Part shown: positions 1-37,969 of the stretch, one piece after another
How the letters are laid out: each line of letters starts with the position of its first letter
How positions within the stretch are numbered: position 1 is the first letter of the stretch
Source of the DNA: a virus
Virus record (IMG/VR): IMGVR_UViG_3300025698_000858
Coordinates: 1-37,969 of that record
DNA: 37,969 bases
Reading direction: 5' to 3' (one strand)
Made by a program: the position numbers and the translations under genes
Notes under the pieces: generated by a model
Database searches by the model: none
Seen by the model: the letters and a program-made list of their open reading frames with translations, nothing else
What the model was told of the DNA's origin: nothing

Positions 1-1
1 A

Positions 2-688
2 CCCAAGACGTGGAAACCCCTGCCATCTGATTTTCTTGAAGGCTTATCGTTGGTGGCTGATTGTGCAGGCCGTGACGAATCCAATTTTGTTTTGACTTGT
101 ATTCATATCGCACCAGAAAAACTTGAAGCCAGCGACAATACTCGTCTAGCTAAGTTCAACACGAAAACCGATGTGCGACGATCTATGCTTATCCGCAAAG
201 ATACCGTCAAACATCTAATAACTGCTCAGGTGACCAAATTTGGAGAGACAAAAGATTGGGTTCACTTCCGCCGCAATAACGGCCCAATCATTTGCTGTCG
301 TCGATACACCGAAAGCTTTCCTGACTCGGACGAAGGTTTTAAAATCAGTGGAAAAAAAATGACCTTGCCGAAAGGACTAGAAAAGGCTGCGCGCCGTGCT
401 GCTATTTTCAGCGCTGACAATCCAGAGGACAGTGACATATTCGTTACACTCACTACCAACCGGGCCTTAGTTCGGGGCACTGGCACAGGTGCGGAATTTC
501 AGGAAATCAAAAAGATAAAATATGTAGGGAAGCCATTGACCTTTTTGATTTCACCTACACAACTAATAGCATTAACCCATAAACACAACAGCTGTATTGT
601 ATCACAAGAAAAGCTGAAAGCCACAAGCGGACAATTTGAATTTGTAGCGGCTTTGGGCGTAACTCCTCAAGAAAGCGATGCTGAATAA
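2..688 (+). CDS. Sliding clamp (DnaN-like), 5'-truncated by window edge
   Basis: The frame is open from base 2, so the real start lies before the window; 228 residues are visible. I read it as the C-terminal two thirds of a bacterial-type beta clamp, which encircles DNA and tethers the polymerase. Supporting stretches are SDFLEGLSLVADCAG and EKLEASDNTRLAKF, which resemble the clamp pattern of a FL..AL.-type helix followed by L.ASD..RL, and the GPIICCRRYTESFPD segment, which matches the clamp motif around I.CR...G.FPD. A clamp-loader gene follows at 4069, which supports the call. The stop overlaps the next start by one base (TAATG), implying coupling. Similarity is by eye only, so a divergent clamp-like protein is possible. 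Confidence 0.6.
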   Translation, partial: PKTWKPLPSDFLEGLSLVADCAGRDESNFVLTCIHIAPEKLEASDNTRLAKFNTKTDVRRSMLIRKDTVKHLITAQVTKFGETKDWVHFRRNNGPIICCRRYTESFPDSDEGFKISGKKMTLPKGLEKAARRAAIFSADNPEDSDIFVTLTTNRALVRGTGTGAEFQEIKKIKYVGKPLTFLISPTQLIALTHKHNSCIVSQEKLKATSGQFEFVAALGVTPQESDAE

Positions 689-1437
689 TGTGTGCTTTAC
701 GCTCTACACGAACTCGAATTATCTGCGGCGATAGTTTGAAGGTATTGCCAAAATTGCTTCCAGCCAAACTTGTGTTTGCTGATCCTCCAGACAATATCAA
801 GGCTCCATACAGAGGCTTTGATGATCATTGGAAGAGTAAAGAAGCATACCATGAGTGGCTCAAAAGGATGATGAAAATTGGAGTGTATAGCAGCGAAATC
901 TTTTGGATGAGCTTTAACTGCGCACACAACTCCAGTGCATGGTCATCAAGTAGGCACTTTGAGTACAGAGGAAACTTGGTGCGGGAGATTATCTGGCGGT
1001 ATACTTTTGGTCAGCACAACAAACACGATAGTACGGGTGGCTATCGGCCCATGATCCGCATTAGCAATCCCGAAGCCAAACTCTATCCAAATGCTATCCG
1101 AGTTGAATCATGGAGACAGAAGCACAACGACCCACGAGCTAATCCAGATGGGCGTGTGCCTGACGCCGTGTGGGAATTCCCGCGTGTAGTTGGCAATGCA
1201 GAAGAACGGGTCAAATGGTCCGTTACACAGCACCCCCAGAAGTTAATGGAACGGATAATAAGACTTTGCTGTGTGCCCGGCGATACTGTGATTGACATGT
1301 TTGGGCACAGTTTTACTACAGCGCGTGTATGTAAACGCTTGGGTATCGATAGCATATCCATCGAGATAAGCCCATACTATTGCCGCAAAGGTGCCAAGGA
1401 GTTGGGGTGTAAAGTTGAATATGCAGAGGACGTGTAA
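688..1437 (+). CDS. DNA methyltransferase, N4/N6 type (DPPD variant)
   Basis: This 249-residue protein looks like an amino-group DNA methyltransferase of the N6_N4_Mtase family, acting on adenine N6 or cytosine N4 with SAM. The N-terminal IICGDS and VFADPPDN segments are the catalytic block (motif IV), here DPPD rather than DPPY. Near the C-terminus, the block VPGDTVIDMFGHSFTTARV corresponds to the SAM-binding motif I, usually with FxGxGTT; the order of motif IV before motif I is that of the beta class. The HPQKLMERIIRLC segment is also typical. No restriction endonuclease is adjacent, so it is probably an orphan enzyme for self-protection or regulation. The target sequence cannot be read from the sequence. 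Confidence 0.8.
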   Translation: MCALRSTRTRIICGDSLKVLPKLLPAKLVFADPPDNIKAPYRGFDDHWKSKEAYHEWLKRMMKIGVYSSEIFWMSFNCAHNSSAWSSSRHFEYRGNLVREIIWRYTFGQHNKHDSTGGYRPMIRISNPEAKLYPNAIRVESWRQKHNDPRANPDGRVPDAVWEFPRVVGNAEERVKWSVTQHPQKLMERIIRLCCVPGDTVIDMFGHSFTTARVCKRLGIDSISIEISPYYCRKGAKELGCKVEYAEDV

Positions 1438-1440
1438 GCG

Positions 1441-2676
1441 ATGAAAAAAGGATTCTTTTCCACAAACGACATATCCACATCTAAATCGATGAGTACCACA
1501 CCCCGATGCGGTCTATGCAAATTACATCGAACGTGTATACATCCCAAGATGCCGCCTACAGGTAAAGGGCGAAAGCGATTGTTGTTTGTAGCTGAAGCTC
1601 CGGGTCGTTTGGAAGACGAAAAAAACACACAATTGATCGGAAAATCTGGACAGTACTTGCGTTCGAGGTTGAAACGTTATGGCATAAACTTAGATGTGGA
1701 TGCCCAAAAAACAAACGCTGTGATTTGTCGTCCCCCAAAAAACGAAACACCAACAAGCGCTCAAATTGCAGCATGTCGTCCTAACGTGCTGAGAGAGATA
1801 GAAAGTTTTCAACCCACCTGTATCATATTGTTAGGTGCCACTGCTGTTGAATCTGTAATACCTATCTTTTGGAAAGACAAAATCGACGCATTCTCACGAT
1901 GGACTGGATGGCATATACCTATACAAAATAAAAACGTTTGGATATGCCCCACTTATCATCCCTCATATATACTACGCAAACCAGGAAAACAATACACAAT
2001 GCTTTTTAACCGGCATATCAAAGCGGCAATCAAACTGCAAAAACTACCATGGGTAAAAGTACCGGATTATAGTTCGGGAATAGAAATCATCACATCCCCC
2101 TCCCAAGCGGGCCGATACTTATATCAACTATATCGATCTAAGCCCGCACACGCCACCTGGGACTTGGAAGCGTCCAGCCTGAAGCCTGATACCCCTGGTG
2201 CAGAGATCGTTTGCTGTAGCGTGTGTACGGGCCCACAAACGGTAGTGTTCCCATGGGCTGGCGACGCGGTAGACGAAATGTTAGCGATTCTCCGGAATCC
2301 ACACATCCGAAAGATAGCAGCCAACAATAAATTTGAACATCGTTGGATTTTGCACAAACATAAGATACATGTAAAAGGTTGGTATTATGACGTGGTGCTT
2401 GGGGCGCATGCCCTAGACAACAGGCCAAAGGTAACGGGTGTAAAATTCCAATCGTTCGTACGGCTAGGACAACAAAGTTACAATGATCATATCGAACCAT
2501 ATCTCCGTGCGCCTGCATATAAACTCAACCGAATCCTTCAACTGCCTATTACCGATGTGATGTTGTATTGTGGTATGGATTCGAAAGTAGAAGATGAATT
2601 AGCGATAATACAAATACCTGAATTGGTAAAACAAGGAAAGGCTCACCGACGTGCAATGCAAACCCATAACGCATGA
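1441..2676 (+). CDS. Family 4-like uracil-DNA glycosylase fused to 3'-5' exonuclease domain
   Basis: 411 residues with two domains. Residues about 20-200 match family 4 uracil-DNA glycosylase: cysteines C23, C26 and C32 (a likely part of an iron-sulfur site), VAEAPG at 50-55, a KTNAVICRPPKNETPT block, and CPTYHPSYILRKP. Residues about 225-400 are a DnaQ/Pol I-type proofreading exonuclease: WDLEAS (Exo I), NNKFEH (Exo II, E in place of the usual D) and YCGMDSKVEDEL (Exo III). The polymerase domain expected to follow is encoded in another frame starting at 2651, overlapping by 26 bases. The role is removal of uracil or proofreading during phage DNA synthesis. An in-frame ATG at 1489 is an alternative start. 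The UDG fold is clear; activity on uracil is inferred. Confidence 0.85.
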   Translation: MKKGFFSTNDISTSKSMSTTPRCGLCKLHRTCIHPKMPPTGKGRKRLLFVAEAPGRLEDEKNTQLIGKSGQYLRSRLKRYGINLDVDAQKTNAVICRPPKNETPTSAQIAACRPNVLREIESFQPTCIILLGATAVESVIPIFWKDKIDAFSRWTGWHIPIQNKNVWICPTYHPSYILRKPGKQYTMLFNRHIKAAIKLQKLPWVKVPDYSSGIEIITSPSQAGRYLYQLYRSKPAHATWDLEASSLKPDTPGAEIVCCSVCTGPQTVVFPWAGDAVDEMLAILRNPHIRKIAANNKFEHRWILHKHKIHVKGWYYDVVLGAHALDNRPKVTGVKFQSFVRLGQQSYNDHIEPYLRAPAYKLNRILQLPITDVMLYCGMDSKVEDELAIIQIPELVKQGKAHRRAMQTHNA

Positions 2677-4045
2677 TGGGTATCAATTGTTTCAACAAGG
2701 ATCAATTACGCTTGCAGAAATGGAGTGTAATGGATTTTGTATTGATACTGCATATATAGATCGCGCCCAAAAGCACTTAAGTGTAAAAATTCAAGAGCTT
2801 ACGGCGCGTATGAAAGAGGATAAGGTCTATCGCGTTTGGAAACGAAAGTATGGCCTCAAAATGAACTTTGGTAGTCGTGAACAATTAGGCGATATTGTTT
2901 TCAACGAACTTGAACTGGCGAAAGGCACACGAACTGCAACGGGACGGTACAAAGCTGACAAAGCAGCACTTGAAAATATTGACCTGCCGTTTTTAGAATG
3001 GTATACAAAACTTGAACAGTTCAAAAAAGCTAAAGGTACATACTTGAACGGAATTCAACGCCATACAGATGCAGAAGGTTTCATTCACCCATTTTTTGGT
3101 TTGGATACAGTTAGAACTTTTCGTGGTTCTTGTGCTGACCCAAACCTACAAAATATACCCATTCGAGATCCCATTATTAAAAAACTTGTACGCCGCGCAT
3201 TCATTCCGCGCGGACTAAATAGACATATTGTGGAACATGATTTTAGTGGCGTAGAAGTCAAAACAGCTGCCTGTTATAATCACGACCCAACACTCATCAG
3301 ATATATCAAAGACAAAAAATCTGACATGCACCGAGATATGTGTATGCAAATCTATTGTTTGACCATTAAAGAATATACAGATGCCTTACGTCACTGTGCA
3401 AAAAATCTGTTTGTGTTTCCTGAATTTTACGGCGATTGGTATCTCAGTTGTGCTCAATCGTTATGGTATGCTGTGCAACGATTACATCTGAAAACAAAAA
3501 CAGGTGAGGATGTGTTTAAACATCTTCGTCGTCACGGCATTACAAAACTAGGTCGGTGTGTTCCGGGAGAAACCCCTTTACCCCACAGCTTTGAAGGCCA
3601 TATCAAAAAGGTTGAAAAAGACTTCTGGGAAAACAGATTTCGTGTGTATACAGAATGGAAGTGGGATTGGTGGGAAGATTATTTAGACAGAGGATTCTTT
3701 GATACCCTCACGGGCTTTCGTATTTCTGGTGCTATGGATCGCAAGAAAGTCATAAACTATCCAATTCAAGGTAGTGCGTTTCATTGCTTATTATGGTGCC
3801 TAATCCGCATCAATAAACTATTACAAAAATATAAGATGAAGACAAAGCTTATTGGACAAATTCACGACAGTGTAATTGCTGATGTGCTACACCGTGAATT
3901 GAAAGACTATATTGAAATAGCCCATCAGGTTATGACAATTGATTTACGTAAACATTGGGGTTGGATTATTGTCCCTGTAGGTGTTGATGCAGAAGTTGCA
4001 CCGATGGGCCGCAGCTGGTATGAAAAGGCGAAGTATAAGCCGTGA
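2651..4045 (+). CDS. Family A DNA polymerase, polymerase domain only
   Basis: 464 residues carrying the palm, fingers and thumb of a Pol I-type replicative polymerase. Motif A is EHDFSGVEVKTAA, motif B is RHCAKNLFVFPEFYG (one residue longer than the Pol I O-helix pattern between K and YG), and motif C is GQIHDSVIADV with HDS rather than HDE. DPNLQNIPIRDP is the conserved segment before motif A. No exonuclease domain is present; it sits in the previous gene. The start is a GTG with AAGGAAAGG about 9 bases upstream, inside the 3' end of the exonuclease gene. The N-terminal DGYQLFQQGSITLAEME is what normally continues directly from an exonuclease domain, so the two genes are a split or frameshifted polymerase. 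Confidence 0.92.
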   Translation: MQCKPITHDGYQLFQQGSITLAEMECNGFCIDTAYIDRAQKHLSVKIQELTARMKEDKVYRVWKRKYGLKMNFGSREQLGDIVFNELELAKGTRTATGRYKADKAALENIDLPFLEWYTKLEQFKKAKGTYLNGIQRHTDAEGFIHPFFGLDTVRTFRGSCADPNLQNIPIRDPIIKKLVRRAFIPRGLNRHIVEHDFSGVEVKTAACYNHDPTLIRYIKDKKSDMHRDMCMQIYCLTIKEYTDALRHCAKNLFVFPEFYGDWYLSCAQSLWYAVQRLHLKTKTGEDVFKHLRRHGITKLGRCVPGETPLPHSFEGHIKKVEKDFWENRFRVYTEWKWDWWEDYLDRGFFDTLTGFRISGAMDRKKVINYPIQGSAFHCLLWCLIRINKLLQKYKMKTKLIGQIHDSVIADVLHRELKDYIEIAHQVMTIDLRKHWGWIIVPVGVDAEVAPMGRSWYEKAKYKP

Positions 4046-4068
4046 AATGCTAAAAAAGGAGAAACGCC

Positions 4069-4998
4069 ATGGAACTGTATCGCAAATTCAGACCAACGAA
4101 ATTACAAGATGTTTATGGACAACCACAAGCAATCAAAGCACTACAGGCCATGGTGATCAAGAAAAAAATACCCCATGTAATGATGTTTTCAGGTCATTCT
4201 GGATCAGGGAAAACTACAAGTGCCCGAATAATGCGGCGGCACATCAAATGTGGGATACCTGATTTTTCAGAAATGAACTGTGCCGATATTCGAGGCATCG
4301 ATGCTGTCCGGGATATTCGCAAATCTATGCACTTGAAACCTATGAATGGTACGTCCAAGTTATGGCTGATTGATGAAGCCCACAGACTAACGGGTGGCGC
4401 CCAAGAAGCCATGCTCAAAATATTGGAAGATGTGCCATCTCATGTTTACTTCATTTTGTGTACTACCGATCCAAACAAGTTGACACGAACGGTACGTGAC
4501 CGATGTTTCCCAGTCAAATTCAAACCGCTAAATGCATCTGCTATTGAACAATCACTTCTGTATATTGAAAAGCAGATTGAAACACGAATAGACAAAAAGG
4601 TTCAAGCCACAATTATCGAACAAGCTGACGGGTCTGCCCGCCGTGCCATCGAAATGTTGGAAGGTGTTGTACTCCTGGCCGACAAAAACGAACAACTAGA
4701 ATGGTTGGAGGGTGCGGCTGAAGAACAACGACAAATTATAGACCTATGCCGTTTGTTGTTCAGCTTCAAAACGGATTGGAATAATACATCTGGGCTCTTA
4801 ACAGCATTGGCATCATCTGATGCCGAATCTATTCGATGGGCTGTGATTGGATATGCCCGCGCCATCCTGCTAAAAAACAATCATCGAAAATTACAACAAC
4901 GTGCTTGTCGTATTATTCAGACGTTTGAAGGTAATTTCTACGACAGCAAACATGCAGGATTAGCAATGGCCTGCTACCAAATCGTTGTTGAAGATTAG
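4069..4998 (+). CDS. AAA+ clamp loader ATPase (DnaX/RFC-like)
   Basis: 309 residues beginning MELYRKFRPTKLQDVYGQ, the classic clamp-loader N-terminus. Walker A is GHSGSGKT at 42-49, Walker B is LIDEAH with DEAH at 101-104, sensor 1 is CTTDPNKL, and RTVRDRC is the SRC-type arginine-finger motif. It would load the clamp encoded at the start of the window for the polymerase just upstream. It is shorter than bacterial gamma/tau and lacks a tau-like extension, and no separate delta-like subunit is recognisable here, so it may act as a homo-oligomer, with host subunits, or with a partner outside the window. AAGGAG lies about 7 bases before the ATG. Confidence 0.93.
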   Translation: MELYRKFRPTKLQDVYGQPQAIKALQAMVIKKKIPHVMMFSGHSGSGKTTSARIMRRHIKCGIPDFSEMNCADIRGIDAVRDIRKSMHLKPMNGTSKLWLIDEAHRLTGGAQEAMLKILEDVPSHVYFILCTTDPNKLTRTVRDRCFPVKFKPLNASAIEQSLLYIEKQIETRIDKKVQATIIEQADGSARRAIEMLEGVVLLADKNEQLEWLEGAAEEQRQIIDLCRLLFSFKTDWNNTSGLLTALASSDAESIRWAVIGYARAILLKNNHRKLQQRACRIIQTFEGNFYDSKHAGLAMACYQIVVED

Positions 4999-5034
4999 CA
5001 GATCGATAATATAGGTAGAAACAAAAACAGATGT

Positions 5035-5538
5035 ATGGAGATAACTATAGTGAAGACAAGTGCTAAAAGAATTTTGAACCCAGATCCGACACAATTAGAT
5101 CGGGAATGGGTATTGCAACCGAAGTTGCTACTTGAATTTGCTGATCAGTTAAGTACAAAGAGAAAAGAGCACGACAGACAAAAGGCTTTGAATGAAATAG
5201 CCGATGCCAAATTGTCATTGCGGGTACGTTCCAATCCAAGTAAATACAAACTCAAATCGGTAAACGAAACAGCAATCAAAAACGTGGTGTGTAGTCATCC
5301 GGCTTACGGAAAACGTGTGCTGTTACTAATCGATTTGCGGGAAGAGGTTGATCATCTATCCAATATGGTAACCGCCATCGAACACCGCAAACGCGCATTG
5401 GAAGGTTTGGTATCACTTCATGGTCAAAAGTATTTCAGCGTACCGCGTGCAGATGAAACAGGAACCAGACAGCTACAAGAGAATCGCACAAGACGTGTAA
5501 GTAGTCGCGTTAACAAGACCAAAAAAAGACGTGCTTGA
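5035..5538 (+). CDS. Conserved phage protein, possible UvsY-like recombination mediator
   Basis: 167 residues, highly charged, predicted mostly helical, without an enzyme motif. The segment LRVRSNPSKYKLKSVNETAI followed by a helix ending AIEHRKRALEGLVSLHG has the same general layout as T4 UvsY: a lysine-rich helix, a Y-K-linked strand, then a long helix with RK..LE/I. UvsY loads the UvsX recombinase on gp32-coated DNA, and a gp32-like gene and a RecA-like gene follow within 2 kb, which fits that role. The resemblance is weak and by eye. The ATG at 5035 has no good ribosome site; GTG at 5050 has GGAG 9 bases upstream and may be the real start. The C-terminus is basic. Confidence 0.4.
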   Translation: MEITIVKTSAKRILNPDPTQLDREWVLQPKLLLEFADQLSTKRKEHDRQKALNEIADAKLSLRVRSNPSKYKLKSVNETAIKNVVCSHPAYGKRVLLLIDLREEVDHLSNMVTAIEHRKRALEGLVSLHGQKYFSVPRADETGTRQLQENRTRRVSSRVNKTKKRRA

Positions 5539-5539
5539 A

Positions 5540-5707
5540 ATGAATACAACAATCATAATCATTCTAGCTGTAGTGCCGTTTGTGTTACCTATCGTTGCAT
5601 TTGGTATTATGAAATATGGCACGTTTGGATACATGAAAGGTAAAACACTAGCAAATAGATTAAAAACCGAATTCAACCCCGTGCGAAAGGACAAAAATGA
5701 AACGTAG
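5540..5707 (+). CDS. Small single-pass membrane protein, unknown function
   Basis: 55 residues: a very hydrophobic N-terminal segment (IIIILAVVPFVLPIVAFGI) forming one membrane helix, then a basic tail ending in VRKDKNET. It begins one base after the previous stop and overlaps the start of the single-stranded DNA-binding protein gene by 11 bases, so it is part of the same coupled operon. The ribosome site is weak. I do not recognise a family; it has no lipobox or holin-like second helix. It could be a real microprotein or a translated linker coupling the flanking genes. Confidence 0.45.
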   Translation: MNTTIIIILAVVPFVLPIVAFGIMKYGTFGYMKGKTLANRLKTEFNPVRKDKNET

Positions 5708-6956
5708 AAAGACGCGATACAAACGTGGAATGGCTTCACATGGATCAAAACAAGCACAGAAGAGATCATCCGAATTGTACACCAGTCGTGCTCTAGCATT
5801 GCCGAAAAACGTGAGTATGATACAAATCAAAAGTGACGATCCCATACGTCTCGACATCTTGCCATACATGGTAGGTGCGGGCAATCCGTTTGCTGATCCA
5901 GGTGCGTTCTCTTTCGAGCGTACGTATTTCGTACACAAATCTGTTGGGCCAAACAATGACACCGTCGTATGCCCTGCAACAGGCCCTAAACCATATGGGC
6001 TATGCCCTATCTGCGAACAAGTAGCTGTATTACGCGAAGACGTTGATGCCGATGAAGATTTTATCAAATCACTAAAGCCGAAGCGCCGGCAAGTTTTCAA
6101 CGTGATTGATACAAAAGACCGCAAACGCGGAGTGCAGATATTCGATATTTCCTACCATCTGTTCGGCAAGCTGCTGGAAGAGTATTTGGATGATGAGGAA
6201 ACGCAAGACCAACTTGAAGGCTGGTGTGAATTTGAAGGAGGTAAAACTTTACGACTGGGTTTGAACGAAAAAACGTACAACCGCCAGAAATTCTTTGAAG
6301 TTAGTCGAATCAATTTTCTGGATCGCAAACGTGATTATAACCCAGACCGTATGCTGAAGCAAGTTGTGTGCCTTGACGACATCATCAAAGTGTTGCCGTA
6401 CAAGGAAATCAAAGAGTTGTTTCTCCGAACGGGAGAATCAAAATCGGAAACTTCTAATACAAGGAGTAAGAAAGTGAAAGCAATTGAGAAAATGTCCGCC
6501 AAAGAACTCAAGAAGTTCATCTACATGAATGACTTGGACGTAGATCCGGATGAGTTTGATAAACTCGGGGATCTGCGTGAAGCCGTGATGGATGAGGTGA
6601 GTGAGGCTTCCGCCCCAAGCGCTAAGGCCAAGACAAAAGCCAAGACAAAGGCCAAGGGCAAGAAGGCTAAGAAAGAGGAAGAGGAATTCGAGGACGAAGA
6701 GTCCGAAGACGAGGATGAATTCGAGGACGAGGACGAAGAGTCTGAGGACGAAGATGAGTCCGAAGATGAGTCCGAAGATGAGTCCGAAGAGGAAGAGTTT
6801 GAAGAGGAGGAAGAGGAAGAGTTTGAAGAGGAGGAAGAGGAAGAGTCTGAAGGTGAGGAAGAGGAAGAGTTTGAAGAGGAAGAGGAAGAGGAGCCAGCAC
6901 CCAAGAAGAAGAAAAAGAGCACGAAGAAAAAAACCAAGAAGAAAGGCCGAAAGTAA
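5697..6956 (+). CDS. gp32-like single-stranded DNA-binding protein
   Basis: 419 residues. The core resembles T4 gp32: H80, C92, C103 and C106 (H-x11-C-x10-C-x2-C) match the spacing of the gp32 zinc site, within VVCPATGPKPYGLCPIC. A basic N-terminus (MKRRKTRYKR) resembles the cooperativity region. Residues about 260-303 (KMSAKELKKFIYMNDLDVD) look like a small SAP/HeH or Rho-N-type helical domain. After a KAKTKAK linker comes an acidic tract of about 75 residues (6664-6891), as in SSB tails that recruit partners, but it ends in a lysine-rich run (PKKKKKSTKKKTKKKGRK), which is unusual because SSB tails normally end acidic. AAAGGA lies about 5 bases before the ATG. A terminator follows. Confidence 0.85.
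   Translation: MKRRKTRYKRGMASHGSKQAQKRSSELYTSRALALPKNVSMIQIKSDDPIRLDILPYMVGAGNPFADPGAFSFERTYFVHKSVGPNNDTVVCPATGPKPYGLCPICEQVAVLREDVDADEDFIKSLKPKRRQVFNVIDTKDRKRGVQIFDISYHLFGKLLEEYLDDEETQDQLEGWCEFEGGKTLRLGLNEKTYNRQKFFEVSRINFLDRKRDYNPDRMLKQVVCLDDIIKVLPYKEIKELFLRTGESKSETSNTRSKKVKAIEKMSAKELKKFIYMNDLDVDPDEFDKLGDLREAVMDEVSEASAPSAKAKTKAKTKAKGKKAKKEEEEFEDEESEDEDEFEDEDEESEDEDESEDESEDESEEEEFEEEEEEEFEEEEEEESEGEEEEEFEEEEEEEPAPKKKKKSTKKKTKKKGRK
6664..6891 (+). repeat. Acidic low-complexity repeat tract in SSB gene
   Basis: Purine-rich coding repeats made of GAA/GAG/GAT/GAC codons, including three tandem copies of a 12-base unit (TCCGAAGATGAG, about 6760-6790) and further units around GAAGAGGAGGAAGAGG. They encode only E, D, S, F and G. 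Such a tract can gain or lose units by slippage without changing frame when units are multiples of three. Confidence 0.85.
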
Positions 6957-6989
6957 CAACTGAAAGTCTAACTCAGCCGAACGAATACG

Positions 6990-7033
6990 GAATGCTGGGC
7001 TGGGATGCGTAGTCCTAGTCCAGCATTCTTTTT
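6990..7033 (+). terminator. Rho-independent terminator after SSB gene
   Basis: A 16-bp stem with a 7-base loop: GAATGCTGG pairs perfectly with CCAGCATTC, and inside it GCTGGGA pairs with TCCTAGT (two G-U pairs) around TGCGTAG. Five T follow at 7029-7033. It separates the replication operon from the recA-like gene that starts 13 bases later. Confidence 0.9.
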
Positions 7034-7045
7034 GAGATAATTCTT

Positions 7046-8134
7046 ATGCACCATAAAACTGAAAAACTCGTCAAGCAGTTTTTTGCCACAGACTATAACC
7101 GCGTTGGTCTCAAGTACGGACTTAGCACGGGCAGCACCATGTTGAATCTTGCATGTAGTGATAATCCAGCTTATGGATTTGTCAAAGGCGGATACTACCT
7201 TATCGTGGGGGATAGCAAAAGCGGTAAGACATGGTTGTCGTTATCGTGTATGGCTGAGGCTGCACACAATCCACGATTCGCCAAATACCGTTTCATCTAT
7301 GATAATGGTGAAGGTGGAGCTATGATGAACTTGGAAAAGTTCTTCGGAAAGAAAATGGCTTCCCGTATAGAACCTCCAGAAATAGATAAACGAGGAAATG
7401 CTGTTCACTCATATTTTCTGGAGGATTTTTACTATCACGTGAATGATGCGTTACAACAAGGACAACCATTCATTTATGTGCAAGATAGTGCTGATGTGTT
7501 AACGAGCCACGCCGAGGAAAAGAAGTTCAATGAACAAAAGTTAGCACATCGAAAGGGCAAAACACCAGCAGGTAAAATGACCGATGGCAAAGCCGCTATC
7601 AACTCCCAAGATTTGCGCCGTCTACTAACTCCATTACGCAGAAACAGCAGCATCCTAATCATCATAAATCAGACACGCGCTAATTTAGGTTTTGGTTATG
7701 CGGAGAAAACACAGAGCGGGGGAAAGGCTCTGACATTTTATGCTGGCATAGTTATGTGGAGTAGTGTCAAAGGCAAAATCATCAAAGCGATAAAGGGTAA
7801 GCCAAGACAAATAGGCACTTACTGCGAAGTGCGAATACAAAAGAATCGAATCACGGGGAAAGACCGCAGAGTAATAGTACCCATATACTGGAGTTGTGGG
7901 ATTGATGATATTGGTGCTTGTGTTGATTTTCTGGTGGATGAAAACCACTGGGTTCAACCTAAAGGCAGCAGTATCATTACGGCATCTGATTTGGGCCTTA
8001 AGGGAAAACGTGAATCTTTGATTCGAGCTATTGAGCGTAAAGGACTCGAGCGCGATGTGCGGGAGACCGTAGCAGAAGTGTGGGCTGAAATCGAAGCAGC
8101 TTGTGAAGTGAAGCGCAAACCTAGATATGAATAA
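7046..8134 (+). CDS. RecA/UvsX-like recombinase
   Basis: 362 residues of the RecA/Rad51 P-loop superfamily. Walker A is GDSKSGKT at 55-62; FIYDNGEGG follows as the next core strand with acidic residues; FIYVQDSAD holds the Walker B aspartate; ILIIINQTR and SGGKALTFYAGIVMW match the RecA block with the conserved GG-AL--YA pattern. It would drive strand exchange and recombination-dependent replication with the gp32-like and possible UvsY-like proteins upstream. Length fits RecA/UvsX. Its 3' end (AAA CCT AGA TAT GAA TAA) is duplicated downstream of the HNH gene. A RadA- or DnaB-like relative is a less likely alternative. Confidence 0.85.
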   Translation: MHHKTEKLVKQFFATDYNRVGLKYGLSTGSTMLNLACSDNPAYGFVKGGYYLIVGDSKSGKTWLSLSCMAEAAHNPRFAKYRFIYDNGEGGAMMNLEKFFGKKMASRIEPPEIDKRGNAVHSYFLEDFYYHVNDALQQGQPFIYVQDSADVLTSHAEEKKFNEQKLAHRKGKTPAGKMTDGKAAINSQDLRRLLTPLRRNSSILIIINQTRANLGFGYAEKTQSGGKALTFYAGIVMWSSVKGKIIKAIKGKPRQIGTYCEVRIQKNRITGKDRRVIVPIYWSCGIDDIGACVDFLVDENHWVQPKGSSIITASDLGLKGKRESLIRAIERKGLERDVRETVAEVWAEIEAACEVKRKPRYE

Positions 8135-8137
8135 TTC
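8117..8137 (+). repeat. Left copy of direct repeat flanking HNH gene
   Basis: A 21-base element spanning the end of the recA-like gene (including its stop) that recurs at 8623-8643 with one mismatch (A8123 versus C8629); the shared core is GATATGAATAATTC. Similarity extends leftward to 8109 and 8615, giving 26 of 29 matches. See the right copy. Confidence 0.9.
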
Positions 8138-8158
8138 AATGGGACGAATAGGTGTGCT

Positions 8159-8617
8159 ATGAAACGTATTCCGCTCACACAAGGTCAATACGCACTTGTC
8201 GATGATAAAGTCTACGTGAAACTTTCCAGATACAAATGGTACGCGTTGTGGAGCAAGCGTACGCAGAGTTTCTATGCTGTACGCGGTATCCGCCTGACAA
8301 ATGGCAAACTTACAATAGAAAGGATGCACAGACGAATATTAGGTTTGAAATATGGGGATAAACGTCAAGGTGACCATATCAATCACAACACACTGGATAA
8401 TCGAAGGTTCAATATCAGGATTGTTACACACCAGGAAAACCAACACAATCGACGAAGCAAAGGATACTATAAACAGGGACGGAAGTATCATGCCCAGATC
8501 AGAATGGATGGCATGCAAATATATCTTGGAATGTTCGATACACGTGCCGAAGCTCGCGCGGCATATTTGAAGGCAAAACGAATCTATCATCCATCGGCAC
8601 CTATCCCGAAAGATTGA
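8159..8617 (+). CDS. HNH homing endonuclease with AP2-like DNA-binding domain
   Basis: 152 residues. The N-terminal part MKRIPLTQGQYALVDDKVY and the central DHINHNTLDNRRFNIRIVT motif are typical of free-standing phage HNH endonucleases, with the first histidine in MHRRILGL and the D-H-N core. The C-terminal YHAQIRMDGMQIYLGMFDT and the A-A-YLKA segment are an AP2/ERF-like DNA-binding domain. It sits alone between two genes and is bracketed by a near-perfect 21-base direct repeat that reconstructs the junction of the neighbours. It is probably a mobile gene that nicks or cuts genomes lacking it. AGGTG precedes the ATG. Confidence 0.93.
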   Translation: MKRIPLTQGQYALVDDKVYVKLSRYKWYALWSKRTQSFYAVRGIRLTNGKLTIERMHRRILGLKYGDKRQGDHINHNTLDNRRFNIRIVTHQENQHNRRSKGYYKQGRKYHAQIRMDGMQIYLGMFDTRAEARAAYLKAKRIYHPSAPIPKD

Positions 8618-8622
8618 AGGGG

Positions 8623-8643
8623 AAACCTCGATATGAATAATTC
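8623..8643 (+). repeat. Right copy of direct repeat flanking HNH gene
   Basis: Matches 8117-8137 at 20 of 21 bases. It spans the ribosome-site region and first codons of the small cysteine-rich gene at 8633. Joining the left part of the recA gene to this copy would give an ATGAATAA overlap between the recA stop and the next start, the arrangement expected before insertion. Confidence 0.9.
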
Positions 8644-8851
8644 CGAAGCGGTCGAAACAGAAAGACATTGTGGTACATGCAAATTTTCATCCCCCCTTAA
8701 AACGGGCGAACATGCCGTACCAATAGGCAAAAAAGGACTGTTATGCAATTGGGTATATGAACACATCATTCCAAGTTCAATGAACACGTACTCCACATTC
8801 ATGTTTGAAGATCAAGGTATTTGTTGTCCATGTTGGAAGGAAAAAACATGA
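8633..8851 (+). CDS. Small cysteine-rich protein, possible zinc-binding
   Basis: 72 residues with cysteines arranged as HCGTCKF near the N-terminus, a single LLCNW in the middle and GICCPCWKEK at the C-terminus, suggesting one metal-binding knuckle pair. No family is recognised. It overlaps the FEN-type nuclease gene by four bases (ATGA), so the two are coupled, and AAGGGG precedes its start. In the inferred ancestral order its ATG overlapped the recA stop. A regulatory or nucleic-acid-binding role is possible but unsupported. Confidence 0.7.
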   Translation: MNNSEAVETERHCGTCKFSSPLKTGEHAVPIGKKGLLCNWVYEHIIPSSMNTYSTFMFEDQGICCPCWKEKT

Positions 8852-9687
8852 ACCCTTGGCTGCTCTTGGACGTAAATTTCCTGTGCCATCGCGTACGTTA
8901 CTCTATGCCAGCTTTAACCTACGATGGCAAGGCGACCGGAATCATTTATGGCTTCCTTCAAACAGTCCAATACCTAGAAAAGCAATTTGAGAGCAACCGT
9001 GTAGTATTTTGTTTTGACTCACGATACAATCTTCGCAAGGATATGCTCCCAACATACAAAGCCAATCGCAAAGTAGAACCGGCGGACGAAACAAAGCAGA
9101 TATTCATCAGAGATTTTCGTTTGCAAATGGCCAAGCTTCGCGTTAAATATTTGCACGGTGTCGGTTATACCAATATATTCGTTCAAACTGGATACGAAAG
9201 TGACGATATCTTAGCATCTATAGCTCAGCGCATCCCCAAAAAACAAACCGCTATTATCGTTACGGCCGACCATGATCTATTTCAGTGTATTCAGGGCAAC
9301 ATTTCTGTCTACAATCCAATCCAACGAAAGACTACGAATCTCCAAAGGTTTTACAAAACATACGGAATCAAACCCAACCAATGGCATGAGATGAAAGCCA
9401 TTGCGGGATGTTCATCGGATAACATCAAAGGCGTTCCAGGTGTGGGTGAAAAAACGGCCATCAAATATCTCCGCAAAGAAAAAATCAGCGGGAGATTATA
9501 TGAGCGCATAGAACAGTTCAAGCAAACAATTGATTACAAACTCAACTTAGCGTTAGTAACGCTACCGCTTGACGGTACAATGCGATTCAAATTGAAGCCT
9601 AATAAGTTCTCCAAACGTAAATGGGATAGGCTTGTGAACAAGCTTGGTATGTATTCTTTAGATCAGAATATACAAAGCCAAACGTAG
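8848..9687 (+). CDS. 5'-3' exonuclease, FEN/T4 RNase H type
   Basis: 279 residues of the PIN-like 5' nuclease family, which removes RNA primers and flaps. Metal-binding acidic residues occur in LLLDVNFLCHR (D8), VVFCFDSR, the ESDDILA block and VTADHDLFQ; SDNIKGVPGVGEKTA is the helix-hairpin-helix (H3TH). KDMLPTYKANR is the conserved arch motif. I take the ATG at 8848, which has AAGGA close upstream and overlaps the previous stop, rather than an upstream in-frame TTG at 8821. It complements the polymerase, which lacks its own 5' nuclease domain. Confidence 0.92.
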   Translation: MNPWLLLDVNFLCHRVRYSMPALTYDGKATGIIYGFLQTVQYLEKQFESNRVVFCFDSRYNLRKDMLPTYKANRKVEPADETKQIFIRDFRLQMAKLRVKYLHGVGYTNIFVQTGYESDDILASIAQRIPKKQTAIIVTADHDLFQCIQGNISVYNPIQRKTTNLQRFYKTYGIKPNQWHEMKAIAGCSSDNIKGVPGVGEKTAIKYLRKEKISGRLYERIEQFKQTIDYKLNLALVTLPLDGTMRFKLKPNKFSKRKWDRLVNKLGMYSLDQNIQSQT

Positions 9688-9720
9688 TGTACACAAATTA
9701 TCATTATGAAAGGAAACATC

Positions 9721-9849
9721 ATGCCGAAAAGAGACAAAACAGGACCGCCAAGTGGTTCGCAAGGCCCGCGTGATGGCAGAGGCGGAGGTAAAGGCACTGC
9801 TAAGGGTAAAGGCACAGGCAAAAAAACAGGGGGTAAAAAGGGCAGTTAA
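9721..9849 (+). CDS. Small Gly/Lys-rich basic protein
   Basis: 42 residues, almost entirely G, K, T, R, P and S; it opens with MPKRDKTGPPSG and continues with repeated GKG/KGTG units. It is preceded by AAGGA 8 bases upstream and followed by TAA. The opening resembles small bacterial and archaeal MP-R-D-TGP proteins (DUF5320-like), but without the cysteines. It is probably disordered and could bind nucleic acid through charge. An in-frame ATG at 9706 is possible but would place the ribosome site inside the gene. Confidence 0.5.
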   Translation: MPKRDKTGPPSGSQGPRDGRGGGKGTAKGKGTGKKTGGKKGS

Positions 9850-9863
9850 CAATGTCTAGGCCA

Positions 9864-9913
9864 ACATTTCCCCGATGTGTCTGAAATCGATTAACCGGCC
9901 ATCGGGGAAATGT
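9864..9913 (+). promoter_or_regulatory. Perfect 14-bp inverted repeat before sigma-like gene
   Basis: ACATTTCCCCGATG (9864-9877) is exactly complementary to CATCGGGGAAATGT (9900-9913) with a 22-base spacer. No T run follows on either strand, so it is not a standard terminator. The right arm ends one base before the AAAGGA that leads into the gene at 9930. It could be a protein operator, an mRNA structure controlling translation, or a processing site. Confidence 0.75.
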
Positions 9914-9929
9914 AAAGGATGAAAAACCA

Positions 9930-10490
9930 ATGAAGGAATCGACTAGATATAGGAGGCAAAAAGGCTATTGGTCCCCTAATCTACAACGTATCATGGAGGC
10001 AGCAGCAGCAAAAGTGTTGTACCGACTACGTGACTATCGTGGTTTTGTTACTAGGGATGATTTGGTGTCAGAGGCGTGGTTGGATAGTGGGAGATATGGT
10101 TGCCCAAAAACTGAGAAGAAGCAATATATATGGTGCATGTTACATATTTGTGCTGCCAAGAAGCGATTAGAAAAACGGAACAAACCGTTCAGTATATTAC
10201 CGGCCCCTATATTTACATCATTGGATTTAGTGGATGAAAATAGTGATTGTTTTGTAGAACAGGCTCACGAAGAGGATGTGTTAGAAGCAGAGGATTGTTG
10301 GTATATGCTTATCTCTTGCTGTGATACAGATAGGGATTGTGATATATTACGCCATAGACTTATGGGTGAGACGATGCAGCAGATAGGTGATGTGTATGGG
10401 ATATGTAGGGAGCGGGTGCGACAGATCTTATGCAAAATAAAAAAACAGTATGATGAGATAACAAAGGAAAGGATAGAGGAAGACTGGTGA
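9930..10490 (+). CDS. Sigma-factor-like transcription factor
   Basis: 186 residues. The C-terminal LMGETMQQIGDVYGICRERVRQIL is a sigma-70 region 4 helix-turn-helix (the GETMQQIG and RERVRQI halves are the usual landmarks), which would recognise -35 elements. The N-terminal FVTRDDLVSEAWLDSG resembles the start of region 2 in extracytoplasmic-type sigma factors (EDLVQEAWL). The middle linker is acidic. A phage sigma factor would redirect host RNA polymerase, for example to the late tail operon. Arginine is often AGA/AGG here, whereas neighbours favour CGN, hinting at a different origin. Its end overlaps the next gene by four bases. Confidence 0.8.
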   Translation: MKESTRYRRQKGYWSPNLQRIMEAAAAKVLYRLRDYRGFVTRDDLVSEAWLDSGRYGCPKTEKKQYIWCMLHICAAKKRLEKRNKPFSILPAPIFTSLDLVDENSDCFVEQAHEEDVLEAEDCWYMLISCCDTDRDCDILRHRLMGETMQQIGDVYGICRERVRQILCKIKKQYDEITKERIEEDW

Positions 10491-11119
10491 CTAAGAGAAA
10501 AGGGATGGGCAAACAAAAAGGCAATGCTTTTGAACGAAAAATCAGCAAGCAACTATCGCTCTGGTGGACTGCGGGAAAACACGACGATATATTTTGGCGA
10601 ACGGATACATCTGGCGGCAGAGCAACGGTACGTAAAGGCAAGCGGACGTACGGCCAGCACGGAGACATCTGCGCACGACACGAAAGCGGAACGGCTTTAA
10701 CCGAACTTTGTACAATCGAATGTAAGCACGGGTACGTGAAAGACAGCCTTGCTGATTTGATAGACCGCCAAGAACGACAACGACCTACATACCTCAAATT
10801 CATCATGCAGGCTATCGAGGAAAAACGTTCAGCAAAAACTCCATACTGGCTGCTAATAACACAGCGAACGGGCCGCGAACCTTTGATAGTGTTTCCGCAT
10901 GCGATGCTAAAGAAACTATTATGGGATGGGGATGATCCATTCGCTGACTTCATTCCAAACTTTAGACTGGACATTAAAATTCCAGACAGAAAAGAAGATG
11001 TATGGATTTGTGGAACGTCGCTATCTGAATTTGATCTGCGGGTAAACCCGAAACTTTTCATCCAACTCCACCACAAATGGAAACGCCACCTATCCAGAAA
11101 GCACACACGAAATGACTAG
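10487..11119 (+). CDS. PD-(D/E)XK family nuclease
   Basis: 210 residues with a resolvase/VRR-like nuclease core: E16 in GNAFERKISKQLSLWW, D60 in QHGDICA, and E78-x-K80 in TIECKHG, the expected E, D, ExK order. SGGRAT just before is typical of Holliday-junction-resolvase-like proteins. It may resolve recombination intermediates or degrade DNA, fitting its place beside the recombination genes. The GTG start overlaps the sigma gene stop (GTGA) and has AGAGGAAG upstream; an internal ATG at 10505 is the alternative. The C-terminal half, ending KWKRHLSRKH, is basic and unassigned. Confidence 0.8.
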   Translation: MTKRKGMGKQKGNAFERKISKQLSLWWTAGKHDDIFWRTDTSGGRATVRKGKRTYGQHGDICARHESGTALTELCTIECKHGYVKDSLADLIDRQERQRPTYLKFIMQAIEEKRSAKTPYWLLITQRTGREPLIVFPHAMLKKLLWDGDDPFADFIPNFRLDIKIPDRKEDVWICGTSLSEFDLRVNPKLFIQLHHKWKRHLSRKHTRND

Positions 11120-11690
11120 ATATGAAAAACTCAAGCAGTTAATCGAGCAATGGACACGCGCTGAGATACTGGCGCGGTACGCCTCTTGGGGCATGCATAC
11201 TGAATGGGGTGACTATTTTCAACAAGCACTTGAATTGCAAGGCAAGATACGCAAGTTGGCGTTAGGTAGCGATAATATACTTGAGTTGGGATACAAGTGG
11301 CGTTTGATTCCGGAACCTGAAGACGTACATACAAAAGTTGTTAGTTTAGACGCAAAGCGAAAAAAGAGATCCGAACGAATGCGTGTCGTCCATTGTAAGA
11401 AGGAAGACTACGATGTATACATCGGACGTTCATCTAAATGGGGCAACCCATACCGAATAGGTAAGCATGGTACTCGCAAAGAAGTCATCAACAAATACCG
11501 CCGATGGATCTTGCGTCAGCCGAAACTTTTGAACTCATTAGATGAAATTCGTGGTAAGGTGTTAGGTTGTAAGACGGTTTCGGAGCGTGACACTGGTCAG
11601 GTGTTGATTGATTTGTGTATGCGAGATTCTACCAACATCGGAGATTTGAAACCCCAACGAAAGAAAAAACCTCATGCTAAAAGGCATTAA
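11112..11690 (+). CDS. DUF4326-like protein with N-terminal extension
   Basis: 192 residues. Residues about 90-170 match DUF4326: RVVHCKKEDYDVYIGRSSKW, GNPYRIG, GTRKEVINKYRRW and DEIRGKVLGC. The usual cysteine/histidine finish (GCWC..E.CHG) is replaced by GCKTVSERDTG, so a presumed functional site is missing. The first 70 residues are an extra helical segment not usual for the family. The domain's biochemical function is unknown. It overlaps both neighbours (8 and 17 bases), so it is in the recombination operon. Confidence 0.75.
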   Translation: MTRYEKLKQLIEQWTRAEILARYASWGMHTEWGDYFQQALELQGKIRKLALGSDNILELGYKWRLIPEPEDVHTKVVSLDAKRKKRSERMRVVHCKKEDYDVYIGRSSKWGNPYRIGKHGTRKEVINKYRRWILRQPKLLNSLDEIRGKVLGCKTVSERDTGQVLIDLCMRDSTNIGDLKPQRKKKPHAKRH

Positions 11691-12594
11691 AATTTCAAAC
11701 CACAGATCGAACCACTCCCTCAAAATCGTATTCAGCAAACATGTAACTACGATCTGTGGTGAGAGCTTTCAGGGCAAGAGCAACGCTTTGCGAGCAATCA
11801 AATGGGTAGCTCGAAACAAACCTACTGGCACCAGCTTCATCTCATGGGGGCATAAACAATCTTCCGTCTTACTCGCAACAGACAAACATCGAGTGCGTCG
11901 GACTCGCAGCAAATCAAAAAATACATATGAGATAGACGGACAGGAACTACATGCATTTGGAAATGGTGTGCCTGATTCTGTACAAAATGCTTTACGTTTG
12001 TCCGAACTAAACTTTCAAACCCAACAAGAAATACCACATGGTAGCGGCCCTTTGTTTTGGTTTGCCCTTTCATCGGGTGAGGTGAGTAGACGACTGAATG
12101 CTGTTGTCAACTTAGATTTGATCGATCGCATTCAAACCAATGCCCAAAAAAAACTACGTACCGCACAAACGCTTGAACACGAATACGAACGAATTGTTGA
12201 AGAAGAAAAAAGCCAATCTGAACAACTAACCTATGCAAAGCAAATGTTCCATGATTGGCAACCTATACATCAATCGTATGATAGTATCCAAAGAATTTCA
12301 AAACAACGGGATGAATTGAAAGAACTACTCACAGATGTCCAAAATCAAAAACAAAACGCCGTAAAGATGAATAAAATTCTATTGGCTTTACAAAAGGACC
12401 TCACACCACTTGAAATTTTACGACAAACGATAATAAAAACAGAGAACAGATATGATAGTTTGTGTATAGCGATTCAAAAAGCCCAACACTTGCAAAATGT
12501 AATATGTGAATTGCAAAAACGAAAAGAAACAACAAAGCAGAAATACAAACAAAAGATGAAAGACAGGTGTCCATTATGCAATCAAAAGACTTAG
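11674..12594 (+). CDS. Rad50/SbcC N-terminal half (Walker A to zinc hook)
   Basis: 306 residues. The N-terminus has the SMC/Rad50 ATPase start: ISNHRSNHSLKIVF, Walker A GESFQGKS at 29-36, and Q-loop LNFQTQQEIPH. From about residue 165 it is coiled coil. It ends with DRCPLCNQKT: C299-P-L-C302 is a CxxC zinc hook only four residues before the stop. The signature motif, Walker B and returning coiled coil are absent here and are found in the gene at 13755. The Mre11-like gene overlaps its end. It should pair with the C-terminal half to make a working ATPase that, with the nuclease, processes DNA ends like T4 gp46/47. Confidence 0.88.
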   Translation: MLKGIKISNHRSNHSLKIVFSKHVTTICGESFQGKSNALRAIKWVARNKPTGTSFISWGHKQSSVLLATDKHRVRRTRSKSKNTYEIDGQELHAFGNGVPDSVQNALRLSELNFQTQQEIPHGSGPLFWFALSSGEVSRRLNAVVNLDLIDRIQTNAQKKLRTAQTLEHEYERIVEEEKSQSEQLTYAKQMFHDWQPIHQSYDSIQRISKQRDELKELLTDVQNQKQNAVKMNKILLALQKDLTPLEILRQTIIKTENRYDSLCIAIQKAQHLQNVICELQKRKETTKQKYKQKMKDRCPLCNQKT

Positions 12595-13538
12595 AAGTTG
12601 CTGCTATATTTTGTAGTGATTTACACCTGAGCCTCCAACCACCAATCTACCGATCTAAAGAACCTGATTGGTTTGAAGCCATGTCACGACCTCTGTGTGA
12701 ATTGCGACAGCTACAAGAGACACATCAATGCCCTGTTATATGTTGTGGTGATGTATTTGATAAATGGAAGGCTGAACCTGAATTGATCAACTTTGCCTTG
12801 GTACGTTTACCCGAACGGTTTCACACTATTGCTGGGCAGCACGATCTACCAAATCATAGTATTGATGATATACAGAAAAGTGCATTACGCACATTGCATA
12901 TAGCGAATGCATCACAATTATTCAACACATCCCACTCTTCCCTTTTCCCCCCAGACTTCGGACTGCGATCAGCTCATTACGGAGAATTGTTGCCCAAAAT
13001 TTCAAACAAACAATACACAATCAATATAGGTATTCTGCATCAATACAATTGGATACCCGCAAGTAAACATCTGAAAGCAGAAAAGAAAAGCCAAATAACA
13101 TCGAGACGCAAAGAATTCAAATCATACGACTACATATTTTGTGGAGACAACCACATACCATTTTGCAGAGAATTCAAATGGGGTAGCACCTTTGTAAATT
13201 GCGGCGCTATGATGATCCGCAAATCCGACGATAACTTCATTCCCAAGTTTTGGTTACTGGTGCGAAGTAATATCGATCAACATCGGTCATTTCGCATTGT
13301 CCCTTACAAAATCAATACCAAACACGATGTATATTGGAAAGATCCGAAAGTCAAAGAAAACGAGCACGAACCTTCTATCGATGACTTGGCTGATTTCAAA
13401 CACGAACTAGAAAAGTTAGGTGAAAGCGGACAAGATGTTGTGGCTGGAATAAAAGCATACATATCCAACTTACAAAATGTTTCAAGCAAAACTACAAACT
13501 TCATTGAAAAGATTTTACATGAATGCCAAAACCAATAA
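12576..13538 (+). CDS. Mre11/SbcD-like nuclease (gp47-like)
   Basis: 320 residues of the calcineurin-like phosphoesterase family. Metal ligands appear in order: D15 and H17 in CSDLHLS, D59 in CCGDVFDKW, the AGQHDLPNH block, GILHQYNW, and FCGDNHIPF. This is the standard Mre11 series. The C-terminal part (after about 250) is a charged helical region expected to bind the Rad50 coiled coil. I favour the ATG at 12576, which has AGGTG six bases upstream, over the GTG at 12567. The gene lies between the two Rad50 halves. Confidence 0.9.
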   Translation: MQSKDLEVAAIFCSDLHLSLQPPIYRSKEPDWFEAMSRPLCELRQLQETHQCPVICCGDVFDKWKAEPELINFALVRLPERFHTIAGQHDLPNHSIDDIQKSALRTLHIANASQLFNTSHSSLFPPDFGLRSAHYGELLPKISNKQYTINIGILHQYNWIPASKHLKAEKKSQITSRRKEFKSYDYIFCGDNHIPFCREFKWGSTFVNCGAMMIRKSDDNFIPKFWLLVRSNIDQHRSFRIVPYKINTKHDVYWKDPKVKENEHEPSIDDLADFKHELEKLGESGQDVVAGIKAYISNLQNVSSKTTNFIEKILHECQNQ

Positions 13539-13773
13539 GCTGCAAGAAGTCCTACAGCTTTGCAAATTACTATCTGAGTTGGATCGAAGCAAAGCTCGTG
13601 CTGAAGGTTCACTAGATCAATCGATGCGCATGTTACAAAAAGATTTTGATGTCACATCGATCGATGAAGCTAAACGGTTACTTGCAAAAATGAATACAAC
13701 GTTGGACAAAAAGAATCGAACATTTGAAACCAGACTGGAAAGATTCAAACAGCGATGGAAAAGATATCTGTAA
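13519..13773 (+). CDS. Small coiled-coil protein between Mre11 and Rad50 C-half
   Basis: 84 residues, predicted entirely helical and highly charged: LQEVLQLCKLLSELDRS, then LDKKNRTFETRLERFKQRWK. The start overlaps the Mre11 stop by 20 bases and its end overlaps the next gene by 19. It has no zinc-hook cysteines. By position and composition it could be a detached piece of the Rad50 coiled coil or an accessory subunit bridging the halves. The function is not recognised. Confidence 0.65.
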   Translation: MNAKTNKLQEVLQLCKLLSELDRSKARAEGSLDQSMRMLQKDFDVTSIDEAKRLLAKMNTTLDKKNRTFETRLERFKQRWKRYL

Positions 13774-14333
13774 AATCAATCGACGTAACAGTTCGCAACT
13801 GCTATGACGAATACACGCAAGGTGTAACTCAATACATCCGCGCAAAGAAACAACACAAACAAGCTCGTACCAATAGGATTGTCGCAAAAAAAGCCCAAAC
13901 CATTTTACAGCATGCCTCCGAACAAATCCAACGGGAAGCTCACAAACGAATCGCATCTACCGTTACAACTTGTATGCAATTCGTATTTGGTGATTCCTAT
14001 TCCTTCTGCATAAAGTTTGCGCGTATGAGGGGCCGAACCCAAGCTAATTTACAATTGCTCAAGGATGGAAATGTAATCACTGATCCGGCAAATGAGGATT
14101 CGGGTGGTGTATTAGATGTGGCTGCATTTGCATTGAGGCTCAGTTGTTTGGTAATGCACAAACCCGTTTTGCAGCGAGTGCTTATTTTGGATGAGCCTTT
14201 CCGATTTGTATCTGCTAAGTACCGCCCACGTATTAAAGGACTCCTCATCAGATTAAGCAAAGAGTTTGAAGTGCAAATCGTACAAGTGACACACCAACCA
14301 GAATACATGATAGGAAAGGTAGTAGAACTATGA
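13755..14333 (+). CDS. Rad50/SbcC C-terminal half (signature, Walker B)
   Basis: 192 residues. An N-terminal coiled-coil helix (to about 65) leads into the ATPase lobe: signature DSGGVLDVAAFALRLS (S116-G117-G118), Walker B and D-loop region RVLILDEPFRFVS (ILDEP at 144-148), and the H-loop VTHQPE with H180. There is no Walker A, which lies in the separate gene at 11674. In a complete Rad50 these parts are one chain joined through the hook. The stop overlaps the thyX start (ATGA). Strong complementarity of motifs makes the two-subunit reading convincing, though assembly is inferred. Confidence 0.88.
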   Translation: MEKISVKSIDVTVRNCYDEYTQGVTQYIRAKKQHKQARTNRIVAKKAQTILQHASEQIQREAHKRIASTVTTCMQFVFGDSYSFCIKFARMRGRTQANLQLLKDGNVITDPANEDSGGVLDVAAFALRLSCLVMHKPVLQRVLILDEPFRFVSAKYRPRIKGLLIRLSKEFEVQIVQVTHQPEYMIGKVVEL

Positions 14334-15985
14334 GTGTAAACTTCATTGTGAACAAAGGATCATTTCGCATTCTACACATCACCAAAAATCCATTGCAGCT
14401 AATCGAACGTTGTGGCCGCACGGCATATCAAAACCAAGATAAAATAACCAAAGATTCAGCCAAAAAGTTCATCCAAATGTTAATCGCGCGCGGACACGAA
14501 TCAGTTCTTGAACATGCTACGATGACAGTTCAATTCAATAACGTTAGCAGAGGATTCACACATGAGTTGTCGCGACATCGTTTGTGTTCTTTTTGTCTTA
14601 GCGGAAAAACAAGACTTATCAGTCATCCAAACCTAAAAACTCATACACCAACAGGTAAATTTTGGACTATTGAACAACTTTACAAATGGCAAAAAGACAA
14701 GAAACGCAAAGGAAGGATAAAACTGATCCGATTACGCAGTATTGATAAGCATGGAAGAATTGTACCTGGACAAATAAGAAGAGTCTTATTCGCGGGCAAA
14801 AAACCACTATTAGAAATTCGATGCATCAGCGGACGTCATATACAATCTACCAAATATCATTTCTTTTTAACTGTGGATGGTTGGAAACAATTGAAAGATT
14901 TATCTATTGGTGATCGTATATTTGCAAATGGGTTGCCATCACTTCAAAATAAAGAATGGCTCGAAAGAGTATATATCAAAGAAAATAACACTTTAAAAGA
15001 AACAGCTCAATTAGCTGGCTGCTGTACTGGTACAGTTACAAAAGCTTTACGAAAGCATGGAATTAACAAACCCCTTTCCATGAGAAAGAATAGAAAACCT
15101 GGACATGGAATTCCTGGAATGCATGGAGCAAAAGGCAGGAAAGAAATCAGTTTACGTATGATGGGAAGTCACAACCACCAATGGAAAGGATCAGATATAA
15201 AAGAAGGTGCAGGAAGACAGAGAGCCCGCACTTTATATCCAACCGATTGTTGCTGGGGCTGTGGAACTGCCAATAATCTTGAGCATCATCATATGGATAA
15301 AAATCCAAAAAACAACACCCCGGCAAATGTAAAAATCCTATGTTCTGGGTGCCATAAATCTTTTCACTATAGCGAAGGACATACTGTAACAGTATTTTTA
15401 GATGAGATAGTTTCCATCAAATCGATTGGCGTTGCACAGACATACGATTTAGAAATGGAAACGAAACCCCCTAATTTTGTTGCTAACGGAATAGTGGTAC
15501 ACAATTCGCAGGAGTCAACACGGTATGTGGATGAGAGCAATTTCACATTTGTGTGCCCCCCTGGATTGCGAGATTGTGAAACAGAAATGGATCTGCAAAC
15601 TATCATCGATACTATCCATGGAGTGGAAACGGCATACAACGGATTAACGAGTAAAGGATGGCCAGCGCAAGACGCCCGTCAATTTCTTCCCATCGGCATC
15701 AAAAGTCAGATCGTCATAACCGCAAACTTTCGGCAATGGCGTCATATCTTTCAACTCCGTACTACCCTAGCAGCCCATTGGGAAATTCGACGTGTTATGA
15801 TAATGCTGCTTACAACGCTTCGCAACCGCGCTGTGCCTATAGTATTCAATAATATAATTCCACAGTTCACCAAAAAGGAGGCTGAAGATTGGGGTTGGAA
15901 AGTTACACAGCATAATTCTGAAAGTGGATTTGTTCGTGCCGAATTTAATAATGAGGAAATTCAATGCCTCCCCGTAGAGGAATGA
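14330..15985 (+). CDS. thyX: Flavin-dependent thymidylate synthase ThyX, intein-containing
   Basis: 551 residues as encoded; removal of a 304-residue intein leaves 247, the usual ThyX length. The extein shows RGHESVLEHATMTVQF, the RHR motif in LSRHRLCSF, then SQESTRYVDESNF after the intein, and later WPAQDARQFLPIGIKSQ and NFRQWRHIFQLR. ThyX makes dTMP from dUMP using methylene-tetrahydrofolate, NADPH and FAD. The insertion falls exactly within the RHR...S catalytic motif, so the precursor should be inactive until spliced. It shares an ATGA overlap with the upstream gene and overlaps the next by 22 bases. Confidence 0.95.
   Translation: MSVNFIVNKGSFRILHITKNPLQLIERCGRTAYQNQDKITKDSAKKFIQMLIARGHESVLEHATMTVQFNNVSRGFTHELSRHRLCSFCLSGKTRLISHPNLKTHTPTGKFWTIEQLYKWQKDKKRKGRIKLIRLRSIDKHGRIVPGQIRRVLFAGKKPLLEIRCISGRHIQSTKYHFFLTVDGWKQLKDLSIGDRIFANGLPSLQNKEWLERVYIKENNTLKETAQLAGCCTGTVTKALRKHGINKPLSMRKNRKPGHGIPGMHGAKGRKEISLRMMGSHNHQWKGSDIKEGAGRQRARTLYPTDCCWGCGTANNLEHHHMDKNPKNNTPANVKILCSGCHKSFHYSEGHTVTVFLDEIVSIKSIGVAQTYDLEMETKPPNFVANGIVVHNSQESTRYVDESNFTFVCPPGLRDCETEMDLQTIIDTIHGVETAYNGLTSKGWPAQDARQFLPIGIKSQIVITANFRQWRHIFQLRTTLAAHWEIRRVMIMLLTTLRNRAVPIVFNNIIPQFTKKEAEDWGWKVTQHNSESGFVRAEFNNEEIQCLPVEE
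14594..15505 (+). mobile_element. HNH intein in thyX
   Basis: 304 codons in frame. Block A starts at Cys (ThyX residue 89) with CLSGKTRLISH; block B is GRHIQSTKYHFFLTVDGW with T-x-x-H; blocks F and G are AQTYDLEME and FVANGIVVHN, followed by the +1 Ser of the extein. In the middle is an endonuclease region: a helix-turn-helix (KETAQLAGCCTGTVTKALRK) and an HNH zinc module with CWGC, LEHHHMDKNP and CSGCHKSFH. So it is a full mobile intein using HNH rather than LAGLIDADG chemistry. All splice-junction residues are present. Confidence 0.95.
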
Positions 15986-16212
15986 AATATCTGAAAGCCA
16001 ACTGTCACGGATGCATGGGTCTTAAAAATGGTTCGTGTATTTTTCGCATTCCAATCGAACGTTTGACCGATCCGACAACGGGAAATACCATAATCAAACC
16101 AATGCGCCCCTGCAATAAGCCCCGAACCAGGAAAAAGCTACAGGAGGCCCTAGCAGCCCGTGTAATCGATAAAACAGAAAACCCACCCTATCTATCCCCC
16201 ATGGGTAGATAA
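15964..16212 (+). CDS. Small cysteine-containing protein, unknown
   Basis: 82 residues; cysteines at NCHGCMGLKNGSC and RPCNKPR suggest a small metal-binding fold. The start at 15964 has GAGGA 7-8 bases upstream, inside the thyX 3' end; a second in-frame ATG at 15982 overlaps the thyX stop but has no spacing for a ribosome site. The rest is basic and unremarkable. No family is recognised. Confidence 0.65.
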   Translation: MPPRRGMKYLKANCHGCMGLKNGSCIFRIPIERLTDPTTGNTIIKPMRPCNKPRTRKKLQEALAARVIDKTENPPYLSPMGR

Positions 16213-16293
16213 TCGCTTACACTGGGCGTCAGGGGCCTAAAATTTGTATGTAAACGCGGGGAATCGACCGCAACGATGAATAAAGGAAAAAAC

Positions 16294-16506
16294 ATGGATG
16301 ATTCTGAAAAGAAACGAATACGAGACATACATGCGATGGATCAGGGCACCGAATTTGTTGGTGAGTTTTTTCCACCACTTTTGTGGAAGTTATATAAGGG
16401 ATGCGTGCGAAAAGGATTTACAAGTGAGCAGGCAATAGAATTGACTAAAACATATCTCTACGCACTCATCTCCATACCAAGCTCGAACCCCGATAATTTA
16501 AAATAA
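16294..16506 (+). CDS. Conserved small phage protein, unknown
   Basis: 70 residues, with an acidic and basic N-terminus and a helical segment FFPPLLWKLYKGCVRKGFTS followed by EQAIELTKTYLYAL, a pattern I associate with small phage proteins of unknown role. I choose ATG 16294 because AAAGGA lies 6 bases upstream; an ATG 18 bases earlier is possible. It is the last + strand gene before the convergent boundary. Confidence 0.6.
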   Translation: MDDSEKKRIRDIHAMDQGTEFVGEFFPPLLWKLYKGCVRKGFTSEQAIELTKTYLYALISIPSSNPDNLK

Positions 16507-16508
16507 GG

Positions 16509-16563
16509 AAAAACGCCCATGGTACTTAGTTGGCACACGCTTTTGGAAAGGCGACCATGGGCG
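16509..16563 (-). terminator. Terminator at end of - strand operon
   Basis: On the - strand CGCCCATGGT (16563-16554) pairs perfectly with ACCATGGGCG (16523-16514), with a 30-base loop, followed at once by TTTTT (16513-16509). It lies just after the stop of the last - strand gene. The loop is long for an intrinsic terminator. On the + strand no T run follows, so it works mainly for the late operon. Confidence 0.65.
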
Positions 16564-16571
16564 CTTGCACT

Positions 16572-17207
16572 CTAGCCGTATGTATACAGCTTACACCTCT
16601 TAGGCATTTGCTTTTCGTTTCCGTCACTCCAAGACCATGCCTTATGCCGTTTGTAAATTTCCTTCATACTTCCATACCACATTCGATCCATATGGCACTG
16701 CCGAAATTTAGTCCCACTGTATAATCCGTTTGCGTAAACCGAAGGGACGTATTCAGAACTGAGATGGCTTCCATTTGCAAAACATATATCCGTCAACATG
16801 AGCCTGTTCATCAATCTCAGTATGACAAGATTAAATGTAAACCTATGATCACCATGTCCATACTCTCCCATCGGATTATGAGTAAAGACACACTCAGGTC
16901 TCCATGTCCGAATAAACTCGTCTATCTGAGTTTGAAATTGTTTCACTACTAATGGTAGTGTAAAATCCTTTCGATTTGGACTGCGAGGTGGTATCCTGGA
17001 GAAGTTTGTATCAAGCCGACGAAATGGAACTATTTCAATCTTGTTTTGTCTGCCCACTTCCTCTAATGCTTCTATAGCTCCCGGCCCGTACTTTTTGTAA
17101 TTGTTGGCGAGGATGATTACTGCTACTTCATGCGCACCCCCCTGCAAAATAGGCCATCCACAAATGACTTCATCATCTGGGTGTGCCATAACCATTAAGA
17201 TTCGCAT
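16572..17207 (-). CDS. PIG-L/LmbE family deacetylase
   Basis: 211 residues. VMAHPDDEVICG (H9, D11, D12) is the zinc-binding AHPDDE motif, and THNPMGEYGHGDHR carries the downstream histidine pair. The family removes N-acetyl groups from amino sugars such as GlcNAc-linked compounds. This is the last gene of the accessory cassette; neighbours encode sugar- and amino-group-handling enzymes, so an N-acetylated sugar substrate is a reasonable inference. Length fits a minimal PIG-L protein; there is no signal peptide, so it acts in the cytoplasm. Confidence 0.92.
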   Translation of the reverse strand: MRILMVMAHPDDEVICGWPILQGGAHEVAVIILANNYKKYGPGAIEALEEVGRQNKIEIVPFRRLDTNFSRIPPRSPNRKDFTLPLVVKQFQTQIDEFIRTWRPECVFTHNPMGEYGHGDHRFTFNLVILRLMNRLMLTDICFANGSHLSSEYVPSVYANGLYSGTKFRQCHMDRMWYGSMKEIYKRHKAWSWSDGNEKQMPKRCKLYTYG

Positions 17208-17222
17208 CAGTCAATACCTCCG

Positions 17223-17774
17223 TTAGTATGGGGCTTCCGATTCTAATCCGTCATTTGTTAGGTAATATTTAATTTGATCTGTAACGTCAGCCCAATTGTT
17301 ACGGAAGACGATAACATGAATACCAAGGGCTTCAATTTCCTTAGCAATTTCACGACGGAAAGTACCTATTGCATTTTCTTGGCCCGTCATGAAATCGTCT
17401 ACATAGACATAAGGTTTCATTGCAATTAAAACCGCGATCTTTGCAGCCATATTTGGAACGACAGTCACACTCTCTGGATTGGGGAGCTTTAAGTTTTTTA
17501 ATTGACAAATAGTCAGCGCTCCATCCAAGTCATATCCACGTGCTGTCAAATACCGTATTTCATTAATGGGGGACAAACCCCAGAGAACGTCGAGACATTC
17601 TATAGGATTCTCAGTAAGATTATCCATCTCCAGTTCAGGCCAAGTCCAAGCATTTTTGTGTATCTTACCTCCAGGCCAACGCGGAACTGTATTGCGTCTA
17701 ATCCGGCGCCAGTGGTCAACAAGCGTGCTGTCAATATCAAAGACAAACAGGTTAGATATTTTCTCAGACGCCAT
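17223..17774 (-). CDS. HAD-superfamily phosphatase
   Basis: 183 residues. Motif I is VFDIDSTLVD (D13, D15), motif II is in IRYLTARGYD, and YVYVDDFMTG supplies the acidic motif IV; a lysine lies in the MAAKIAV region. A small or absent cap suggests a small or polymeric phosphate-ester substrate; the T4 polynucleotide 3'-phosphatase domain has a similar arrangement, so a nucleic-acid substrate cannot be excluded. AAGGAG is five bases before the ATG. Overlap of 11 bases with the ATP-grasp gene implies coupling and a common pathway. Confidence 0.85.
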   Translation of the reverse strand: MASEKISNLFVFDIDSTLVDHWRRIRRNTVPRWPGGKIHKNAWTWPELEMDNLTENPIECLDVLWGLSPINEIRYLTARGYDLDGALTICQLKNLKLPNPESVTVVPNMAAKIAVLIAMKPYVYVDDFMTGQENAIGTFRREIAKEIEALGIHVIVFRNNWADVTDQIKYYLTNDGLESEAPY

Positions 17775-18831
17775 GCAGACTCCTTGCTAGGGCTGAGTAT
17801 GCCCTATCGAACATGGCGTGTTTATCTAACCAATAGTTAGCATAAAACGGAATTTCCTCTTGTAGTCGGAACTTCTCCCGTTTCAGAAATTCAACGAGCG
17901 CCGCAGGTCGGCTTGGATTGTAGAAAGGTGGATTCCAATTTGCCTGGTTGAAATACCCAACAGAGAATCCAGGTTGAACTTCAAGAAAATAAGGCTTGTC
18001 ATTCTGATCAAGAATTACATCAACCCCCTGAAAGTTCAATCCCAACACACTAACAGATTTGATTAGCGTCTTTTCCCACTGATGACAGAAATCAGAGCAC
18101 ACCTTTTGATACTTGATAAAAGTCTCCTCCATAGAGGATTCAAACCGATTGGTGATAGCAATCCAACCCTCTGGCGGTCCCACTCTCGCATACCCAGTTA
18201 CAACCCTGTCCGCAGCAACGATGATTCGGAAAGACATGATTACATTTTCAGGGCGCAATGTAGATATGAACTTTACAGCAAGAAGACTTTGCTTTGCCCC
18301 GCGCTTTTTTACATTGATACGTGTCTCACGCAAATAAGCCTTTAGTTCCACCAATGCTTTATTTGCCTCTTCCTCGTCATGCACGAGATATGAATGGTAG
18401 CCTGTGTTTGAATTGTTTGCGCGCACCAACATGGGGAAGTCGAAACTTTTCTTTTGCTTCTCCCAAAAATCTTCTGCATCTTTGAATTCAAACCAGTCGG
18501 GAACTGGAATGTCGTTGTCCCCCCAAATCTTGAACGCATCTTCCTTAGCATGTGACGCCATCCATCCCCGTGGATCGTTAATATGTTCAATGTGTGGAAA
18601 ATAGTTGGCTATATCCACACAACGTCTCCACAAACTTTCATCTGTGTATTCTGTATTAAGCTTCCAAACTATCGTATCTGCTTTTGAATGTAGAATTTCA
18701 TCCTCTGTGATGAAATTAGGCATGTCTTCCAACACTATAGGCCCTATGTAGGTTTCACACATTTCCCTTTCATATGCGCGCCACCGAACCCCATGACCTT
18801 TTACAGCAACTACCGAATGTGTCTCACCCAT
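17764..18831 (-). CDS. ATP-grasp ligase
   Basis: 355 residues. The first 100 are a divergent pre-ATP-grasp domain; then DNDIPVPDWFEF, FPMLVRANNSNTGYHS (ATP-binding strand and loop) and GLNFQGVDVILD...KPYFLEVQPGFS (metal-binding D and E, with the usual final N replaced by Q). The RimK-like group joins a carboxylate to an amine using ATP. With the adjacent PLP aminotransferase it could attach an amino acid or amino sugar to a carboxylated acceptor; this is inference. It overlaps both neighbours by 8-11 bases. Confidence 0.85.
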   Translation of the reverse strand: MGETHSVVAVKGHGVRWRAYEREMCETYIGPIVLEDMPNFITEDEILHSKADTIVWKLNTEYTDESLWRRCVDIANYFPHIEHINDPRGWMASHAKEDAFKIWGDNDIPVPDWFEFKDAEDFWEKQKKSFDFPMLVRANNSNTGYHSYLVHDEEEANKALVELKAYLRETRINVKKRGAKQSLLAVKFISTLRPENVIMSFRIIVAADRVVTGYARVGPPEGWIAITNRFESSMEETFIKYQKVCSDFCHQWEKTLIKSVSVLGLNFQGVDVILDQNDKPYFLEVQPGFSVGYFNQANWNPPFYNPSRPAALVEFLKREKFRLQEEIPFYANYWLDKHAMFDRAYSALARSLHGV

Positions 18832-19741
18832 TTTCGTTCAGCCTTTCCATTTCTAACAGTTCTCGAATAAACAAAATAACAGCTTCAAAACTTTGATCGT
18901 CACCTGCATATAGAAATATCTGATAGCCTTTCATTGATCGATACAGGCTGAAATGTTGAGCCAGTGTATTTGTAAAATCGTTTACTACCAACGTGAACAC
19001 CGGACCTTCTCCGATTATGTAATCAGCCGGAATCAAACTTACCAGCAAAGCGCGACGCTCATCCATCTTAATCCTGAATTTGATAACATCAAACTTATTT
19101 ACCACATCAAGCAAATCCCAATACAGCGGAATGGATGGTGTGGCAGGTGTCTCCAGTTTCTCTCTGAACCTAAGATACCGGCGCAGACTTAAAACACTAT
19201 CAGTCTCCGATTTGAAAAACTCATCTACTGGCAACCCCTTGCGTATACCTATAATGCTGATGACAGGATAAGCCCCCAATTGCTTACTGCTAACAGTAGT
19301 AAATACGTCAACATCCTCAGGGACAGAGTAATACGGAAACGCACTTACCATATCAGCAAAAAGTATCACCCTTGACCAATTAACATCCCAGTGTGTTGGT
19401 GTTGGAAGTGATATGTTGACGTGTGAACAACTTGTTTCATACAGACAAAAAGCTTTGCACAATGCAGGACCGTTTATTCTGTAAATCTTTTCGAGCCTAT
19501 CCAGCCTGCCACCAAATTCATCTTCCACGTATAAACACGTTGTACATACATTCAAACTGGAAAGAACGATCTCGTTAGCCATCGTACCGCTGCCAGTAAC
19601 GAAAATGAGATCGAAATCATCCAACCGGGGAAAAGTAGTTTTCATTTGTGCTTCTAACGATTGAAGCAATCCATGAAACACATCGTCCCTGTGATGATGT
19701 ACAGGTTTTGCAATCATCGATTTCGCATTCGGCCCGAACAT
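18824..19741 (-). CDS. PLP-dependent aminotransferase, class V-like
   Basis: 305 residues from the start chosen here. FVTGSGTMANEIVLSSL is the cofactor-phosphate loop, FADMVSAFP has the pyridine-nitrogen aspartate, and SSKQLGAYP has the likely Schiff-base lysine (K153). Fold type I, closest in feel to PhnW/serine-pyruvate aminotransferases, which start with a GP.. motif as here (MFGPNAKS). I use ATG 19741 because GGGAGGA lies 8 bases upstream; a longer frame to 19813 overlaps the previous gene by 100 bases and has a weaker site. The C-terminus is shorter than usual. The substrate is unknown. Confidence 0.85.
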   Translation of the reverse strand: MFGPNAKSMIAKPVHHHRDDVFHGLLQSLEAQMKTTFPRLDDFDLIFVTGSGTMANEIVLSSLNVCTTCLYVEDEFGGRLDRLEKIYRINGPALCKAFCLYETSCSHVNISLPTPTHWDVNWSRVILFADMVSAFPYYSVPEDVDVFTTVSSKQLGAYPVISIIGIRKGLPVDEFFKSETDSVLSLRRYLRFREKLETPATPSIPLYWDLLDVVNKFDVIKFRIKMDERRALLVSLIPADYIIGEGPVFTLVVNDFTNTLAQHFSLYRSMKGYQIFLYAGDDQSFEAVILFIRELLEMERLNENG

Positions 19742-20850
19742 GAGAGGGTCCTCCCGTAAACGAATTTCTTCTCCAGATATTTGAGTACAGCAATACGATG
19801 CATCCCATCCCATGGGTCTTCCCTGCCCAACTGTAACGCAATGGGAGTTTCCTGCCCATGTTCCTTCGCAGTCTTGATTAAATTGATATAGGACAGAACA
19901 CGCTCTCTTGCTATTTTAGGACCCCAAGCTGTAGATCCACGATGCGCATCTCGTTGCCATCTAAAACATACTGAACGCTCTAAATTTGATTCGTCTGTAC
20001 GATTGGATAGCACGTCCTCTATGAACGTAGGAAAAATACGCTGATAAAATATAGCATTATATGGATTCAAAGCAAGTTGTTTCGTCCAACAATCCTGGAT
20101 GGAAAGTCGTTTCAGTGAACGACTACGAAACAACAAAATAGTTAAGTCTTTCACCCTGTTTGCTTTTTTATGTTCCAACAACTTCCCAGATGTAGAAAAA
20201 TGATGTATGTAATCCCAATCAGACAAAGGCGTGATTAAACTCTGTAAATATGAAGACTTTGGATTTATTACACCCCCTGCATTTTCATCCAACAGCACAA
20301 CCAAATACATACTCTTGAAAGACAACGTTCGCAAATACGCAACTAACGCATTTACTCGCATATGATAGTGTACACAAGACAGCATCGTGATATCCACAAT
20401 GGGAAACGTGCTCATATTAAGTGACTGTGCATCCGGATGAGATATGTTAGGTTCCAACGGACCAATGCCTTGGTTGTACACCTCCAAGGGCATCTCGTCA
20501 TAGTAATCACGAGTTACAAGCAATTGATCGAAAGCCCCCAATCCAGCGTCCACACCAATCAATCGATTAAACCCTTGCTTTTGCCAAGCTCGCAAAAGGA
20601 ACAAACCCGCACTACAACCCACCTCGCACAAAGAACTTTCTTTGGGTTTTGTACCCAGCTTATCTATATGTTCCAACATTGGTTTTATGTAACACATCCA
20701 TCGTCCTTCTCCGTACGATATGTAATTTGTTCGACCACCCCCAAAATGGGTGTTGGGAGATGAGATGCTACCGTACGGGACGGACTGATACCAACGTCGC
20801 TTTTCCCCAGCTTGTTCGATACGTGTTCGCAATTTAGCCTTACTTATCAT
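19714..20850 (-). CDS. SAM methyltransferase with C-terminal ParB-like motif
   Basis: 378 residues. LCEVGCSAGLFLLRAW followed by LIGVDAG is a class I SAM-binding motif (G-x-G type, then the acidic strand 2 end). IVDITMLSCVHYH is the region after motif IV. The C-terminal 90 residues do not belong to a methyltransferase: they include RWQRDAHRGSTAWGPK and EDPWDGMHRIAVLKYLEK, where DGMHR-AVL resembles the D-G-x-H-R of ParB/Srx-type proteins. So it is a two-domain protein, possibly methyl transfer plus a nucleotide- or acceptor-binding module. ATG 20850 has AAGGA six bases upstream. Confidence 0.75.
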   Translation of the reverse strand: MISKAKLRTRIEQAGEKRRWYQSVPYGSISSPNTHFGGGRTNYISYGEGRWMCYIKPMLEHIDKLGTKPKESSLCEVGCSAGLFLLRAWQKQGFNRLIGVDAGLGAFDQLLVTRDYYDEMPLEVYNQGIGPLEPNISHPDAQSLNMSTFPIVDITMLSCVHYHMRVNALVAYLRTLSFKSMYLVVLLDENAGGVINPKSSYLQSLITPLSDWDYIHHFSTSGKLLEHKKANRVKDLTILLFRSRSLKRLSIQDCWTKQLALNPYNAIFYQRIFPTFIEDVLSNRTDESNLERSVCFRWQRDAHRGSTAWGPKIARERVLSYINLIKTAKEHGQETPIALQLGREDPWDGMHRIAVLKYLEKKFVYGRTLSCSGRMRNR

Positions 20851-20852
20851 AA

Positions 20853-21545
20853 TCAATCCTTACACTTCTTGGTAATGACGGCTATAGGACAAGACTTCAT
20901 GTCAAAGCTTGTAAGTCGTACACCAGTGACAGTATCCAATCCCTTTAGAAATACATCTATGTCCTCATATCGAATCATTTGGGGGTGCTCTATGTTCCCT
21001 TGCGTTTTGTGTCTTTCAATTTCATCCTCATTGTCTCCACGACAATCAAACGCCAAAAAACAAGACTTGCTCACACGCAAACATTCGGATATAGCATCAA
21101 AAATATTCCAGCCATGATCCAAACTATTGAAGCTAAGAAGAACATCTATTGAATCATCTGATAACGGAATCTTTTCCGCTCCTGACTCTACATACGTCGC
21201 ATCTTCAGGCCATTCACAATAGTTCAAATCAACTAAATCTCGCATGACATAATCTATAAACACTTTCTTTCTTGCGGGAATATCACAAACCTGAAGCATA
21301 CCCCCAAACGGTCCAGGACCCACTTCACCTACAATCTTTGTTTCATCTACATAGGATCGAATATTATAACAGCTTAGAAATGGATCGTACCAAGCCTTCC
21401 TGGCATTCGCCTCATGTTCTTTATTTCCTTTCCACCATGAAATGTTTCTTGCTCTAAATGTTTCCTTGGACTCTAAACCACCTCTGGTTTTTTCAGCATC
21501 ATTTATACTTGTAATCCAATGCAAATTTCGACTATCGGTATGCAT
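20853..21545 (-). CDS. Class I SAM-dependent methyltransferase
   Basis: 230 residues of the Methyltransf_11 type. Motif I is IVGEVGPGPFGG, motif II-like acid in VFIDYVMRDL, and EKIPLSDDSIDVLLSFNSLD is the hallmark post-motif block followed by HGW. FLAFDCRG comes next. These enzymes methylate small molecules or sugars. The start directly abuts the previous stop (TGAATG) with AGAGGG upstream. Along with the neighbouring methyltransferase it could decorate a glycan; the substrate is not known. Confidence 0.85.
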   Translation of the reverse strand: MHTDSRNLHWITSINDAEKTRGGLESKETFRARNISWWKGNKEHEANARKAWYDPFLSCYNIRSYVDETKIVGEVGPGPFGGMLQVCDIPARKKVFIDYVMRDLVDLNYCEWPEDATYVESGAEKIPLSDDSIDVLLSFNSLDHGWNIFDAISECLRVSKSCFLAFDCRGDNEDEIERHKTQGNIEHPQMIRYEDIDVFLKGLDTVTGVRLTSFDMKSCPIAVITKKCKD

Positions 21546-22304
21546 TCAAATACCCTCTTTTGAAAAAACATCCCGGACTCCACGTTGGCCCCAATGCAAC
21601 ATCATGCATTCAATAGAAATATCTTTACCCTGCAACCGTTTCTTGTAATCTCTCATATACTTAGCACTGCTCGCACCCACACACCATTGTTCAGGAAGAT
21701 AAACGGGAGTAATACCAGTCTTCCATGAAGCTCTCCAAAAGGCAAGTGTGCCTCGCATACAGTTTTGTAGCTCTTCCAAATAGGCAGATAAAAGAATACG
21801 GGCTCTTTCGTCCAACCTATACACAAACAAGGGGCTGACGTTACACGCAGGGGCATGAGGAGGGCCACAGTGTGCGTTGTAAGGGATAAAATCCTTTGGC
21901 CCGGCGTCTGTCCCCCTAGCATTGTATTTAACATACACACGGGGGTTCAGAGGTACACAAACACCGAAGCGCTCAGCCAGTAGAAATCCGTCGGTGAATT
22001 CAGAATGTACAATGCGCATATCGTCATTGAGAACACAATAAGAATCAGCATAGGGCTCTAATGCAAATCGTGCGGATAACACATTACAATTGCGCACACC
22101 CCAACGTGGACTATCTAACCATTGAAGTTCATTGTGGGGAACTACCAGTTGTGTAATCTCATCCGATAGGTTCCTCTGATGATCAGTCACAATGTATACA
22201 GGAATATCCGGGCAAACTTGTTTGAGATTTGATAATAGTGCCTGGACATTTTTTGCACGTCCCGGTCCCAAACTGACAATTAGAATAGCTCGTTTCACAT
22301 CCAC
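21546..22304 (-). CDS. Glycosyltransferase-like protein
   Basis: 252 residues. It begins ILIVSLGPGRAKNVQALLSN, then a PDIPVYIVTDHQ strand and an ADSYCVLNDDMRIV segment with a DD pair in the position of the GT-A metal motif. PLNPRVYV and a C-terminal HWGQRG are further conserved-looking parts. The fold is probably GT-A, but I cannot name a family with confidence. GTG 22304 has AAAGGGG eight bases upstream and overlaps the next gene by ten bases. It would transfer a sugar from a nucleotide donor. Confidence 0.65.
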   Translation of the reverse strand: MDVKRAILIVSLGPGRAKNVQALLSNLKQVCPDIPVYIVTDHQRNLSDEITQLVVPHNELQWLDSPRWGVRNCNVLSARFALEPYADSYCVLNDDMRIVHSEFTDGFLLAERFGVCVPLNPRVYVKYNARGTDAGPKDFIPYNAHCGPPHAPACNVSPLFVYRLDERARILLSAYLEELQNCMRGTLAFWRASWKTGITPVYLPEQWCVGASSAKYMRDYKKRLQGKDISIECMMLHWGQRGVRDVFSKEGI

Positions 22305-23101
22305 GTTGTCGCCCCTTTATCATGCCGAATCATCACATTCGGAAATACATCCTCTTCATAAATCATCGTCTTCAACTTAGACTTCAAATGAATAACTGCC
22401 GCCGTATCCACATCTCCAATAACATCACGTACAAATTCAAAAGCTTGCGCCCCTATTCTATCTGTAGGAGGACAATAGTTGTACCGTGGACCTGCGTCAA
22501 CAATCGACAACCCATGTGACTTTTTCAAAGCTTCTCTTTCCATCCAAGTTGAAATCAAAAAATCCTGGCCAACGCTCCAGTCCAATCCGAAGTGATGATG
22601 TTTGTATTTCGTTCTGGCCTCTATATATGGCTCCCATGTATTTTCAAATATCTCATCCACATGCCAAGCAATCCACCCCCTAACACGTGGGTTCACCCGT
22701 AGGAAAAAGATACCACCATTGATTGGAAATAAATGCTCATATCCCCGTGTTGTCACCCCTATGTCCATATTCCTGTTATCGTTGAATGGCTTGAAAGGAT
22801 CTGCTTGGAAATACACGTCTACGTCAGACACAAGAACTTTGTCATGGTCCGCAAAATACTTCTGGAAACAATGGAGTAACATTTCGATCTTACACGTTGC
22901 ACGTCGGCCACTCATTTGTTTTGGATCAACCACCTGCCACCAAACATTGTAATTGTCAGATAGAAACGATTTCACAATGTCTGGAACTCCATCAGTAACA
23001 ATAATAATCTGGACGTCAGGTGCAACCGCGTGTAAACTGTGAATGCACGTCTCCAGCATATTATTGTCTTTTTGATGGTAGGTAAAATAAGCAAACTTCA
23101 T
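22295..23101 (-). CDS. Glycosyltransferase (nucleotide-diphospho-sugar transferase)
   Basis: 268 residues with a GT-A layout: MKFAYFTYHQ, then VQIIIVTDG, and the metal-binding DxD in VLVSDVDVYFQADPF. PINGGIFFLRVNPRVRGW is the typical continuation with N-G-G for acceptor/donor binding, and GQDFLIST holds a conserved D. It resembles PF03407-type transferases. It overlaps the gene at 21546. The presence of three such genes in a row suggests a multi-sugar chain or several acceptors. Confidence 0.8.
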   Translation of the reverse strand: MKFAYFTYHQKDNNMLETCIHSLHAVAPDVQIIIVTDGVPDIVKSFLSDNYNVWWQVVDPKQMSGRRATCKIEMLLHCFQKYFADHDKVLVSDVDVYFQADPFKPFNDNRNMDIGVTTRGYEHLFPINGGIFFLRVNPRVRGWIAWHVDEIFENTWEPYIEARTKYKHHHFGLDWSVGQDFLISTWMEREALKKSHGLSIVDAGPRYNYCPPTDRIGAQAFEFVRDVIGDVDTAAVIHLKSKLKTMIYEEDVFPNVMIRHDKGATTWM

Positions 23102-23124
23102 TATCCTCTCCCTGCCTTGGTTCC

Positions 23125-23709
23125 TTAGGCATTTACAACACGACGAAATCGACGCGACGCTTGATTGTGTATAATAACCCCATCCGGAACGTTTCGCATT
23201 AGATCAAATATTTTACAATACTGAGCTGGAAGACAACCGAATTTGAGATTGTACTTTCCAGAATTTAATAGTTCCTGTAGTAAATCTGGATTGCGTTTTC
23301 TTTTTCTACTCCCCATGCATAACTCTGCCCACTCGGCAACAAACGTTTGTACAACAGGATTATTGCGAAAAAAGATAGTCCCCCCCAAAAGCTCGTTACG
23401 GTGCCATGAAAAATCATGAACATGTGCTGCAATATCCGCTACGAACTTCGGATTTTCAAAGATAACTGGGCGAGCTTCAAAAACCGCATCGGCATCAACA
23501 CGTAAAATATCCCTTCCAGGAAAACGAGACAAGGCGCTTTGAATAACCTTGCTGCAAAAGTTGCTGTTCGCGCGCCATGTACCAAGAGATTTGATGGGGG
23601 TAAGATCCAACTCTAATTTCCATTCCTTGCACGATTTGACAAGATTCTTAACTTCCTCTTCATACGGCGTGTCTACTGTATAGTGTGACACAACCAAGGG
23701 CATTACCAT
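23125..23709 (-). CDS. Putative glycosyltransferase
   Basis: 194 residues; DILRVDADAVFEARP contains a DxD motif and ELLGGTIFFRNNPVVQTFV matches the GG-I-F-R-NP segment seen in the neighbouring gene at 22295, so these are distant relatives. It lacks the larger N-terminal part. I use ATG 23709 with GGAGA about 9-10 bases upstream; a TTG at 23718 is less likely. C-terminal residues are basic (RRFRRVV). Probably a sugar transferase in the same pathway. Confidence 0.7.
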   Translation of the reverse strand: MVMPLVVSHYTVDTPYEEEVKNLVKSCKEWKLELDLTPIKSLGTWRANSNFCSKVIQSALSRFPGRDILRVDADAVFEARPVIFENPKFVADIAAHVHDFSWHRNELLGGTIFFRNNPVVQTFVAEWAELCMGSRKRKRNPDLLQELLNSGKYNLKFGCLPAQYCKIFDLMRNVPDGVIIHNQASRRFRRVVNA

Positions 23710-23710
23710 C

Positions 23711-24325
23711 CTAGTCAATCTCCTTTCTGTATTCGATATAAGCGTTGAGCTTACTCGTAGGAGAATGACTTATTACTTCCAATCCTTTCTCTTTCATAAT
23801 TTTCAATGCTGTTACAAAATGCCCAAAGTATTCTGTGAGATGTGTTACACCACTACGATATTGAGAATGAAAGTTACTTCCACCGTCATGATGCAAGTCC
23901 ATTCCCAATAGATGAATCCTTTTCGCCCCCAATATTATAGCTAACTGCATTCCGCAAAATCCGCTATTCTGTCCAGTGCAAAATTCCGTATCCCCCTCAA
24001 TGTAAATCTGACCATCAAAACGAGTGGGTTTGATATGCCACTCATACTGTTCCAAATAAGGTTCGACCCTGTGAAAGAATTTATGATCTTCCCGCATCAC
24101 AAGAACCTTATAACCTACACATTCCCAAAAGTTATTAATTGCCGCTCGCCGAGCATACGTGCTATCGGCCGTTATGAAATATGAAAGATTTGGAACGTAT
24201 TTAATCGCCCCATTAACCGCAATCGTCGTTTTGTAACGTATTTGATCCCAGTCAAAATCTTTCAGCGAAGGCCCACAGCCAACAACATACACATCATCAG
24301 GAATAGAAAGGTGTTGATTATTCAT
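23711..24325 (-). CDS. DUF115/MptE-like or GT42-like protein
   Basis: 204 residues. VYVVGCGPSLKDFDWDQ at the N-terminus, the NG in IAVNGAIKYVPN and the ITADS motif, then NSGFCGMQLAIILGAKRIHLLGMDLH, are shared by DUF115 (MptE-like) proteins and GT42 sialyltransferases, which bind nucleotide donors with a G-x-GPS loop. Which of the two it is cannot be decided by eye. It is the first gene of the cassette, 13 bases after the giant tail gene, with AGGA seven bases before the ATG. Confidence 0.65.
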   Translation of the reverse strand: MNNQHLSIPDDVYVVGCGPSLKDFDWDQIRYKTTIAVNGAIKYVPNLSYFITADSTYARRAAINNFWECVGYKVLVMREDHKFFHRVEPYLEQYEWHIKPTRFDGQIYIEGDTEFCTGQNSGFCGMQLAIILGAKRIHLLGMDLHHDGGSNFHSQYRSGVTHLTEYFGHFVTALKIMKEKGLEVISHSPTSKLNAYIEYRKEID

Positions 24326-24338
24326 ATCAATATCCTAA

Positions 24339-27300
24339 TTAATACCACGAATATGTACCAAACGAACTTACAATATTCCAAGTCCCTGCAATAAGACATC
24401 TAATCTCAACCACCGATTCATCAGCACCCAATTCCAAATCTGTAACCCTGCCTGCAAATACATCGGCACCCGCAGCAGCTACTCGCAAAGCCTCTGAAGG
24501 CACTCGAATAAATCTAAGTGCCGTCCCCGCTGCTGCTGAAGGCAATGTAAACGTAATAGTTCTAGATGCCCCAACATTCGTAAATGTCTTTCCGTTATCC
24601 GCTGTCAATACTGTATAGTCCGCAGTCTTGGCTGTCGGTGTATCTGTGAGTGGCTGTGGAATAGCAGAACCTAAAATCGTTCCACCGGTAATCGTAACAC
24701 CATCACTATCCTGAGTTGCTATTGTGCCAAGACCAAGTGTTCCCCTGGCCGCCGCTGCATCAGCATCATCTAGCAAGGTCTTGGCAAACGCCGTCACCGT
24801 CTCACCGAACAACGTGCCAAACGCGGTGAACGTCGCCTTAGTAGACTCTGCGCCAAAGTCGCCGCTGGACGTGCACACCCATCCAAGAATGCCCGTAGTA
24901 GGTGCTGTATGTAGTACTACCTCACCCGCACGATAGTAGTAGCTATCGGGGACTGCATTAGCAAAAAACACGCCCCTGGCTGTCGAATCAGTCAAAGCTC
25001 GAATCCGCACACCCTTGGGCAAACTAGAAGTAGTGTAGACTTCTAGGGGCCCAACAATCATTCCTGCACCATCATCGATACCGAAATACATCAGTCTATC
25101 GTCAGCACCCGTTCCGGTAAAACCACCCGCCTCAAACTCCGTGTTGAACGATGAGATGGAAACGCAGTGAGTCCCCAGATCCACATCCTGCTGAAATTTG
25201 CAGCCGATCAAAATCAACGGCTTGTACATATCGTAGCTAATAACATCCGCTGCTGGTGCAGGTGAGTTATCTTGCTGAAAACCGCTCATGATGTTTGGGG
25301 CTAACGAAGCACTGGCCGCTTGAGCCCCCGCCGACGTGGTCAACACAACATCCGATTCTGACTTGCAGGCGTAGAGGTGGAACCCAGCGATGGGGCCATT
25401 GAGATAGATGTCACTCGTCCCGCTGTTTGCCCAGAAGTGGCCGAACGCCGTGATCTGCCCGGCGTCGATTTGGGTGCCGTAGGTCGTCGCGTCGAGGTTG
25501 GCGCCGTTCCTGAATGTCACTTGCCGGGGCCCACCTCGGAGCTTTGTGTTGATCCCGTTATAGCTGATCGTGCAGTTCTCGAACTCGACATAATCGCAGG
25601 CCGCGTTGCTGTGCTGCTGGTAAACGTCCACGCCCACGCCGGGGCAGTACTGGACGATGACGTTGTTGAATGTATTGCGCTGGCTCGGGAGGCCGCTGGC
25701 GGTGGTGATGAGAAGCCCATTGACGCCAGAGGTGCTGTTGCCATGCAACCATAGATCCTCGATGGTGCTCTCAGAGATAGACGTCATCTCGATCATCGTG
25801 CCGGATGCCGCCCCGATCCACTTGATTTGCGGCTGGCCCTCGCCATAGATGTGCAGGCCGATCTCCGTGGCACTGCCGTCACCGATAGACAGCTTTGTGC
25901 CAATCCCGTAGTAACTGGACGGTTGCGGGAAGAAAATGGCCCGACCGGACGCAATCCCTGCGTTGATGCACGCCTGGATACTGCTGCTGTCATCCGAGCC
26001 GTCGCCTTTGGCTCCGAAGTCGGACACAGACAACGGTTGCTGTGACACATGGTCGGGCATGATATCAACGGAGAACTCGTCAATTTCGACCGTTCCGGTC
26101 GATTCGTCATAGTTAACCAGAATGGTAGGCCGGAACCACCGCACGTCATCGTGTAGGATGCCCGGCGCCCCGGGGTCAGGCTTGGCCCCCGCGTCACCGG
26201 TCGATCCGGTGCCTCGGAAATAGCCGGTGTAGACGGTCCAACCTGAACCCACAGACTCCGCGCTGGCCGCGATGTAGTGCTGTGAACCGATCTGGTCAAG
26301 GCCATGCACATTCACCCACGCATCGTCGGCGCCGTTGCGGCCGCTGACGCCAAGGTATGCCGTCCCAACGCCGGCCGTTTGACGGGTGCGCACGCGGATG
26401 CGGTACAACCACCCCGGATCGAATGGGAAGGAATCTTTGTAAATCAACCACGCTTGACCGTTGCTGACGCGCAGGAACTTGCCACCACTGACGCCACCGC
26501 TCTGGATGGAAAGCTCACCGCTACCGCTCTGGTTGACCCACCGTGTCGCGACGTCGTTGTCTGGATTTTGAAAGTAGTCATGGAACGTTTTGGCGCCCTT
26601 GACGCCTTCGACGCAATTGTCTAACTGGATATCGCCTTCGTGGTCGCCAGTTACGTCAGCACCGTCCTCGGGCTTGTGCCCGTCGTCATCGACGATAAGC
26701 GACCAAGACCCATCGACCGTTGCAATTTGTATCCAAGCAGCGCCACTATATCGCTTGAGCATATTGGGCGAAACACTCGTGTCACACCATACCCAGCCTT
26801 CCTGAGGTGAACCAGGAGCCGCGACGCCAACGTGCGTAATATCTACCGCATTGTTCGCAGTTACGTCGGCGCCCGACTCAGCGGCAAATTTATTGGTGCC
26901 GCCCTCGGGGATTTGGTCGGCGTCCTCGGGGATGACGTCGATAGCGAACTCGTCAATCTCCCACGACTCACCGGAGCTCTGACTGATGTACAAGAAGGGC
27001 CGGAAATACCGCACGTCTTCGTGCAGCGCACCAGGATTGGCCGGGTCAGGGCATTCCACGTTCGTCCCATTGCCAATTGCGTGCCCCTTGAAATACCCCG
27101 TGAAGATTTCCCACGCGCCGTCGCCCGACTCAGCGACCGCTACCACGTAATGCTGGCCCCACATCCTTGCCGTCGCCGCCCCGGTATAGTCCACCCAAGC
27201 CGTATCGGCTGAATTGCGACCGGCGACCCCTGCATAAAGCGAACAGATGCCCGCCGTTCGCTTCGCCCGAATCCGAACTCGATAGAGTTTTGACGGATCA

Positions 27301-30300
27301 AACGGAATGCTCTGCTTGTGCCAGATCGCCCCGACATTCTCACTACACTGCAAAACCTTCCCGCCAGCAACCCCGCTGGCCGACGCCACCGCGTACGTCA
27401 TCGAATGGCTGGAATACAGTTCCCAGTGAGACGTCACTTGACCGAACGCATCCTCAAAAGTCTCGTCGAAGAGATTCGCGCCGGAGCCACTAATCGGCAT
27501 ATCGTCGGCGTCGATGTACGATCCATTCTTAGCAACAAGAACACCCTCTTTAAAGAACGCCACGCCGCCCTCATTGATGCAGAACAAATAACGAGCTTCA
27601 CCGGACAAATCAGAAAGCTCATTTGTTGTTTGAAGATATCTTGGATCGCCTATGTTAGGATCAAAATAAATGTACTTATCTGTCGTCTCCCCAAACTGTG
27701 AATCCGCTATGGGAACCCAAGTGCCTTGGTATTTGATCCCCCCGCCCAAATCGACTGTCCATGTCACGGTATCAACATCATCACCAGTAAAATTCAAACC
27801 ATACCACTTGATGGACTCCTCTATATGACTCACCCCCGGCTTTTGTCCAGCTACAGCTTGCTGAGTTGTAGGAAGTAGGGAGGGTGATGTCCCCCCTTTC
27901 GTTGTAGAATAAACTTGGGGCTCTATCCGAGGAGCGTTTTCATCATCAGTATAGTAATCCGTTGTATACTGCATTCCTTGAAGGATGACTTTACCAGAAC
28001 GCTGACGCCGGAAACCAGTTACCCTATAAGTATCAACAACATCAGTGGCAGTTCCAAACGTCCACAAATCCATTTCATTCGGTGTGTAATCCCACGCGCC
28101 GACAATCGTTACTATATCATTCTTATCACCCGTTACTGAAGCAACAGTATAATAACTAAGCCTTTCAGCAGAACCATCATGTGTACGAATCAACAACGTA
28201 TAGGTTTCACCACTCTCAACATCCAATTCCTTATCCGTTTTGATACCATTGGCATATACTGTATCAATTCGACCGCCTTCACCAGTAGCAATCGCCGGGT
28301 GCTGGACATATATAACATCCCCTAACGATGTGTAAATCGAATCAATGGCAGCAGGCAACTCCACCATCTTTTTCATGTACTGATTTATACGAAGTTGCCT
28401 TGTAGCTCTACGCCAAACTTGCGAACGTTTTGTAGCTCCCCAACAATCTAAATTCGCTGGAATATCCGCTGCTGCCCCTCTTAATGGAATGGGGTAACTC
28501 TCTCTGGCATAGTCCCCAGTCTCATCATAAAATTCAGCATCATAGATTGTAGCTACTTCATTCGTTGGCAGATAGGTAACGCGGAAACCAGGACGCAAAT
28601 TTGAAACATTGAACATCTGGGATGGAGTAGCAGGTTTGTCTACTACCACACCAAGAATATTTCCCGTCAACGTCGGCATAGCACATCCAGCTCTACATAC
28701 CCGTTGGACGGCGTCCCACGTTACCATTTCAGAATCGATCACACCGTTAAACACATATCGATTCTCAGTATCACCACTCTCATCTGTTATTGGAACCTGC
28801 TCATCACACCATGTCGCAAAAGTGATAAATTCAGACATCGTAATGTCACTGGGGTCCATCCGACGATAATACTCTACCGCATAAGCATCACCACTCTCAC
28901 CTGTACCAGAAATAACAGGACGTGTGGCTACATCTACTGCAATCCATGCTGGATTATCTGACCATTCGATACTTGTAACATTCCCACCAGAATCATAAAT
29001 ACAAACGAGCTTCCCTTCTATCTGTGCATAGTAATCAATACTACCCGATAACTCCTGCCCCGCCCCAGCCCCAATCGCTGTGTAAGCAAGTCCTGGATGT
29101 TTTTGAGCTGTATCGAATACACATTGAATGGAATCGAAGTAAAAATTATCACCCCTATCTGAATGTTGGCTGCTATTACGCGAAACCCGCGCTTCATATT
29201 CTATTCCTGGGGTGATAGTAAAAGCACTGCCTCCCTCGTATGTCTCATGACAAAAATATCTAAGACGAACCGGATCACGGCTCTTACCTATAATTTGTGA
29301 ATCAAACAACGTATGCCAAGAACCTCCAGCAATACGCATTTCAATTTTCGTGTCGATCCGGGTAGTATTTGCATCTCCCTCTGCATCGAAATTTGTCAAA
29401 CCATTTGGGAAACGTAAAACGATAGCAACCTTATCGCAATCAACTGCTGTAAAAGTCTTAGTGATTTCATGATCATCCTGATTTTGGTCTTTACACATTT
29501 GATTTACTGGAATCTCGAAAGCATCTGTTACCGTAGAAGCCGCCTGAGATTCTGTTCCTGTGAAATGCTCCAACACCCAATCATCTGCATCATTATAAGA
29601 TTCAATGGACCTGTTATTAAGTTCTTCCGTGCCATCCACGATACCTTCAATTGGACCGTCTGAATACGCAATCTTTAGATGGATAAGGTCTTCCGCAGAA
29701 GTGACTGATGCATCCTTTGTGAGAAAGTCTGTCCCTTCCGTTAATTTGCTTGAGGCGTAGCTACATATCAAAACACCTCGAACGCCATACGTCCCATACA
29801 CCAAAGGAACAGGTGTACCTACTCGTTGCGTTGTCTTGGGATTCCAGGTATATGATTGTGATTCTGTTTCTTTACCCTCATCCGCACCCACCAACGCATT
29901 CAGGGCTAATGCCCCACCCATCATAATTGCAGCAGTGCCTAATGAATAGGCCATCATAGTACCAGCACTATATGCAGCTTCCCCAGCCATCATTGCACTC
30001 GCAGCGCCAGTCAAACCAGGAGCGACAGCCCCCATTATAGCCGGAGCAGCTACAGCAAGGGCTAACATACCCATCAGTTGTACAGGCTTGGCCCCTCTCG
30101 CCAGCTCGGGGCGGATAACTATCTGTTGGGCGTACGTAGGGTAGGTCCCCGCCCAATCGGCCCTTAGAATGGGTTCAGCATCCAAAAAAACGTGGAGTGG
30201 TATATCCTGTCCACGAGTTATATCCTGTTCAATTATTTCCGCAAGCGAACGTCCTGCCCGGACAAACTGTGTAGCTCGTTTAGAAGTCGTCATGGGTGTG

Positions 30301-30734
30301 AGCATAATGACTACTTCAATCCAATCTTTCGCCCACCAATAACCATCAACTTTATCCCGCCAAGGCCGACGACTCAAAGGTTCCGCGAGAACCTTTCCAT
30401 GAGCCCTGCCTGGACAATGGATAAATAGATTATCATTCGGGAGGACCAAACCGATATGAGTATCCAAAAGAGTCTTAGATGAAAACGTAACAAGGGAAAA
30501 TGGACGTGGGAACAAACACTGTTCGTAATTCTGCTGCTGTTGATCATAAACAGGACGCGCATCCTTGGGATCAACCAAACCGATATCAGGTAGATCCATA
30601 CCCAACCGTTCCGCAAAGACTTTTACCAATCCATAACAATCATAGCTATCGGGTCCTGTAGCCTTTGCTTCATACGGCTTGCCAAGAAACTCAGCCATTA
30701 TCTCATTCAACTCTTGTTGAGTGAATCGTACCAT
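24339..30734 (-). CDS. Giant tail-tip/spike fusion: NlpC/P60 + I-like + J-like + spike
   Basis: 2131 residues combining jobs usually done by several phage genes. Residues 1-150: NlpC/P60 peptidase with C33 in SYDCYGLV and H93 in THIGLVL (lambda K role, cell-wall digestion). About 150-220: ubiquitin-like I/J N-terminal segment (GRSLAEIIEQDITRG). About 222-285: hydrophobic stretch. About 300-1000: J-like central tail tip beginning RVGTPVPLVYG. About 1089-1270 and 1382-1562: two homologous jelly-roll-like domains. About 1570-1800: pectate-lyase-type beta-helix (VSDFGAKGDGSDDSSSIQ). The C-terminal end has a tail-fibre linker LDDADAAAARGTLGLG. Stop of the L-like gene overlaps its ATG (TAATG). It is expected to bind the host glycan, possibly cut it, and digest peptidoglycan. 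Confidence 0.9.
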   Translation of the reverse strand: MVRFTQQELNEIMAEFLGKPYEAKATGPDSYDCYGLVKVFAERLGMDLPDIGLVDPKDARPVYDQQQQNYEQCLFPRPFSLVTFSSKTLLDTHIGLVLPNDNLFIHCPGRAHGKVLAEPLSRRPWRDKVDGYWWAKDWIEVVIMLTPMTTSKRATQFVRAGRSLAEIIEQDITRGQDIPLHVFLDAEPILRADWAGTYPTYAQQIVIRPELARGAKPVQLMGMLALAVAAPAIMGAVAPGLTGAASAMMAGEAAYSAGTMMAYSLGTAAIMMGGALALNALVGADEGKETESQSYTWNPKTTQRVGTPVPLVYGTYGVRGVLICSYASSKLTEGTDFLTKDASVTSAEDLIHLKIAYSDGPIEGIVDGTEELNNRSIESYNDADDWVLEHFTGTESQAASTVTDAFEIPVNQMCKDQNQDDHEITKTFTAVDCDKVAIVLRFPNGLTNFDAEGDANTTRIDTKIEMRIAGGSWHTLFDSQIIGKSRDPVRLRYFCHETYEGGSAFTITPGIEYEARVSRNSSQHSDRGDNFYFDSIQCVFDTAQKHPGLAYTAIGAGAGQELSGSIDYYAQIEGKLVCIYDSGGNVTSIEWSDNPAWIAVDVATRPVISGTGESGDAYAVEYYRRMDPSDITMSEFITFATWCDEQVPITDESGDTENRYVFNGVIDSEMVTWDAVQRVCRAGCAMPTLTGNILGVVVDKPATPSQMFNVSNLRPGFRVTYLPTNEVATIYDAEFYDETGDYARESYPIPLRGAAADIPANLDCWGATKRSQVWRRATRQLRINQYMKKMVELPAAIDSIYTSLGDVIYVQHPAIATGEGGRIDTVYANGIKTDKELDVESGETYTLLIRTHDGSAERLSYYTVASVTGDKNDIVTIVGAWDYTPNEMDLWTFGTATDVVDTYRVTGFRRQRSGKVILQGMQYTTDYYTDDENAPRIEPQVYSTTKGGTSPSLLPTTQQAVAGQKPGVSHIEESIKWYGLNFTGDDVDTVTWTVDLGGGIKYQGTWVPIADSQFGETTDKYIYFDPNIGDPRYLQTTNELSDLSGEARYLFCINEGGVAFFKEGVLVAKNGSYIDADDMPISGSGANLFDETFEDAFGQVTSHWELYSSHSMTYAVASASGVAGGKVLQCSENVGAIWHKQSIPFDPSKLYRVRIRAKRTAGICSLYAGVAGRNSADTAWVDYTGAATARMWGQHYVVAVAESGDGAWEIFTGYFKGHAIGNGTNVECPDPANPGALHEDVRYFRPFLYISQSSGESWEIDEFAIDVIPEDADQIPEGGTNKFAAESGADVTANNAVDITHVGVAAPGSPQEGWVWCDTSVSPNMLKRYSGAAWIQIATVDGSWSLIVDDDGHKPEDGADVTGDHEGDIQLDNCVEGVKGAKTFHDYFQNPDNDVATRWVNQSGSGELSIQSGGVSGGKFLRVSNGQAWLIYKDSFPFDPGWLYRIRVRTRQTAGVGTAYLGVSGRNGADDAWVNVHGLDQIGSQHYIAASAESVGSGWTVYTGYFRGTGSTGDAGAKPDPGAPGILHDDVRWFRPTILVNYDESTGTVEIDEFSVDIMPDHVSQQPLSVSDFGAKGDGSDDSSSIQACINAGIASGRAIFFPQPSSYYGIGTKLSIGDGSATEIGLHIYGEGQPQIKWIGAASGTMIEMTSISESTIEDLWLHGNSTSGVNGLLITTASGLPSQRNTFNNVIVQYCPGVGVDVYQQHSNAACDYVEFENCTISYNGINTKLRGGPRQVTFRNGANLDATTYGTQIDAGQITAFGHFWANSGTSDIYLNGPIAGFHLYACKSESDVVLTTSAGAQAASASLAPNIMSGFQQDNSPAPAADVISYDMYKPLILIGCKFQQDVDLGTHCVSISSFNTEFEAGGFTGTGADDRLMYFGIDDGAGMIVGPLEVYTTSSLPKGVRIRALTDSTARGVFFANAVPDSYYYRAGEVVLHTAPTTGILGWVCTSSGDFGAESTKATFTAFGTLFGETVTAFAKTLLDDADAAAARGTLGLGTIATQDSDGVTITGGTILGSAIPQPLTDTPTAKTADYTVLTADNGKTFTNVGASRTITFTLPSAAAGTALRFIRVPSEALRVAAAGADVFAGRVTDLELGADESVVEIRCLIAGTWNIVSSFGTYSWY
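26050..26590 (-). repeat. Second copy of jelly-roll-like domain in tail spike
   Basis: Residues about 1382-1562 of the giant protein. Shared landmarks with the first copy are FDP-LYR-R-R--TAG, GRN-AD-AWV, QHY-A-AES, GYF-G, PDP..PG.LH.DVR.FRP and EIDEF..D..P. Overall resemblance is to carbohydrate-binding modules, but the fold is inferred. Confidence 0.85.
26925..27470 (-). repeat. First copy of jelly-roll-like domain in tail spike
   Basis: Residues about 1089-1270, homologous to the copy at 26050-26590 (both about 181 residues). The copies are diverged, so the duplication is not recent. Between them lies a short GADVT-containing linker that occurs before each copy. Confidence 0.85.
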
Positions 30735-31345
30735 TATGCATACCTCACAGCTTCACGTCTCATGGACAAAGGACCACCATAACTACCTGGGAAACGGCCA
30801 CGCTCAGAGCAAGAATCTGGGTTGCGATCACAATAAGTCAAAACGCCTGTATATCCACATCGTCCACCTTTAAACTTGTGACGACAAGTATACGGATTGA
30901 ATCGATCCTCAGGAGTACGGAATCGAAGTTCCGGAGATATAGATAAGGTAAAGTTTACAATCGTCCATGTGACCTCCACTCCAGAAATTGTAAACGTCAA
31001 TAGGTCTTCAGAATAATCCTCAGCCAAGTAATCCGTATTGACCTGAAGAAAACTGACAGTACCGCCGATCACGCCGTCTTGAATATATGATTGTAATGCA
31101 TAACCTATATTTGAAATCGAAGCCGTGATTTCCGGAATCTCACCTTCTGTATTAAAAGAAAATTGATCAATACTGAAATTCAAGGCTGTATACGTATCCC
31201 CATCATAAGAAACATCCTCCGTATTGCCAGCGTAACGAAGGATAGTTGAATCAGGAGTGGTAAGAACAATCAACCAAGGCCAAGCTCCAGGTTGATTCAA
31301 ATCATTCTTAATCTTAGTGATATTAGATGGCATGCTTACAGACAT
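30734..31345 (-). CDS. Minor tail protein L-like
   Basis: 203 residues. A beta-rich N-terminal part is followed by a C-terminal cysteine cluster, CRHKFKGGRCGYTGVLTYC then DRNPDSC, the layout of lambda gpL, which binds an iron-sulfur cluster at the tail tip. Its neighbours, M-like upstream and K/I/J-like downstream, have the same order as in lambda. AGGGGG lies five bases before the ATG and its stop overlaps the next start. It should connect tube and tail tip. Confidence 0.88.
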   Translation of the reverse strand: MSVSMPSNITKIKNDLNQPGAWPWLIVLTTPDSTILRYAGNTEDVSYDGDTYTALNFSIDQFSFNTEGEIPEITASISNIGYALQSYIQDGVIGGTVSFLQVNTDYLAEDYSEDLLTFTISGVEVTWTIVNFTLSISPELRFRTPEDRFNPYTCRHKFKGGRCGYTGVLTYCDRNPDSCSERGRFPGSYGGPLSMRREAVRYA

Positions 31346-31353
31346 TAGTCCCC

Positions 31354-31731
31354 CTACGTGTAACTACCAAGAGCCTCAATAAATGTGACGGAGATTCGCC
31401 ATAAAGAGGCATCCTCGTTTTCCGGTTTGTATTCAGGCGGTCCGTTGAAATAAACGAAGTAGTCAACATCATCCGACCGATCTGTCCATTTGATAGGCTC
31501 TGCCCCCCAATTAGCGCTTCCCTCATAAAATGTATTCAGAGCCGCTACATTCGCTGCTGTCATAAAGCTCCACACAACAGTCCAGGATCTAGGAACGTCC
31601 GTGTGACGAGCCTGTGACAGGTAAGGCCCATTATCAAATTCAGTTACAATCCTATTGTCAAAAGCATAGGACTTATTAAATCCACTTGCTACTGGATACC
31701 GTGCGAATGATGGAAATACAGGCTGTGCCAT
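31354..31731 (-). CDS. Minor tail protein M-like
   Basis: 125 residues. SYAFDNRIVTEFDNG, the SWTVVWSFMTAAN segment and WRISVTFIEA at the end match the phage minor tail family of lambda gpM, a small tail-tip component. Position between the tape measure and L-like genes supports this. GAGG is nine bases before the ATG. No unusual features. Confidence 0.85.
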   Translation of the reverse strand: MAQPVFPSFARYPVASGFNKSYAFDNRIVTEFDNGPYLSQARHTDVPRSWTVVWSFMTAANVAALNTFYEGSANWGAEPIKWTDRSDDVDYFVYFNGPPEYKPENEDASLWRISVTFIEALGSYT

Positions 31732-31735
31732 AATT

Positions 31736-34564
31736 TTATCCTCGACTTCTACTGGCTCTACTGACAGGACCTCTATTTCGTTTATCTCTAATGGTGATAT
31801 TAGCTATCATACGATCTGGATCGAAATCGATATCCTCCGCTTCTATCGGCATGTTGGTAATGTTTTCAATATGCAGGGAAAAACCACTAGCCTTAGAAGT
31901 ATCTTGCATCTTTCTCAATTCGGAAAACGGTGTGATAAGTTCCGGTTCGTTTTCAGCTAGACTAGCAATTTGTGGCTTCCAGGCAATACCGCCTTCAGCA
32001 TAGTGGGGTAGCGAAGGTCCTTGCCCACTTGAAACAGCACCCGAAGGTTGGGCAAACGCTCCGGCAAAAGATGAAGCTAATCCACTTGCGACTGGCTGGA
32101 TGAATGCTATCCTAATGGCTTCAAAATAAATATCTTCCAAAATCCGCAGAGCATGTGCTCCCCAATTATCCATATCACGGGACATACCTTGCAAACCATT
32201 TGATACCGATCGCTCCATTGATTGAGCGAACTCGAATGCCTTCTCACCCGCCGTTTTGAACGTCCGTGTAGACTCCATCGCGAATGCTTTTAATCCATCT
32301 GCCCATCCACCCTGTTTTAACTCTGCAATCTCAATCAAAACCCTTTGCTCTTTTTCGTATACATCAATCAGATTCAATACCGCATCCTTTTCCATATCAA
32401 ATTGTTTAGCTATGACAGATGCATTCTTCTGCCACAATTCCACTTCCTTTTCCAATTTCTTCTGTTGGAAGTTGAAATATTCAGCCGACTTATCATTCAA
32501 TCCATCATACATACGATCCCACGCAGCCCATATAGACTCCTCTGACATGGCATCTATCATATCTTTAGACGCAGCTTGCATTTGAGGGTAGACGCCAGCC
32601 CACTTCCAATCGCTTTCAATGGGTTGTACAACAGGACCTATTGACACACCCCCCATCGACCGCATAGCTTCATCAATAGCAGAAGTTAAATCTGGCATTG
32701 CTTGTTTTACAAGATCAACAATACCCTCAAAATCCTGCCCAAACTGAACCTTAACAGCAGATAGTAAATCACCAAGATGCTCTACAGAAGCCGCACCAAA
32801 AGCCTCTATGACTAATGGAATACTTGTAAACTTTTTATGAACATATAAAGCAGCATCATCTGCTGAAGGTTTAAGCGCATCAAACGTATGCTCGAACGCA
32901 GAAGCCCATTCTGTTTTTGCTTTGCGCAACCCACTCTCGAATCGCGTTACCATCGTAGAAATATCAGGTGCCACCCATGCATCTGAAATAGCATCTTTTA
33001 GCTCACGCAAAAACGATCCTGCACCCATAGCCATGGCCGCAATATCTACTATCGTATCAGCCCAACCATCTCTGATTGTAGTATAGGCATCTGTAAAACC
33101 TGCAACAAAATACTTGAGAAAACCGCCAATTGGAGAATCCCACAGCCATTCCAAACCTGTTTGAAACGCCAACAGCCATTCCTCCATGCGATCCTTAATG
33201 ACGCTTAGATTCTGCTCCCAAGCTGCGCGTAATGTATATGCGATACCTGCTACCAACACAGCAGTACCCACCCACCCCAACGCTGCTACATTCATCGCTG
33301 CAAAAACACCCACCACTAATGCCCCAACCTTTACGATTAACGCCATAGCCAATGCGATAGGGCCTAGTGATGCTGCGAGAACGGCAACAATACCGACAGT
33401 CCGTTGAGTCTCTTTATTCAGATTCAACCAGAATTTCGCAAATGTTTTTACACCCTCCCCCACTTTTAAAACCATAGGTTCTAAAGTGCTTCCGAAAGAA
33501 GCGGCAACAGCCTTAACATGAATCCAAATAATCCGCAACTGGCTGCCGAGTGATTTTAACTGCTTGTTGGCGACCTCTTCCGTAATCCCAGCCATTTGAT
33601 GCAGGTCTTTATTGTATTGCTCTATCGCATTCCCCAATCCAAGTAATGGCATTACGGCTTGCTGACTTCGAGCTTGAAAACCGAGCAATTCAAGTGCCGC
33701 AGCTTTTTCCGTCACACCCATCGTACCTAAAACACCTGTCAAATCCCGAACGATATCAGCCATCGGTCGTAGGTTATCTTGAGCATCCACAATAGATATG
33801 TTATATCTATCCCACGCCTCCCTGTTGTCATTGAAACCTTTGATCATCAATCTCAACATTCGTCCAAACAATTCACCACCTTCAGCGCCCTTTTTTCCTT
33901 GATCTGCATACGCTGCTAACGTTGCTACACCATCCTCCAATTCTATTCCGTATGCCTTCATCGCAGGACCAGCGCGCATCAGTGCTTCTGAGAATTGTTG
34001 GGTGCTGGCGTTAGCAAGAGTATTCGCACCCGTTAAAATGTCAGTGATTTTCACCATGTTCGTCATATTCTGCTGAGAATCGTTTACGGTCAAACCCAAA
34101 GCAGATTGGGCATCCGTAACCAAATCTGTTGCCAACGCCATTTCAAAAGCGCCCGCAGTTGCAAACTTCTGTACAACAGGAAGCGCTGCTATAGATTGCT
34201 TCACATCCAAACCAGCACTAGCTAAGAAGAAATACGATTCAGCCAATTGCGTAGCTGACTGTACACCTTCCATAGATAACGTTCGGGCCAACGATCGCAT
34301 GTCTGCATCCATATCATCAGTCACGTTACCCATGATAGCAGTAGATCGTACCATCGCATCATCGAACGAAGCAAATGTCTTAATAGAAGCCACACCTAAA
34401 GCCAAAAGTGGAACTGTAACTTTCATGGTCATATTACGACCGAAAGAATTCAGCCTGTTCTCAGCCCGAGTCATGCGAGTTTCTACATTTCGCATAACCC
34501 TAGTCCACTGGTCACTCTCGAGCTTCAGATGTACAAGCAAATTGCCTAAGTCCAAACTAAACAT
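31736..34564 (-). CDS. Tail tape measure protein
   Basis: 942 residues. The N-terminal region (MTRAENRLNSFGRNMTMKVT then SFDDAMVRSTAIMGNVTDDM) is the phage TMP domain typical of long-tailed phages. Residues about 390-450 are hydrophobic (GIVAVLAASLGPIALAMAL and following) and may insert in the host membrane. The remainder is helical. Length sets tail length: about 0.15 nm per residue gives roughly 140 nm, an inference from the lambda rule. AGAGGG precedes the ATG by seven bases. Confidence 0.95.
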   Translation of the reverse strand: MFSLDLGNLLVHLKLESDQWTRVMRNVETRMTRAENRLNSFGRNMTMKVTVPLLALGVASIKTFASFDDAMVRSTAIMGNVTDDMDADMRSLARTLSMEGVQSATQLAESYFFLASAGLDVKQSIAALPVVQKFATAGAFEMALATDLVTDAQSALGLTVNDSQQNMTNMVKITDILTGANTLANASTQQFSEALMRAGPAMKAYGIELEDGVATLAAYADQGKKGAEGGELFGRMLRLMIKGFNDNREAWDRYNISIVDAQDNLRPMADIVRDLTGVLGTMGVTEKAAALELLGFQARSQQAVMPLLGLGNAIEQYNKDLHQMAGITEEVANKQLKSLGSQLRIIWIHVKAVAASFGSTLEPMVLKVGEGVKTFAKFWLNLNKETQRTVGIVAVLAASLGPIALAMALIVKVGALVVGVFAAMNVAALGWVGTAVLVAGIAYTLRAAWEQNLSVIKDRMEEWLLAFQTGLEWLWDSPIGGFLKYFVAGFTDAYTTIRDGWADTIVDIAAMAMGAGSFLRELKDAISDAWVAPDISTMVTRFESGLRKAKTEWASAFEHTFDALKPSADDAALYVHKKFTSIPLVIEAFGAASVEHLGDLLSAVKVQFGQDFEGIVDLVKQAMPDLTSAIDEAMRSMGGVSIGPVVQPIESDWKWAGVYPQMQAASKDMIDAMSEESIWAAWDRMYDGLNDKSAEYFNFQQKKLEKEVELWQKNASVIAKQFDMEKDAVLNLIDVYEKEQRVLIEIAELKQGGWADGLKAFAMESTRTFKTAGEKAFEFAQSMERSVSNGLQGMSRDMDNWGAHALRILEDIYFEAIRIAFIQPVASGLASSFAGAFAQPSGAVSSGQGPSLPHYAEGGIAWKPQIASLAENEPELITPFSELRKMQDTSKASGFSLHIENITNMPIEAEDIDFDPDRMIANITIRDKRNRGPVSRASRSRG

Positions 34565-34565
34565 G

Positions 34566-35314
34566 CTAGGCCCTCTTTTTAGGTTTTCGTTTCACACTAC
34601 TGGAAGCCAAAATAAATTGACGCCAATATGCTTTAACCCTACTAACGCTTTTCGCCTTTTCTTCAGGTGTAATACTCTTGGGTTTTTTCTTTCCACGAAT
34701 CAAAAAAGATTCCAGCTTAATCTGGCTTGGATCGTTTGTATGCGTTTTAACGATATACATAGCAATCTGTGCTAAATACCTCTCTTGTACATGCTCCCTG
34801 CACGTTGTTGCTTCTATGCGTTCGTCCTCTTCCTTAAAAATGATTCGCCATTTGTAAAACTCTGTAGCTGTTGTTTCTTGTTGGCACCTTTGTTTGGACA
34901 TATGTAATCGGGTAGCGAGTCGGTACCAACTACGCTCCCGAATCGTCAGTTTCCCTCAGTCTCATCTTTCTCATCAAGCTTGTTGAGTTTTTGTGCGCTT
35001 CCAAACAATTCCTTTTGAACCTTGTGAGGGAATTTGCCAATCTCATCTACTGTAACTTTCTCCCCGTTCGCTTTATGCAAACAGAAAGACAGCAAAGAAC
35101 TGTACATGCCTTTATAACTCTTGATAGTCTTTACCTTCACCTTGCCTGTCTCATCTACCTCAACATCCAATCTTTCTCGATTGGATTCGAGATATCCTTC
35201 CAGGTCATCCCCGGACATTTCTCGCAAGCTGTAGGTTGCTTCCTGACCTGTCGTATCTGTGAGAATAACAGGCTGCTCTTCCAGTTTCAAACTGAGTTTG
35301 ATTGGATCTCCCAT
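34566..35314 (-). CDS. Tail assembly chaperone G-T fusion made by -1 frameshift
   Basis: Predicted product of about 249 residues: all of the G-like protein through the AAC codon at 34951-34949, then a -1 slip on GGGAAAC (34955-34949) and continuation from CTG at 34949. The downstream frame opens exactly at the slip site (TGA at 34958-34956 lies just before) and encodes LTIRERSWYRLATRLHMSKQ, TATEFYKWRIIFKEED and a helical C-terminus, similar to T parts of siphovirus chaperones. Without the slip, an ATG at 34901 could start a 111-residue protein but lacks a good ribosome site. The fusion binds the tape measure during assembly. Confidence 0.85.
34946..35314 (-). CDS. Tail assembly chaperone G-like
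   Basis: 122 residues, acidic: MGDPIKLSLKLEEQPVIL, then YSLREMSGDDLEGYLESN and LDEKDETEGN at the end. It lies immediately before the T frame and tape measure gene, the standard place for G. In lambda, most ribosomes make G and a few per cent make the G-T fusion, keeping a fixed ratio needed for tail assembly. Start has AAAGG nine bases upstream. Confidence 0.88.
   Translation of the reverse strand: MGDPIKLSLKLEEQPVILTDTTGQEATYSLREMSGDDLEGYLESNRERLDVEVDETGKVKVKTIKSYKGMYSSLLSFCLHKANGEKVTVDEIGKFPHKVQKELFGSAQKLNKLDEKDETEGN
34949..34955 (-). promoter_or_regulatory. -1 frameshift slippery site GGGAAAC
   Basis: GGGAAAC fits the X-XXY-YYZ pattern (G-GGA-AAC) in the G frame and sits directly before the stop TGA. 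Lambda G/T uses GGGAAAG, one base different. After slipping, the codons re-pair as GGG and AAA. Confidence 0.9.
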
Positions 35315-35346
35315 CTGACAAACCTTTCCATTTTTCGCGTGTGCTA

Positions 35347-35793
35347 TTATTTTAGTGAAGCCAACAACTTTACCGATAGAATGTTCCTTTGTTTGGAGTC
35401 CACACTTTCGGTCACTATTCCACTTTCTCTGCTGATATTCAAAATTGTGTAAACCCTTTCGTCAACAGTCGCATACCGATTGCTAAGAGCAATCAAAGTT
35501 TTAATTGTTGCAGACAACTTAGTCCAAGCAACCCTATAAGACGCGGCTCTAACGCACACCAAAACACAATAGCGTTGATGTTCCTCACCATTCATGTTCT
35601 TGCCTTGGTAATCGCCGCTGACATCATGAACGGCTGCAGCAGAATCCTCAACACTATTATGATCTGGCAAATTGCCTGTAAACAGAGGCCAAGTATCACT
35701 CACCGCAGGCTTTGTAAAAAGCTCCAGTGTAGTTGTCAAATACTCAGCCAAAACATCTGCTGCCGATCCTACTGTATCAATCAAGGGTAACAT
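35347..35793 (-). CDS. Tail terminator/minor capsid-like protein (paralogue of 36664 gene)
   Basis: 148 residues. It shares, at matching spacing, AEYL...LF..P...D.WP.FT, a GK-M-GE then R.....R...Y.....KL segment, and V..RV..I.NI.R with the C-terminal domain of the gene at 36664. The GK-M-G-E pattern resembles the PF12691 minor capsid/tail-terminator-like family. It lies after the tail-tube gene, an unusual place for a terminator. The start is uncertain: ATG 35793 is favoured, overlapping the previous gene by 17 bases; frames from 35862 are longer. Confidence 0.6.
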   Translation of the reverse strand: MLPLIDTVGSAADVLAEYLTTTLELFTKPAVSDTWPLFTGNLPDHNSVEDSAAAVHDVSGDYQGKNMNGEEHQRYCVLVCVRAASYRVAWTKLSATIKTLIALSNRYATVDERVYTILNISRESGIVTESVDSKQRNILSVKLLASLK

Positions 35794-36172
35794 CAAGATC
35801 GCCAATAGCAAAGCTTGCGGTGTCACCATCCCCAATAGTCTTGGGTACTGTAACAGAACCATGGGCTAGTAGCTGACCAGCAGTTAGAGCATTAAAGAGC
35901 CCGAAGTGAGTTATTTCGCCCCAAGCCCCCGACGATTCTGCAAATTCAATAGCAGCGGCATTAGCTGTCGCACCCGCAGCAGCCGCATCCCAATCAGACG
36001 CTGCCGTTTCTACACGCGCGTACGAATTGCCACTTGGTTCAGCCAGCCCACCCCCACTTTCCTCAGGGTCAGCAGTAGATAGACCCACCCAAATCGTCGG
36101 CGGGGTGTAAACACCTTTACCAAACAAGTGATCCAAAATCGCAATTTCCCAGTAGTTTGAAAAACTTCCCAT
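35777..36172 (-). CDS. Phage virion structural protein, tail-associated
   Basis: 131 residues. MGSFSNYWEIAILDHLFGKG and YTPPTIWVGLSTADP, then GSVTVPKTIGDGDTASF, are features of a conserved small phage structural protein usually found beside tail or fibre genes. The exact role is not established. Alanine-rich DWDAAAAGATANAAA is in the middle. AAAGGA is nine bases before the ATG. Location just after the tail tube suggests it may decorate the tube or baseplate. Confidence 0.6.
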   Translation of the reverse strand: MGSFSNYWEIAILDHLFGKGVYTPPTIWVGLSTADPEESGGGLAEPSGNSYARVETAASDWDAAAAGATANAAAIEFAESSGAWGEITHFGLFNALTAGQLLAHGSVTVPKTIGDGDTASFAIGDLDVTLD

Positions 36173-36222
36173 TTGATTATCCTTTCCATTTCTACAAAAT
36201 GTCTACTGCAACAAGTAGATCA

Positions 36223-36651
36223 TTATCCTAGTGCGGGTGCAATCTCATCACCACTGCCATCTATGTTGCTGACCTCAATAGAGACTGTAGCTGTCGGAGC
36301 GCTACCTTCAACGATTTCATTCGGCATGAACGAATTAATCCATCCAAAGAAAGTCCACGTCTGATCGTCTGGAAAAGTAAGCAAAATTGATTGGTTAGCA
36401 TTAATCATATCCAAAATACCATCAATAAAGGCCGGATCGTAATGACATGTCATTTGTGATCCAGACAAACTCTTGAGGGTTTTTGGATATTTCGTCCGCC
36501 ATGCTGTATTCCGCATATTCGTCACATCATTCGGGCCACCACCATCCACACCGGGGGGAGTTACAGCTTGCTCCTCAAAATAAAGAGCTACACCCGAAGC
36601 AGCATCAGCAAACGTCATCGTTGTTGGAAATCCTTCAGTCATAATCGCCAT
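36223..36651 (-). CDS. Major tail (tube) protein
   Basis: 142 residues, beta-rich, fitting a tail tube subunit: GVALYFEEQAVTPPG and ALVTFPDDQ-like ILLTFPDDQTWTFFGWINSF, then SAPTATVSIEVSNIDGSG, the F-P-DG-W-F-G-(5-10)-EG.P.A pattern of lambda-like tubes. AAGGAG lies nine bases before the ATG. Its length, shorter than lambda V, implies no extra Ig-like domain at the end. It is the tube that surrounds the tape measure. Confidence 0.8.
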   Translation of the reverse strand: MAIMTEGFPTTMTFADAASGVALYFEEQAVTPPGVDGGGPNDVTNMRNTAWRTKYPKTLKSLSGSQMTCHYDPAFIDGILDMINANQSILLTFPDDQTWTFFGWINSFMPNEIVEGSAPTATVSIEVSNIDGSGDEIAPALG

Positions 36652-36663
36652 GATCCAAACTCC

Positions 36664-37969
36664 TTAAAGTTCTGAATACGCCAGTAACAGATTAGTTACA
36701 AAATGATCCCTACGTTTTTTATCCCGTGTCAAATGATGAATCGTTGTTGTGCGTTGAATGTTGTGTATTTTGAACACCCTACTTTCTACCGTTACATTTT
36801 CCCCTGCTACGGTTTTCAAATTATCCAATGTTAACGCTAATTTGGAACTGGTAGTGCTATAACCCACGCCCCTTATTCTGAATTGTATTCCGTGCCGCTC
36901 ATTCTCTGTCCCCCCCATACCCTTCCCATCCACAATGCTTGTGGTATCATAGAGACATCCAAGATTGTTGGCGACGTCGCTTGCTTCGGGAAATCTGCGA
37001 GTGAAAACAGGCCAATCATCATCTTCAGAAGGATCGGAAAATAAATCTTGGGCTTTCAAATAGGCAGCAAGAATAGTTGATTGTGGAAGGGTGCCCGCAG
37101 ATATGACTGGGGCAGATTCAACACCCAATGCACCGGTTACAGTCGATTGGGCCGCTATCGATCCTACCAATTCTATCAGTAACGTTGATAGGTTAGCAGA
37201 TAGGGACGATGTAGCAGCCAAACTCCCCTTTAAACTCACTACTCTGCTAAGCGTGCCTGTAACAACTGATTGTGCTACTACTGTACCTTGTACTTCCCGT
37301 ACAATCGAAATGGAACAGGTAACGGCTGATTGGGCTGCTATGGAACCTTGTAAAGTAACGAGTATTTCTTCAACTGTAAGCGTGCCCGTAACGACTGATT
37401 GCGCCGCCGTTGATCCTGCTAACTTCCTACCGACTGAAAGAGCGCCAACAACAACCGATTGACTTGTTATTGCTCCTTGTAGTTCGACAGAACCTTTAAT
37501 AGTAAGAGCACCTGAAACAACTGATTGCGATGCTACTACGCCAACCAACTTCTTACCGACTGAAAGTGAACCTACAACAGCCGATTGCGATGCTACTACA
37601 CCTTGCACATTTCGGGTGACTGCTAAACCACCCACAACAACCGATTGACTTGTTATTGCTCCTTGTACTTTCTTACTAACTGAAAGTGAACCTGTAACAA
37701 CTGATTGGACTGATGATGATCCAACTAACTTCTTACCGACTGAAAGAGCGCCAACAACAACCGATTGTGCCGCGATAATACCCTGTAAATCAACAGCACC
37801 TTCAACCGAAAGTGAACCACTTACGACAGATTGGGCTGTTACTGCTCCTGCTAACTTCTTACCGACTGAAAGTGAACCACTAACAACTGATTGAACTGTC
37901 GTTAATCCTGCCAACTTTTTATCTGTTGAAAGCGAACCACTTACGACAGATTGAACTGTCGTTAATCCT
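36664..37969 (-). CDS. Repeat-rich protein with tail-terminator-like C-terminal domain, 5' truncated
   Basis: The frame is open through the window's right edge, so the true start is outside; the visible part has 434 residues. About 14 imperfect units of 20-23 residues (AQSVV.G.LSV.KKL.G) make up the visible N-terminal portion, followed by SAGTLPQSTILAAYLK and a C-terminal domain with DDDWPVFTRRFP, DGKGMGGTENERHG and FRIRGVGYSTTSSKLALT. That domain is homologous to the gene at 35347. A TTG at 37914 occurs in frame, but the repeats continue beyond it, so it is not a convincing start. Probably a virion protein at the head-tail joint with an added repetitive domain. Confidence 0.65.
   Translation of the reverse strand, partial: GLTTVQSVVSGSLSTDKKLAGLTTVQSVVSGSLSVGKKLAGAVTAQSVVSGSLSVEGAVDLQGIIAAQSVVVGALSVGKKLVGSSSVQSVVTGSLSVSKKVQGAITSQSVVVGGLAVTRNVQGVVASQSAVVGSLSVGKKLVGVVASQSVVSGALTIKGSVELQGAITSQSVVVGALSVGRKLAGSTAAQSVVTGTLTVEEILVTLQGSIAAQSAVTCSISIVREVQGTVVAQSVVTGTLSRVVSLKGSLAATSSLSANLSTLLIELVGSIAAQSTVTGALGVESAPVISAGTLPQSTILAAYLKAQDLFSDPSEDDDWPVFTRRFPEASDVANNLGCLYDTTSIVDGKGMGGTENERHGIQFRIRGVGYSTTSSKLALTLDNLKTVAGENVTVESRVFKIHNIQRTTTIHHLTRDKKRRDHFVTNLLLAYSEL
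37110..37969 (-). repeat. Tandem 60-69-base coding repeats
   Basis: About 14 imperfect units, seen on the + strand as recurring segments such as CAACAACCGATTG and ACTGAAAGTGAACC. Units of 20, 22 or 23 codons keep frame. Some neighbouring units are near-identical (such as bases 37864-37914 versus the window edge), suggesting recent duplications or recombination. Confidence 0.85.

Follow-up and report, generated by a model that had tools for sequence, protein, structure and literature searches.

The ten genes behind the tail fibre gene in the window, i.e. the whole analysed stretch of 37,969 nucleotides (IMG/VR virus record IMGVR_UViG_3300025698_000858), comprise several glycosyltransferases and sugar-tailoring enzymes tied to a tail gene, as is typical of phage clusters for surface-polysaccharide modification. 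Their core consists of an aminotransferase, an ATP-grasp ligase and a putative HAD phosphatase that were found in phage loci either all together or not at all. We suggest that this is a surface-glycan cassette whose amide-ligation core may work like the capsule trio of Campylobacter jejuni, a reading to which we give about an even chance. As a rule, sugar clusters of phages are described as loose assortments of glycosyltransferases. The present one has a strictly co-inherited core, which gives a concrete chemical prediction, glycan amidation, for phages missing from culture collections.

Layout of the cassette

Ten open reading frames of the minus strand run co-directionally from 24325 to 16572 in the order g1 to g10, with mostly short overlaps, and end at a hairpin. 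This confirms the original prediction of a ten-gene series behind a tail gene that is closed by a terminator.

24339..30734, minus strand: central tail fibre / tip attachment protein J homologue, 2131 aa (phrog_31, 1.8e-98; FNIII-A_GpJ, 1e-10)
23711..24325, minus strand: g1, DUF115 / GT42-like (sialyltransferase-type) putative CMP-sugar glycosyltransferase (phrog_4603, 1.2e-18)
23125..23718, minus strand: g2, Nucleotid_trans (GT77-like) glycosyltransferase (PF03407, 0.004, below cut-off)
22295..23101, minus strand: g3, Nucleotid_trans glycosyltransferase with DVDVYF motif (PF03407, 2.4e-4, just below cut-off)
21546..22304, minus strand: g4, glycosyltransferase-like protein with NDDM motif, of a family without Pfam match (context)
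20853..21545, minus strand: g5, SAM methyltransferase (Methyltransf_11, PF08241, 1.4e-5, above cut-off)
19714..20856, minus strand: g6, methyltransferase-like N-terminus and C-terminal DPWDGxHR region (PF13489, 0.013)
18824..19741, minus strand: g7, class V PLP aminotransferase, 305 aa, start MFGPN (family profile against PDB, 1.7e-14)
17764..18831, minus strand: g8, ATP-grasp amide ligase with RimK/ArgX/Ddl-type fold (RimK, PF08443, 6e-8, above cut-off)
17223..17774, minus strand: g9, putative phosphatase of the HAD superfamily (DIDST; motifs)
16572..17207, minus strand: g10, PIG-L/LmbE-type de-N-acetylase (PF02585, 2.1e-11, above cut-off)
16510..16566, minus strand: terminator-like hairpin followed by GTTTTT at the cassette end (fold -23.5 kcal/mol, z -2.9)

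The tail reading frame is separated from g1 by 13 bases. Gaps of 23 and 15 bases lie between g2 and g3 and between g9 and g10, g4 and g5 abut, and the overlaps amount to 8 (g1/g2), 10 (g3/g4), 4 (g5/g6), 8 (g7/g8) and 11 bases (g8/g9). For g6/g7 the overlap is 28 bases when g7 is taken to start with MFGPN at 19741, the start common to its relatives; g6 itself probably starts from the ATG at 20850. The terminator has a GC-rich stem of about 13 pairs and a long loop followed by GUUUUUCC, and 0 shuffles folded equally well.

The upstream gene had been called a tail spike but is instead a central tail fibre of the lambda J type, as both phrog_31 and FNIII-A_GpJ indicate. It includes a carbohydrate-binding-like part (CBM_4_9, 0.004) and a weak pectate-lyase-like part, both sub-threshold. 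This J homologue is the upstream neighbour in the operon of the cassette and stands outside the pathway.

Conservation in related phages

A search for the same gene combination in other phages, as proposed with the original prediction, recovered the full set (10/10 genes, same order, 66–86% identity) in locus L003 and 9/10 genes (same order, 41–55% identity, g5 missing) in L004. Between the window and L003 dN/dS is 0.06–0.19 for all ten genes, i.e. the whole cassette is under purifying selection. This low ratio together with the order kept in both relatives means that the gene set is not a chance assembly.

The phages of the window and of L003 are related, with about 70–94% protein identity in most genes. 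Their tail fibre J, on the other hand, was replaced (26% identity) while the cassette remained near 80%, so the cassette product is not tuned to J. Transfer of the cassette as a unit into the phage of L003 was considered and rejected, since the comparison of whole records shows that J and its neighbour were replaced. The retention of the cassette beside a swapped tail fibre poses the question of whether cassettes of this kind track the surface of the host and not the receptor-binding protein.

No match for g6, g7, g8 or g10 was found among 50,697 GenBank phages, and none for g8 among the plasmids searched. Scans of genome contigs with the ATP-grasp and g4 alignments gave no cellular relatives, a weak negative because only two short peptide patterns were used per scan. 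Within the sources searched the triad was seen only in environmental phages. That it represents a phage-only trio absent from cells (a RimK-type ATP-grasp family and a class V aminotransferase subfamily, both new, plus the HAD protein), spread among unrelated uncultivated phages for late amidation of host or virion surfaces, is in our opinion rather doubtful. A role as anti-phage defence system was rejected, the PADLOC models giving nothing beyond a weak mad8 match (0.0015) for g9.

Glycosyltransferases, methyltransferases and de-N-acetylase

Profiles and motifs uphold the families assigned originally, namely a GT42/DUF115-like protein, two methyltransferases, an aminotransferase, an ATP-grasp protein, a HAD protein and a PIG-L protein. 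Of three further glycosyltransferase-like proteins, g2 and g3 bear out the assignment by their sub-threshold Nucleotid_trans matches, but g4 is glycosyltransferase-like only by context and a weak match (Mannosyl_trans3) of a relative.

The phrog family of g1 is annotated as ‘alpha-2,3-sialyltransferase’. Weaker matches concern MptE/DUF115 (2e-5, below the Pfam cut-off), the WaaZ Kdo transferase (1.4e-4) and, for the profile over part of the protein, the Cst-II structures (6.5e-4); distant relatives occur in jumbo phages of Brevundimonas, Caulobacter and Xanthomonas. Pfam searches showed neither a NeuB synthase nor a CMP-sugar synthetase in the window cassette; in L021 they detect both. The DxD motif of g2 (VDADAVF) is kept in its relatives and g3 is likewise conserved. 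Most strong PIG-L loci give matches to the g4 profile, which makes g4 a recurrent partner of PIG-L; its alignment profile found no match in PDB.

In g6 the segments EVGCSAG and DPWDGxHR are invariant in three relatives, and a further relative is present in L044. Its C-terminal region resembles ParB/Srx by the DPWDGxHR motif only, the alignment profile had no PDB match, and an AlphaFold model built from three sequences (pLDDT 47) was left unused. The HPDDE motif and the histidines of EYGHG.HR are conserved in g10, which shows a weak MshB-like match, while the PIG-L alignment profile did not match any PDB entry.

The co-inherited core

Among 37 phage loci ten contain the ATP-grasp, aminotransferase and HAD genes together and none contains only a part of them. 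This linkage holds down to about 30% identity, and the triad is always co-directional among glycosyltransferase genes. The HAD gene adjoins the ATP-grasp or aminotransferase gene in triad carriers or is two short methyltransferase genes away (L047).

Catalytic residues are conserved in all three enzymes. In g7, which has no Pfam match, the lysine of the S[SN]K motif and Asp130 are invariant in 7 relatives, and its profile relatives in class V include phosphoserine and 2-aminoethylphosphonate aminotransferases. The substrates of these two enzymes bear a phosphate or phosphonate group. The AlphaFold model of g8 (pLDDT 87.8, pTM 0.88) confidently predicts an amide ligase of the RimK/ArgX/Ddl type, with ArgX (3vpc, 6e-14) as top Foldseek match besides RimK (5zct); a TupA-type match was sought in Pfam up to E = 1 without result. 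Across 7 relatives the HAD motifs DxDST, [TS]AR, K and DD of g9 show little or no variation. A relative matches NT5C (0.004), and the HAD alignment profile found nothing in PDB.

Proposed pathway

The original prediction of a single pathway for an aminated, methylated and ligated sugar is a fair reading. Synteny, the all-or-none core and the glycosyltransferase and nucleotide-sugar genes neighbouring it in relatives support a co-inherited glycan pathway, which we refine to an amide-ligation core. In this scheme g7 would turn a phosphorylated carbonyl compound into an amino-phosphate by transamination, g8 would use ATP to link its amine to a sugar carboxylate, e.g. of a uronic acid, and g9 would take off the phosphate after amide ligation. 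In the same glycan g10 might de-N-acetylate a HexNAc and g5 and g6 might methylate, whereas g1–g4 would assemble and transfer the sugars with host nucleotide sugars as donors, a CMP-sugar being the probable donor for g1. Genes of the UDPG_MGDP_dh, epimerase and GDP-mannose-dehydratase types adjoin the core in L042 and L052; no uronate-forming enzyme is encoded in the window contig itself, which is incomplete.

By analogy with the Campylobacter capsule pathway the triad probably joins an amine to a sugar. However, g8 is RimK-like, without the TupA-type match expected from Cj1438C, and the proximity of PIG-L and ATP-grasp genes would also suit aminoacylation of a freed sugar amine. In such a scheme, reminiscent of mycothiol and bacillithiol, PIG-L would free the amine of a hexosamine and the ATP-grasp enzyme would acylate it with an amino acid, the product being soluble or an aminoacylated glycan. 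The PIG-L gene directly 3' of the HAD gene in seven carriers, the MshB-like match of g10 and the use of amino acids by the RimK/ArgX/Ddl relatives of g8 speak for this. Nevertheless, we regard it as unlikely: L069–L071 keep ATP-grasp, aminotransferase and HAD without adjacent PIG-L, many PIG-L sets occur without ATP-grasp, and no clear role is left for the aminotransferase and the HAD protein.

Acceptor of the product

For the amide-ligated glycan we slightly favour the host envelope over the virion as acceptor. Presumably made late alongside the tail genes, it could mask receptors on the dying cell and its debris or exclude rival phages. The position of the cassette is equally compatible with glycosylation of virion proteins of the tail or capsid, be it for antigenic properties, stability or adhesion; we consider this a real possibility although somewhat improbable. 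In three phages (window, L003 and L004) the cassette follows J as the last part of the tail operon, L013/L015 have a related g3-g4-PIG-L set flanked by terminase and portal genes, and a second DUF115-like gene occurs in the head operon of the phages of L003 and L004. Against virion proteins, in three core carriers (L042, L047 and L052) the set lies close to replication genes of the UvsX or RNR type and not to virion genes, and the swap of J beside a kept cassette means that J is not an obligate acceptor.

Lysogenic conversion, with a temperate phage altering the O-antigen of its lysogens, would fit the surface-glycan type of gene content, and the position after J recalls the morons of lambdoid phages. 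It appears very unlikely, as the tyrosine integrase PF00589 was detected in 0/12 records (incomplete contigs; control 14/14). Least probable is that the enzymes attach an aminated, methylated sugar to a modified base in the phage's own DNA, even though some phages glycosylate hydroxymethylated bases and genes for a family A DNA polymerase and a DNA methylase are present in the window. No ThyA-type gene (hydroxymethylase family) was found in the core carrier contigs, which are incomplete (control positive in 9 genomes), and the late-operon position, as well as genes for UDP-sugars and CMP-sugars that related cassettes contain, also disfavour this reading. TET/JBP dioxygenases were found in 0/12 records, but their control was also silent.

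If true, glycan amidation by phages would explain how phages produce sugars unlike those of the host, would bear on superinfection exclusion, receptor release and virion surface chemistry, and would offer a source of new amide ligases for glycan synthesis.

Comparison with known systems

The claim that no phage pathway with this set has been described holds for the exact set, which is absent from the GenBank phages mentioned above and from the open-access literature searched. It does not hold for the general kind, since sugar and LPS clusters next to phage tail genes are already known (PMC7824862, PMC7029224).

In cyanophages P-SSM2 and S-SSM6a a 15-gene sugar cluster and a 10-gene sugar/amino-acid cluster, respectively, likewise combine glycosyltransferases with methyltransferases and HAD phosphatases and were read as decorating surface polysaccharides. 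They hold epimerases, sugar kinases, a halogenase and carbamoyltransferases, whereas neither the trio nor PIG-L is described for them (PMC7824862). The host-recognition hypervariable cluster of pelagimyophages also has glycosyltransferases beside tail fibre genes, together with a UDP-glucose 6-dehydrogenase, and is proposed to alter the host O-chain and prevent coinfection; it is much larger and more variable, and an aminotransferase/ATP-grasp core is unreported (PMC7029224). Different glycosyltransferase cassettes occupy the same place at the tail operon end in L019 and L021 (IMG/VR). These nonulosonic-acid cassettes contain a relative of g2, which in L021 is fused to a DUF115-like gene, but carry NeuB and a CMP-sugar cytidylyltransferase instead of the triad.

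The closest functional parallel to the core is the HS:2 capsule trio Cj1437 / Cj1438C / Cj1435 of C. jejuni, which shares its three enzyme types and decorates a polysaccharide (PMC11800397, PMC11800379). There aminotransferase, ATP-grasp amidoligase and HAD phosphatase perform the corresponding steps on glucuronate (PMC11800397), the amidoligase Cj1438C having an ATP-grasp fold (PMC11800379), and the two phage cores of L042 and L052 adjoin genes of the UDP-glucose dehydrogenase type. In contrast with the capsule trio, the phage ATP-grasp protein resembles RimK and not TupA in both Pfam and Foldseek, so the likeness is one of working principle only. The phage protein also lacks fusion to a glycosyltransferase, and the phage set adds PIG-L and methyltransferases and is made up of different, phage-specific families.

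Organization of the cassette and its surroundings

The record (37,969 bases, IMG/VR) lacks end repeats and is probably a fragment of a phage genome. It has two arms, one of replication genes (plus strand) and one of virion genes (minus strand), and its relevant features are as follows.

24339–30734, minus strand: homologue of the central tail fibre J (phrog_31 1.8e-98; Pfam FNIII-A_GpJ), with an internal duplication of carbohydrate-binding-like segments (residues about 1085–1290 and 1380–1580, 40% identical)
24325–16572, minus strand: the cassette of ten genes, namely g1 (DUF115/GT42-like), g2 and g3 (Nucleotid_trans), g4 (glycosyltransferase-like), g5 and g6 (methyltransferases), g7 (aminotransferase), g8 (ATP-grasp), g9 (HAD) and g10 (PIG-L)
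14330–15985: ThyX thymidylate synthase interrupted by an intein that includes an HNH endonuclease region (the 273-aa ThyX of the related phage record 3300033145_001721 is without intein)
688–1437: N6/N4 DNA methylase gene, missing from 3300033145_001721

The cassette lies directly behind the last tail gene, the majority of its genes overlap or abut, and on its 3' side a stable hairpin is followed by a T run, so the predicted co-directional series ending at a terminator is borne out. The upstream neighbour had been taken for a tail spike and has to be renamed as the J homologue.

Conservation, timing and acceptor

Besides an essentially identical second record of the same phage (L002), two IMG/VR loci contain the cassette whole or nearly so. 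In L003 it is complete and in unchanged order (66–86% identity); L004 has nine of the ten genes, g5 being absent (41–55%), at a G+C content of 66% versus 42% in the window. Between window and L003, dN/dS values of 0.06–0.19 show purifying selection on each of the ten genes, with synonymous sites near-saturated in some of them. The phage of L003 is related to the window throughout (remaining genes mostly about 70–94% alike) the exceptions being J (26%) and the gene beside it (28%), together 24339–31345; judged from these alignments, the cassette stayed while the receptor-binding end was exchanged. With the phage of L004 mostly virion genes match, and the cassette genes are closer than most of these.

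From the place in the virion operon we infer late expression. The exchange of J beside an unchanged cassette argues against J as the tuned acceptor; the host envelope, or a virion protein other than J, would fit. For related phage clusters in print a change of the host O-chain and exclusion of rivals are favoured (PMC7029224, PMC7824862), and we slightly prefer the host envelope over the virion. That the cassette is a lysogenic conversion set is disfavoured, as a tyrosine integrase occurs in none of 12 records. A search for defence systems with PADLOC was negative. A second DUF115/MptE-like gene, possibly encoding a capsid-linked transferase, is found in the head clusters of 3300033145_001721 (locus L073, 5458–6111) and 3300033148_009015 (28007–28684), the two being 41% identical.

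Family assignment of the cassette proteins

The PIG-L, RimK ATP-grasp and Methyltransf_11 genes pass the Pfam cut-offs. Both Nucleotid_trans genes and the DUF115/MptE gene remain below them, their assignments being backed by conserved motifs and a sialyltransferase PHROG (1e-18). For g7, without Pfam match, a seven-member profile settles the prediction as class V aminotransferase: it retrieves such enzymes from the PDB (1.7e-14, best 3f0h), followed by serine-pyruvate, phosphoserine and 2-aminoethylphosphonate enzymes, and the family has an invariant PLP lysine and aspartate, both identified by their position in the class V motifs. Conserved motifs mark g9 as a putative HAD protein. The profile of g4 matches no PDB structure, and context together with a weak match of a relative suggests the label glycosyltransferase-like. 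In g6 a SAM-binding motif is accompanied by a DPWDGxHR motif in the C-terminal region, reminiscent of ParB/sulfiredoxin-type domains; its structure model is of poor quality. The AlphaFold model of g8 (13 diverse sequences; pLDDT 87.8, pTM 0.88) groups in Foldseek with ArgX/LysX, RimK and D-Ala-D-Ala ligases (E about 1e-13, 12–15% identity, TM 0.55–0.69), every one a carboxylate-amine ligase; viral structures lie farther away.

A linked enzyme trio

PIG-L and ATP-grasp profile scans of IMG/VR yielded 37 loci, including some short ones. Ten of these have ATP-grasp, class V aminotransferase and HAD together, and none has a partial trio; the count was seeded by PIG-L or ATP-grasp, and stand-alone aminotransferase or HAD genes elsewhere would escape it. 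In all ten carriers the trio is co-directional and contiguous or nearly so.

Table. Order of the trio genes in the ten carriers (L numbers, IMG/VR phage loci; AT, aminotransferase)
AT–ATP-grasp–HAD: window, L003, L004
ATP-grasp–ATP-grasp–AT–HAD: L042
ATP-grasp–AT–ATP-grasp–HAD: L048
ATP-grasp–AT–ATP-grasp–two methyltransferase-like genes–HAD: L047
ATP-grasp–AT–one gene–HAD: L052
ATP-grasp–AT–HAD: L069, L070, L071

Glycosyltransferases are neighbours of the trio. UDP-glucose-dehydrogenase-type, epimerase and GDP-mannose-dehydratase-type genes stand behind it in L042 and L052, as does an epimerase-type gene in L047, and a CMP-sugar synthetase-like domain is near it in L069. The latter locus, a marine-type phage sugar island, encodes a fusion of a CMP-sugar cytidylyltransferase domain with an HMGL-like aldolase domain (5739–7433). 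PIG-L immediately follows HAD in seven carriers. Since the other three have the trio without adjacent PIG-L and many PIG-L sets are without trio, PIG-L is best read as a de-N-acetylation step that would act apart from it.

The original prediction had also raised DNA modification as an alternative. A role of the cassette in DNA hypermodification is now disfavoured, as no core carrier (on incomplete contigs) has a ThyA-type gene; a TET search was silent, and so was its control.

Comparison with known systems

Phage sugar clusters beside tail genes are already a known kind. The post-tail cassettes of two further phage loci, L019 (9540–17320, read from sequence) and L021 (9392–18642, by Pfam), contain NeuB, CMP-sugar cytidylyltransferase, a SPASM radical SAM protein and a DUF115-like gene, and are likely nonulosonic acid glycosylation cassettes. 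In L015 a cassette with g4 and PIG-L sits between terminase and portal, with a B12-binding radical SAM-like protein (10975–12255) between the two genes. The claim that no phage pathway with the present set has been described holds for what was searched: searches found neither gene set nor linked trio in 50,697 GenBank phages (queries g6, g7, g8, g10 and the ATP-grasp and aminotransferase of L047) or in open-access papers, and g8 has no match in plasmids. Two scans with peptide patterns, of low sensitivity, gave no match in 84,980 species genomes.

The closest comparison is with Campylobacter jejuni HS:2, in which Cj1437 converts dihydroxyacetone phosphate to serinol phosphate by transamination. 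The TupA-like ATP-grasp domain at the C-terminus of Cj1438 then couples this product, using ATP, to glucuronate at its C6 carboxylate, and Cj1435, a HAD enzyme, strips the phosphate (PMC11800397, PMC11800379). Because the phage ATP-grasp is not TupA-like by Pfam, we do not assign the cassette to this pathway. Nevertheless, the three enzyme types are the same, the phage aminotransferase has relatives whose substrates carry a phosphate or phosphonate, and in two phages the trio has uronate-forming genes next to it; we therefore propose, by analogy, that the phage trio would most likely perform glycan amidation, as does its counterpart in C. jejuni.
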